This document shows, piece by piece, positions 1-64,000 of a stretch of 64,000 nt of DNA; the first letter of the stretch is position 1, and every line of letters starts with the position of its first letter. The stretch is from Antedon mediterranea. Lineage: Eukaryota > Echinodermata > Crinoidea > Comatulida > Antedonidae. Where the stretch lies: positions 17,613,001 to 17,677,000 of the forward strand of contig NC_092673.1 of NCBI RefSeq assembly GCF_964355755.1. The letters run 5' to 3'. The position numbers and the translations under genes were made by a program. A model generated the notes under the pieces. The model was not told the origin of the DNA, did no database searches, and saw nothing but the letters and a program-made list of their open reading frames with translations.

Positions 1-1089
1 GTAGGAACCAACTTAAGTATGAATTGGCTCTAAGAAACAATTGAAAACCATTAGGCCTACTAATTAAGTTGAGTTAGATAATTTAATATTTATTGACGAT
101 TAAATCGAATTTATGATTTTCCCCGAATAGAGGTGGTTTTCACAAATTGTTTTACATTATATTATAAACATATACACGTCGTAGTGATGTATCGTTACAT
201 GTGCTGTACTATTTCAATCGACTAGGACGGTGATAGTTTCAACAAAGTATTACATCGCAATGTTTTACTGTGTTTAGTGGTATATTATTTGTAAAACATG
301 AAAGCAATTAATATTTCGTTACTAAATGGATAAAGAATATATTTTAACATTGTTCCTCTTTGCACCCATCCTCTTCCCCATCCCTCAACCCTAATGTTAC
401 ATACAAAACACAAATTAAGTTTGTTTAAATTTGACTTAAACAATTGGTCTTATTTTGTGACAAGTTTCTCTTTCGGAAGTAATAGGGTGCTAATTTTAGT
501 TGAGTACATAAATCACAGTGTCTATTTATTCGTTCCTGTACACGACATGTAATATTATTGTCCTGCGGTACGTACATTTGAAATCGCCAGTTTTTTAACG
601 CTGAAATTATTATGTATTCGAGAACCATCTGTGGGCACGACCTAGATGGTACGCGAGCGAGCGACCGATTTCATCTGACACCTTTAGGGGTATCACAAAT
701 AATATTTTTTTAAAGTTAGCCAGCTTTAGATATAAAATATATCGAATCGGAATAGTAAAATATATCGATATTGATTGATATCACTACTACTAATTTTAAT
801 TTATTAATCTGAAAAATTTAGAAAAAAAGCATTTATTAAAACAATAATTAAAAGTTAATTAATGACTTTATTAATTAGTATACATGTAGAATACGTGCTT
901 ATGCGCTGCATTAAATTTTAATTACTCACAATACAAGCATCGGTGGCGCGCCATACAATTCGGCTTTTTAATCCGGCGGCCGAGATTGTCGGCGGCCGAG
1001 ATGGATCTAACTCTTTAATATGGATCAAAACAATTGTATTATTGCTTTACTACTAATGTTTGCATCTCGTTTTCTGAAGAATAGTAGTA
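1..1089. repeat. Dispersed repeat, partner of the copy at 32945-33480
   Basis: No gene is seen. About 170-660 is the reverse complement, at moderate divergence, of about 32945-33480. Both carry a block with CAGATGGTTCTCGAATA (or its complement), a CGAGCG-rich hairpin next to CTAGATGG, and a stretch reading GTCGTAGTG. The remaining bases are AT-rich and unassigned; around 970-1005 a short CGGCGGCCGAG motif occurs twice. The same family also appears, more diverged, inside the long introns of the downstream ankyrin gene. Confidence 0.7.
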
Positions 1090-1287
1090 GATCAATACGC
1101 CTTTTTAGCGAAACGGAAGACATTTTCGATCGATGACAAACAATGCCGTGCAACGAAGCGTAACCAACAGAAATAACATAGCGTTTTCAGCGGGTGTCAC
1201 GAAAGCTCAGACCACGAAAGCTCAGACCCCCTAAGACCTAAGATCACGAAAGCTAAGACCCAACACCTAAGATTACAAATATTTATC

Positions 1288-1928
1288 TTTCGCACCTGCC
1301 TTGTATTTTAACTCCCAACATTTATTCTGAATACCACACCTTAGAATTGGCACTTTCATGAAAAAGAATCACATAAAAAGTAACAAATACATTTTTAAAT
1401 TGATGATTTTACAGACGTTTTTCTCGCACACAAAATGACTAGCCTACAGTACAGTAGGCCTACCCCATGGGCCATGTTCAATGTTTTTGTTTCTATGGAA
1501 CGTCAAAAGAGCAAAAATTATATAGAGGGCTGAAAACTCTGTGGAGTCCATCTACAGTGTGGATGGATAATAGTATAATCATGCAAGTACGAAGAAATAA
1601 ATACTGGCAAATAAATTTTAATTTAAAAATCATGATAAGTTTTTTTGTTTCGTTTTCTTTCTGTTTTTATACTTGTACTATTATTGTTGCTCTTTTGGCG
1701 CTCCATAGAAACAAAAACATTGAGCATGGGGAGCTCGAGGAGTTACATTGTCATTACAGTATACAAAGAAACACATCTGTAAAATCATCAATTTAAAGGA
1801 TTTATTTATTTGTTATTATGTGTTTCTCCTTCTGAAAGTACTTATAAGTCCTAATTTTAAAGTGTGGTGTTCAGGATAAAGTTAGTCAACAAATTTGGAG
1901 TCAAAATACAAGAAAGGCAGGTGCGTAA
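1288..1928. mobile_element. Foldback element, copy 1
   Basis: The two arms (about 1288-1545 and 1660-1928) are reverse complements of each other. They start with TTTCGCACCTGCCTTGTATT and end with its complement, and both include the block TTTGGCGCTCCATAGAAAC or its complement. A second copy lies at 25838-26670. The 109-codon ORF across it is a by-product of the palindrome and is not called. It is nested in the left arm of the 1090-5800 element, so it inserted later. Confidence 0.8.
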
Positions 1929-2487
1929 GAAAAACATCCTCTGAAGCAACACAATGGAGTAAATATATACCAACAAACAACCCGTCAAGTTTGTTTGTTG
2001 TAAAGAAAAAATATACATTTACTCAACGGGCGAAAATAATGTGAGTTTATCTATTAGGCCATAAGCAGTAGCTCAAAAGATGCCTAGAACATGGATTTCG
2101 TTCCCACCTCTTGGATCTACATTTTGAAAGTTGATATTGTGAAATGAATATGTTACACATACTATATCAAAAGTTCTCCATGAAATACTTGTACACTTTT
2201 GAGCAATGGCCTCTCAAAGGTACCCCACTACTGCAAAAAAGGCACTTTTTGAGGTCTGGAGGTACTTTTATGGGCCAATATCTTTAAAAGTCTTTGTCCA
2301 AATGCAATTGTCTTTTCTCTGTGAGTAGTCCAGTATATTGTGAACACTTATCCAAAATTTAAAATTTAAAAAATAAGTATTTTGTATGTGAAGAAAACTG
2401 AAAAATTACAATTATTTAGTTGTAATTGCACTTTTCAAGATGTTTAAGACACAATATCTTACCATACCATATTTATATTTTTTTCCC

Positions 2488-3230
2488 AACTATTTGAGAG
2501 GGTTGTTAAACAAGATTCAAAGTTTCAGCTTGTCAGCTTCAGGGAGGTTTTATTTATGAAGATGCAAAAACTGAGATTTGGCCAATTTTATAGATAATTT
2601 TGATATCTTTTAGTCGTTTTTTGAGCAGTTATATTTTAATAATCAACTCTCACTATGTATTTATATTCATGCAATGGGTATCCTAGTGAGTTAGTGACAC
2701 ACAAGTGAAGTTTCAATGCAAAAGAAATTATTATGCAATAATATGATAGTAACTTACATTGCATTTTTGTTTGTTTTTAGTGCCAATTTTGTGTGAACTC
2801 GACTCAAACAACCGTAAAAGGCGCCTGAATAAATACTATGCCTTTTCTGTACAACTACCCGAGAGGGTTGATAAACCAGCTTGATGATTTTTTTTATATA
2901 GGATGATTTTTTTTATATAGGAAGATGCACTGCACCAGCTGAGAATTTGCTAATTTTATAGATAATTTTGATGTTTTATTTGTTTTTGAGGAGTACGTAA
3001 GCCTACATGATTTCTTAGAAAATGACTTGCCATAATAATATTTATATTCATGCAATGGGTATGCTAGTAGGTTAGTGACATCTGAGTAAATTTTCAACAC
3101 AAACAATAAATGATTATGCAATAACTTATTTATTGTAACTTAAATATTGCATTTTTTAGGAGTTTTTAGTGCCAATTTAGGCCAGGAGCTTCCATAAAAA
3201 CAACCCATTTTTTTCTGTGAAACACCAGAT
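2488..3230 (+). repeat. Tandem duplication, ~370-bp unit, two copies
   Basis: Bases about 2488-2858 and 2859-3230 are diverged direct copies. Both start with an ACTAnnnGAGAGGGTTG(A/T)TAAAC motif, then TTTTATAGATAATTTTGAT, then ATTTATATTCATGCAATGGG, and end with TTTTTAGTGCCAATTT. No coding potential is seen. Confidence 0.7.
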
Positions 3231-5080
3231 AAGTAGGCCTGCCAGCCCATTTTTACTGTTTTTATATTGATAACATGAATGTAAGTCTTGTGGAGAGAAC
3301 TATTATTATTGATAATGATATGAGATGGACATATATACACACAATATACAACAAATACCTTGTAATGTATTTTCATTTATTTTTTTTTTTATTCTTTTGG
3401 ATTTGTGTTTTTTTACAACCCTACATGTTGCCCAATATACAATGTATATAATCCTACTCTTCTCTAGATACGTTGTACCAGCATAACTAGTAGTCAAGTA
3501 GAAAAGTTGTCAATTTCAGGTGCGGCGTGGCCAGTGTACAATGGAAATAGCAAATATACTTTAACTAATTAATAAGTAATAATTACTATGTGGAATATCC
3601 TTCAGATACAGTATGTACATACTACGTGGTAGGTAGGTACAATTAAACATAGATTCAGCAACATTTGCAGTAAGTATTTTACATTCAGCCAGTTGATGGT
3701 TTTGAAGTTTATGAAAAATTCAAGATGATGACAATTGTTTTGAAGTTGGTATCATTTCTGTAACAAATAATCAAGAATAGATTATTTAATTTATATCGAT
3801 TACTTAATATTTTAGTTAAACTGAATATTATTAAATTACAATGAATCTTTTTGGTTTTATATTTAAAAATTAGTTCAGATTTGTGGTAAACCATACACAG
3901 CTAGAAATGTTGAAACATTTTCAACTTTACTTACTCTACCACACACTTTCCATTACTATAGTGTTTATTGACAATGCAACCTGGTATATAAAACATTTTT
4001 AAAGTAATGGATGTTTTTTCAGCTATTTCTTGCATTCATTACTATTTTTAACTTTCATTACTAATTTTACTACTATTGTATATAATTATAACAAAACATA
4101 AATCATTTGGCATTTCTCATCTCTACATTAAAAAAGGATCCAAAACTTACCAGAATCAGTGAACGTGTTCAGCATTTTTGTGCCTCCTTTCCACTAGACA
4201 ACCTAGACATAAATAATTGAATATAAATTGAATTGAAATGATACAGTTGAAATGAAATAAATTATTTTTTATTAAAATTAAGCATTTATAAATAAAAATA
4301 ATACCGGGCTGATGTATGAATACTAGGCCTAGTCTTCGGACCAGGCCATCAAAATGAATGCATAATACTAAATAGGATAGCCTAGGTACAGTATAGGGAA
4401 AGCCTGCTTACTCTAGGCCAGACCAAATTAATTATTTCAAACAATTGTAATTATTAATAATAATAAATAATAATATATTAATTTTAATGTGTATTTATTA
4501 TGTTTGCTCAAAATGTACTAAAATTATGCTATCCTCACCTGTGTCTTTGTATTCCGTTTGTCACCGTTTTAACTTAATAATAGCCCATTAAGTTATAGTT
4601 TAGTAGCAGGCCTAACTGTACTGTGCTGCTGCTGGGCCTACCTAGCCTATGCCATCTTGAGAGTAGCCTAGTATACACCTCCAGACCTAGGCCAGTGTGC
4701 TACCAGCCTAAAGACGTAGCTAGCTAGCCTAGCCTTTCTGTACGAATATTATTAATATAGCACACTGGTTTAAGTGGTAACATTCTAAAAATCCCATTTC
4801 TTATATGAGCAGGAGACTATTTCAATACAATAGGATGATCATAAGATGCATCATTTCTTCGTTTACAGTAGCATTTGTTCGGTGGGGAATCAAACAAATT
4901 TTCCTCCACGTCTAGCTCCATTCATCATGATTGAATATTTTTGTCCACGTGTGACGTTGCCGTGTGTGAGTTTTGGGGATTCCCCTCATCTGTAAACAGA
5001 GCATGATTGGTGAAATACGATCACGTGGTACAGTTTTTAAGACGTTGCGGATAATTTGAACGTGTAACGTTCGGCCCGAC
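3231..5080. other. Gene-free interior of the composite element
   Basis: Only short AT-rich ORFs without recognisable domains are present. Around 4595-4740 there is a cluster of GGCCTA/TAGGCC motifs. I see no splice-supported exon here. Confidence 0.4.
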
Positions 5081-6199
5081 CAAATCACTCACGCGGTGTA
5101 TATTAAAATAAAGTACCAAAATACTGTAAAACAGTAATTTCTCAAAATTGTCTAACACGATTATGGAGAACTTTTGATATGTTGTTATTTATAAAATTAT
5201 TATTCTAAATATGTAAAGAAATTGTAGATCCATGACATCGGAACGAGATGAAACGTTAGAATTTACTGCTTATGGCCTATATGTTTTGCGGTAGTATTAA
5301 ATTATATTTATGGTTATAAATGAAACCTACTGTGTTAAAATTATGTATGGATAAACAAGTATTGTTTTTAAGCTGTAGTATATCTTAGTATTTGTAATCT
5401 TAGGTGTTGGGTCTTAGCTTTCGTGATCTTAGGTCTTAGGGGGTCTGAGCTTTCGTGGTCTGAGCTTTCGTGACACCCCGTTTTCAGCCTATTTTCTGAG
5501 GACAAGTTACTCCGTTAATTCGTAACTCCTCAACGGACAGCCGTATGGACAACATATTTACTGTAAAATGTTCTTTAAAGATTAGCATACATAACTGTAT
5601 GATTGAAAAAAATTAGAAAATTTGTTTTCACTTCAAGGCCATCGAAAAAAAACACCACAGTGTATAAGCATAGGCGCCGCATGGTGTCCTGAAATCCCCT
5701 GAAAACGCTATGTTATTTCTGTTGGTTACGCTTCGTTGCACGGCATTGTTTGTCATCGATCGAAGATGTCTTCCGTTTCGTGAAAAAAGGCGTATACATC
5801 TTCACCAATTTAATTTCAATGAAGAATTCCCGTTCATCAGCAATAAGTTTCGTAAACTTTAAACTAATGGTTGACCCATAACGTTCATTTTATGACCACG
5901 AGTGTTTACACTATACGAAGTGCCGGTGTAAGATTGAATTGTGTCCAGCATTCAAAAGTGTCCGGGTGGACACTTTTCAGCATTGGATAGTGTCCAGTTG
6001 CATTTTTCAACGGGTTCGTGGGCGTTTTTCAACAATTTAATGCTGTCCGGCCCGTTTAATAATGTCTGACCCATGGATTGAAATGCGTCCACTATTAAAT
6101 ACTGTATCATACGTTTTATGATAGGTGGTTGTTTTTATCACGCCTGCACTTGTCTTGTCTTCTTTTAATAACCAATAATACTTAATGATGCCAAACAAA

Positions 6200-7690
6200 T
6201 TTTTTTTTCTAATTAAAGATCGCTTTGCCTAAACACCTCCAATTAGGGACCATTATATTATTTGGTATGTGAAAAGACAAGAAGAATAAATAATTGTTAA
6301 GTATGTGACAAAAACAAGTAAATGAAGTGGTCCTCTTCCAATTAAAAATCACTTTACCTAAAACACCTCCAATTAGCGACCATTTTATTATTTAGTATTA
6401 ATAAAGCAAGAATAATATATAGTTATTAATTATGTGACAAAAAACAAGTAATTGTACTGGACCTCTTTCAATAAAGGACCACTTTATTTAAAACATCTCC
6501 AATTAGCGACCATTTTATTAATTGGTATGAGTAAAGACAATAATAATTAATAGTTTTAATTATGTGACAAAATTAAGTAACTGTACTGACTGGTCCGCTT
6601 CCAATTAAAGATCACTTTACTTTAAGACACCTCTAATTAGTGACCATTTTTATTAATTGGTATGAGTAAAGGCAAGAATAATTAATAGTTTAATTATGTG
6701 ACAAAATTAAGTAAATGTACTGGTCCGCTTCCAATTAAAGGTCACTTTACTTTAAGACACCTCTAATTAGCGACCATTTTATTTATTGGTAGGAGTAAAT
6801 ACAAGAAGAATACATAGTTTTAATTATGATAGTGACAAAATTAAGTAACTGTACTAGTCCTCTTCCAGTTATAGATCACTTTACTTAAAGAAACCTCCAA
6901 TTAGCGACCATTATATTATTTAGTATGAATAAAGACAAAAAGAATACATAGTTTTAATTTTGTGACAAAAACAAGTAATATTGTACTGGTCCTCTTCCAT
7001 TAAAAACCACTTTACTTATAGACACCTCCAATTAGCGACCATTTTATCAATTGGTATGAGTAAAGACAATAATAATTAATAGTTTTAATTATGTGACAAA
7101 ATTAAGTAAATGTACTGGTCCGCTTCCAATTAAAGGTCACTTTACTTTAAGACACCTCTAATTAGTGACCATTTTTATGAATTGGTATGAGTAAAGACAA
7201 TAATAATTAATAGTTTTAATTATGTGACAAAATTAAGTAACTGTACTGGTCCGCTTCCAATTAAAGATCACTTTACTTTAAGACACCTCTAATTAGTGAC
7301 CATTTTTATTAATTGGTATGAGTAAAGGCAAGAATAATTAATAGTTTAATTATGTGACAAAATTAAGTAAATGTACTGGTCCTCTTCAAATTAAAGATCA
7401 CTTCAGTTTAAGACACTTCCAATTAGCGACCGTTATATTATTTTGTATGAATAAAGACAAGAAGAAGAAATAGTTTATAATCATGTGATAAAAAACAAGT
7501 ATTTGTACTGGTCCTCTTCCAATTAAAGATCACTTTACTTTAAGACACTTCCAATTAGCGACCGTTTTATTATTTTGTACGAGCACAGACAAGAGGAATA
7601 AATAGTTTATAATCATGTGATAAAAAACAAGTAATTGTACTGGTCCTCTTCCAATTAAAGATCACTTTACTGTAAGTACAGACACGACTA
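6200..7690. repeat. Tandem array, ~130-bp unit, about 11-12 copies
   Basis: Each unit contains CCAATTAAAGATCACTTTAC, then GACACCTCCAATTAGCGACC, then a TATGAGTAAAGACAAGAATA-type block, then TGTGACAAAA and TACTGGTCC. Starts fall near 6346, 6466, 6599, 6729, 6855, 6992, 7123, 7253, 7386, 7516 and 7646, so the period is about 120-137 bp. Part of the unit also appears inverted just before the array (about 6145-6180). No coding role is seen. Confidence 0.85.
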
Positions 7691-7699
7691 AAAGGTGAA

Positions 7700-7800
7700 A
7701 TAATAATAACAAATAATAATAACAGGATTTTTATAGCGCACATACCACAGAGTGCTCAAGGCGCATTCAAAAAAAAAAATAATAAAAACAAATCATACAA
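7700..7800 (-). mobile_element. Probable 3' end of an L2-like LINE
   Basis: The block TTTTATAGCGCACATACCAC, AGTGCTCAAGGCGC resembles the 3' tail of the L2-like LINE at 50714-54278 (TATAGCGCC..., GGCGCTCATGGCGC), in the same minus orientation and next to an AATAATAA stretch. Only the tail is present. The call rests on this local similarity. Confidence 0.5.
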
Positions 7801-8034
7801 CTCTCCCGGTCCCGAGAGCCGCTGTTTTGAGGTTGACCTGACAATTGTGGCAATTACCAACTGGGACTTTACCCTTGCTGGACATCTGGTAAAAATAAAT
7901 ACTGATTATGCTGCCACTTTAGTACACAAAACGATAAATAAAAAAAAAATAATACAACTTGTAGCATTCCATTTAAACTAATACAGTAGGCCCTGTTCAA
8001 AACTGCTAGTGTAGAAAAGTCAAATCCACCCATA

Positions 8035-8190
8035 TAATAAAACCTAGAACTAGCTAATGATGTAGAAACACCAACAGCTTATTTATTAAATAAAAATCAA
8101 CATTATACTAATGTACAACTCAACAGGCAATGTAGTAACGAATTGCCTCACAGCTAATGTAGTTAATATCGCCAGCTAATAAAATATTAT
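8035..8190. repeat. Dispersed repeat shared with 22490-22600 (inverted)
   Basis: The region holds CAGCTAATGTAGTTAATATCG followed by CCAGCTAAT. The reverse complement, with a few changes, occurs at about 22490-22600 in the last intron of the upstream ankyrin gene. It looks like a short non-autonomous element; termini are not resolved. Confidence 0.5.
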
Positions 8191-8269
8191 ATATTTTACA
8201 AACCTAAATGTCTAAATCATGTGAAAATGTATTTCTCTACTTGCCGTCAGTCTATCCACCTCTCGTAAG

Positions 8270-8565
8270 TGATCGGCTTTCAAAACTTAGCACTCTGATC
8301 GTAAGCAACCACCCTTGTTAGCGACCACTTTTAATATTTAAAAGGGACTACCTCTGTTTCCGCTTCTCACAATGGACAACCTCCTGAAAGGGTAACCACC
8401 TCTCATAACGGACTGCTTTCATAAACTACCACCGCTCGTAGACGACCACTTCTTTTACCGACTACACCTCCCGTAAGTGACCACCTCAATAGAGGTGGTA
8501 ATTTGCGAAAGGTGGTCGTTACGGAATTATGAGAAGTGGTCCCTTAGGAGAGGTGGACGTTTTTT
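8270..8565. repeat. Degenerate GACCACC-type short repeats
   Basis: About ten imperfect words of the type GACCACCTC, AACCACCTC, GACAACCTCC and GACCACTT occur at 20-35 bp spacing. The last part (about 8495-8565) carries the inverse orientation (AGAGGTGGT, GGTGGTCG). They resemble the GCGACCATT / GGTCCTCTTCC words of the 6200-7690 array. Confidence 0.5.
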
Positions 8566-9057
8566 TTTAGAGATTATTCGAAAAAAACAAAAAACCGAAA
8601 TACCCTTGAGTGAACGAATAATTATGATGCGCAATTAAGGTGTTTATTTTGCCATATAAAATATAAAAAAATAAATATTTTTTGGTAATATGCATCAACA
8701 ATATTTTTCAAATGTATTTTAGATAAATAAATAAATAATGTAAAATCTCTAGAAACAAAAAAAAATATTGTGACTAACCATTCAATGTTTTATTAAATAA
8801 AACCAAAAATCAGGCATCTGTGAAAAAAAATATAATGAAAAAGAACTCACTTTAACAATGACGAACTTACTTGTTTAAAGCACTTTTGTTATCAGTTAAT
8901 ATTATTAAATTAGTAACAGTATTATGAATATTACAAAATAATATTTTGAGAACTGAAAAATATTTTGAGGGAACAAATATATTTAGGGAGAACAAAATAA
9001 GATTTCAAGAACTGAACAATATAAAAAACGAATTACTACTTCGAGACAAGGAATGAT

Positions 9058-9101
9058 CGAGAGAACGAAATAATTTCGAGGGAAATTATTTCGTTCTCTC
9101 G
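9058..9101. repeat. Perfect 19-bp stem hairpin
   Basis: CGAGAGAACGAAATAATTT and its exact reverse complement are separated by 6 bases. A partial third copy of the arm follows at about 9137-9150. No terminator role is implied in this eukaryotic context. Confidence 0.8.
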
Positions 9102-9650
9102 CGAATTAGTAATTCGAATTCCAATGAAATAATATTTCGAGAGAACGAAAATAGGTAGGCCCTATGCCTATATGATTTAGTGATATTCATTCCCTAGAAA
9201 TAATAATACAGTACCGGTAGGCTATATATTTTTTCAAGTTGTCGATTTACTTCAAATTGACAACAGGTTGTATATACTCAATCAAAAACAAACAATTTAA
9301 TTTGATTAGACTATATGTCTCCAGATATAATAATAGTAATATTTATTTCAATCGACTTGATATTTTGCGATTCAAGTTGGTATATTCTAAGGAATTATAA
9401 TTACCCTAACGGGAGTTGGTGACCGTCCAGTGCCCTAGTTTTTACGGGGTTAATATGATGTCGATGTCGATGGTCCTACTTTCTTATCGATGAAAGCTGC
9501 CCGGGTGGTTGCAGCCATTTTCAACAGCTGGTATTACACTATTCAATGCTGAAAATTGTCCAGTGGACACTTTCAAACACCGGACACATTTAAATCTTAC
9601 ACCGGCCCGAAGCCTACTCTAGACTAGAGTGTTTACACTTGTGCACTTTT

Positions 9651-11930
9651 GGCTCGGAGCCGGCCTCGGGCTCGCTAAAAGCTGAAGTGTAAATGGGGTC
9701 TTAGTGTTATATTATTAATTTAGCCAGAAAGGCCCCTCTTCTGCTTCCCAAGATAACCAGATAATCCACGACCGCGTTTGAAATCGGTCATGTTTCGAAT
9801 TGGCTGCTTTTCGAATCAGTTAGGTACCCAATATATAATTTATTGATATTCTGGAAAAAATGATAAATTAAATAATGATATAGGCCTACATTCCAAAATT
9901 TATAAATTTTATAAAATTCATATAAATTTCTCATTTTTGGAAGAATCTTCCCACATTTTATATGTTTTTACTTGCTGTATCCCAACACTTGCATGTTTTG
10001 TTCATAAATAAAATTAACAGTTGACAGAATATAAAGTGGATGTGTAAACAATACGCACCTCGTGAAAAGTGCAGGTAATTGTTTATTTGTTGAGTTTGTA
10101 CGTTACATCCTTATTGAGTCGCAATACTGGAGACCATTAACTGATATACGTAGATAAAAGTGGAATCCATCAGTAAAAACACATACGAAGATGAACCAGC
10201 TGAAGTAGTCGAAATGTGCAGCTCATAAAATCCGACATGAAAATGACATTGTTAATGATACATAACATTGCCCATTGTATTTTGGTCACTGCACCGCTTT
10301 TGCACAATTCAAAGTTACGAAAAGAATTCCTTGCTCAAATTGTAAATAATATTGCTGTGTTTTTTAATGAAGTTAAACAGCCTAAATAAATTGCACAAGA
10401 AAATCTGTTACACAACCTAATGAGGAACATACATGAAATCCCTATAATCACACAGCCAACCACTTTACTTTCCAAACATGGTAAATGCTCCTCAACAAGA
10501 GGAGTTGTGTGTGATTTGTATGCAAGTCCTGGGTGGGCTATTGCACCATTGGTGACCTTAAAATCTAAAACTTTGGCATTTCCACTATAAAGTGGTACAG
10601 TACAGTAACTCACTGCCAGTAATCTACAGTAAGTTCTGCAGACACTGGGCCACGGCAAAGTTTGTATCGTGAAACATTTGAAGTGCCACAGGGTGCCTTG
10701 AGGGACTGAAAATATTGGAATCAGTAATTTAAACCAGGCCGTTTTATTGGGTGTTTATATTAGTTGTATATTACATTCCAGTTGATGAAGTAATTGGTGT
10801 TAATATACTAAATAACTAGATATCAATCAATATGTTATTACAAAATAGAACAAAAAAAGTAATTACAAGCATTTTTAAATAAATCAGTCTAACTTTAGGC
10901 ATAATACTGTCCATGTTCACAAGTATTCCATGCATCAAGTACTTTAGTACACTTTGGACATTAAAAATTTAATAATTATCATCGTCAAATTGACTTTCCA
11001 CCTGCATTGAAATTAATATTTTGTCAATTTTTAATTTTCTTTTTTTCTCTAAGTTCATGTCAAGCAATTTCTGTAACTATTTCATACACATCTGTCTAAT
11101 GAGTGTTCTTTTTGAATTACTTATCCTAATTTAGTAAATGTTAACTTCAGATATTTGGGTAGTCTAGGTTCTAGAATTATGTAATTACTTAATGTTAGTA
11201 AAAAGATAACTGGTATAGTAGATCGGAATGCCCGATAATTATAAAACGTATATCCACTGGCTTCTATTGTGCTGACTCACGCGAAGGCAGCAATCGTCAG
11301 GTTTTTATTCAATCAATGACAATCAGTAATTTGCATACATATTTACATGTGTGACTAATCACTACAATTGCCACAATGGCGTTTCATACATATAAAAGCA
11401 CAAAATCAAAACGCTGACTGGTGGACTAACATAAAAAAAAGAGAATAACTACAGACTTGGGGAAAGTTTAATAATTGGGCAACTAATCTTTGTTATATGG
11501 ATATGCTGTAATAAAATGGTATTAGTATAAAGATATTCAAAGTTCATCCTATTTATTATCACTTTGGTATGTACAATATTGACTGATTGACTATTGACAA
11601 AGTTTATTATCACTGTGCGTAAATATAACCAAAAAAATGTAATTGTACCGAACAGTAATAAACTGCTGTGTTCTATCTAGTAATACTATCTTTGTTGAAC
11701 ATTAGAATATCTCATATTTCACAGAGCAACGTAGGCCTAAAGACAGAAATAAATAAATAAGTATTCGTTAAAAAACAAAGTATCTCTTTATTATATGTTG
11801 AAGATTCATACTGAAGACATTAGTAATACACTTTTTTTTTACAAGAAAGCACATTCATCAAATATAATCAGAATGGATGATAAACTGCTGCTGTGTATTG
11901 ACAAGTTCACTGTATTCATTATCACTGTGC
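9651..11930. other. Gene-free AT-rich stretch
   Basis: No recognisable domain is seen. A 107-codon minus-strand ORF lies at 10335-10658, and the plus strand is also open for about 65 codons around 10387-10590. Neither reading resembles a family I know and no start, splice or partner exon supports either. At 11530-11700 fragments of the repeat family seen at 12640-13570 and 28500-28850 occur. Confidence 0.4.
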
Positions 11931-11931
11931 A

Positions 11932-12356
11932 TTTTGAAGAAAGCAGGAATCTTAATTAATGACCTGTTGACTGTTTATATGGCGTATATAAGACCTATTT
12001 TAGAATATGCTGCCCCTGTTTGGCATGGCGCTATCACTAAGGACATGTCCAAGTCTATTGAAAAGGTACAAAAGAGAGCATTGCGTATCATGCTATTTAA
12101 CAACTATTTGTGCTATGATCATGCATTGTCTGTTACTGGTTTACCTACTCTTGTTGAGAGAAGAAACAAACTTGTGTTGTCTTTCGGGGAAGGCTTATTA
12201 CAATCCGAGCTGTTTAGAGAAATACTTCCCCCTCTTCATAAGCCAGCTCGGTCTCTCAGATTCAACCGCTTTCTAGAGGTACCTCATTGTAAAACCAGCA
12301 GACTTAGGTCGTCTCCAGTTCCCACCTTGGTGGATATAATTAATAGGCACCACTAG
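11932..12356 (+). pseudogene. C-terminal fragment of a non-LTR retrotransposon reverse transcriptase
   Basis: The translated segment reads LKKAGILINDLL, then YMAYIRPILEYAAPVWHG, then KVQKRALRIM, and ends with a stop at 12354-12356. The RPxLEYAxPVWH motif and the following IEKVQKRAL are typical of the region C-terminal to the RT domain in CR1/Jockey-type LINE proteins. The palm motifs are absent, so this is a 5'-truncated copy. An ATG at 11877 lies in flanking DNA and is not its true start. A 3' tail of repeated AATAAATA ends near 12561, fixing the orientation. Confidence 0.8.
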
Positions 12357-12561
12357 CTCTTTTTAGATATGTCATAAGTGAATGTTTTAAGGTTTTTTAT
12401 TCATGTATGTTTTTAATTTTATGGTACGATATATAATTTTAATAAGATGTTTCTATTTTTATAGCAATTTTAACTAATTTTTAGTCATTTGTAATGCAAT
12501 TCATTTCAGTCCTTGACTGTCGTTTTGTATTTTTATATACCGAATAAATAAATAAATAAAA
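12357..12561 (+). mobile_element. 3' UTR and tail of the truncated LINE
   Basis: This AT-rich tract follows the RT fragment and ends in CGAATAAATAAATAAATAAA. The tail type matches simple-repeat tails of CR1-like elements. A target-site duplication could not be fixed. Confidence 0.6.
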
Positions 12562-12639
12562 AAATATAATATCTCATCAGAATTAATGCATCATATCATT
12601 AGCATCACTTCCTTTTATCACAATCACTATTACCAAAAT

Positions 12640-13570
12640 AGAGATTGTAGTGTTGTACAATGAAATCTGTGGTGTTTAATAATTGGAATAATTAGTCATT
12701 GCATTATCTTTATTATCATTGTTGAACATTGAAATACAATGCTTAAATTTTAAATCTCTAAGATTATCTGATAACAAATTGTGTAGCAGGAACTCAATAG
12801 AATAATTATATAAATTTAATAGTTAGTTTTCTGTATAAATGCACTTATATTGAACTTGTTATAATTATCAACATAATTGGTTCCTTTTAACTAATTGTAT
12901 TCATTAATCATTGCATTATCTTTGTTGAACATTGAAATACAATAGTTATATTAAATCTCTAGTTAAGATTTTTGATAACAAATTGTGTAGTAGCAGAAAC
13001 TCAATAAATAGATTACCCGGGCGTTTATTCAGGGGAGGCATTTTTTTTTTTTTTATGTAATTTGGTAATGTGTATAATCAAATAAATACCCCAGATATGA
13101 AAAAATACAATATAATTTATATAAAAAACTGATAAACTACACTAAAAATTGTATAAAAATGCTCAGTAAATTGTAGATCATGTCAATCATTGAATTCTAC
13201 TGCAAATATAAATGTGTTGTAGAACAATATTGTATATATAATGCATGCGGCGGGCGTTTATTCAAGAAAATAAATACCACAGGGCATTTATTCAAAATTA
13301 TGTTCTATTATATGTTTATTTAAAGCATGGCATATATTGGAATAAATAAATTAGTTAGTTTTCTGTATAAATGCACTTATTATATTGAACTTGTTATAAA
13401 TGGTCACATCAGTGTCACATTATCAATTTCATATCTCATAAATTTTTACTAATTGGATTCATTAGTCATTGCATTATCTTTATTATCTTTGTTGAACATT
13501 GAAATACAATGCTTAAATTAAATCTCTAAGATTATCTGATAACAAATTGTGTAACAGGAACTAAATTTCC
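12640..13570 (+). repeat. Dispersed repeat family, three local copies
   Basis: Copies lie at about 12640-12850, 12890-13015 and 13440-13570. They share ATTATCTTTGTTGAACATTG, AAATACAAT, TAAATCTCTA, GATAACAAATTGTGTA and CAGGAACTCAAT(A). A related copy sits at about 28500-28850 and fragments at 11530-11700. Between the second and third copies, the words GGGCGTTTATTCA and GGGCATTTATTCA occur three times (about 13019, 13253 and 13278). No coding role. Confidence 0.65.
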
Positions 13571-13680
13571 TGATACACAAATAATTGTTTTATTAGTTAA
13601 TGTTGATAATGTGACACTAATGTGACCATTTATAATGATAACAAGTTCATATAAGTGCATTTATGCAGAAAACTATCTGA
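13355..13680. repeat. Inverted repeat, ~80-bp arms
   Basis: The left arm (about 13355-13435) and right arm (about 13597-13680) are near-complementary; shared words are GTTTTCTGTATAAATGCACTT, GAACTTGTTAT and AATGGTCACAT. One arm belongs to the dispersed family of 12640-13570, so this may be two opposed copies rather than one element. Confidence 0.65.
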
Positions 13681-13734
13681 TACATTTGAATAATGAGGGT
13701 TTGTTGAAGTAAACTGACAGATACTGCGATATAA

Positions 13735-13937
13735 TATAATTTTGTATTTAAACAGAAGATAAAGTAAATATCACCTGATTGTTTTACAACAGGAATAAGA
13801 CTATAAATGTTTGGTTTGGTGTTTTGATGTAGTACTGCAATATCAGACTGCTAGACCAGTGGATGGAAGAATCTTGAAATCCATAGCCGACAATTGTAAT
13901 TTTGTGGTTACCAACAACTTTTTATAAATTCACTTGT
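13735..13937 (+). promoter_or_regulatory. Conserved upstream region and candidate 5' UTR exon of ankyrin gene A
   Basis: Bases 13735-13822 match 36470-36559 upstream of the paralogous gene B (GTATTTAAACAGAAGATAAA, then ATCACCTGATTGTTT, then ACTATAAATGTTTGGTT). Bases about 13855-13937 match about 41352-41426 (ACCAGTGGATGGA, then ACCAACAA, then a donor-like TGTGAGT). This is what a shared promoter and first non-coding exon would look like. The donor would be at 13938 and the acceptor near 14475. Transcription start and TATA box were not fixed. Confidence 0.4.
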
Positions 13938-14009
13938 GTGAGTTATATATTTTTTTTAAATTTCAGTAGATCCACCTGATTCCCAGTGCTGTATCTCCAC
14001 ATACTATCT

Positions 14010-14156
14010 ATTTCCGAAGTATCATAGGAATATTTGGTAATACAGCATCACATGTGGTGCCTGTATCGTGTAAGGACGTTAAGGGTTAGGTTACTCTAGA
14101 TACATGTGAAACACATGTGATGTTGTATTACAAAATATTCCTGATACTTCGGAAAT
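14010..14156. mobile_element. Hairpin MITE-like element, ~46-bp arms
   Basis: The left arm (14010-14056) begins ATTTCCGAAGTATCATAGGA. The right arm (14111-14156) is its complement with a two-base gap and two or three changes. It lies in the presumed first intron of gene A. No target duplication is obvious. Confidence 0.7.
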
Positions 14157-14475
14157 CGATACAGATACAGTACCGAGAATCGGCTTGTAGATTAGTGATG
14201 TTAATTCTTGTTACAACTATACATTATTTGGGCTGCTTTGTGAAATGCGTATTAGACTCAATACTCCAATATGCCTCTTCAAAGTTAGCTTGGATATTGC
14301 TATTACTAGATGTATGTTGATATAATGTATTAATCCTCAACAAGTAAACAAAAGCTGTTGAGTGATAATGTGTTTGTGTATGTCATGATCTACTGTATAA
14401 ACACTTTTTAACAGGCCTACGCAGTTAGTTAAAATATACTGTTTAAATCTAAATGCCCTAAAAAAATTATTTCAG

Positions 14476-14580
14476 TTAGATATTTTAACAGGAGAGATTT
14501 AATGTTTACTATTTTTATTTTAAGAGAGGCATAATTGACTTGATTGGTAAATGAAGACGGTGTATTTTTAAAATGGAGAG
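14476..14580 (+). CDS. Gene A exon 2: 5' UTR plus start codon (MER)
   Basis: The coding part is only 14573-14580 (ATGGAGAG, then GTATGG donor): Met-Glu and the first two bases of an Arg codon completed by the next exon. The bases before ATG match the gene B start exon (GGTAAATGAA..., TGTATTTTTAAAATG against TTTATTTTTGAAATG). The 5' exon boundary at 14476 follows TTATTTCAG and is tentative. A short upstream ATG (14502 region) opens a ten-codon frame that stops before the start. Confidence 0.65.
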
Positions 14581-17500
14581 GTATGGTTTTTCAAATTTAT
14601 TTAAAATACGAATAAACTAACTTTCAATTATTTGTTGATATTTATTTTACTTTTTTAAATTTCATTTTTATGGCGCTTTTAACAAAGTGTCAACAAAAAA
14701 ATATATATCAAAAGACCATAGAGATGTATTGTCCTCAAAAAACATGACAAAATGAAGATTAATTAAATCAGACTTTGAATAGGTTATTTTGTAGTTTTAA
14801 TAAAGTAAATCTCTTCCATAGAAAAGAAAAACAAACAAAAAAATGTTTTCACTTACAAAATAAATGGTTAAATTTAACTAAAAACCTATTGGCTGGCTGC
14901 CAGCCAATTTGACTGTTTTTTGGTTTAAATTACAGTTGTTTCAGGTAAATAATGTTTTTTTCTATTCAATTGTGGATAACTATTATGTGACAATAAAATG
15001 GCGTATTCAACAAAAAAATGTTTAGAATTATTTTTTCAGGGGGACAATACATCTTTAAGTATGAAAAAAATTCAAATTTAAACATGCAATCAGGCCTGTC
15101 ATGAACACTGACATCATCTGGCATTCATTTGGTCATCTCACTTTCTAGATCTTAAGAGATCTTAAGTTGACTTTTTGAAAGTGTAAAGTTAGGTTGACTT
15201 ACAGTAAAGGGCAATTTGTATATTATTTCAATATGGAAATAGGTAATTCCAAACCTTTTAGGATAATATTGAAGTTTATAACTTTCATTTTGACAGGAAC
15301 AATTTAGAACAAGCTTTGGTCAGGAATGATTTGGAAACAGTTGAACGACTTTGTAGGACGCAACCAGATCTTGTGAAAACTATCGATGAGGTATAACTAA
15401 ATATAATCAGACTTTAAATAGGCAAATTGGCAGTTTTAATAAGTTATTCACTTCCGTAGAAAAAAAAATTATTTCTCTTCACTAAAAACCATTGTCTGAT
15501 GGACAATTTGACGATTTGTTACTTAATTAAATTACAGTTTTAATTTTTTTTATGATCCAATTTTGGTCAAAGTGATCTGAACATTCTTTTAAATACAATT
15601 TTATGAAATATATATTTTATTGATGTTCAATTCATTTTCCCTCTTTCCTTTTCTATATTAAAAAAATTGTATTTAAAGATGTATTGTCCCCCTGAAAAAA
15701 ATTATTATTAAAACTTTTTTGTTGAATATGTCATTTTAATGTCACATAATAGTTATCCACTTTGACCAAAAATTAGATTTAAAAAAAATATATTTACCTG
15801 AAATAACTGTAATTTAAAGCAAAATATAGTCAAATTGGCGGCCAGCCAATGGATTTTTGGTTGAATTTAACCATTTATTTTGTCATTTTATTTAATTTTT
15901 TTTTTCTACGGAAGTGATTAACTTGATTAAAACTACAAAATAACCTATTCAAGTCTGATCTAATTAATCTTCATTTTTCATGTTTTCATGTTTCTAAACT
16001 TTACTTAAAATGACCTCAGTGATAATAACTGATAATTTATCAATAAAGATGACAATTAAGATCATTTACTACAGAGTGCATTATTTAATAATTGTTGTAT
16101 TTACAGAAATCCAATTTCACACAATGTCTGTTTATGATTATGATTCCTTTACAGGATGGAAACACTCCACTGTATGTATATTTGTGTGATGACCTAATTA
16201 ACCCTACTTTAGCAATCGTAAATTGTCTCTTAAATCATGGTGCATCAACAACATTGCAAAATAAGGTAATTTACATAGATTTTCGTGAACCATTCTATTT
16301 TTTATTTCAATAATGACGATTAGAATTAGAATTGTTTACTAAATTACTGTATTTAGCAGTAATTGTTACTATGTTGACAGAATAAACATCATCTCTGTTG
16401 TCAGTATTAATTATAAACTTCATGATTATGATTCCTTTACAGGATGGAAACACTCCACTGCATGTATATCTGAGTGGTGATAGACAAATACAACCTACTT
16501 TAGAAATAGTGGCATCCCTTGTTGCATCAGCAACATTACAAAATAAGGCAATTTATTTTCTTTGAATAATGACAAGATTATTTGTTACATTGTTTAGCTG
16601 TAATGGTTGCAATAATTTCCATTGACAGAAAACCAATTACACATTTGTAATGTAAACTCTAAACTCTTTACTATATTTTATGTTTATTTTTATATACCTC
16701 TTTATCAACTCAAACCTATGATACTGTACCTTTAATACAGTACCTATATTACCATGTTGGTAATGATTTTTCTTTTATGTTTTTGCAAATAGTTTAAGAA
16801 CCTGTATCCGTCATATAATGTATTATTTTGATGTATTATGTTAAATTGGATGCACCACTTCTGTGTGTGCCACCGATGCAAAGGTGTCATTTCCTAATAA
16901 ATTATTATTATTTTTTTTCATTTTTTTCATTTATCTTTTTTATTTCGGAATATCATGGTGACATAATATAAAATCCATAGCAAAAGAGAGAAAAAAAAAT
17001 CTTAATCTAACAGCTCATAGAACAAAAACAAAGATATGTAAATAAATAAAGTCAATGCAACAAAGCATTCCATTGTATGTGCATTCTTGACACATTAAGA
17101 ACGTGGCGATTAATGGCCATGATCAACGAATTACTACTTGCGTTCACACGATTTTTAAAACTAAAAACAGATTTTCTAATGAACTCATCAAAGGATGGGA
17201 CGTCATTTAAGACAAACATCATGCTTGCACTACAATGTCTAGGCTGCTTCAGCAGCAGACGTAAGGCATTGTTATAACATACTTTCAGTGATCTCAGAGT
17301 GCTCTTATTATATCTACACCATAAGGTTGAACAGTACATGCTGACACAGTAACTCTTAAATAGATAACATTTAGTCTTAGTAGAACATTTTCCAAACTTT
17401 CTATTTAGATAGTTGGCCCTAATGCAAATAGATCGATATTGACGTTTGATGTCACCTTCATCACTCAGGTTATTACTGATCACATGACCAAGATAGGTTA

Positions 17501-20500
17501 TTGAATTATCAACGATTAGAGGTGCCCCATTTAAGGTAATATGTGGAACACCTTTGAGGTTGCGGACTTTCGGGCAAAATAGCAAGCATTTGGATTTGGT
17601 TTCATTAAAAGTAATATCTTGGTCACTAGCAAAACCTTTACAGAGTCCAATTAGGCTTTGTAAGCCAGTCACTAACGGAGCCAAAAGGACCAAGTCATCA
17701 GCAAAGCTTAGGCAATTCAGTTTAAGACTGTTAATTTCACAACCTTCTTTTGACTTAGTCAGTTCAACAGTTAACGGATCAGTGTACACATTGTAAAGTA
17801 GAGGGGACATAACGCCTCCCTGGCGAACCCCATTACGAACAGTGAAAGAATCGGAAACGGAACTTCCCCACCTGACAACAAATTCCTGGTTCCTATACCA
17901 TGACCTCAGTATCTTAACTACAGGTGAAGGGGTACCCCTGTCAATTAGGGTCTTGAAAAGTGTCCAGTGGTTCACTTTATCAAAGGCTTTGCTAGCGTCC
18001 AAGAAACAGCAATAAACTGGGCTACCATGATTGTTGTAATGCTCGATAATCTGTTTAAGAGCAAATATACACAATTCGGTTGAGTGACCAGATTTGAAGG
18101 CAAACTGGTTGTCATGGGAGTCCAGTGAATTACCACAATGTTGTATCATTACAGACTCTAGAAGTTTAGAAGCTACACATGCCAAAGCTATTGCTATTAT
18201 TATTATTATTATTACATAAAAGCTATTATTAGTATTTATAAACCTCATATATTATGATTCTTTTACAGGATGGGAACACTCCATTACATGTATATCTGAG
18301 TGATGGATTCAATCATACCTTAGAAATAGTGACTTGTCTTGTACAGCACAGTACATCAACCACATTGCAAAATAAGGTACTTTAAAATTGCTAATGTAGG
18401 CTAACATTCTTTATCTACTGCAGTAAACCCTTATATTTTTCTTTTATATCAACAATGACAATTTACGATTACTACATAATTTAGCAGTAATTGTTGCTAT
18501 AGTTTGTATTGATTTTTGATTTTTTGATTTTTTGTCTGTTTTCAGTATTTATAAACTTTATAATTATGATTTCTTTACAGGATGGGGACACTCCATTACA
18601 TGTATATCTGAGTGATGGATTTAATCATACCTTAGGAATAGTGACTTGTCTTGTACAGCAATGTACATCAGCAACCATGCAAAATAAGGTAATGTACAGA
18701 GATTTAGATCTGTTGTGGTAAACCAGTCTATTGTTTAAAAAATGACAATATTATTTACTAAATTACTTATCCAATAATTGTTGTATTTAAAGAGAAACAA
18801 TTTCGTTCGCTTACCCTCTAGGAGTTCACAAAAACATGACCACGACCCAGGAAATCAGAAACCCGGGTCAGACCTATGCATATTACATATGATTACTGAA
18901 TTAGACATTTCATGAGGGGTACCCAACTTATGTACAAAAACCAAAATATAGCGACCTGGGTAGTAAAGCTAGTTTTATTTTTTGGAAGTAACAGAGTTGA
19001 GATGGGTTACAGAAATGCTGTTTAGGACTGTTGTTATGACATCTTGATGACGTCGTAAGAATGTTAAAATGCAGGTTTTTCTTGAGCATAGTAAAATTAG
19101 CGATATTACAGAAAGTATGATTAGGGAAACAGAAACTATAATATTTGGCAGTGTATGAAATTTGAGCCTGCTACTGAGAATAAGTACGATGAGACGCGAA
19201 ATATCATTTATTAATAATTATATCTACTGACCACACACATCATAAGAATATAATTTTAGAAGTTTTGCAAATTGATAATGTGTTACCTAAAACATAAAAT
19301 AATAGACTTTATGGTACACAGGAGGGAAAGTCAATGCATCAATCACTGAGTGGTTATGTTATGTGCAATTTGAATGACTTGCACAATTTGAAATTGCTTA
19401 TTTTCTTAAGTATTTGATTATCAAAACACATCTTACATATTACAGATGTCTGTTATCAATATTTTAAAAGTCATGACTATGATTCTTTTACAGGATGGAA
19501 ACACTCCATTACATGTATATCTGAGTGGTAATTATGACCCTACCTTAGAAATGGTGACATGTCTCCTAAATCAGGATGCATCAACAACATTGCAAAATAA
19601 GGTAATTTATAGGAAATTGTCAGTGTAATAGGCTAACAATCTATATCTTCTACGGTAAACATTCTCTCCCCCCCCCCCACTCATTTTATCATAGGCCACA
19701 AGAAATTCTATTGTTTCTGATGTTATTCTATAATTTGTTAATGTTATACAATGTTAATTTTATGGTTCACATCTCATCAAAAGTTCTCTAAAATGTGTGG
19801 CAATTTTGATACCTTTTATACCCCCTTTGCTCATAGGGTGTACAATTTGTATATTTAATTCTCTGACACATATCATTATCTCTATGATTCATTGTACAAA
19901 ATTAAATAAATTATTGAGGTGCCCATACACCATATTTGTAGTGGGCCCTTTTAAGCCTCAGTTGAATTACACAATCAAAAATGGCAACTCCTGTGGCAGG
20001 CCATTGCTCAAATAAACTGGATATTTTGTGGAGAACATTTGATATAGTCCACAATATCAACTTTCAAAATGTTTACTGCTATTGCAAACAATTCACATAA
20101 TGTCTGTTGTCATTATTTATAAACTTTATGATTATAATTCCTTTCCAGGATGGAAACACTCCATTACATGTATATCTGGGTGATAGATATCACCCTACCT
20201 TAGAAATGGTGGCTTATCTGAAACAGCATGGTGCACCAGTAACATTGCAAAATAAGGTAATGTAAAAAGAATTGTCAGGACAATCAGCTGCGGAAACATT
20301 TTTTTTGTTTCGTTGTTTATCAATAATGGCAATTATTATTATATTATTTAGATTTACATATGTGAACTTTATTCAATCAATCGTACATTTGTTTAGGTGT
20401 CTAGAAAACTCAGATCTCGAATATACCTGAGTTTTCTAGATCTAGAAAACTCGGATATCTGACTTTTCTAGTTCCAAAATGGAGTTTTCTAGACACCCCA

Positions 20501-23500
20501 TTTTTTTGGTATTATAATGGTAAACATAATAAAGTGTATTTACAGTGATTTTTACAAAAAAAAAATTAATTATAAAATATATATAGTGATTATTTACAGT
20601 AATGATAATAATAAGAATGAATTTAATTATATTGACTATTATTTTTTTCGGTATTTATTTATAATGGTAACCATAATAACGTGTATTTACAGTGATTTTT
20701 ACTTTTAATAGAAATAGTAAATACTATTCTCGTCTAAATTTAATATTTTGTCCAACGCAGCCAATGATGCTCTATCAACCAATCACTAGACAGTAAATGT
20801 TTGAGCCATGATATGATACTGTATCAATTAAAAAATATTCTGATACTCATTTTTATAGGAAGGAAATACACCCATCTCTGTTTTGAAAAATAACAAGCAG
20901 ATACAGGACCCAGAAAAAAATGAAATTTTAAATTTTTTTGAAAGTAAGTGAAGTTTTAATTATCAAGATTTTGGGGTAAACCAATTTTCATTGCAAAGGA
21001 CAGATGTTCAATTTCTTTTTCCAATGCTTTGATAAACTGATTTTGAAAATGTTCTCATACTGATCATATGATGAGCTCTGTAAAGGTTGTGCATGTGTAA
21101 GGTATCCATGCATTGTGCTATTGAAAAACTCTTTAAACTTATAGAGAATCATTGTGAGGATGTATGTAATTTAATTATAATTTCTGAACCATGCCTTATG
21201 TAGATGTGAATGAATTATGCACATTTACAGGTTTGATAGTTTTCTTCTTTCATTAGCATTGACTATAATCACAAATGATACAGTCATTAAAAATACAATT
21301 CACGGGGTAGGGGTACAAAAACGGTTTTTAGAGTCAAAGTAATATTGATGGATAATATGGTGCATAATTAGCAAGCAAGGTGATTGTTTACAACTGGAAA
21401 TGTTTTGTGATCGATTAGGAGCTACCTGTTTCAGAGCATAGATTTCATTTTTATGAGTTATTATAGGGGTCAAAAGGCTAATGATGACCTCTCAATAATT
21501 TATTTTGGGATCAATTGCTTACCCTGACCAACCTGTTTCTGTGTATAATCATCAATGCACTATGACGAAGAAGAATGTCCAGAATCCAACTACAAAACCA
21601 ACATAAGGTATATTAGGGACTTTTAGATTTGAGTGAACGTGAACTAAATCCACGTGCGTCCACATGGGTCGTAGTCGACTGTTACTCGTCGACAGATATA
21701 TGAACGCAACCTTTTTTGACTCCGACCCCATGATCCTATTTTGGTAATTCTCGCGACCCAACATTGCGTATTTGAGCCACAGACCCCCCCCCCCCCCATG
21801 TTAAGTGACACCTACTGTATAGATGGCCGCAAATGGTACTCTTGCACGTAAAAATCCATATAAATGGCACCTCTAGTCCACTATAATAATAGTTGCTCGC
21901 AATTGGAAAAAGGATCGTATCCTACTTTTTCCGCCGGTAAAGACATTTGTGTTCAATGCTAACATCCCGAACCATAAAAAGTCCCCCTCCCCTGGCTAGG
22001 AACAACATCGCTATGAGTGTAATTTGAGAGGGACCTGTTTCTATTGAATGTTAATTGTAAATGTTCCCACCGCCGGTACATCAAAGGATGCACTTCAGTC
22101 AAGTTACACACTCATTGCAAACTACAGAACATAGTGTCATAGAACCAGTTGGTAGATTATTAAATCCACATCCTAATGGGGATTCCCCACTTGTATATTA
22201 GCAACAAACTATGCGTCAAAAGCGTCCATTGGCCCGTTGTCGATTCCCAATTGTGTGTACGCTACTCGCCTCAACATAGGGAAAAACTGTAGATATGTAA
22301 AATATAATTAGCCTTTGTAGATTCTACAAAACTGAGAACATTTCACATCTAGATCAGTTTATACTTGCTAAAAAGTTTCAGTATCTGAAACATTCACGAT
22401 CCATCAATTTGTTTTCGCGACTGAAACATTGGGTCTTGACCCATACTGTAGGTTGCGGAACGGCGGTTTAGATTAAGTGGACATTTATGTTGATTACATT
22501 AGCTGGCGATAATAACTACATAAGCTGAAAGGCAATTTTTGTTAATACATTAGCTGTTAACCATTTGCTGGTAGCTGGTGTTGATTTTGTATTCAAATAA
22601 TTATTATGATTATTGAGCTGTCGAAAAAAAATTAATAAATCCAATGTGCTTTATAAAAAATAATACTATAGAGTTCTTGCACTCGGGTATTAATAGAATA
22701 TTTCAAAAGTTGTAACTTGAAAGTTTTATACATTACTGTATGTGAATTGAATTGATATTCTACAGTGAGTGTACTGTATGTAAATGAGATTTCTAGCATA
22801 CTGTAAAACATGGAAAAGAAGCCCATAGGCTTTTTTAGGACTCCTGGATGGGCGTCTTTTTAAGATATATGATAATATGATCAGGATGATAATGACATAG
22901 AAGTTGGTGATATTGAGGATATTACTCAAAAATTTAGGATTTATAAAACAAAGAATATAATAACGTACCTTATTATTATAGGAATAAAATAATTAGAGTG
23001 AGTAGGTTTTTGTTGTTGTTGTTTCTAAAAGCTGATAATAGATATAGAAAATATTATTATATTATAATCATATTCAAATAATGATGATTATTAAACAATA
23101 CTTATAACAATGCTGAATTTATTACTTGAAATTTGAAAATGATTTTGTGGTTTTTCATGAATTTTTATTCATAAATCTTAAAACAGTAATTATGATAAGA
23201 ATGCTATCTACTGAATTTATTACAAGAAATTGGAAATGATTTTGTGGCGTTCCAGGAATTATACTGCAAACTTATTCAAATAATGATTATGATTTCAACA
23301 ATATTTATGATGCTATCTACTGAATTTATTACATTGGAAAATATTGTGGTGTTTTATGAATTTATATTCATTATTCATAATCTTAAAAAAACAATTACAA
23401 TTTCCACAATAATCATGATAACTGTTATACTAAATTGATTGATACTGTTTTTCATTCGTATAGATCTCTCAGAGGATGTTGAAGACTTAAGTCACAGACT

Positions 23501-23519
23501 TAGCCCAATGATGCAATAA
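14573..23519 (+). CDS. Ankyrin gene A, complete spliced gene of 10 coding exons (~296 aa)
   Basis: The coding exons are 14573-14580, 15297-15390, 16155-16265, 16443-16547, 18269-18376, 18581-18688, 19494-19601, 20149-20256, 20859-20943 and 23464-23519. Joined, they give one open frame of about 296 codons ending in TAA. The protein is a stand-alone ankyrin solenoid: N-cap (residues 1-34), six repeats (35-250), C-cap and tail (251-296). Ankyrin repeats bind other proteins. No signal peptide, membrane segment, kinase, death or NACHT domain is present, so it is probably intracellular; partner and function are unknown. Each repeat has the DGxTPLH turn signature but VYL instead of the usual LAA, and ends xxLQNK. 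The start exon is chosen because the same ATG-GA(G/A)-AG|GT arrangement occurs at gene B. All introns are GT-AG except the one after exon 4 (GC-AG). Expression is not shown by sequence. Confidence 0.8.
14724..15060 (+). mobile_element. MITE of the GATGTATTGTCC family, copy 1
   Basis: The ends are complementary: AGAGATGTATTGTCCTC on the left and GGGGGACAATACATCTTTAA on the right. It lies in the intron before the gene A cap exon. An inverted relative lies at 15674-16000 beyond the cap exon, and another relative at 27711-28259. The interior includes GGCTGGCTGCCAGCCAAT, which recurs in the 15674 copy. Confidence 0.7.
15297..15390 (+). CDS. Gene A exon 3: N-terminal ankyrin cap
   Basis: The exon follows TTTTGACAG and precedes GTATAA. 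It completes the Arg codon and then gives NNLEQALVRNDLE, TVERLCRTQ, PDLVKTIDE. The pattern (amphipathic helix, DLETVERL, then a second helix) is that of a first, polar-faced ankyrin repeat. Its gene B counterpart (45198-45294) is one codon longer and about two-thirds identical. Confidence 0.85.
15395..16000 (-). mobile_element. MITE fragments of the GATGTATTGTCC family
   Basis: About 15674-16000 reads inverted relative to copy 1: it starts AGATGTATTGTCCCCCTGAA and carries GGCGGCCAGCCAATGG, TTTCTACGGAAGTGATTAA and AATCTTCATTTTTCATG. About 15395-15570 holds a partial piece (AATCAGACTTTAAATAGG..., CACTTCCGTAGAAAAA). Together with copy 1 they flank the cap exon on both sides in opposite orientations. 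Confidence 0.6.
16155..16265 (+). CDS. Gene A exon 4: ankyrin repeat 1 (37 codons)
   Basis: Acceptor CTTTACAG, donor GTAATT. It reads DGNTPLYVYL, variable segment CDDLINP, then TLAIVNCLLNHGA, STTLQNK. TPLY replaces TPLH. Phase 0 at both ends. Confidence 0.85.
16443..16547 (+). CDS. Gene A exon 5: short ankyrin repeat 2 with a GC donor (35 codons)
   Basis: Acceptor CTTTACAG. It reads DGNTPLHVYL, SGDRQIQP, TLEIVASLVA, SATLQNK. The exon is followed by GCAATT instead of GTAATT, a GC-AG intron if used. The second helix lacks the Gln/Asn-His-Gly residues found in the other repeats. The frame is open and exon skipping would keep the frame, so the exon may be decaying or alternatively used. Confidence 0.65.
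16675..16915 (+). mobile_element. Possible 3' end of a plus-strand retroelement
   Basis: The bases end in TCCTAATAAATTATTATTATT, a simple-repeat tail like those of CR1-type LINEs, preceded by GTGTGTGCCACCGATGC. No ORF remains. The next LINE inserted into this ATT-rich tail. Confidence 0.35.
16916..18215 (-). mobile_element. Truncated LINE insertion, whole element
   Basis: The A-rich 3' tail is visible on the minus strand at about 16916-16950 (AAAAAAGATAAATGAAAAAA on the minus strand). Both ends abut ATT repeats, so the target was an ATT tract and the exact target duplication is masked. It lengthens the intron between repeat exons 2 and 3 of gene A to about 1.7 kb. Confidence 0.7.
17052..18200 (-). 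pseudogene. 5'-truncated LINE reverse transcriptase in a gene A intron
   Basis: The minus-strand frame is open to a stop at 17052 and carries the RT core: DASKAFDKVNHW (motif with catalytic Asp), NGVRQGGVMSPLLYNVY (motif B), FADDLVLLAP (catalytic F/YxDD), followed by a thumb/C-terminal region with SYCVSMYCSTLWC. No endonuclease domain is present, so the copy is truncated at its 5' side near 18200, where (ATT)n host sequence begins. The first 20 or so codons of the ORF (to 18248) are host intron read backwards. The RT itself has no frameshift, so the insertion is fairly young. The clade within non-LTR elements is not certain. It lies antisense to gene A. Confidence 0.85.
18269..18376 (+). CDS. 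Gene A exon 6: ankyrin repeat 3 (36 codons)
   Basis: Acceptor CTTTTACAG, donor GTACTT. It reads DGNTPLHVYL, SDGFNH, TLEIVTCLVQHST, STTLQNK. It is the closest relative of the next exon, with the same SDGFNH segment, so these two are the latest duplication in gene A. Confidence 0.87.
18581..18688 (+). CDS. Gene A exon 7: ankyrin repeat 4 (36 codons)
   Basis: Acceptor CTTTACAG, donor GTAATG. It reads DGDTPLHVYL, SDGFNH, TLGIVTCLVQQCT, SATMQNK. Phase 0 at both ends. Confidence 0.87.
18781..19440. other. Intron segment without counterpart in other units
   Basis: No ORF or inverted repeat of note was found. The usual intron words (TTAGCAGTAATTG, CAATTTCACATAATGTCTG) break off near 18795 and partly resume near 19440, so this looks like an inserted sequence of unknown type. 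Confidence 0.35.
19494..19601 (+). CDS. Gene A exon 8: ankyrin repeat 5 (36 codons)
   Basis: Acceptor TTTTACAG, donor GTAATT. It reads DGNTPLHVYL, SGNYDP, TLEMVTCLLNQDA, STTLQNK. Phase 0 at both ends. Confidence 0.87.
19640..20148. other. Gene A intron, no gene
   Basis: It contains a C10 tract at about 19669-19678 and unassigned AT-rich DNA, then the standard CATAATGTCTGTTGTCA... acceptor region. Confidence 0.4.
20149..20256 (+). CDS. Gene A exon 9: ankyrin repeat 6 (36 codons)
   Basis: Acceptor CTTTCCAG, donor GTAATG. It reads DGNTPLHVYL, GDRYHP, TLEMVAYLKQHGA, PVTLQNK. The second half (QHGAPVTLQNK) is closer to the gene B repeats than the other gene A exons are. Confidence 0.87.
20396..20497. 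mobile_element. 102-bp MITE with perfect 16-bp terminal inverted repeats
   Basis: Ends are GGTGTCTAGAAAACTC and its exact complement. The interior repeats the same word in a smaller palindrome (GAGTTTTCTAGATCTAGAAAACTC, shown here as two 12-bp halves that are exact complements). No target duplication is visible. Confidence 0.8.
20516..20706 (+). repeat. Short direct duplication
   Basis: About 20516-20557 and 20662-20703 share AATGGTAA(A/C)CATAATAA, GTGTATTTACAGTGATTTTTAC. No coding role. Confidence 0.6.
20859..20943 (+). CDS. Gene A exon 10: C-terminal ankyrin cap
   Basis: Acceptor TTTTTATAG, strong donor GTAAGTGA. It reads EGNTPISVLK, NNKQIQDPEK, NEILNFFE, then one base of the next codon. 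EGNTP keeps the repeat turn, while the hydrophobic HVYL/CLL core is replaced by polar residues, as in a closing cap. Phase changes from 0 to 1 here, ending the run of interchangeable exons. Confidence 0.8.
20944..23463. other. Last intron of gene A (2.5 kb), no gene
   Basis: It holds a C-run at 21783-21797, a dispersed repeat at 22490-22600 that is the inverse of 8035-8190, and AT-rich near-repeats at 23100-23345 (TACTGAATTTATTAC three times). Short ORFs on both strands show no domain. Confidence 0.45.
23464..23519 (+). CDS. Gene A exon 11: C-terminal tail and stop
   Basis: After GTATAG the exon completes an Asn codon and reads LSEDVEDLSHRLSPMMQ, then TAA at 23517-23519. The frame joins exactly to the phase-1 end of the previous exon, the main support for the call. 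The tail is acidic and helical in appearance. Confidence 0.75.
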
Positions 23520-23520
23520 A
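23515..23520 (+). promoter_or_regulatory. AATAAA hexamer overlapping the gene A stop codon
   Basis: The bases CAATAAAC contain the stop TAA inside AATAAA. If used as a polyadenylation signal the 3' UTR would be only some 20 bases. Use is not shown by sequence; other hexamers exist downstream. Confidence 0.35.
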
Positions 23521-23679
23521 CATGGACGTTCTATTCATACAAGAATTAGACAAAGTGTTAAAGTGTTGAAAACTGGTACCAGTACAATCTACCTGTTAAC
23601 TCTTTTATCTGTGAATTGAGTAGCGATTTGGTTGCGATGTAATGTTAGCGTGTCATACTAAATTTCCCCTTGTTTTATG

Positions 23680-24065
23680 AGAAAGTATCCCCTGAATAGG
23701 GGTGTCCTAAAGAAGGGATTTACTCCAGTAGTAAAGAGGAGGGATGTGTCCCCTGAATAGGGTTGTCCTAAAGAAGGGGTTTGCTCCAGTAGTAAAGAGG
23801 AGGGGTGTGTCCCCTGAATAAGGGTGTCTTAAAAAAAGTGATTTACTCCAGTAGTAAAGAGGAGGGGTGTGTCCCCTGAATCTGGATGTGTCCCCTGAAT
23901 AGGGGTGTCCTAAAGAAGGGGTTTACTCCAGTAGTAAAGAGGAGGGGTGTGTCTCTTGAATAGGGATGTGTCCCCTGAATAGGGGTGTCCTAAAGAAGGG
24001 GTTTACTACAGTAGTAAAGAGGAGGGGTGTGTTCCCTGAATAGGGGTGTGTCCCCTGAATAGGAT
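23680..24065. repeat. Minisatellite, ~61-bp unit, six to seven copies
   Basis: Each unit carries CCCCTGAATAGGGGTGTCC, TAAAGAAGGGGTTTACTCC and AGTAGTAAAGAGGAGGGGTG. Shorter extra pieces (TGTCCCCTGAATAGGGGTG) are interposed near 23880, 23955 and 24040. It follows gene A closely. Confidence 0.85.
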
Positions 24066-25650
24066 TTCAGTGTACTAAACAGTACATGAATGTTGGTAAC
24101 AAAGAAAAGACGACAAAACAAATACTGGAACATTTACAAAAAATAACAGTAGGTCTACAAGCATGTGGGTATAAAACATTGCTACTGTTCCTGTTGCAGA
24201 CATTACATATTGCTATATTTAGAGATAAGACCATTTTAACTGTTTTTATATTTTGTTGTGCATTTATATTAGAGTCTCTATGTTGAGATTACAGGCAAAA
24301 ATCAAATGACAAACATACATTTTTTGAATAAGAATTGATTTAAGTAAGAAGAATATGTGCTACCCCAGCCCTCATGCCATAAACGAATAATATATTAATA
24401 AATTAATTTTAGATTATAATTAGAATGTCTTGAGGAACAAAATATCTCAACTTAAATAATATGCCTATTTTCTTACATTTTGAAATAAACTATGAATATT
24501 ATTTTCCCATGAAAGAAATTTATCAAACAAGACTAAGTTTCTCTACTTCATTTATTACATTCTATCCAATTAAGAGATCCAATTTTGTTTAAAATGTTCC
24601 TTCTGTTTTGAAAAATAATTTAAAAAAAATAAAAATAATCCACTCTTGATTCCCCTTTTTATAAAAAAAATATTTTCCCCTGAAGGAATTCAACCTTGCT
24701 TGTCAAATGAAACGACAACATTATAGTACAGTACAGTAAATGAACTGAGATTAGATATTAATTCAATTTTTTTTTTAACTTCAGAGAATATCCAGTTAAT
24801 TATATAGTTTTATATGCAGAATTACAAAACCAAAAATATATGCAAATGAGACCAGGTAAACGGAAGAACAGAATCAGAGCCATATATATAAAGTCGTAAC
24901 TATATATATATGGCTCTGAACAGAATTAAATCCTTGCACCCTCTAATCCTTCCCCTTACCACACTAGACATAGACACAACTGTTAAATCTCACTGTGTTA
25001 CTAAACGCCACTTCTCTAGCCCAGTTCCATATTTGATCCGATTATTAAACAAACAATGCTTAAATCTAAATTAATGTTTGATTAATTGTTTATACAGTAG
25101 TGTTCAATTTTTTTGTACAGTACTAAATTATTATATTTGTTATGAATGAATTTTATAATGTCTATTTGTTGAATGAATATATTTTGATGTTTTTTCACTT
25201 TTAATTCAATTTGAATTAAACTCAATTCAGTATGCTGCTATGTTTTAATGTTATTCATATTTTTTAATAAATACTAAATTATGAATGAAAAACTTATTTG
25301 TTTATTTGTAAGGATAGTGTTTTTTGAAGGGGGAGATTTTAACATCGAGGATATAAAATTATACGTTCTAGCTATTGTTAAAAATGTATTGTATATTATA
25401 GGAATAATAATATCCATTTCAACAACCCGCTGGAGGTCGAGTAATAAAGTTCTTCGATAATATTGCAGCGATAAAAATATGTAGACAAATTGTGATTGCG
25501 CCCTCTATAAAAAATAAAGTTTTATAAACATCACACGCATTTTATACAGAAAGAATGTCCGAAACAAGAAGTAAGTTTTGTTTCATTATTATCATACCAT
25601 ATCATATACGGAATTCTTTATAATGTGTTGTTTTAATAGCAGGTCTTTTT
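24066..25650. other. Gene-free AT-rich stretch
   Basis: A hairpin at 24875-24918 (CAGAGCCATATATATA and its complement around a 10-base loop) is the main structure. At 25504-25570 a CTCTATAAAAAATA word is followed by an ATG frame of five codons ending at a strong GTAAGT donor (25571). This could be a first exon, but no downstream exon was found, so no gene is called. Confidence 0.4.
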
Positions 25651-25654
25651 TTGG

Positions 25655-25830
25655 ATCTTATATTCGTATCCTAGGGCTAGGCTATAGGCCCTACCTAGCT
25701 AGCTAACAAACTAGGCCAGGTCAGGTCTAGGCTAGGCCCTAGAATAGTAGGGCCTAGCTAGGCCTCTACTACTACTACTAGCTCTAGGCCGAACCATCTA
25801 CGTACTACACTACTAGGCCTAGGGGCGCTA
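25655..25830. repeat. GGCCTA/TAGGCC-rich tract
   Basis: More than a dozen overlapping TAGGCC, GGCCTAG and CTAGGCTAG words occur in about 175 bp, with a (CTA)n run. Similar but shorter tracts lie at 4595-4740 and 27180-27245. The role is unknown. Confidence 0.55.
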
Positions 25831-25837
25831 GTTCCGT

Positions 25838-26670
25838 TTCGCACCTGTCTTTTATTTCGACTCCAAATGTGTTAAAGAACTTTATCCTGAATACCACACT
25901 TTAGAATTAGGCCTAGACCTCATCCATAAGTACTTTTACAATGGAGAATCACAGAAAAAGTAACAAATATATCCTTTAAATCGATGAAATATACAGACAT
26001 GTTTCTTGCATGTGGTTTGTGAATTTCGCACACTCCATGTTCAATATTGACATTTCTATGGAGCGCCAAAAGAGCAACTATAATAGAGGGCTAAAAAGGC
26101 AGTGGAATGCGCATATTTAATGCATCTATTGGTGAAAATTACGTTCAATTTAAATATATTTTATCAATGTTAATACAACTAAACTGTTGATACTGTACAT
26201 GGTTTTCGACAAATCGACAAATTCATCATCATAAGATGTACTGTAGGTTATATACCTCAATGATCTAAATAATATCCGTTGTAGTCCTGGACATAGACCA
26301 ATTAGATGCTGATTTAGAGTCGTTTAATAATGTTCTTTGAAAACAGCACATTATCGCCAGTAACATGTAACAATTGACAAAAAATTGTGAATTAAAACGT
26401 GTATTTCGTAAATAGATGCATTAAAAGTAGACGCATTCCACTGAATTTTTAACCCTCTATTATAGTTGCTCTTTTGGCGCTCCATAGAGACGAAAAAAAT
26501 GAACTTCGTGTATGCGAAATTTGCGAACGGTGTGCAAGAAACACGTCTGTAAAATCATCAATTTAAAGGATTTACTTGTTACTTTTTATGTGATTCTTCT
26601 TCATACAAGTACTTATGAGGCTCCAATACTAAGGTGTGGTATTCAAAATAAGTTTGGAGTCGAAATAAAA
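25838..26670. mobile_element. Foldback element, copy 2
   Basis: Arms at about 25838-26115 and 26430-26670 are near-perfect complements. They begin GTTTCGCACCTGTCTTTTAT and share GGCGCTCCATAGA, CAAAAGAGCAACTATAATAG and GAATACCAC words with copy 1 (1288-1928). The last ten bases of the right arm, present in copy 1, are missing. The loop (about 26116-26430) is unrelated to that of copy 1. Confidence 0.8.
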
Positions 26671-27494
26671 CAGCTAGGGCCAGGCATGGCCCAGGCGATC
26701 GGGGAGCCCAATAATGTTGTAAGACGATTGGGACAAGAGACGATCGGGCACAAAATAAAAATGTAGGGTCTCACAACTAAATGACAACTCAAGTCAAACA
26801 AATGTTTGTGCTCCCGAAGCCATCTTGCAGAGATGACCAGCTGAGAGTAAAAACGGAGAATATATAACAAGAATGAGTAATCTGCGACTTTTGCATTAGA
26901 AATTTGTAACAGAGCGTGGATGCCCGCCCTCATGAGAGCGGATGTATACAGACTAAAGAAGACTTCATTTGACAGTATATTATGTCATATTATTAATAGA
27001 ATTATGATAATACAGTAGTAGAACCTTCATTTTACGTACGGTACGCGTGAGACCAAAAGACATACGTAAAACATGGGATTCGTAAAATCCAGGTTGACCT
27101 TAAATTGACCCCAAATACGTAGATTATAGCTAAAAAGGCTGCCATGTTTGCCTACAGTACTTGCACAGCATGCATGTGGTCACTAGCTAGGCCTTGCCTA
27201 GACTAATCTAGGCCAGGCTAGCAGGCCTAGCAAGATGTGAGGCCTAACTAGAAAAGTGCAGTATATACAGGCTGTGCGATGTTTAAATAAAAGTTTTAAA
27301 AATAAAATATCAATGTTCTTGTATTTTCCATAATAAAAACAGTCAGTGCTGTAGGTGGAATGCACATGTGTAGCTGAGTTCCTCACACATCCATGGCTTT
27401 GTGCTTGTTGTTAAATTGCGCCCTCAATGTAAGAAAATGATGATGTCATCAGTCATTTTAAGCGTACATAAAATCCAGGGAACATAAAACAGAG
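26671..27494. other. Gene-free stretch
   Basis: No domain or reliable exon is seen in the short ORFs on either strand. It includes ACGTAAAACATGG and CATAAAATCCAGG words and a short GGCC-rich tract at 27180-27245. Confidence 0.35.
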
Positions 27495-27650
27495 GTTCTA
27501 CTGTATATTTAAATTTGATTTCTTTTAATTTAATTTATATTGTTACATGTTTATGTCTCGTCATATTTTTGTGAGGGTCCCTAATGGTCAGCTTCGGCTG
27601 GATGGACCACCCTCATAAAATATTGTTGAAATAAAAATAAATAAATAATG
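27495..27650 (+). mobile_element. 3' tail of a LINE
   Basis: A hairpin-like stretch (GAGGGTCC... GGACCACCCTC) is followed by ATAAAATATTGTTGAAATAA and (AATA)n. This resembles CR1-type 3' ends. No coding part remains. Confidence 0.45.
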
Positions 27651-27710
27651 CATTTTATAAAACATATTTAATAGCAAACTATGGGTACATTCACTTCTAC
27701 AAAAAATTAT

Positions 27711-28259
27711 TAAAGATGTATTGTCGCTTGAACACAAAAAAATGAAGGTCAAAATATTCTAAATTTAAATTGGCCATACCAAAGTAATATTAAAGTTATT
27801 CACTTTAAGTTGAAAATTTGAGCCAGAAACAAAAATTTTACGTAATTAACAGCTAAATTAATTTGATTACATTTCGTCTGGAAAATCGTCGCGAGCGAAA
27901 GTAAACAAAGATTTCAAACCTTGAGTATACATTTGCATGATGCTAATTAGGATTGTTTACAACTTTTCACGGTTGAGAAGATGGTGTTTTCACACAGATC
28001 GCGATGAAGTTTTATGATTATGCATACAGAGGAGCCAAATAAGCGCGTTGCATGAGATATGTTTTGATCGAAAACTTTGACTTCCAGTCAAAGTTATTTT
28101 TTGAACCAAAAAACATCTGTATTTCAGTTAAATGATTTTTTTTTCTACTAATTTTTGGTGAAAGTTAATAACTATTATGATACTTCAAAATGACCCACTT
28201 TTTTCGAAATCTTTTTTTTTTTTTTTGGAATTTGACAAAGGGACAATACAACTTTAAAT
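27711..28259. mobile_element. MITE of the GATGTATTGTCC family, copy 3
   Basis: Ends are TTAAAGATGTATTGTCGC on the left and AGGGACAATACAACTTTAA on the right, imperfect complements. It matches the termini of the copies at 14724 and 15674. The TTAA at the ends may be target sequence, but this was not proved. Confidence 0.65.
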
Positions 28260-28499
28260 TAGTTCACAAAGAAAGACCGAACCACAACAACAAACATCTA
28301 CCAAGCGTTACTCAGCATGGTCTATTCTTTGCTGCGTAATAATCTATGCCTGGTAAATTAAGTAATTTATTTATGATATATATATGTTACATTTAATTAA
28401 TATTTATTTTTTCTACTAGAAACAAGTTAAATAGATATATTATTAAACTATCCTTCGTGAAAACAAGTCAACAACAATCTATCTGCTATGCCAGGGCTA

Positions 28500-29036
28500 G
28501 GTAGTGCCATTGTTAACCCACTCACTATAGTTCATCCTCATTATCACTTTGGTAATAGTAGTGTACAATGATTGACAGAGTATTGACATATTTCATTTTA
28601 TTATCACTCTGTGTAAATATAACCTAAATGGTAATATTACAGAGAGTTATAAACTGCTGTGTTCTATTTATTATCTTTGTTTAACATTAGAATACAATGT
28701 TAATATTAAATCTATGGTAAAGATTATCTGATAACAAATTGTATAACAGGAACTCAATAAAACAAAACAAACTAATCATTAATAACAATTTCTACCCTGG
28801 TTTTCTGTATAAGTGTTATAATGAACTTGTTATCATATAAACTGTCTGACCAGAGCAATATGTAAAAAAATATATTTAGATTATAAAGATAATAAATGTT
28901 TGCTAAAGTCTTATGACTGAACCAGACCAGATCAAATGTGAGATAACAAATTACCTACAGTCTTTAATATGACTATGTATAGTCCCCTGAACCAGACCAG
29001 ATCAAATGTGAGATAAACAAATTACCTATCAGAGGT
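28500..29036 (+). repeat. Dispersed repeat copy and a 72-bp-spaced direct duplication
   Basis: About 28500-28850 is a further copy of the 12640-13570 family (TTATCTTTGTTTAACATTAG, GATAACAAATTGTATAACAG). At 28917-28965 and 28989-29035 the words GAACCAGACCAGATCAAATG, TGAGATAA and CAAATTACCTA are repeated. Confidence 0.6.
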
Positions 29037-29104
29037 CCCTGTAGCCCAACAGAAGATTAACCAAAAATGAAATTTCAAATAAAACCAATTTTGACAAATA
29101 TAGT

Positions 29105-29263
29105 CAGGGCCGTACACAGGATTTTATTTGGGTGGATGCTGATTAATATATTTTGGACCATTTTCATAATATTGATTGAAGACGATAAGACCCTATAAAA
29201 TGTGGACCTTTTGCAATTGGGGGGGGGGATGTCATCCCCCCCCCCCCCCTGCGTACGACCCTG
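29105..29263. mobile_element. 159-bp MITE with target-site duplication
   Basis: Ends are CAGGGCCGTACACAGG and CCTGCGTACGACCCTG, complementary at 14 of 16 positions. The 5 bases ATAGT stand directly outside both ends (29100-29104 and 29264-29268), consistent with a target duplication. The interior has a G-run next to a C-run (29220-29249). A minus-strand ORF that spans it is fortuitous. Confidence 0.75.
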
Positions 29264-29335
29264 ATAGTGACCCATGAAACCCAAAAAAGAGAGCACATCA
29301 ACCAGATCTAACATGGGATACCACATAAGACTAAT

Positions 29336-32300
29336 TCAATTCAATTCAATTCAATTCAATTCAAAATTCTTTAATCATCCCACACGGGGCAATTCAAATA
29401 AAAAGGTCTGGATTAAAATGATCTTACAAAATATACAAAATATCACAATACACAGAACAAAAAAAAAAAAAAAAAAGTCAAGTCAAGGTTCAAGAATTTA
29501 AGAGTCGAATAGCCACTGGCAAAAAAGAATTCCTTTTCCGGTTTGTTCTACATGCCGGGCATCGAAAGCGACGCCCATGATTCATGAGCTCGAAATCACT
29601 GAACAAGGCATGGTTAATATTTTTTAGAATAGCTCTACTTTTTTCTAGAGTTTGCATGTCACAGAAAGAAGATAAGCTACGAAGTTGACAACCTATTAAT
29701 TTAGAACTTAAGTTAACAATTCTTTGTAGTGAGTTTTTCTCTTTGACCCTAAGACTAAAAAACCAGCATATAAAGGAAAAAGTTAAAACGTTCTCAATAA
29801 AGGAATTATAAAAAACCCTAAGAATTACTTTATCGACATTAAAATGGTTCAGCTTCCTTAACAGATAAAGTCTCTGGTGTCCTTTCTTTACTATTGCCTC
29901 TGTGTTTAATTCCCAGCCGAGATTGTCCTCAAATATAGTACCTAGGTATTTAAAGGAATGGACAATATCGACTGGTTCGTCATTTATAATGGATACCCGG
30001 GGGTTGCGTCCTTTCTCCTTCCTAAAATCTACAATCATCTCCTTGGTTTTGGTCACATTGAGTTCCAAGTAGGAGTTTCCACAAAATTGGATAAAATCAT
30101 CTAAAGCGGAACCATGGCCGTCCTGTGAATTTTGAAGGAGAGACAGCAAGACAGTGTCGTCAGCAAATTTAACAAGATGACTATTGTCCTGTTTGCTGCG
30201 ACAGTCATCCGTGTATATAATATACAGGAGAGGAGAGAGGACGCAACCCTGGGGGGATCCAATACTTGTCATACGTACATTCGATTGTCTTTGGTTAACT
30301 AAGACCCTCTGACATCTGTTCGTAAGAAAACTTATAATCCATAATACAAAATCACGTTGAAAACCAAAATTCGAAATTAATTTGTTTGCTAAAATATAAG
30401 GGTGCATGGTATTGAAGGCAGAAGAGAAGTTGGCGAATAACATTCTGGCGTGAGATCGAGGCAGTTCAAGGTGCTTGTACAATGTGTTTAATAAAAAAAG
30501 CTTGGCATCCTCAACACCTCTTCCAGACCTGTATGCAAACTGCAGTGGATCGAGTTTAGACTCTACAACAGACGTGATGTAGGTTTTAACTATCTTTTTA
30601 AAGATTTTCATAACAAGAGATGTCAGCGCAATAGGGCGCAGATCATTCAGTTGTTTTATGACAGTCTGTTTAGGAATAGGTTTTATAATCGATTCTTTCC
30701 AAAGATTAGGAACTACACACTGGTTTATAGAGGTCTGGAAGAGGTACCGAAGGACACCACTGAGCTGATCCGCACACGACTTTAATGTTCTGCCCTCAAT
30801 ACCATCGGGACCAGAACTCTTATTTACATTTATATTCCTGAGTAATGTTCTAACATGATCCTCAGAAATAATAATTTCATCTACATGCGGATCATTATTG
30901 CCAACAGTGTCGTCTTTTAAATTGTGTTTTTCAAACCTAGCAAAGAAGTCGTTTAATCTATCTGGCAATGCCTGGTCATCAATACCCTCTACATTTATTT
31001 TATTTCTTTGTGTTTTATCAGCTGTGTTTATAGACGCCATATGTTTAATTCCTTGCCAAGCACTACGAATACATCCACTACTAAACTTATTTTCAATTTT
31101 TCTCTTATACATGTCTTTAGCCTTACGGACAGCTACTTTAACTTCTTTATTTATTTGCTTATTATCATGAGTGGTGCCTTGGTAAAAAATCCGTTTTTTC
31201 TTATTTAATATGTCTTTCAACTCTTTCGTAACCCACGGCTTATTATTTGCAAAAACGACAACCTCTTTTTTCGGTATTACTGAATCAACACAATAATTTA
31301 CATATGATGTTATAACATCCGCCATTTCGTTTAGATTTGGTGACGACTCATAAAATACTTGCCAATCAGTGCATTCAAAACACCCTCTTAAACGTTCGAT
31401 ACTGTCCAAAGTCCACAATTTAACAGTCTTGACTATTTTGTCCTTCCTCTGGATAACTGGGACATATTTTGGAATCAGATTCACACAATTGTGGTCCGAC
31501 GCACCAAGCGGTGGTAATGCCACGGACCTATATGCGCTTGGAACTGTACCGTAGCATAAATCTATTGTTTTATCTTTACGAGTAGGGCAGGTTACATATT
31601 GGTGGTATATTCTGAGCACTTTACCAAGCTTGTGTTGGTTGAAATCGCCCAATATGAGCCTGGGTGCATCAGGTGACAATGTCTCCAACTTGTGCGTATT
31701 TTCAGACAAGATTTCAGCTGCTCGTGTAGAATTAGCCTTTGGGTGTATATACACAACTGTAACAAATAACTGTGGAAATTCCCGCGGACAATAGAATGGT
31801 CTCAGTGAAATTGTCAACAATTCAATATCAGGTGTACATTGCTTATCGCGAACAATAGTTATGTTGCACCATCGTTTGTTTACAAATAAGCATACACCAC
31901 CGCCAATGTCTTTTCCGGATTGTTTTGTCCTATCTCCTCGAATTAGGGTGAATCCATCAATTTTGACACTTTCATTAAGGACATTTTCGCTCAACCACGT
32001 TTCTGTAAAACATAATAGATTGGCTTCTCTAAAAACCCTATCATATCGAATATTTGTCCAAACCTCATCCATTTTATTTTTTAATGACCGAACGTTTGCC
32101 AAAACAATTGTTGGCAAGGGTAAGCGATATTTATTTTTCCTTATCCTCTGTCTTTCTCCTCCTTTCTTACCCCTCTTTCTTCTTTTATGTCTGCTATTAT
32201 TGTCGTAGTTGTTTCCTTTGCTAATTATATCTAGGCTTAGGCGTGTTACATCTTGTATTGTGTCGCTCTTCGATCTAAGGCTTAGCAGCGCTTCCCTGCT

Positions 32301-32525
32301 GTAGACCAGTCTACCGTGACCGATACCATCGACGCTAACACAAAAAACACAACATCGTATGAACAGTAAAAGTGACAAAACTCCACAAACCACGTAATTA
32401 GATCCACAATACATTCTTACAAGTGTCAATCAACAAGATTACTCCAAAAAAGTTACTAATTTAACAAAAATCGAATTTAGATCACAACAAGAATCCAGCC
32501 TTAGACATCGCCACTGAGCAGCGCC
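29336..32525 (-). mobile_element. Non-LTR retrotransposon, near full length
   Basis: The 3' end on the minus strand finishes in a (GAATT)n tail (plus-strand 29333-29362), preceded by CGTGTGGGATGATTAAAGA. The 5' end is near 32525, about 100 bases before the ORF. A palindrome CAGGTATTCA-TTG-TGAATACCTG lies at the 5' junction (32526-32548). No target duplication could be fixed. Confidence 0.8.
29490..32429 (-). CDS. LINE endonuclease-reverse transcriptase, intact 979 aa
   Basis: One uninterrupted frame. An AP-type endonuclease occupies about residues 105-320: LANVRSLKNK, then TETWL with the catalytic Glu, VVYIHP, LGDFNQHK and GASDHNCV. The reverse transcriptase occupies about 560-830: LNDLRPIALTS, FSSAFNTMHP, GSPQGCVLSPLLY and FADDTVLL (about residue 754). 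The C-terminal region is SFICWF...QRIVNLSSKL. The N-terminus before residue 100 looks like a hydrophobic stretch followed by basic residues (RHKRRKRGKKGG). The protein nicks target DNA and reverse-transcribes its own RNA in place. The motifs fit the Rex1/CR1 group as I know it; the clade is not proved. FSSAFNT has Ser-Ser where many relatives have D-(F/Y/L), so the first catalytic Asp may be replaced. Otherwise it looks recently active. Confidence 0.9.
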   Translation of the reverse strand: MTLVRMYCGSNYVVCGVLSLLLFIRCCVFCVSVDGIGHGRLVYSREALLSLRSKSDTIQDVTRLSLDIISKGNNYDNNSRHKRRKRGKKGGERQRIRKNKYRLPLPTIVLANVRSLKNKMDEVWTNIRYDRVFREANLLCFTETWLSENVLNESVKIDGFTLIRGDRTKQSGKDIGGGVCLFVNKRWCNITIVRDKQCTPDIELLTISLRPFYCPREFPQLFVTVVYIHPKANSTRAAEILSENTHKLETLSPDAPRLILGDFNQHKLGKVLRIYHQYVTCPTRKDKTIDLCYGTVPSAYRSVALPPLGASDHNCVNLIPKYVPVIQRKDKIVKTVKLWTLDSIERLRGCFECTDWQVFYESSPNLNEMADVITSYVNYCVDSVIPKKEVVVFANNKPWVTKELKDILNKKKRIFYQGTTHDNKQINKEVKVAVRKAKDMYKRKIENKFSSGCIRSAWQGIKHMASINTADKTQRNKINVEGIDDQALPDRLNDFFARFEKHNLKDDTVGNNDPHVDEIIISEDHVRTLLRNINVNKSSGPDGIEGRTLKSCADQLSGVLRYLFQTSINQCVVPNLWKESIIKPIPKQTVIKQLNDLRPIALTSLVMKIFKKIVKTYITSVVESKLDPLQFAYRSGRGVEDAKLFLLNTLYKHLELPRSHARMLFANFSSAFNTMHPYILANKLISNFGFQRDFVLWIISFLTNRCQRVLVNQRQSNVRMTSIGSPQGCVLSPLLYIIYTDDCRSKQDNSHLVKFADDTVLLSLLQNSQDGHGSALDDFIQFCGNSYLELNVTKTKEMIVDFRKEKGRNPRVSIINDEPVDIVHSFKYLGTIFEDNLGWELNTEAIVKKGHQRLYLLRKLNHFNVDKVILRVFYNSFIENVLTFSFICWFFSLRVKEKNSLQRIVNLSSKLIGCQLRSLSSFCDMQTLEKSRAILKNINHALFSDFELMNHGRRFRCPACRTNRKRNSFLPVAIRLLNS

Positions 32526-32800
32526 AGGTATTCATTGTGAATACCTGTTTTAACACCCACTTAGCGTATGTGGACTTGTATCAGAATGGATGACACAATT
32601 GCAGTAAATGCATAACTAAACAATTAGTTAATGATATGACTAGAAACCTACTTAAACAAATTAATTTCAAAAAAATAAAAGTTACAGTTATTTGGCAAAT
32701 ATAATTTGTTATAAACTAGAAATCTAGTTAGTCAACAGCAAAGTAAAAGATTAGGTCTCTTTAGAATACAGTGTGTGGTATTATGTTTGGACACTAAGAA
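32526..32800. other. No gene
   Basis: AT-rich unassigned DNA after the LINE 5' end. Only the 10-bp-arm palindrome at 32526-32548 stands out. Confidence 0.4.
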
Positions 32801-33624
32801 AACTAGAAAGACACTCCGAGAGTGCATACCTCCGCCTACTGTGAAATTCTCCTACATAAGATTTCTCCGGTAAAAAAGAAATATATATATTATATTTGTG
32901 TGTGTCTAAATGCTGTTTGTGATTTAGGCTAATTTCACTACACTAGATGGCACGCTCGCTTCGCTCGCGTACCATCTAGGTCGTGCCCACAGATGGTTCT
33001 CGAATACACAGTATTTCCAGCGAGAAAAAAATGGAGATTTCAAGTGTACGTACCGCAGGACTATAATACATTGTCGTTTACAGAAACGAATAAATATACA
33101 CAATGATTTATGTAGTCAACCAAAATTAGCACCCTGGGAATTACTTCCGAGAGAGAGAGAGAGAAACAAAATGAGTCAAAATTTTTTATTTGGACTCATT
33201 TAAACAAACCCAATTTGTGTTTTGTATGTAACATTAAGGGTTGAGGGATGGGGGAAGAAGATAGGTACAAAGAGGAAACATTTTAAAATATATTCTTATC
33301 CACTCAGTAATGAAATATTGTTTTTAATGTGTTATAGGCCTATAAATAATATACCACTAAATACAGTAAAACATTTACGATTTGATACGGTACTTTGTTA
33401 AAACTCTCACTGTCATAGTCGATTGAAATAGTAAAGTACATGTAACGATACACCACTACGACGTTTATATATTTTTAAATTATTAATTAATACAAACGTT
33501 GAGAAGCAACTGTCAGTAATAACGTTTATTTATTTGTATATTATATGTTTATAATCTAACAGTAGGGCCTACCCACACTCACAGTAATAAAGTTTATTTG
33601 TATATATTTTTATATTACATCTAA

Positions 33625-34532
33625 AGCTCGAGTCCCACGATCGGGTTTTTTCTTCCGTCTTCCAAAGGGACTTGTATTGATTGATAGGACGTCAGGAGAA
33701 GAGTGTTGCAATCCCACAGTCATTTCTTCACTTGGTCACTAATGACCTACTTTTTGAATAGAATGTCATAAGCTTGCAATTTAGGGACAATCTTTGTATA
33801 TTGTAGGTATTCAAGGATTGACCTTGTCAACCATTGTGTAAATACTTTCTCTGCTCTCTGCTTTGCTATTCTATTTATCATTTAGAATTCAATTGTGATA
33901 TTGTATTCTTAATACAAATCAAAATGGATTTAGTGTTACTTTCGAAAGTTTTGATCATTTTGTATATGGTAAGAGAACTAAATAAACGCAAGCAGAAGAA
34001 AAAACGATTGCAAAAGAAACGCAGTGTGTGGGTGAAAACATGGATACAGCGGCAAAAATCCCATGGAGCATACCATGATTTAATAAAGGAACTGGAAGTA
34101 GAAGACATAGAAAAATATAATAATTTTATCTATAATTATATATAAATATATAATATATTATGACTTTTAATAACACTTTATAATCTTTGTATTCCATTCA
34201 ACTCCTAACTAAAGTTATTTCAGGTATCTATAATCAAAAGATATATAGTGAACTATATTATCTCTCTGCTACAATATTCAGATGTTGATCCCTACCAAGC
34301 CAAATTCCTGCCCATCTGATTGGCTATTGGTGTAAAAAACTGGTGTCAGTTTCGTTAATAATAGGACATGCACTAAAACTTATAAGTCACTATTTTCTCT
34401 CTTTTATACACAAGGGAGCAGTTAAAATAATAGATTTGACCCTAAAGGTGACTGGAAACAGGCACTTTCCATCAATCAATACAGTGTCCCTTTGGAAGAC
34501 TGAAGAAAAAACCCGATCGTGGGACTCGAGCT
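33625..34532 (+). mobile_element. PIF/Harbinger-like DNA element, 908 bp, TAA target duplication
   Basis: The terminal inverted repeats are about 60 bp long. They start AGCTCGAGTCCCACGATCGG and end with its exact complement, with a few differences further in. TAA stands at both outer edges (33622-33624 and 34533-34535), and a single TAA is found at the empty site (34795-34797). A 3-bp TWA duplication is the hallmark of PIF/Harbinger, and the encoded fragment agrees. The element is non-autonomous: it keeps only the beginning of the transposase. Confidence 0.92.
33924..34145 (+). pseudogene. N-terminal fragment of a Harbinger transposase (HARBI1-like)
   Basis: From ATG 33924 there are 73 codons to a stop. 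After a hydrophobic start and a basic run (LNKRKQKKKRLQKK) come WVKTWIQRQKSHGAYHDLI and KELEVEDIEKYNNFI. The pattern W-V-x-x-W, then HGAYH, then L-E-D-x-x-K-Y is how Harbinger transposases and HARBI1 begin. The catalytic DDE domain is missing: the frame runs into a TATATAA tract. An ATG at 33834 is in frame but lies outside the conserved part. It could be translated as a short peptide but cannot transpose alone. Confidence 0.85.
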
Positions 34533-35915
34533 TAACAGTACCAACACTCACAGTAAGAAATTTGCGATTCAAATTGCCATCAAAAGTGGTTAATACCTTA
34601 ACAGTATTGTACAGCATTGCAATACTATTTATGTTTATTCTCCAAGGGGGCCCATAAATCTAAATCTATACCTCTATGGTTAAACCAAATAATTTGGAAT
34701 GTTTATTTGTATATTATATGTTTATAATCTAACAGTAGGGCCTACCCACACTCACAGTAATAAAGTTTATTTGTATATATTTTTATATTACATCTAACAG
34801 TACCAACACTCACAGTAAGAAATTTGCGATTCAAATTGCGATCAAAAGTGGTTAATACCTTAACAGTATTGTACAGCATTGCAATACTATTTTTGTTTAT
34901 TCTCCAAGGGGGCCCATAAATCTAAATCTATACCTCTATGGTTAAACCAAATAATTTGGAATGTTCCATTCATCACAAATCAATACATTTGTAAAAACGT
35001 ATATTAAATGTATCAAAATAGTATTTTTTAAAGAAAATCGGCCTGTCTTCAACATTATGATGCTGTACTCGAACTGTTCAACCGGTTTTCAGCTATTAAA
35101 AACAATTATCGTAGGAGGAGATAGGAAAATGCGAAGCCTCCTCGCATTTTTGTGGCGGGTATTTTTCAAGATGGACATCCATTAGACAGTGTATACCACG
35201 ATCGGAAAACACCCCTATTTGGGGCAAATCGTTGAACCTAAATTCGTTTTAACCGTCAATAACTAATTATCTAACTTAATTTAATTAGTAAACAGGGTTA
35301 CATCAGGTGGTTAAAATCAGTACCGAAAGTACGAACCAACTTTATATACCATCGAGTAAAAATTCTAGAAGTAAGGCGCGATTTACCGAATTTTGCCCTT
35401 ACGTAAATTTATATATAGAAGCATGTGTATGCGAGTTTGGTTTAATGGCTATGTAACAAGTCTTTCAATTAACAATAGCTTCAGTTGACTAACAATAGAA
35501 CAGCAACGCGAAAATCAAACGAGTGAATTTGAAAAGAAATAGGTTTTTTAAACTACTCGCATCAAAAAACGTTGTACAAAAATGAAGTTTTTTGGAAAAG
35601 TAGTTCTCGAGAAAATGCAATTTTAGTTTATTTGTTACTTTAAGACTGCTCGCCGGCTTTTGGAAAATTCTGTCCTATCTTTTAACACTAGCAGGTCTGA
35701 ATAGTATACTAAAAAAGTGTTCCAGAATTGGGACCATGGTCCCAAATGGTCCCAACATTTAGTGGAATGGTCCTTGACCACATATCTATCCGTATATTCA
35801 TTTTGGTAAAGATCTTGTAATTACTTTTTGAGTAATCCTGCTAACAAACAAACAAACAGACAGACAAACAAACCCAGGCGATCGATTACATATACCTCCT
35901 TGGCGGAGGTAAACA

Positions 35916-36469
35916 AGTTTTTATGGAAAATCTTTATAGCCTAAATACTTTTGGGGAATTAGAAGGTGATCCATGCAAACTACACAAGTTTAGAAGAAAA
36001 TAAAATGCAAAGGCTTTGCCACTATGGCTATGTCGAAAAACACCCTTATGACATTTTCTTTAAAGAAATTTAATTTCTTAATTGTAGAAACAAACCCATT
36101 TTGAGTAAGAAATAGAAAAATGTGAAACTAGAGAAATAAAAGAGGATAAATTATGTTTTTTAATAATTTTTCTGTATAAACATACCCAATGTTTGACAAT
36201 TTTATAGCTAAAACAATTTTTGTCAGATATTTTTCTTATGAAAAAAAGTACTGTAATTGTTCAGTAAGAGTTGATCAGGAATTGTGTTTCATTTCGGAAT
36301 CCTTTTAGCCATGTTTGTTTTTGTACTTGAGAAAAATGTTATGCAGATTGTCAACAAGCTTAAAACATTGAGAAAAACAAGGGGCCTGATTATTATTAAT
36401 GACCGTTGTTTGCCTGTTGCCCCTAGATACAGCCAAACAAATCCTATCAAAATCATTATCGTCAGTTTA
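35916..36469. other. No gene
   Basis: AT-rich DNA. Short overlapping ORFs on both strands at 36284-36499 have no recognisable domain. Confidence 0.35.
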
Positions 36470-36559
36470 ATATTAACTTTGTATTTAAACAAAAGATAAA
36501 GTAAAAATCATCTGATTGTTTGAAACATGTATAAAGGTTATACAAATGTTTGGTTATTG
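36470..36559 (+). promoter_or_regulatory. Upstream region of gene B conserved with gene A
   Basis: It matches 13735-13822 upstream of gene A (GTATTTAAACAAAAGATAAA, ATCATCTGATTGTTT, ACAAATGTTTGGTT). In gene A the match is followed within 40 bases by the candidate 5' UTR exon; here the 89-bp satellite begins at once. Function as a promoter is an inference from conservation. Confidence 0.45.
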
Positions 36560-36560
36560 C

Positions 36561-39500
36561 TTTATGATCCATTTATTAATAGACTAAAATGCACTGCTTC
36601 CTCAGGGCTGTTAGTCAGGGTATTTGTGTGGGGTATTGTACTACCTTACTTTATGATCCATTTATTAATAGACTAAAATGCACTGCTTCCCCAGGGCTGT
36701 TAGACAGGGTATTTGTGTGGGGTATTGTACTACCTTACTTTATGATCCATTTATTAATAGACTAAAATGCACTGCTTCCTCAGGGCTGTTAGTCAGGGTA
36801 TTTGTGTGGGGTATTGTACTACCTTACTTTATGATCCATTTATTAATAGACTAAAATGCACTGCTTCCCCAGGGCTGTTAGTCAGGGTATTTGTGTGGGG
36901 TATTGTACTACCTTACTTTATGATCCATTTATTAATAGACTAAAATGCACTGCTTCCCCAGGGCTGTTAGTCAGGGTATTTGTGTGGGGTATTGTACTAC
37001 CTTACTTTATGATCCATTTATTAATAGACTAAAATGCACTGCTTCCCCAGGGCTGTTAGTCAGGGTATTTGTGTGGGGTATTGTACTACCTTACTTTATG
37101 ATCCATTTATTAATAGACTAAAATGCACTGCTTCCCCATGGCTGTTAGTCAAGGGTACTTGTGTGGGGTATTGTACTACCTTACTTTATGATCCATTTAT
37201 TAATAGACTAAAATGCACTGCTTCCCCAGGGCTGTTAGTCAGGGTACTTGTGTGGGGTATTGTACTACCTTACTTTATGATCCATTTATTAATAGACTAA
37301 AATGCACTGCTTCCCCAGGGCTGTTAGTCAGGGTATTTGTGTGGGGTATTGTACTACCTTACTTTATGATCCATTTATTAATAGACTAAAATGCACTGCT
37401 TCCCCAGGGCTGTTAGTCAGGGTATTTGTGTGGGGTATTGTACTACCTTACTTTATGATCCATTTATTAACAGACTAAAATGCACTGCTTCCCCAGGGCT
37501 GTTAGTCAGGGTATTTGTGTGGGGTATTGTACTACCTTACTTTATGATCCATTTATTAATAGACTAAAATGCACTGCTTCTCCAGGGCTGTTAGTCAGGG
37601 TATTTGTGTGGGGTATTGTACTACCTTTACTTTATGATCCATTTATTAATAGACTAAAATGCACTGCTTCCCCAGGGCTGTTAGTCAGGGTATTTGTGTG
37701 GGGTATTGTACTACCTTACTTTATGATCCATTTATTAATAGACTAAAATGCACTGCTTCCCCCAGGGCTGTTAGTCAGGGTATTTGTGTGGGGTATTGTA
37801 CTACCTTACTTTATGATCCATTTATTAATAGACTAAAATGCACTGCTTCCCCAGGGCTGTTAGACACAGGGCATTTGTGTGGGGTATTGTACTACCTTAC
37901 TTTATGATCCATTTATTAATAGACTAAAATGCACTGCTTCCCAGCAGGGCTGTTAGTCAGGGTATTTGTGTGGGGTATTGTACTACCTTACTTTATGATC
38001 CATTTATTAATAGACTAAAATGTACTGCTTCCCCAGGGCTGTTAGTCAGGGTATTTGTGTGGGGTATTGTACTACCTTACTTTATGATCCATTTATTAAT
38101 AGACTAAAATGTACTGCTTCCCCAGGGCTGTTAGTCAGGGTATTTGTGTGGGGTATTGTACTACCTTACTTTATGATCCATTTATTAATAGACTAAAATG
38201 CACTGCTTCCCCAGGGCTGTTAGTCAGGGTATTTGTGTGGGGTATTGTACTACCTTACTTTATGATCCATTTATTAATAGACTAAAATGCACTGCTTCCC
38301 AGCAGGGCTGTTAGTCAGGGTATTTGTGTGGGGTATTGTACTACCTTACTTTATGATCCATTTATTAATAGACTAAAATGTACTGCTTCCCCAGGGCTGT
38401 TAGTCAGGGTATTTGTGTGGGGTATTGTACTACCTTACTTTATGATCCATTTATTAATAGACTAAAATGTACTGCTTCCCCAGGGCTGTTAGTCAGGGTA
38501 TTTGTGTGGGGTATTGTACTACCTTACTTTATGATCCATTTATTAATAGACTAAAATGCACTGCTTCCCCAGGGCTGTTAGTCAGGGTATTTGTGTGGGG
38601 TATTGTACTACTGTACCTTACTTTATGGTCCATTTATTAATAGACTAAAATGAATTGCTTCCCAGCAAGGCTGTTAGTCAGGGTATTTGTGTGTGGTATT
38701 GTACTACCTTACTTTATGATCCATTTATTAATAGACTAAAATGCACTGCTTCCCCAGGGCTGTTAGTCAGGGTATTTGTGTGGGGTATTGTAAGTACTAC
38801 CTTACTTTATGATCCATTTATTAATAGACTAACATGCACTGCTTCCCCAGGGCTGTTAGACAGGGTATTTGTGTGGCGTATTGCACTACCTTACTTTATG
38901 ATCCATTTATTAATAGACTAAAATGCACTGCTTCCACAAGGCTGTTAGACAGGGTATTTGTGTGGGGTATTGTACTACCTTACTTTATGATCCATTTATT
39001 AATAGATTAAAATGCACTGCTTCCCCAGGGCTGTTAGTCAGGGTATTTGTGTGGGGTATTGTACTACCTTACTTTATGATCCATTTATTAATAAACTAAA
39101 ATGCACTGCTTTCCCAGGGCTGTTAGTCAGGGTATTTGTGTGGGGTATTGTACTACCTTACTTTATGATCCATTTATTAATAGACTAAAATGCACTGCTT
39201 CCCCAGGGCTGTTAGTCAGGGTATTTGTGTGGAGTATTGTACTACCTTACTTTATGATCCATTTATTAATAGACTAAAATGCACTGCTTCCCCTGGGCTG
39301 TTAGTCAAGGGTATTTGTGTGGGGTATTGTACTACCTTACTTTATGATCCATTTATTAATAGACTAAAATGCACTGCTTCCCCAGGGCTGTTAGTCAGGG
39401 TACTTGTGTGGGGTATTGTACTACCTTACTTTATGATCCATTTATTAATAGACTAAAATGCACTGCTTCCCCAGGGCTGTTAGTCAGGGTATTTGTGTGG

Positions 39501-39863
39501 GGTATTGTACTACCTTACTTTATGATACATTTATTAATAGACTAAAATGCACTGCTTCCCCAGGGCTGTTAGTCAGGGTATTTGTGTGGGGTATTGTACT
39601 ACCTTACTTTATGATCCATTTATTAATAGACTAAAATGCACTGCTTCCCCAGGGCTGTTAGTCAAGGGTACTTGTGTGGGGTATTGTACTACCTTACTTT
39701 ATGATCCATTTATTAATAGACTAAAATGCACTGCTTCCCCATGGCTGTTAGTCAAGGGTACTTGTGTGGGGTATTGTACTACCTTACTTTATGATCCATT
39801 TATTAATAGACTAAAATGCACTGCTTCCCCAAGGCTGTTAGTCAGGGTATTTGTGTGGGGTAT
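36561..39863 (+). repeat. 89-bp satellite, about 37 copies
   Basis: The unit starts TTTATGATCCATTTATTAAT, continues AGACTAAAATGCACTGCTTC, CCCAGGGCTGTTAGTCAGGG, TATTTGTGTGGGGTATTGTA and ends CTACCTTAC. Because 89 is not a multiple of three, reading frames cycle through three phases and produce 88-codon ORFs every three units; these are not genes. Variants (CCCAGCAGGGCTG, TGTACTGC, CATGGCTG with TCAAGGGTACTTG) mark sub-blocks. 37930-38285 and 38286-38640 are two copies of the same four-unit block. Confidence 0.97.
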
Positions 39864-42800
39864 GCAGTAATACGATAGTTTAGTTTAGTTCTGTAGTTAT
39901 AATGCTTTATATTTCACATGACAGAAGATTGTAAAAATCTGTTGAATCAGTAAGTTTGTCTAACCTGCATAACATAATACCACACTCTTTTTGGTAGAAA
40001 TACACCAGGAGTAGATCCAGGATTTAGAGGGGACGGCTAATAATAGACTGGGGAAAGAAGCCTAGAGAAAGAAGCCTAGGCCCCATGGTTCTAATCAAAA
40101 TTTTAAAATGTCCTCTTTCGCCATGCTTTTATAAAGTCTCCCACCATTTAATTTTTATGATTTCGGACCTCCACATACTAAAATGGCAGTGCGAAATAAC
40201 ACTTTTGGTTTTTAATAATAAATGATATAATTATTAAATAAAGAATTGTTTATCTCATAATAAATATATTTAATTTAAAATAAAGTTCTGTTCTTATTAT
40301 CCATAATTGTTATTTTAAAATATTTTGTATAAAGCTGGTAGATTGCTCACAATAAAATACAGACAGTAGTTTTTGTTTCATTATGCAAAAATATGATTTT
40401 TTTTAAATTAATAATTTTTTTTAAATTAATAATTTATAATTAGGTGATACATTTAATATCTATAGCTTCTAGTGCATTCTTTATACAAATACCAATTTCT
40501 GATAAATAAAATGAATGTGATGTGAAGTAGGATTGGCTTTCCCATGGATATCTTTTTTCCTTCTTGATATACCTTAGTACCAATAATTAACCAGTATATA
40601 GGCCAATAAATAATATTATCAATAATATTATCACAACATAAAATGGCATAGTAGGCCTCTATTAACCAAACAGAGCCTCCTAATTAGCCTTAATATAAAT
40701 TGTTTTTTATACCTAAACAATTCCTGGTAATCAAAATACACATTATTATCCTAAAGCACAAAATATTATTAACAAATATAGCCACGACACTTTATTAATT
40801 TTATTTAATCAGCAAAGCATCTATTATGAATTAAAAATACACATAGTTATGTGATGTTTTGTTCCAAAATCAATAAATCTTATAGTGTACAGTACAAGCG
40901 CAAGCAAGTACTTCTGTACACTTTGCACATCAATAATTCACCATCAAATATGCAATTACATTTTTAAAAATATAAGAAAACGTTTAAAGTATTTGTTGCT
41001 CCTAATCTATACTTTACATGGATTAATGGAGATAATTTTGAAAAAGTTTGAACTGTATATCACTTGACTTTGAAGTTTAACCCAATGTTGTGACTCTTTG
41101 TATATGGCACTAGCTCCGCTCATAATTCATTCGTTTGCATTGGTCGAATATGAATTATGATATCTTCCTAACACTATCTTTGTTTAAATGAAGTTTGCAA
41201 ACGATAGATAGGTAAACAAGACTTATATTTTCTATTATAGGCTAGCATGCAAGATTGATTAGGAAGTCATGTGATGCACAGAAGCAGTGACAATTATAAA
41301 CACCTTATAGTCAAGTAGCGTGTTTATGTAGAGCTTTTCAGTCGAACTGATTTACCAGTGGATGGAGGATTGTTTCCAGGGTAGGGTACCAACAATTGTG
41401 TTGTTCAGATTCAGTTGTATTGTAGTGTGAGTTTTTATATTATTTTTACAGAATATTTAATTTGACTTTACAGAATTGTGCTTTGTTTTATGACAATTAC
41501 AGGAATAGCAATACTTTGTTTGGAAATGTTGGTTTATGGCAACCCAGTTGCATCCATTGAAAGTGTTTTCTGACTATTTTATTTTTACTGTACAGCAAAA
41601 ATTGCAATACAATAAAATTACAGATTTTAATTCGAAATTCAGAGGCTTAAAAGCTAATCTTGGTGCACACACTACAAGGGTGATAACTATCTTTTGCTCA
41701 AATTCTGCCTATGTTATCACTTACCTTTCAGGCCTTTCGTTTAATAGCACATGAATTGTTCAATAAACTTGAGTTAAAAGGTAATTTCAAACCTACTAAT
41801 GTCTGTTACAAAGGTCACAGAAGTTAGGCTGCTGAATATCTTTGAACAAAACATGTCTGACGTGAAAATAAAAAAAGGTATATTAGTCTGATAGTACAGT
41901 GATACGCCCGTATTCTTTAAACCAGACTGTAGTCGTAGTTCGAACTTCGACTTCAAAAAGTCCTAGTACGAGCTACGGTCTCAAGCCCCCCTTGCCAGGG
42001 AGACTAGCTTTCCCACCAAATTTTTGTCGGGGAATATAATATACACATTGTTCACGTTCACTTCGTAGCTTCAGCACCTAGAAAACCGCGACGTTCAATT
42101 GACCGTGAGTACGTCAGAGGACTATTATTATGCCCTATGCATTCATTATTGCTAGCGATCTAACTACTAAACAATAGGAATGCACTTGTCTGGCCTTTGT
42201 ACGAATCGTTCGCGTTACTTTGTGTACTGTGTATCGACGTACGCTACAGCAAAAACAAGTTATGTTAATTATTCGTATGTTCACCAATTTTTTAATTTAC
42301 AATTAACCCTCTGTACCGTGGGACACCTAAAATAAATATTTCATACATTACTAAACAAAAAACATGCTATTTTCGCTTAGCCAACAACATCTTATTATAG
42401 TTTAGTTATTAAGTTTTTAATGTCCTGTATGTCATGAACTTCTCACCATACTCAAAGTCCAGATGGTAAGCATACATACTTACGAGGTATACTGATTTTC
42501 GCGACTGAAAATGGTCTACGCTTGCGGACACACACCACCCACCCACCCCAATTAACCACTTTTATAAGCCTCTAGGCCCGATGTTTTCAAATTATAAGAT
42601 GCAATTTTTGAAGACCTGCAGGTCTAGTTTACAAAATTTTCTTAGGTACTTATAAATTTCATTTCATATTTCGAAGCACAATAAGTGCATTTTCCAGGAC
42701 CTATAAACAGCTCTAATTTTCAAAAATGTCTTAGCTCAGTTCCTGCCTGTGGGTACGTTTTACATTTGTGTATATTTTCTATGCTACAATATACTCGATA

Positions 42801-43435
42801 AATATAGGCATATTTTGAACTTTAAAGGTCACTTCATTTTTAAAATTGAAATGGATTGCCACAGTCATCATTGCGCATCGGTTTTTTGCACGCAGTATTT
42901 TATTTATGCATTATGAAAAATGGAAAAAGTGGCTACCCTAAATCTGATTAAAATTGCCTCAAATGACGCTAGAACGCGTTGCTTCCGTGGGCTTTGCCCT
43001 CTAGACTCCCTGGCGGCCCCCTTGCACCCAGCCTAGAGAGAGATTAACAACATTTTTGACCAAATAACTGATATGTTTTTCTGATAGTGATACTCACAAT
43101 TGCCTAGAGGGATGTTTTTGCTGTTTTTTTGGGGTTTAAAGTAAAGTGGGCCAAACTGAATGGCAGCCATTTGTTGTGTATTAATTAAAGAAAAGTCATA
43201 ATTGCCGTTTGGGAAAATGAATCCACAAAACAATGTTTCCAGTTGTTGATCTGTCAATCAATTATTATGAACAAAATAATTTTTTAAATATTTAAAGATG
43301 AGACCATGGCCAGTTTAATATCAACTTGGTGATAAACTTAGATTTTACAATCGTACAATGTACACAATAGGCTTTATTTGTTTAACAAGTATAACAGTTT
43401 AAAAATCTAAAGTATAATATGTTGTAATGCTAGCA
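39864..43435. other. Region between two satellites: candidate gene B leader, no ORF of note
   Basis: Apart from the candidate leader exon at 41350-41426, it holds AT-rich DNA, a duplicated AAATTAATAATTT word at 40405-40440, and a stretch (about 42540-43035) ending GCTAGAACGCGTTGC... CTCCCTGGCGGCCCCCTTGCA that resembles the end of a DNA transposon. A 74-codon minus ORF at 43033-43257 has no domain. Confidence 0.35.
41350..41426 (+). promoter_or_regulatory. Candidate 5' UTR exon of gene B
   Basis: It matches 13855-13937 of gene A (ACCAGTGGATGGAGGA, ACCAACAATTG, and a donor at the same place, AGTGTGAGTTTTTAT). The donor would be at 41427 and the acceptor at 44886. Non-coding. Confidence 0.4.
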
Positions 43436-43439
43436 CAGG

Positions 43440-44811
43440 AGTCATCTTCATTCAGTAACGCCAACATACAGGTCATCTTCATGCAGTAACACCAGCATAC
43501 AGGTCATCTTCATTCAGTAACACCAGCATACAGTTCATCTTCATTCAGTAACACCATCATACAGGTCATCTTCATTCAGTAACACCAGCATACAGGTCAT
43601 CTTTATTCAGTAACACTGGCATACAGGTCATCTTCATTCAGTAACACCAGCATACAGGTCATCTACATTCAGTAACACCAGCATACAGGTCATCTTCATT
43701 CAGTAACACCAGCATACAGGTCATCTCTTCATTCATTAACACCAGCATACAGGTCATCTCTTCATTCAGTAACACCAGCATACAGGTCATCTTCATTCAG
43801 TAACACCAGCATACAGGTCATCTTCATTCAGTAACACTGGCATACAGGTCATCTTCATTCAGTAACACCAGCATACAGGTCATCTTCATTCAGTAACACC
43901 AGCATACAGGTCATCTTCATTCAGTAACACCAGCGTACAGGTCATCTTCATTCAGTAACACCAGCATACAGGTCATCTTCATTTATTAACACCAGCATAC
44001 AGGTCATCTTCATTCAGTAACACCGGCATACAGGTCATCCTTTATTCAGTAACACCAGCATACAAGTCATCTTCATTCAGTATACACCAGCAAACAGGTC
44101 ATCTTCATTCAGTAACGCCAGCATACAGGTCATCTTCATGTAGTAACACCAGCAAACAGGTCTTCTTCATTCAGTAACGCCAGCATACAGGTCATCTTCA
44201 TTCAGTAACACTGGCATACAGGTCATCTTCATTCAGTAACACTGGCATACAGGTCATCTTCATTCAGTAACACCAGCATACAGGTTATCTACATTCAGTA
44301 ACACCAGCATACAGGTCATCTTCATTCAGTAACACCAGCATACAGGTCATCTTCATTCAGTAACACCAGCATACAGGTCATCTTCATTCATTTACACCAG
44401 CATACAGGTCATCTTCATTCAGTAACACCGGCATACAGGTCATCTTCATTCAGTAACACCAGCATACAGGTCATCTTCATTCATTTACACCAGCATACAG
44501 GTCATCTTCATTCATTAACACCGGCATACAGGTCATCTTCATTCAGTAACACCAGCATACAGATCATCTTCATTCAGTAACACCAGAATACAGGTCATCT
44601 TCATTCAGTAACACTGACATACAGGTCATCTTCATTCAGTAACACCAGCATACAGATTATCTTCATTCAGTAACACCAGAATACAGGTCATCTTCATTCA
44701 GTAACACCAGAATACAGGTCATCTTCATTCAGTAATGCCAGCATACAGATCATCTTCATTCAGTAACACCAGCATACAGATCATCTTCATTCAGTAATGC
44801 CAGCATACAGA
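43440..44811 (+). repeat. 31-bp satellite, about 44 copies
   Basis: The unit is CAGGTCATCTTCATTCAGTA followed by ACACCAGCATA. Common variants are ACTGGCATA, ACCGGCATA, CATTTACACC, CAGATCATC and ATCTCTTC. The array ends about 75 bp before the gene B start exon and would lie inside its first intron. Confidence 0.97.
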
Positions 44812-44886
44812 TGCAATTTAATTGTCGTAGCCTTTAATGCAAAGGTTTCTGTCTGATTAATTATGTTTTACCTTTCATATTTTCAG

Positions 44887-44973
44887 AACAGAATGTGTAG
44901 GCTTACTTTTACACTAGAAGCTATCAGTATTAATAATTGTTAAATGAACACACTTTATTTTTGAAATGGAAAG
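44887..44973 (+). CDS. Gene B exon 2: 5' UTR plus start codon (MER)
   Basis: The coding part is 44966-44973 (ATGGAAAG, then GTACGT). It encodes Met-Glu and two bases of Arg, exactly as in gene A. The acceptor CATATTTTCAG at 44886 sets the proposed 5' edge. Confidence 0.65.
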
Positions 44974-47900
44974 GTACGTTTGTTTTTTATTTCAAATCCA
45001 ACAAAAATAACTGTAACGGTTAAAAACAAATTAAAATGTTTGAATAGTTAGCAATACTTTAAAACTTTCTTAAAAGATTATGAAATCATAAATATTACAA
45101 TTAAAGGGCTCATTCTCATCAAATATAATGATTATTTCCATCAATCATCATTTTCATAATATAATGTAATAATTCATTATTTCTTACATTTTAACAGGAA
45201 CAAATTAGAAGAAGCTTTGTTGTACACGTGTGATTTGCAAACAATTAAACACATTTGTAAGACGCAACCAGATCTTGTGAAATCTATCAATGAGGTATTT
45301 AAAACAAGATGTACATTATTTTTATAATATTATCAAATAAGAAATTTAATTAAAGTTTAAAATTATAGAGATTGTAATTTTCTTTATTATTTATTATAAC
45401 ATTTTTTTATATAATGAATTACAATTATTTTGCAATATCACACTAATGATGTTGGTAAGACCTGCATGCACTGATTAACCACATTAGGCTAAAAATAATA
45501 ATATAAATACACACTGATGATGGGGATAACCTGCATGTACTGATTAACCACATTAGGCTAAAAATAATAATATAAATACACACTGATGATGGAGGTATAA
45601 CCTGCATGTACTGATTAACAACATTATGCTAAAAATAATAATATAAATACACACTGATGATAGGGGTATAACCTGCATGCACTGATTAACCACATTAGGC
45701 TAAAAATAATAATATAAATACACACTGATGATGGAGGTATAACCTGCATGTACTGATTAACCACTTTAGGCTAAAAATAATAATATAAATACACACTGAT
45801 GATGGGGGTATAACATGCATGTACTGATTAACAACATTAGGCTAAAAATAATAATATAAATACACACTGATGATGGGGGTATAACCTGCATGCACTGATT
45901 AACAACATTAGGCTAAAAATAATAATATAAATACACACTGATGATGGGGGTATAACCTGCATGTACTGATTAACCACATTAGGCTAAAAATAATAATATA
46001 AATACACACTGATGATGGGGGTATAACCTGCATGCACTGATTAACCACATTAGGCTAAAAATAATAATATAAATACACACTGATAATGGGGGTATAACCT
46101 GCATGTACTGATTAACCACATTAGGCTAAAAATTATAATATAAATACACACTGATGGGTATGGCAAGCCTCAGCTGTCTGCAGTATTCGAAATATTATAT
46201 TATTATATCATTTTCACGCTACATCACAAGAGAGGACTCAATCAGATATAAAGCAAGCAGCAATTTTAGGACTGAGAGACTGACGTTTTGCTAAAATGCA
46301 TACTCGACTATAGTTTATAGGTCCCAGCTGCTGGACCCAAAAAACGTCTGGGAAAAGTGTCTATGAGGGCTCACGGTTGAACGATTTTGGATTCTTGCCC
46401 TTTGATTGGTTGACTTCAAGGCAAATGGTTTAACCTAAATTTGTTATCGTATCTAGCTTAACTTAATTATGATATTAATTTCATTGGGTGTTAAAAATCA
46501 GTACCAAAAGTATGTACCAACTTTCTCTTCCATTGAGTATAAATTCTAGAAGTTGCACTTAATTTACTGAAATTTCTCATTACTTATATGTAAATTCATT
46601 AAACTGCTTATTGGCCTCATATTGTTAACATCTAAACATTTGTTTGTACAATTTTATGAAATATGTATTTTATTAATGTTCAAATTTTGTGATTGATATT
46701 GTACAGTAAGTAGATTTTAATGATTACTTACATTAAGTAATAGGCTAACAATCACTAGATCTGATCCATGGTAATATATTATATTTTGTTTTCATTTTAT
46801 CAATAATGATAATTAGGATTTTATCACATTATTTAGCAGTAATTGTTGTTGTTTGTATTTACAAAAAAAACCAATTTTACATAATGTCTGTTGTCAGTAT
46901 TTATAAACTTCATTATGATTCCTTTCCAGAATGGGAACACGCCATTACATTCATATCTGGGGAGTGTATATACACCTACCTTAGAAATAGTGACATGTCT
47001 CATTCAGCATGGGACACCAGTAGCATTGCAAAATAAGGTAATGTACAGGGATTTGCTAGTGTAATAGGCTAATATTCTAAAGATATGCTGTGGTAGACCA
47101 TTCTATTTTGTTATACTCATTTATCAATAATGATAATTAGGATTTTATCACATTATTTAGCAGTAATTGTTGTTGTTTGTATTAACAAAAAAACCCAATT
47201 TCACATAATGTCTGTTGTCAGTATTTATAAAACTTCATTATGATTCCTTTCCAGGATGGTGAGACTCCATTACATTCATATCTGGGGAGTCTAAGCCTAT
47301 ATCCACTTCCCTTAGAAATAGTGACGTGTCTCATTCAGCATGGGGCACCATTAGCATTGCAAAATAAGGTAATGTACAGGGATTTGCTAGTGTAATAGGC
47401 TAACATTCTATAGATCTACTGAAGTAAACCATTCAATGAGAGAAAAAAGTAAGCACATTAACAAAAATCAAATTTGATTAAAACAAACCAAATAAAAAAA
47501 TAACTAAATAGTTATATATGATTTATGATAACTGATTTAAAGTGTACAGCTACCTATCATATAACATAAATCTTTAATTTTCTTAATGAACAATTTTTTT
47601 TATATATTCAGTTATTAATAAACAATTATTGACAATGGTCTAATTAATTGTAAATATGAAATAAAATGCGACAACTACTAAACAACTAAAAATGTTTATG
47701 TTAAAAAAATTAATAGAATCTGATTTTAATAAAAAATAATTATTAATTAATAACCTACTCCCTCCCTTACCTTACAAAAAATGCTTCTGTCAGTCTATCC
47801 AGCTAATTATAAACATGGCCTTAAACTGCATCTGGAGATCTTTTTCCAACCTAGGATATTTTTGTGCAAACATTTTGCCACAAAAGGAAGAGAAATGTAA

Positions 47901-50900
47901 ATAATATTTAGCCTTTAGTTAGTGGTTTCCAAAATTTAAAATGTTTGAGCAATGCAATTTAAAAAAGAAAGCTAATATGAAATTATTCTGTTCAAACTGA
48001 ATGCTTTAAGAACAGTTCCGTCTCTTATCTTATGACTTTTCGGGGAAAAATGACATTATTAAAGTTGCTATATAAAATTTGATACTAGTAAGTGTCAATA
48101 GATGGTTCTTAAATACATGACCTTTGATAAATAACTGAAAATTGCACTGTACACAAGGCAAATAAATACAGATATGATGGAATTTATGTAGTCAAATATA
48201 ATTTTCATCCTGAGAATTACCTTAATTTTGTTTATTGCATGGCATTGTTCACCAAATTCCTGTCTTGGTACAATTGATGATGGGATGGTATAAGGCTTCA
48301 TGATATGATATGATCTTCATCGAGGCAAATGATAAATTTGTTTTGATCGTCAATATAGTACACTGGTTTTCATTAGGTGTTAAAAATTAGTACCGAAAGT
48401 ATGTACCAACTTTCTCTACCATTGGGTTAAAATTCTAGAAGTTGAACTTAATTTACAGAAATTTCCCATTACGTAAATTTATATATAAATTCATTAAACT
48501 GCTTTGTGGCCTCATATTTTTAATATCTAAACATTTGTTTGTACAATTTTATGAAATATTTATTTTATAACGTTCAAATTTTGTGATTGATATTGTACAG
48601 TAAGTAGATTTTAATGATTACTTACATTAAGTAATAGGCTAACAATCACTAGATCTGATCCATGGTAATATATTATATTTTGTTTTCATTTATCAATAAT
48701 GATAATTAGGATTTTATCACATTATTTAGCAGTAATTGTTGTTGTTTATATTAACAAAAAACCCAATTTTACATAATGTCTGTTGTCAGTATTTATAAAC
48801 TTCATTATGATTCCTTTCCAGGATGGTGAGACTCCATTACATTCATATCTGAGGAATGTATATAGAATACATAGCTTAGAAATAGTGACTTGTCTCATTC
48901 AGCATGGGACACCAGTAGCATTGCAAAATAAGGTAATGTACAGGAATTTGCTAGTGTAATAATAAGCTAACATTATATAGATATGCTGAAGTAAACCATT
49001 CTATGAGAGAAAAAAGTAAGCACATTAACAAAAATCAAATTTGATTAAAACAAACCAAATAAAAAAATAACTAAATAGTTATATATGATTTATGATAACT
49101 GATTTAAAGTGTACAGTTACCTATCATATAACATAAATCTTTAATTTTCTTAATGAACAAAAAAATCTATTTTTTTTTATATATTCAGTTATTAAATAAC
49201 AATTATTGTCAACGGTCTAATTAATTGTAAATATGACGTAAATACTAAACAAATAAAAATATTTATGTTAAAAAAATTAATAGAATCTGATTTTAATAAA
49301 AAATAATTATTAATTAATAACCTACTCCCTCCCTTACCTTACAAAAAATGCTTCAGTCAGTGTATCCAGCTAATTATAAACATGGCCTTAAACTACATCT
49401 GGAGATCTTTTTCCAACCTAGGATCTTTTTATGCAAATATTTTGCCACAAAAGGAAGAGAAATGTAAATAATGTTTAGCCTTTTAGTTAGTGGTTTCCAA
49501 AATTTAAAATGTTTGAGCAATGCAATTTAAAAAAGAAAGCTAATATGAAATTATTCTTTTCAAACTGAATGCTTTAAGAACAGTTCCGTCTCTTATCTTG
49601 TGACTTGTTGGGGAAAAATGACATTATTAAAGTTGCTATATAAAATGTGATACTAGTAGTGCCAATAGATGCTCCTTAAATACATGACCTTTGGTAAATA
49701 ACTGAAAATTGTTTAAGTACAAAGCAAATAAATACATATATGTTGGAATTTATGTTGTCAAATATAATTGTCATCCTGAGAATTAACTTAATTTTGTTCA
49801 TTACATGTTATTGTTCACCAAATTCCTGTCTTGGTACATTTTATTATGAGATGGTATCAGACTTCATGATATGATTTTCATTAAGGCAAATGGTTTAAAC
49901 TAAACTTGTTATCGTTAATATCGAACTTAGCCTAATTATGATATTGATTTCATTAGGTGTTAAAAATCAGTACCGAAAGTATTTACCAACTTTCTCTACC
50001 ATTGAGTATAAATTCTAGAAGTTGCACTTAATTTACTGAAATTTCCCATTACCTAAATTTATATGTAAATTCATTAAACTGCTTATTGGTCTCATATTGT
50101 TAACATCTAAACATGTATTTGTACAATTTTATGAAATATGTATTTTATTAATGTTCAAATTTTGTGATTGATATTGTACAGTAAGTCGATTTTAATGATT
50201 ACTTACATTAAGTAATAGGCTAACAATCACTAGATCTGATCCATGGTAATATATTATATTTTGTTTTCATTTTATCAATAATGATAATTAGGATTTTATC
50301 ACATTATTTTGCAGTAATTGTTGTTGTTTGTATTTACAAAAAAAAAACAATTTCACATAATGTCTGTTGTCAGTATTTATAAACTTCATTATGATTCCTT
50401 TCCAGTCTGGTGACACTCTATTACATTCATATCTGGGGAGTGGATATAAACCTACCTTAGAAATAGTGACGTGTCTCATTCAGCATGGGGTACCATTAGC
50501 ATTGGAAAATAAGGTAAATGTACAGGAATTTGCTAGTGTAATAGGCTAACATTATATAGATATGCTGAAGTAAACCATTCAATGAGAGAAAAAAGTAAGC
50601 ACATTAACAAAAATCAAATTTGATTAAAACAAACCAAATAAAAATAGTTATATATGATTTATGATAACTGATTTAAAGTGTACAGTTACCTATCATATAA
50701 CATAAATCTTTAATAATAATAAATGAAAACTTATATAGCGCCGGTATCCTCCACCCATGTGGCGCTCATGGCGCTTTGTGCATTAACAACGTGCGAGAAC
50801 ATCAGCGAATAGCGACGTCTTTAGGTTGGTCTTGAAACTGTTTAGACTAGTTGAGCATTTAACTGTTGCTGGTAAGCTGTTCCATACACTTGCGGCCGCA

Positions 50901-53900
50901 ACGAAAAAAGATCTCTGACCCCACTGATTTTTCGCTCTACGCTCTTGAAGAAGGTTTTGTGACAATGATCGTAGGCCTCTGCGGGATGATTCGTAACGAT
51001 CCACAAGGTCAGATAAATAAGCAGGAGCACTGTCATTTAGGATCTTGAATACAAACAACGCAAGTTTGTACTTAATACGTTGTTGAACAGGCAACCAATG
51101 CAAATCCATCAGGACAGGAGTTATGTGAGCGTTTGATTTTGTATAAGTTACAATTCTAGCTGCCATATTTTGCAAGCGCTGCAAACGTTGTATTTGAGAT
51201 TTTGGTATGCCAAACAACAAGGCATTACCAATGTCAATTTTAGAAGTGACAAATGAGTGTACAATCAATTCAGCTGTTTTCTTGTTAAGATTACCGCGAA
51301 TACGACCAAGGTTCCTAATCGATATGCATGCTGCTTTGGATACAGTTGTTATTTGTGCTTCCATAGTGAGATTACTATCCAGCATGATTCCCAGATTCCG
51401 GACCACCGATGAGGGAGCGATGTTAGAGTTTCCGATTCTGAAATGTGTGATGTTGATTTTGGAGATGTTACCTTTAGACCCGACGATAATAAACTCTGTC
51501 TTTCCATCATTCAACTTTAGGTAATTTGTTGTCATCCAATTGCGAACATCTTCTATACAGGCTTCCATCTTACTGATTGCTGCAGCAACATCCCTTTCCA
51601 CTGGATTTACTGACACATAAATCTGTGTATCATCTGCATAGAAATGGAAATGTAGACTGTGTTTGCGAATAATGTCACCAAGGGGAAGCGTATAAATGGA
51701 AAACTGGCCAGGACCAATTACTGACCCCTGTGGTACACCATATTCCAGGCAAGCTTCATCTGAGAATGCATCATTGATACAGACTAGCTGACGTCTTCCT
51801 GTAAGATATGACTGGAACCAGTTAAGAGCAACACCATTTATGCCAATGCGATTTCTCAGACGGGTTATCAGTCTTCGGTGATCAACTGTATCAAACGCTG
51901 CTGACAAATCCAACAACACCAATAGCGTTATTTTCCCATCATTCATTCCTTGTAACAAATCATTCTGTACCTTTAAAAGGGAACTCTCCGTGCTATGACA
52001 TGCACGATATGCCGACTGGTAATTCTCATTTAAATTATGCTTTTGAAGATATGGAGTAATGCGTGATGTCACTACACGCTCCAGAGTCTTTCCAAGAAAA
52101 GAAAGATTCGACACCGGGCGGTAATTTTTCAGCGTGTTATGATCCAAGTTTTGCTTTTTTATTAAAGGACGAACGTGAGCAATTTTCAGTTCATCTGGCA
52201 CTATGCCGGTATTAAGAGAATGGTTAATGATTTCCGTTATTATTGGAACGACTGCGTCTATACACTTCTTCAGTATAGAAGTAGGAACTGGATCTAACCT
52301 GCATGATTTTGTTGGTGATTTCATCAGAATGTTGCGGATCTCATCTTGAGATGCTGGTGTAAATGTTGTGAGATGCTGATGAACAGCTGTCACAGGCTCA
52401 TTAAATGACATGTCATCAATCTTGAAGTCGTCTCTGATGAAAAACTGACAGAACCTGTTCGCAAGATCTAAGTCAGAAAGACTATCTGAGAGAGGTGATA
52501 CCTGGCGATGATGAAGGAGTTGGTTAACAATTTTAAAAAGTCCTTTCTGATCTGCTGCATGTTCTTCACACAAGCCAATGTAGTAGTTGGCCTTTGCCTT
52601 TCTTACCATGGAATTTACATTCCTCTTCTGTGCAATGTAAGCTTGACGATCTATTTCCAGATGAGAGATTCTCCATTTCTTTTCAAGCTTACGCTTTGTT
52701 CTTTTCTCAGCATAGATGTCACTGTTATACCAACTAGTGTTTGGTCGGACCTTTACTGTTCTCTTTTTCGGTGGTGCGTGTTTGTCAAGAAGTTCACTCA
52801 AAGTGGTGACATATAGTCGTACTTTACTTGATAAATCAAGATTTGAGAGCGAAGTTCCGAGATCAGACTGTGTGATATCTTTACATAATGTCTCAAAATT
52901 TATAGCATTCCAATGACGAGTTTCGATGGATTTAGTGATTACGGGTGGCTTCTTGATAAGGAGATTACATGTGATTGCATAGTGATCTGATATACCATCA
53001 ATGACATTAAGGTTTGAGAAAACAGGAGGATCAGATGAACGAGTGATCAGCAAGTCTAATGTATGACCATGTCGGTGTGTAGGTGTAGACACATGCTGTT
53101 GAAGACTGCTTGCTGCAAGTAGATTCCGAAAATGAATTGCATCTGCATCATTTGGCATATCCACATGGATGTTAAAGTCTCCAACGAATAGTATGGGAGC
53201 CGGCTTCAATACATAGTGATCAACCAAAGTTGAGAATTCTTCAGTGAAAACATTTAGACTGCAACCCGTTGATTTGCTTTGAGGACGATATACTGCTACG
53301 AGGAAAACTGAGGATGCATTGCTGACTATTTCCACATTTAGCAGTTCAAATGATTTTGGTAATAATCCCGTGTCATAACATTTAACCGCTATGCTTTCCT
53401 TGTAAAGAAGTGCAACTCCACCACCTCTTTTAGTACTAGCACGGGGAGCATGTTTTAGAGAGTATCCGTTGGGTGTAATATTTCCTATAACTGATGTGTC
53501 TTCTGGTTTAAGCCACGTTTCCGAAAGGGCAACAACATCCAGATTATGTTCGATAACGAAATCCACAAATTCTGTTGTTTTGTTCCGAACGGATCTTGTA
53601 TTAATACAGCAAAATGTAATATTGTTTTTAGATAAGAGAGAGTTTGATGATAAGTCCGGAAATGATAGATTGTTTTTAGTGTGTTTGTTTGTTTGTTTGT
53701 CACGCCCAGCTCTTGTACCACGCCTGGTTTTTCTTTTTGGCCTCCTTGGTAATAGGTGGATACTACAGCTACTGGAGTTCAACTTAAAAGATTGTATAAT
53801 TAAGCAAGATTCTTCAGGAAGTTCACAACTGTTATTGTTGTTGGTTACACAGCCCTGTAAACCATGAAGAAACTCAGAGCTATAGCTAATTAGCATGACA

Positions 53901-56900
53901 ACAGCAGATCTTCAAGCATGAGGTGTACAAGGTCATTTACATAACAATATGCACAGTCAGATTGAAAGTACAGGGCTAGCTTCCCACTGATGCTAGTAGA
54001 CCATTGTTCTTGGGCAGTGATGAGTTTGAATTAAAACAATAAAGGCACAAGCAGGGCCTAGCTGAACTTCAGGAAACAACAAGAAAAACAACTGCGATTT
54101 ACTCCAAGATACGATTATTTCCACATAAGAAATTTGTGAATATATGGTGCTCAATTTGCTATTCCAGCATCCAGTAAAACTTATTTGATGAAAAAAACCA
54201 TCTGCAAACAGATACGAAGTTGTTATGCACAGAGCAATATAGAGCCGCCACATGGGCGCTGCAACACTCCTCCTCTTATTTAAGTTTCTTAATGAACAAA
54301 AAAATCTATATTTTTTTATATATTCAGTTATTAAATAACAATTATTGACAATGGTCTAATTAATTGTAAATATGAAATAAAATGCGACAACTACTAAAGA
54401 ACTAAAAATGTTTATGTTAAAAAATTAATAGAATCTGATTTTAATAAAAAATGATTATTAATTAATAATGTGCTCCTTCCCTTATCTTACAAAAAAAATG
54501 CTTCTGTCAGTCTATCCAGCTAATTATGAACATGGCCTTAAAGAAATCCTTTTCCAACCTAGGATCTTTTTGTGCAAACATTTTGCCACAAAATGAAGAG
54601 AAATGTAAACAATGGTTTGTTAGTTTTCAAAATCTAAATTGTTTAAGTAATGCAATTTAAAAAAGAAAGGTAATATGAAATTATTCTTTTCAAACTGAAT
54701 GCTTTTAAGAAAAGTTCCGTCTCTTATCTTATGACTTTTTTGGAAAAATGATTAAAATTAAAATATAATATACTAGTAAGTGCTCACAGATGCTTCTCGA
54801 ATTCATGAACTTTGGTAAATAACGGAAAATTGCACTGTACACAAAGCAATACAGATATGATGGAATTTATGTAGTCAAATATAATTGTCATCCTGAGAAT
54901 TACCTTAATTTTGTTTATTGCATGGTATTGTTCACCAAATTCCTGTCTTGGTACATTTGATGATGGGATGGTATCAGACTTCATGATATGATATGATCTT
55001 CATCGAGGCAAATGATAAATTTGTTTTGATCGTCAATATAGTACACTGGTTTTCATTTGGTGTTAAAAATTAGTACCGAAAGTATGTACCAACTTTCTCT
55101 ACCATTGGGTTAAAATTCTAGAAGTTGAACTTAATTTACAGAAATTTCCCATTACGTAAATTTATATATAAATTCATTAAACTGCTTTGTGGCCTCATAT
55201 TTTTAATATCTGAACATTTGTTTGTACAATTTTATGAAATATTTATTTTATAACGTTCAAATTTTGTGATTGATATTGTACAGTAAGTAGATTTTAATGA
55301 TTATTTACATTAAGTAATAGGCTAACAATCACTACCTGTAGATCTGATCCATGGTAATTATATTTCGTTTTCATTTATTAATAATGATAATTAGGATTTT
55401 ATCACATTATTTAGCAGTAATTGTTGTTGTTTATATTAACAAAAAACCCAATTTCACATAATGTCTGTTTTCAGTATTTATAAACATCATGATTATGATT
55501 CCTTTCCAGAATGATGACACTCTATTACATTCATATCTGAGTAGTGTATATCCACCTACCTTAGAAATAGTGACGTGTCTCATTCAGCATGGGACACAAG
55601 TAGCGTTGCAAAATAAGGTAAATGTACAGGGATTTGCTAGTGTAATAGGCTAACATTATATAGATATGCTGAAGTAAACCATTCAATGAGAGAAAAAAGT
55701 AACCACATTAACAAAAATCAAATTTGATTAAAACAAACCAAATAAAAAAATAACTAAATAGTTATATATGATTTATGATAACTGATTTAAAGTGTACAAA
55801 TCTTTAAGTTTCTTAATGAACAAAAAAATCTATTTTTGTTTATATATTCAGTTATTAAATAACAATTATTGACAATGGTCTAATTAATTGTAAATATGAA
55901 ATAAAATGGGACAACTACTAAACAACTAAAAATGTTTAGGTTAAAAAAATTAATAGAATCTGATTTTAATAAAAAAATAATTATTAATTAAAAACCTGCT
56001 CCCTCCCTTACCTTACAAAAAATGCTTCTGTCAGTCTATCCAGCTAATTATAAACATGGCATTAAACTACATCTGGAGATCCGTTTCCAACCTAGGATCT
56101 TTTTGTGCAAACATTTTGCCACAAAATGAAGAGAAATGTAAACAATGTTTTGTTAGTTTTCAAAATCTAAATTGTGTGAGTAATGCAATTTAAAAAAGAA
56201 AGGCAATATGAAATTATTCTTTTCGAACTGAATGCTTTTAAGAAAAGTTCCGTCTCTTATCTTATGACTTTTTTTGAAAAATGAATTCTCGTTAAAATAT
56301 AATATACTAGTAAGTGCTCACAGATGCTTTTTGAATACATAAACTTTGGTAAATAACTGAAAATTATACTGTACACAAGGCAAATAAATACAGATATGAT
56401 GGAGATCTGATCCATGGTAATATATTATATTTTGTTTTCATTTATCAATAATGATAATTAGGATTTTATCACATTATTTAGCAGTAATTGTTGTTGTTTG
56501 TATTAACAAAAAAACCCAATTTCACATATGTCTGTTGTCAGTTTATAAACTTCATGATTATGATTCCTTTTCAGGATGGTGACACCAGATCTGATCTATG
56601 TTAAGATATTCTATTTTGTTCTCATTTATCAATAGTTAACAATTAGGATTATTTACCACATTATTTAGCAGCAAAAAACAATTTCACATAATGTTTGTTG
56701 TCATTATTTATAAACTCCATTATGATTCCTTTCCAGTATGGTGACACTCCATTACATCCATATCTGAGGAGTGGATATACTGCACCTACCTTAGAAATAG
56801 TGACGTGTCTCATTCAGCATGGGGCACCAGTAGCATTGAAAAATAAGGTAAAGGGATTTGCTAGTGTAATAAGCTAACATTATATAGATCTGCTGAAGTA

Positions 56901-59900
56901 AACCATTTAATGAGAGAAAAAAGTAAGCACATTAACAAAAATCAAATTTGATTAAAACAAACCAAATAAAAAAATAACTAAATAGTTATATATGATTTAT
57001 GATAACTGATTTAAAGTGTACAGTTACCTATCATATAACATAAATCTTTAATTTTCTTAATGAACAAAAAAATCTATTTTTTTTATATATTCAGTCATTA
57101 ATTAACAATTATTGACAATGGTCTAATTAATTGTAAATATGAAATAAAATGCGACAACTACTAAACAACTAAAAATGTTTATGTTAAAAAAATTAATAGA
57201 ATCTGATTTTAATAAAAAAATAATTATTAATTAATAACCTACTCCCTCCCTTACCTTACAAAAAATGCTTCTATCAGTCTATCCAGCTAATTATAAACAT
57301 GGCCTTAAACTACATCTGGAGATCCTTTTCCAACCTAGGATATTTTTATGCAAACATTTTGCCACAAAAGGAAGAGAAATGTAAATAATATTTAGCCTTT
57401 AGTTAGTGGTTTCCAAAATTTAAAATGTTTGAGCAATGCAATTTAAAAAAGAAAGCTAGTATGAAATTCCTTTCAAACTGAAAATAATGATAATTAGGAT
57501 TTTATCACATTATTTAGCAGTAATTGTTGTTGTTTGTATTAACAAAAAAAAACCCAATTTTCACATAATGTCTGTTGTCAGTATTTATAAACTTCATTAT
57601 GATTCCTTTCCAGGATGGTGACACTCTATTACATTCATATCTGAGGAATGATAGAATACCTACCTTAGAAATAGTGACTTGTCTCATTCAGCATGGGACA
57701 CCATTAGCATTGCAAAATAAGGTAATGTACAGGGATTTGCTAGTGTAATAAGCTAACATTATATAGATATGCTGTGGTAAACCATTCTATTTTGTTCTAC
57801 TCATTTATTTATTAATAATGATAATTATGATTATTTACCACAATATTTAGCAGCAATTGTTGTTGTTTGTATTGAAAAAAAACAAACAATTTCACATAAT
57901 GTCTGTTGTCAGTATTTATAAACTTTATTATGATTCCTTTCCAGTATGGTAACACTCCATTACATTCATATCTGTGGAGTGTACATACACCTACCTTAGA
58001 AATAGTGACGTGTCTCATTCAGCATGGGGCACCAGTAGCATTGCAAAATAAGGTATTGTACAGGGATTTGCTAGTGTAATAGGCTAACATTCTATAGATA
58101 TGATGTGGTAAACCATTCTATTTTGTTCTACTCATTTATTAATAATGATAATTATGATTATTTTACCACAATATTTAGCAGCAATTGTTTTTGTTTGTAT
58201 TGACAAAAAAAACAAACAATTTCACATAATGTCTGTAGTCAGTATTTATAAACTCCATTATGATTCCTTTCCAGAATGGTGACACTCTATTACATTACTG
58301 TCTGAGGAGAGGATATCCACCTACCTTAGAAATAGTGACGTGTCTCATTCAGCATGGGACACCAGTAGCATTGCAAAATGAGGTAATGTACAGGGATTTG
58401 CTAGTGTAATAGGCTAACATTATATAGATCTGCTGAAGTAAACCATTCTATTTTGTTCTACTCATTTATTAATAATGATAATTATGATTATTTACCACAA
58501 TATTTAGTAGCAATTGTTGTTGTTTGTATTGACAAAAAAAACAAACAATTTCACATAATGTCTGTTGTCAGTATTTATAAACTCCATTATGATTCCTTTC
58601 CAGAATGGTGACACTCTATTACATTCATATCTGATGATTGGATACCCTACCTTAGAAATAGTGACGTGTCTCATTCAGCATGGGACACCATTAGCATTGC
58701 AAAATAAGGTAAATGTACAGGGATTTGCTAGTGTAATAGGCTAACATTGTATAGATATGCTGTGGTAAACCATTCTATTTTGTTCTACTCATTTATTAAT
58801 AATGATAATTATGATTATTTACCACAATATTTAGTAGCAATTGTTGTTGTTTGTATTGACAAAAAAAACAAACAATTTCACATAATGTCTGTTGTCAGTA
58901 TTTATAAACTCCATTATGATTCCTTTCCAGAATGGTGACACTCTATTACATTCATATCTGGGGACAGGATATACACCTACCTTAGAAATAGTGACGTGTC
59001 TCATTCAGCATGGGGTACCAGTAGCATTGCAAAATAAGGTATTGTACAGGGATTTGCTAGTGTAATAGGCTAACATTCTATAGATCTGCTGAAGTAAACC
59101 ATTTAATGAGAGAAAAAAGTAAGCACATTAACAAAAATCAAATTTTATTAAAAGAAATCAAATTAAAATAATAACTAAACAGTTATATATGATTTATGAT
59201 AACTGATTTAAAGTATACAGTTATTCATCAAATAACATATATCTTTTTTCTTAATGAACAAAAACAATCTACTTGTAATTTTTTATATTCAGGTGAATCA
59301 CTATAATTTTGTTTAAATATTTTTACCATAAAATAAATATATATTGGTCATATCAGGGAGTTGTAAAATGACAACTCCCTGGTCATATGTAGCTGTAAAG
59401 ATAACAACAATTGAAAATGGTCTAATTAATTATAAATATGAAATAAAATGTATGTTGACAAATAATAGAATAGCAAACAAAAATGTTTGTGTTATTGTTA
59501 ACAAAATTAATAGAATCTGATTTTAATAAAAAAGAATTATTAATTGTTAATAACTTGCTCCCTCCCTTACCTTCCAAAAAAATACTTCTGTCAGTATATC
59601 CAGCTAATTACAGTTTGAATATGGCCTTTTAAAGAGATCTTTTTCCAGCATTTTTTTTTTTTGCAAATATTTTGCCACAAATGGAAGAGAAATGTAAATA
59701 ATGTTTAGTTTATAGTGGTTTCCAAAATCTAAAATTGTTCGAACAATGCAATTAGACATTTTTTTATATTCAGGTGAATCAGTATAATTTTGTTTACATA
59801 TTTTTGACCGTAAAACAAATATAAATTGGTCATATGTAGCTGTAAAGATAACAATGATTGACAATGGTCTAATTAATTGTAAAGATGAAATAAAATGGGA

Positions 59901-62900
59901 CAACTACATTGATTAATAATAAAATAACAAATAAAAATGCTTATGTCAAAAAAATTAATAGAATCTGATTTTAATAAAAAAATAATTATTAATTAATAAC
60001 CTGCTCCCTCCCTTACCTTACAAAAAAATGCTTCTGTAATAGTAATAGGCTAACAATCTTTAGATCTGATCCATGGTAAGATATTCTATTTTGTTCTCAT
60101 TTATCAATCATGTCAATTAGGATTATTGACCACATTATTTAGCAGTAATTCTTGCTATGGTTTGGGTTGACAAAAAAAAACCCAATTTCACATAATGTCT
60201 GTTGTCAGTATTATACACCAACAACATTGCAAAATAAGGTAATGTACAGGGATTTGCTAGTGTAATAAGCTAACATTATATAGATCTGCTGAAGTAGACC
60301 ATTTATTGAGAGAAAAAAGTAAGCACATTAACAAAAATAAAATTTGATTAAAACAAACCAAATAAAAAAATAACTAACTAGATTTAAACTCGTCACTACG
60401 GACGAGTTAGGTTATCCGCAGCGCAAAAGGCATGTGCACGTCATACGTTAGAATATTACGCGCAGAAAAACGTTTACGCCATTGAAAAAATGATAGTGCG
60501 CCCTCTATTTTGCGTCACGTCTGAGTATATACGGTATACACTATATACTATATACGTATAACCATACAGTGCAGAATAGTGAAAAGAAGTGACCAAAGTT
60601 ATTAACGCTTTTGAACATGATGACGTAATAACAATTTTAAAAATTGTAAATCATGCGAAAGATAATTGATTGACCTAAACAATATAAAAAATGGAGGGCA
60701 ATGGAATACGGATAATTGGAGATGTGCTCTATTAAATGTGATGAGCTATGACGAAAGAGACAAAAATCCTATTATTTATATTCGAGTGGCCATACGATGA
60801 CGTCACAATGTCCGGTTAGTCATATTGATGCATGATTTGATATCTGCAACTCATCTACTACCAGAATATGTAATTTTAAAAAAGTTCACCACGTAGTTTA
60901 GAATTTATGACTGTTTAAAAAAAGGCATAATTTTGACAAATTTTTGAACTTTTTCATCAAAAATGCGCGTAAATTGTTTAATTCTACGTGCTCGTATGAC
61001 GTGATTTTAAGTCGAAATTGTTTGAAAGTTGGTAAATTTTCTAAAAAAGACAGGAAAAACAAAAATCAAGCAAAAAAATGATGTTTTTGCGCTACGTGCG
61101 CACGTGCGCGTAAAAAAATTGCGCACGCGTGGGAATTTTTGAAATGCTCAAAATGACATGAAACGCGTAGAAAGTTGATTAGATATTGATTTTTCGCATT
61201 TTGAAATTTTAAACGCGCGTAACTTTTTGTGAAACATGCCATTTTTAATCCATAGAAAGTTTGCGCTTGATATGACTTAAAGTTTCACCAAGTTTCAATA
61301 CAAAACGACTTTTAGTTTTTAATATATGATCAATCATTGAAATTCATAAAATCGCGCGTAACTTACGCTGCGCGAATCAAAGTTCATAAAAAAAAGTTTC
61401 TTGCACATCTACAGCTACAGGGCTATCTTTTGACAAAGTTATACAATCATATGTTGGCCAGAATTAGAGATACGCTGCGAACAAAATTCGTGGAAAGAAA
61501 GAAGAACATAGGAAAAAAATGGGTTATCCGCCAAGTGCGGATAACCAAATAGTTATATATGATTTATGATCTGATTTAAAGTGTACAGTTACCTATCATA
61601 TGACATAAATCTTTAATTTCCTTAATGAACAAAAAAATCTATTTTTTTTATATATTCAGTTATTAATTAACAATTATTGACAATGGTCTAATTAATTGTA
61701 AATATGAAATAAAATGCGACAACTACTAAACAACTAAAAATGTTTATTAAAAAAAATAATAGAATCTGATTTTAATAAAAAATAATTATTAATTAAAAAC
61801 CTGCTCCCTCTCTTACCTTACACAAAATGCTTCTGTCAGTCTATCCAGCTAATTATGAACATGGCCATAAAGAAATCCTTTTCCAACCTAGGATCTTTTT
61901 GTGCAAACATTTGCCACAAAATGAAATGTAAACAATGTTTTGTTAGTTTTCAAAATCTAAATTGTTTGAGTAATGCAATTTAAAAAAGAAAGGTAATATG
62001 AAATTATTCTTTTCAAACTGAATGCTTTTAAGAAAAGTTCCGTCTCTTATCTTATGACTTTTTTGGAAAAATGATTTCTCGCTAAAATATAATATACTAG
62101 TAAGTGCTCACAGATGGTTCTTAAATACATGACCTTTGGTAAATGACTGAAAATTGTTTAAATACAAAGCAAATAAAATACAGATATGTTGGAATTTATG
62201 TAGTCAAATATAATTGTCATCCTGAGAATTACCTTAATTTTGTTTATTGCATGGTATTGTTCACCAAATTCCTGTCTTGGTACAATTGATGATGGGATGG
62301 TATCAGGCTTCATGATATGATATGATTTTCATCGAGGCAAATGGTTTAAACTAAATTTGTTATCGTTAATATCTAACTTAGCTTAATTGGTTATCCGCAC
62401 TTGGCGGATAACCTCTTGTTATTGTCAGGATCTTTTTTTTTTTTTTTTTTTTTTTCTATGTTATTCTTCTTTCTTTTCCAGAATTTTGTTGGTCGCATAT
62501 CTCAAATTATGGCCAGCATAAGATTGTATAACTTTGTCATAAGATTGACTTGTAGCTGTAGATGTGCAAGAAACTTTTTTTTTTAAATTTTGAGTCGCGC
62601 AGCGTAAGTTACGCGCGATTTTGTGAATTTTGCGTATTTTACATAGATTGAAAACCAAAAAGCAATTTTAATTGAAACTTGGCAAAAGTGTAATTTATAT
62701 CATGCGCTAACCTTCTATGGATTTAAAATGGCACTTTTCCAAAAAGTTACGCGCGCACGCGCGTTTAAAATTTCAAAATGCGAAAATTCAATTTCTAATC
62801 AACTTTCTACGCGTTTCAGGTCATTTTGAGCATTTAAAAAATTCCAACGCGTGCGCATTTTTTTTACGCGCGCGTGCGCACGCAGCGCAAAAACATCTTT

Positions 62901-64000
62901 TTTTTGCTTGATTTTTGTTTTTCCTGTCTTTTTTTAGAAAATTTACCAACTTTCAAACAATTTCGACTTAAAATCACGTCATACGAGCACGTAGAATTGA
63001 ACAATTTGCGCGCGTTTTTGATGAAAATGTTCAAAAATTCATGAAAATTATGCCTTTTTTAAAACAGTCATAGATTGTAAACTACGAGGTGAACTTTTTT
63101 TAAATTACACATTCTGGAAGTTGATGAGTTGTAGATATCGAATCATGCATCGATATGGCTAACAGGACATAGTGACGTCATCGTATGGCCACTCAAATAT
63201 AAAATATAGGATTTTTGTCTCTTTCGTCATAGCTCATCACATTTAATAGAGCGCATCTCCACTTATCCTAATTCCATTTCCCTCCATTTTTTTATATTGT
63301 CTATGCCAATCAATTATCTTTCGCATGATATACCGTTTTTAAAATTGTGATGACGTCATCATGTCCAAAAGCGTCAATAACTTGGGCCACTTATTTTCAC
63401 ATATTCTTCACTGTATGTAGTACGTATACAATATATAGTGTATACTGTGTATACTTAGACGTGACGTAAAATAGAGAGCGCACTAACATTTTTTCAATGG
63501 CGTAATGGTTTTCTCTGCGCAATATTCTAACGTATGACGTGCACGTGGCGTTTGCTCTGCGGATAACCTAACTCGTCCGTAGTGACGAGTTCAAATCTAG
63601 TTATGATATTGGTTTCATTGGGAGTTAAAAATCAGTACCGAAAGTATGTACCAACTTTCTCTACCATTGAGTATAAATTCTAGAAGTTGCACTTAATTTA
63701 CTGAAATTTCCCATTACCTAAATTTATATGTAAATTCATTAAACTGCTTATTGGTCTCATATTGTTAACATCTAAACATGTATTTGTACAATTTTATGAA
63801 ATATGTATTTTGTTAATGTTCAAATTTTGTGATTGATATTGTACAGTAAGTAGATGTTAATGATTACTTACATTAAGTAATAGGCTAACAATCACTAGAT
63901 CTGATCCATGGTAATATATTATATTTTGTTTTCATTTATCAATAATGATAATTAGGATTTTATCACATTATTTAGCAGTAATTGTTGTTATTTATATTAA
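44966..64000 (+). CDS. Ankyrin gene B, 5' part of a spliced gene (at least 434 aa so far)
   Basis: The coding exons seen are 44966-44973, 45198-45294, 46930-47037, 47255-47368, 48822-48932, 50406-50513, 55510-55617, 56737-56847, 57614-57721, 57945-58052, 58275-58382, 58604-58708 and 58931-59038. All join in one frame. The protein begins with a 35-residue cap closely related to gene A, followed by eleven ankyrin repeats of 35-38 residues. Consensus: xGxTxLHSYL, a variable 4-8 residue segment, then TLEIVTCLIQHG, xPVALQNK. Half the repeats have TLLH instead of the canonical TPLH. All repeat exons are phase 0-0, so any can be gained, lost or skipped without a frameshift. No C-terminal cap is in the window, and the intron sequence at 63601-64000 is that which precedes other repeat exons, so at least one more is expected just outside. 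Likely an intracellular protein-binding solenoid; partner unknown. Confidence 0.8.
45198..45294 (+). CDS. Gene B exon 3: N-terminal ankyrin cap
   Basis: Acceptor TTTTAACAG, donor GTATTT. It reads (R)NKLEEALLYTCDLQ, TIKHICKTQ, PDLVKSINE, one codon longer than in gene A. The KTQPDLVK block is nearly the same in both genes. Confidence 0.87.
45439..46160 (+). repeat. 71-bp minisatellite, about ten copies
   Basis: The unit is ACACTGATGATGGGGGTATA, ACCTGCATGTACTGATTAAC, CACATTAGGCTAAAAATAAT, AATATAAATAC. It lies in the intron between the cap exon and the first repeat exon of gene B and has no counterpart in gene A. Confidence 0.93.
46161..46929. other. Gene B intron with transposon remnant
   Basis: From about 46400 it matches the AGTACC(A/G)AAAGTATGTACC... 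AAATTCTAGAAGTTG family also found at 35240-35420 and in all long gene B introns. The standard CACATTATTTAGCAGTAATTG and acceptor region follow. No gene. Confidence 0.6.
46930..47037 (+). CDS. Gene B ankyrin repeat 1 (36 codons)
   Basis: Acceptor CTTTCCAG, donor GTAATG. NGNTPLHSYL, variable GSVYTP, TLEIVTCLIQHGT, PVALQNK. Confidence 0.9.
47255..47368 (+). CDS. Gene B ankyrin repeat 2 (38 codons)
   Basis: Acceptor CTTTCCAG, donor GTAATG. DGETPLHSYL, variable GSLSLYPLP, LEIVTCLIQHGA, PLALQNK. The loop is two residues longer than usual. Confidence 0.9.
47400..48821 (+). repeat. Long gene B intron unit, copy 1
   Basis: It contains, in order, GAGAGAAAAAAGTAAGCACA, TTAATAAAAAATAATTATTA, AATGCTTCTGTCAGTCTATC, a remnant of the dispersed transposon (AGATGGTTCTTAAATACATG, TGGAATTTATGTAGTCAA, AGTACCGAAAGTATGTACC) and the pre-exon region. 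Copies follow at 48960-50405, 50514-55509 (split by a LINE) and 55625-56574, and in part at 56855-57613 and 59050-64000. Adjacent copies are nearly identical. Confidence 0.85.
48822..48932 (+). CDS. Gene B ankyrin repeat 3 (37 codons)
   Basis: Acceptor CTTTCCAG, donor GTAATG. DGETPLHSYL, variable RNVYRIHS, LEIVTCLIQHGT, PVALQNK. Confidence 0.9.
50406..50513 (+). CDS. Gene B ankyrin repeat 4 (36 codons)
   Basis: Acceptor CTTTCCAG, donor GTAAAT. SGDTLLHSYL, variable GSGYKP, TLEIVTCLIQHGV, PLALENK. The first residue is Ser and the motif is TLLH. Confidence 0.9.
50714..54278 (-). mobile_element. Full-length L2-like LINE, 3565 bp, TTTAA target duplication
   Basis: The flanks read CTTTAA before the insert and TTTAAG after it. 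Homologous introns without the insert read ATCTTTAAG (55800) or ATCTTTAAT (49137), so TTTAA (50709-50713, 54279-54283) is the duplicated target. The 3' end on the minus strand has GGCGCTATATAAGTTTTCAT followed by (TTA)n, the tail style of L2 elements. It sits in one intron copy only, so it came after the exon duplications. Confidence 0.92.
50783..53896 (-). CDS. L2-like LINE endonuclease-reverse transcriptase, intact 1037 aa
   Basis: One open frame from ATG 53896. After a basic stretch (RRPKRKTRRGTRAGRDK, about residues 51-67) comes the AP endonuclease (about 93-310: CINTRSVRNK, SETWL with catalytic Glu, VAVYRP, VGDFNIHVD, GISDHYAI). The reverse transcriptase follows (about 575-830: LKNYRPVSNLSFLGKTLERV, DLSAAFDTVDH with catalytic Asp, YGVPQGSVIGPGQFSIYT, YADDTQIY near 752). 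The C-terminal region has LHWLPVQQRIKYKLALFVFK, a signature of the L2/CR1 branch. All catalytic motifs are present, so it may be an active copy. No separate ORF1 is evident in the 380-base leader (53897-54278), though an 86-codon minus ORF lies there. The gene is antisense to gene B. Confidence 0.93.
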   Translation of the reverse strand: MLISYSSEFLHGLQGCVTNNNNSCELPEESCLIIQSFKLNSSSCSIHLLPRRPKRKTRRGTRAGRDKQTNKHTKNNLSFPDLSSNSLLSKNNITFCCINTRSVRNKTTEFVDFVIEHNLDVVALSETWLKPEDTSVIGNITPNGYSLKHAPRASTKRGGGVALLYKESIAVKCYDTGLLPKSFELLNVEIVSNASSVFLVAVYRPQSKSTGCSLNVFTEEFSTLVDHYVLKPAPILFVGDFNIHVDMPNDADAIHFRNLLAASSLQQHVSTPTHRHGHTLDLLITRSSDPPVFSNLNVIDGISDHYAITCNLLIKKPPVITKSIETRHWNAINFETLCKDITQSDLGTSLSNLDLSSKVRLYVTTLSELLDKHAPPKKRTVKVRPNTSWYNSDIYAEKRTKRKLEKKWRISHLEIDRQAYIAQKRNVNSMVRKAKANYYIGLCEEHAADQKGLFKIVNQLLHHRQVSPLSDSLSDLDLANRFCQFFIRDDFKIDDMSFNEPVTAVHQHLTTFTPASQDEIRNILMKSPTKSCRLDPVPTSILKKCIDAVVPIITEIINHSLNTGIVPDELKIAHVRPLIKKQNLDHNTLKNYRPVSNLSFLGKTLERVVTSRITPYLQKHNLNENYQSAYRACHSTESSLLKVQNDLLQGMNDGKITLLVLLDLSAAFDTVDHRRLITRLRNRIGINGVALNWFQSYLTGRRQLVCINDAFSDEACLEYGVPQGSVIGPGQFSIYTLPLGDIIRKHSLHFHFYADDTQIYVSVNPVERDVAAAISKMEACIEDVRNWMTTNYLKLNDGKTEFIIVGSKGNISKINITHFRIGNSNIAPSSVVRNLGIMLDSNLTMEAQITTVSKAACISIRNLGRIRGNLNKKTAELIVHSFVTSKIDIGNALLFGIPKSQIQRLQRLQNMAARIVTYTKSNAHITPVLMDLHWLPVQQRIKYKLALFVFKILNDSAPAYLSDLVDRYESSRRGLRSLSQNLLQERRAKNQWGQRSFFVAAASVWNSLPATVKCSTSLNSFKTNLKTSLFADVLARC
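55510..55617 (+). CDS. Gene B ankyrin repeat 5 (36 codons)
   Basis: Acceptor CTTTCCAG, donor GTAAAT. NDDTLLHSYL, variable SSVYPP, TLEIVTCLIQHGT, QVALQNK. Gly2 of the turn is Asp. Confidence 0.9.
56575..56585 (+). pseudogene. Broken ankyrin exon: only the first 11 bases remain
   Basis: A normal acceptor (CTTTTCAG) is followed by GATGGTGACAC and then directly by CAGATCTGATC, sequence that belongs to the mid-intron of the unit (AGATCTGATCCATGGTAA elsewhere). The rest of the exon and its donor are deleted. This is the join of an unequal exchange or deletion between units. Confidence 0.8.
56737..56847 (+). CDS. Gene B ankyrin repeat 6 (37 codons)
   Basis: Acceptor CTTTCCAG, donor GTAAAG. YGDTPLHPYL, variable RSGYTAP, TLEIVTCLIQHGA, PVALKNK. 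The first residue is Tyr. Confidence 0.9.
57614..57721 (+). CDS. Gene B ankyrin repeat 7 (36 codons)
   Basis: Acceptor CTTTCCAG, donor GTAATG. DGDTLLHSYL, variable RNDRIP, TLEIVTCLIQHGT, PLALQNK. It is the first of five exons spaced 331, 330, 329 and 327 bp apart. Confidence 0.9.
57945..58052 (+). CDS. Gene B ankyrin repeat 8 (36 codons)
   Basis: Acceptor CTTTCCAG, donor GTATTG. YGNTPLHSYL, variable WSVHTP, TLEIVTCLIQHGA, PVALQNK. Confidence 0.9.
58275..58382 (+). CDS. Gene B ankyrin repeat 9 (36 codons)
   Basis: Acceptor CTTTCCAG, donor GTAATG. NGDTLLHYCL, variable RRGYPP, TLEIVTCLIQHGT, PVALQNE. It ends in Glu instead of Lys and has YCL for SYL. Confidence 0.9.
58604..58708 (+). CDS. Gene B ankyrin repeat 10 (35 codons)
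   Basis: Acceptor CTTTCCAG, donor GTAAAT. NGDTLLHSYL, variable MIGYP, TLEIVTCLIQHGT, PLALQNK. The loop is one residue shorter than usual. Confidence 0.9.
58931..59038 (+). CDS. Gene B ankyrin repeat 11 (36 codons)
   Basis: Acceptor CTTTCCAG, donor GTATTG. NGDTLLHSYL, variable GTGYTP, TLEIVTCLIQHGV, PVALQNK. Last intact repeat exon in the window. Confidence 0.9.
59039..60216. other. Gene B intron, rearranged long-unit sequence
   Basis: It contains two partial copies of the long-unit block (ACTTGCTCCCTCCC... at 59547 and CCTGCTCCCTCCC... at 60000). A hairpin sits at 59354-59381 (CAGGGAGTTGT and its exact complement, 6-base loop). No gene. Confidence 0.6.
60217..60238 (+). pseudogene. Broken ankyrin exon: only the last ~22 bases remain
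   Basis: The pre-exon intron words run up to GTTGTCAGTATT and then jump to ACACCAACAACATTGCAAAA, TAAG, GTAATG. The acceptor and the first four-fifths of the exon are gone, while the donor is intact. The wording (CAACAACATTGC) is nearer to gene A exons (TCAACAACATTGC) than to gene B ones (GTAGCATTGC). Confidence 0.75.
60378..61546 (-). mobile_element. Helitron-like element, copy 1 (1169 bp)
   Basis: Read on the minus strand it begins GGTTATCCGCACTTGGCGGA, an inverted pair, and ends TGCGGATAACC, a hairpin ACTCGTC/GACGAGT, then TTTAAATCTAG. Flanks compared with an empty homologous intron (AACTAAATAG) show only a shared TT/AA at the junction and no longer duplication. Subterminal inverted repeats, a hairpin close to a CTAG end and insertion at TT fit Helitron-like non-autonomous elements of the Helentron kind. 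No Rep/helicase is encoded; the interior is rich in CGCG words. A 71-codon ORF at its edge is not called. Confidence 0.6.
61547..62388. other. Gene B intron between the two Helitron-like copies
   Basis: It is ordinary long-unit intron (ACTACTAAACAACTAAAAATG, TTCCGTCTCTTATCTTATG, TGGAATTTATGTAGTCAA), uninterrupted across both insertions. No gene. Confidence 0.7.
62389..63600 (+). mobile_element. Helitron-like element, copy 2 (1212 bp), inverted to copy 1
   Basis: It begins GGTTATCCGCACTTGGCGGA and ends with GCGGATAACCTAACTCGTCC, a short loop, GACGAGTT, AAATCTAG. The empty homologous intron at 49920-49950 reads CCTAATTATGATATTG, and here the two sides are CTTAATT and TTATGATATTG, so again only TT is shared. 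The interior is collinear with copy 1 in reverse, with scattered differences and a long T-run near its 5' end (62431-62455). Confidence 0.6.
63601..64000 (+). repeat. Start of a further gene B unit, cut by the window end
   Basis: It matches 49940-50340, the 400 bases that lead up to ankyrin repeat 4 (AGTACCGAAAGTATGTACC, CACTAGATCTGATCCATGG, CACATTATTTAGCAGTAATTG). A repeat exon is expected about 100 bases beyond the window. Confidence 0.85.

Follow-up and report, generated by a model that had tools for sequence, protein, structure and literature searches.

The closest described precedents for the gene analysed here are, as far as the available parts of the reports go, the ROCO genes of brown algae, with one LRR per exon, and the ankyrin repeats of fungal NLR genes. 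According to the accessible sections on brown algae, each LRR is encoded by its own 72 bp, phase 2 exon, these exons are shuffled and under positive selection, alternative splicing of the repeat exons is a feature of the genes, the positively selected sites lie on the predicted binding face, and the products are proposed to be immune receptors, as we likewise propose here (PMC11378527). Our locus has in common with these LRR-ROC-COR genes the ROC-COR part, one repeat per exon of constant phase and exon shuffling; it differs in that its exons encode ankyrin repeats and are mostly 105-114 bp in phase 0, in that the algal genes appear in those sections as plain LRR-ROC-COR genes, and in that most genes of one algal species are reportedly dispersed, whereas here they form a cluster (PMC11378527). 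For fungal NLRs, the available part of the report describes polymorphism in repeat number and positively selected sites that lie mainly on the concave side of the ankyrin repeats, puts the share of highly conserved repeats at 0.8% for metazoa, suggests concerted evolution for genes with highly conserved ANK, TPR or WD repeats that are near-identical (e.g. Podospora Pa_3_8560), and draws a link to non-self recognition and cell death (PMC4986451). The fungal proteins have NACHT or NB-ARC where ROC-COR is found here, and one repeat per exon with duplicated introns is not described in that part of the report (PMC4986451). In our genes, repeat number changes between paralogues and nonsynonymous difference (pN) is in excess, with the putative binding face placed by alignment to DARPins alone. 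In animals, DAPK1 (metazoan Roco group 3) contains a kinase, ankyrin repeats, ROC-COR and a death domain and has a role in cell death (PMC6337361, PMC4917528). Judged by the portions of these reports at hand, the present gene, like DAPK1, has a putative death-fold domain after its ankyrin repeats and ROC-COR, and differs in having no kinase before ROC-COR, a DED-like module rather than a death domain, and a place in a large family with hypervariable repeats. Lineage-specific expansions in marine invertebrates are described for TRADD-N proteins with death-like domains (PMC8195603), and exon shuffling for repeat expansion in some domain families (PMC1553488), both in the parts of the papers available. 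Among the open-access titles and abstract openings listed, none described a family of ANK-ROC-COR-DED genes from animals in which each repeat has its own exon, which is not proof of its absence from print. How recognition diversity arises in animals without antibodies is a long-standing question, and here the repeat exons, their introns and the selection acting on them can be read directly.

The window, i.e. the whole 64-kb stretch of DNA that was analysed (G000:C4:17613001-17677000), has a GC content of 32% and comes from a genome of 354 Mb in 18 contigs. The gene towards its end lies on the plus strand and begins with a short exon 1 (44966..44973; ATGGAAAG, with the start codon and a GT donor), which joins in frame with exon 2 (45198..45294), a conserved N-terminal cap with 39 matches in the genome including itself. 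Eleven ankyrin exons follow, namely exons 1 (46930..47037, 108 bp, phase 0-0), 2 (47255..47368, 114 bp), 3 (48822..48932, 111 bp), 4 (50406..50513, 108 bp), 5 (55510..55617, 108 bp), 6 (56737..56847, 111 bp), 7 (57614..57721, 108 bp), 8 (57945..58052, 108 bp), 9 (58275..58382, 108 bp), 10 (58604..58708, 105 bp) and 11 (58931..59038, 108 bp) of the array. Their limits were set at the last TTTCCAG or TTTTCAG before a shared core and the first AAGGT or GAGGT after it, with the frame ignored, and 11 of the 11 proved to be 105-114 bp long, divisible by 3, open and to encode one ankyrin repeat each, in agreement with an earlier note on this DNA that had described eleven single-repeat, phase 0-0 exons. 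The same note had described duplicated, near-identical introns, and this also holds: those of the youngest block measure 223, 222, 221 and 222 bp (with one donor moved by 6 bases), and array introns differ by 3.5% on average.

The gene had been taken to span 44966-64000; the start stands, whereas the end is simply the window edge. A dead exon remnant, consisting of a 3' end with its donor, lies at 60225..60277 within the intron that runs from 59039 to the window end (59039..64000), and the gene goes on beyond (loci L001-L003). In continued window coordinates, five further clean ankyrin exons start at 64068, 64952, 65279, 65609 and 65938 (the last ending at 66045), followed by another dead remnant at 66881, an exon at 69423 that is interrupted by about 2.8 kb holding LINE-like open frames, a C-terminal half-repeat cap (73061-73145), ROC exons from 80789, a COR part reaching to about 88458 and a DED-like exon of 540 bp (92871-93410), with the stop at about 93580. 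A charged linker is encoded between COR and the DED-like exon, as read in the 30 kb past the window. Joined together, the first 22 exons (exon 1, exon 2, 16 ankyrin exons, the cap and three ROC exons) give a single unbroken frame of 743 codons. The second part of the gene, from ROC-COR to the DED-like exon, is likewise open across the joined exons, with a placeholder for one base unaccounted for at the 81709-85241 junction and with a weak donor at 86268 that was picked because it keeps the frame. The model begins MERNKLEE and passes directly into ankyrin repeats, and no signal peptide was apparent by eye in the first exons.

The joined frame matches the Pfam families Ank_2 (E 3e-23, above cut-off), Roc (4.1e-14, 53.3 bits; cut-off 27) and COR-A (4.4e-13, 49.8 bits; cut-off 35.3), and it also matches DED with E 0.0021 and 18.7 bits, which is below the curated score of 35.9; in the raw open frames, with the exons unjoined, COR-A and DED matched weakly. 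The ROC GTPase is followed directly by COR, as is typical of the Roco family, and contains a predicted P-loop, GQEGVGKT. When the middle part was compared with the PDB at E up to 0.1, 29 of the 30 sequences listed were, by name, bacterial Roco-type or LRRK2 chains. A kinase before ROC-COR was not found, Pfam giving ankyrin families alone on the N-terminal 218 residues, and a C-terminal death domain was not detected at the thresholds used, at which weak DED matches appeared instead. Neither NACHT nor NB-ARC was found by Pfam at E up to 0.01, which gave Roc, COR-A and Ras, and an NLR (STAND) receptor was rejected on this ground. The sequence of the C-terminal module taken singly had no relevant chain in the PDB. 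At an E limit of 5, a profile built from nine copies of the C-terminal exon in the genome matched 10 sequences of the PDB, nine of them caspase-8, with E values of 0.0095-0.13 and in the N-terminal part of that protein, which we take to be its tandem DED. Run singly against Pfam, eight diverged copies matched DED at E <0.1 in five cases and above the cut-off in none, and no DED was listed for the other three. We call the module DED-like because its Pfam score is below the cut-off and the single sequence has no PDB match, while the profile matches caspase-8. By its predicted domain order, the window gene is an ANK-ROC-COR-DED-like Roco gene whose C-terminal module weakly resembles the death-effector domains of caspase-8.

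The gene is one of many. When the genome was searched with the N-terminal exon, 39 of the 53 candidates scored were matches. One lies on C9, and the other 38 fall within 3.8 Mb of C4 (15.9-19.7 Mb). All 150 ankyrin matches scored, from 453 candidates, fall in this region of C4, and a 26-base core of the ankyrin exon occurs 228 times in the genome (204+24) at ≤3 mismatches, with all places listed within the same region and no match for the core read backwards as a control. Among the places listed, ankyrin exons come after 25 of the 38 first exons; what comes next is a ROC exon in 18 of these 25, a DED exon in four and nothing listed in three, and wherever an ankyrin exon follows a ROC or DED place it is preceded by a new first exon. 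Two or more ROC or DED places occur in several of the runs between first exons, which extend up to 220 kb; the search has therefore probably missed some of the first exons. Both of the two other gene loci examined downstream have matching ROC-COR and DED-like exons. DED-like modules as such are very common in this genome (437 candidates, 150 scored), with many outside the cluster on C3, C9 and C10 (C1-C11). The window itself contains an older and more diverged member of the family (15292-20945), with a first exon at 15292 that is also present about 345 kb upstream, ankyrin exons at 16155-20256, of which the match at 16443 ends early, and a cap at 20859-20945; no ROC, COR or DED match to go with it was found within the window.

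What the earlier note could not see is that ROC-COR-DED-like exons follow the array, which forms the N-terminal portion of their gene, and that this gene belongs to a large cluster; it is this setting that suggests a function, and a plain gene with one repeat per exon is an incomplete description given the ROC-COR-DED-like exons downstream. One repeat per exon also occurs in vertebrate ankyrins and is not new in itself, and the genes could be ordinary scaffolds that bind self proteins, their repeats varying with these self partners. That layout has a precedent, and ankyrin-1/2 are among the PDB matches of the repeats, but the linkage to ROC-COR-DED-like exons and a large tandem family with exon exchange and diversifying change count against scaffolds of this kind, and we regard them as an improbable account.

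For a wider view of the repeats, 95 ankyrin matches were collected from 10 stretches of the cluster, of which 88 with an HMM score of at least 60 were kept and seven dropped, one of the seven having an in-frame stop (1/95 overall). All 88 kept exons are divisible by 3 by construction, because boundaries were sought in frame only, and one of them (L012:3545) is without the usual repeat start. They comprise 61 distinct DNA sequences that encode 61 distinct proteins; hence, no pair is separated by silent changes alone. Variation is concentrated in part of the repeat, with entropies of 2.4 bits at residue 1, 1.4 at residue 3, 0.9 at residue 5, 1.35 at residue 8, 2.5 at residue 11 and 2.2 at residue 12, and of 1.6-2.7 bits at the well-filled columns of a loop before PTLEIV that also varies in length; alignment columns 32 and 34 vary as well, less strongly. 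The near-invariant positions are residues 2, 4, 6, 7, 9 and 10, together with most of the second helix. The earlier note had named residues 1-3, 5 and 8-17 as variable, which is right for 1, 3, 5, 8, 11, 12 and the length-variable loop that follows, and wrong for residues 2 (G) and 9-10 (YL), which hardly change.

In alignments to PDB chains, the repeats match DARPins and ankyrin-1/2, and residues 1, 3, 11 and 12 correspond to DARPin positions 3, 5, 13 and 14, which we take to be library positions, six in all with positions 2 and 33. These four residues have a mean entropy of 2.10 bits compared with 0.71 overall, a value reached by 58 of 100,000 random sets; for all six DARPin positions, 657 of 100,000 random sets did as well, positions 2 and 33 being near-constant here. 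As in the designed libraries, a fixed framework thus carries variable residues at library positions, whereas the arrays are natural, have a longer variable loop between the helices and keep two of the six positions near-constant. The diverse binding surfaces suggested by the earlier note are in keeping with this to the extent that the likely binding surface appears to be diversified.

The variable residues differ from one another chiefly by nonsynonymous change. Among 47 distinct exon-intron units, with a mean intron difference of 0.035, the codons picked as variable have a pN of 0.337 and a pS of 0.075. Since picking variable codons is circular, the residues named beforehand by the earlier reader were used in a further test, in which alignment columns 1-3, 5 and 8-18 were compared among 39 units outside the window gene; pN was 0.266 and pS 0.067 at these residues, and 0.044 and 0.031, respectively, at the other codons of the same units, whose introns differ by 0.032. 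Over the whole exon, with no columns picked, the 47 units give a pN/pS of 2.4. Five loci taken one at a time all show the excess at picked codons; it is smallest in the window gene, at 2.3-fold (pN 0.32, pS 0.14), reaches 5.1-fold at most, and persists on omission of any one of nine loci. The ratios are rough, because the counts ignore recombination. Third codon positions are less variable than the first two in most, not all, variable codons, and the third base of codon 24, a silent site, is highly variable (0.52). In the variable codons, synonymous change lies far below nonsynonymous change, which speaks against a mutator aimed at them; such a mutator nevertheless keeps some probability, as the synonymous difference there is roughly double that of the introns.

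Drift does not explain the pattern at the variable codons. Were the ankyrin exons dispensable and drifting under relaxed constraint in a decaying tandem array, as the dead remnants, the one split exon, the single in-frame stop among 95 ankyrin matches and the upstream copy in the window with a cap and no ROC might suggest, pN would be expected to lie close to pS or to the introns. At the pre-named residues, however, it is four times pS and eight times the intron value, and the other codons remain near intron level; given pN relative to the introns, relaxed constraint is not favoured and we consider it very unlikely.

The cluster also records how repeats are gained, lost and traded, and the tandem expansion put forward in the earlier note is borne out by block repeats, hybrid units and comparisons of paralogues. 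Its proposal that single exons can be added or lost in frame is likewise seen between paralogues: two genes 1.93 Mb apart (L006 and L007) are 99.5% identical over 7.8 kb, yet have 8 and 9 exons. In the shorter one, the exon at C4:17440313 (L006:7014) is a hybrid that equals L007:6994 through the variable part and L007:7320 from the exon end on; as every differing column fits one or other parent, the crossover is placed within the exon. In the window gene, the block of five exons opened by ankyrin exon 7 (57614-59038) recurs 7.3 kb further on with four exons (64952-66045), ankyrin exon 10 being absent from the copy. The unit at 65609 in this copy matches the unit at 58275 (ankyrin exon 9), its 5' parent, in the first 15 differing columns and that at 58604 (ankyrin exon 10), whose intron is the likely 3' parent, in the last three, which fits a hybrid from a crossover in the intron, the 3' parent resting on three sites. 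These comparisons show exon number being altered by unequal exchange. Furthermore, 12.6 kb from 44895 on recurs 345 kb upstream at 99.5%, and the two copies part ways within the array. In a single case, one exon DNA is common to L006/L007 and L011, and the shared sequence extends 18 bases into the upstream flank and 39 or 3 bases into the downstream flank. At L008:1761-2681, four ankyrin exons identical in sequence lie in 271-bp units with introns shortened to 163 bp; they are possibly the youngest amplification in the cluster.

Exchange appears to reach across genes as well. Between the window gene and the L010 gene, array introns are 3.5% apart (96.5% alike), whereas the DNA downstream of the arrays has a mean identity of 84.6% over 7.8 kb aligned in 28 pieces, the twelve longest at 72-96%. 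For the window gene and the L007 gene, the downstream mean is 91.0% and the array introns are 3.5% apart (L006 and L007 units pooled), and for the L007 and L010 genes the values are 87.8%, inflated by a repeat, and 2.3%. As the array introns are closer than the downstream DNA, the arrays appear to have been exchanged between genes, and from these alignments they look homogenised across genes, with the exception of the variable codons. The near-identical copies might instead be alleles or misplaced repeats, with exon gain and loss either allelic or false. Copies that are 99.5% identical yet lie 345 kb and 1.93 Mb apart on one contig, and the four same-sequence exons in L008, are what such an assembly or haplotype artefact could produce; against it stand a hybrid exon in which all differing columns fit one or other parent, pN above pS at the picked codons within each of five loci alone, and other members that are far more diverged from the window gene downstream (the means of 91.0% and 84.6%). 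We hold an artefact to be quite unlikely, and if the near-identical copies are alleles, they show exon-number polymorphism directly.

Taken together, the array is probably the sensor domain of a rapidly diversifying family of intracellular Roco-type receptors. This reading is supported directly by the architecture, the cluster, the unequal exchange between paralogues and the nonsynonymous excess. The receptor would consist of a short N-cap, 16 ankyrin repeats, a C-cap, a ROC GTPase, COR, a linker and a tandem-DED-like module; a solenoid with a changing surface joined to a GTP switch and a death-fold-like module has the layout of a sensor for cell death or inflammation. Single-repeat exons, together with their introns, would be traded unequally within and between genes, shifting repeat number and order and keeping introns and the repeat framework uniform, and at about ten residues of each repeat diversifying selection would maintain the differences. 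If fungal NLRs and brown-algal ROCO genes are a guide, binding of a ligand by the ankyrin solenoid would switch ROC-COR, which in turn may expose the DED-like module and so engage a pathway of cell death or inflammation; we infer that the genes are expressed and that their products recognise ligands, switch with GTP and signal death. The cluster has the appearance of a family of internal sensors for non-self that diversify rapidly, and in it the molecular logic reported for brown algae and fungi is met in an animal, with a different sensor fold or switch and a death-effector-like module.

What such sensors would recognise can be read in more than one way. The arrays might encode individual identity and serve allorecognition or self/non-self typing, not pathogen sensing; fungal NLR genes whose repeats show these dynamics too are tied to non-self recognition in the available parts of the reports (PMC4986451, PMC1805685), and we rate this as unlikely. 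A bolder reading than that of a diversifying receptor family, offered tentatively and as possible rather than probable, is a deuterostome germline repertoire generator, in which a pool of single-repeat exons common to about 38 Roco death-receptor genes would supply genome-specific, natural DARPin-like solenoids to a caspase-8-type death switch for pathogen recognition or allorecognition. If true, the cluster would be a separately evolved animal counterpart of the brown-algal ROCO and fungal NLR systems, and splicing-based exon choice could multiply the repertoire further. The arrays would also offer a putative natural ankyrin binding library for comparison with designed ones, and individuals would be predicted to vary.

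Mobile and repetitive elements are interspersed with the genes. The intron between ankyrin exons 4 and 5 holds, on the minus strand, a LINE-like frame of 1042 codons (50783-53911) with endonuclease and reverse transcriptase recognised by eye, and reverse-transcriptase-like open frames of 979 and 399 codons lie at 29490-32429 and 17052-18251, also on the minus strand. An element of about 1.2 kb with GGTTATCCGC-like ends forms an inverted pair at 60390-61550 and 62390-63600, and a third copy lies at about L001:3040-4200 (all by eye). Tandem arrays occupy 36560-39863 (89 bp), 43441-44810 (31 bp) and 45434-46156 (71 bp), the last in the intron after exon 2, and an Rfam scan of the window gave no match. 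Elsewhere in the genome, C2 carries 12 clustered Hox matches (7.83-8.21 Mb); the 10 that were excised and translated resemble those of ambulacrarians, which makes the animal probably an echinoderm or a hemichordate. COX1, cellulose synthase and GFP had no match, a weak negative in a genome that is searched one exon at a time. A stretch of the L007 gene matches L028:8098-9097 eight times with an 88-bp step, apparently an intronic tandem repeat.
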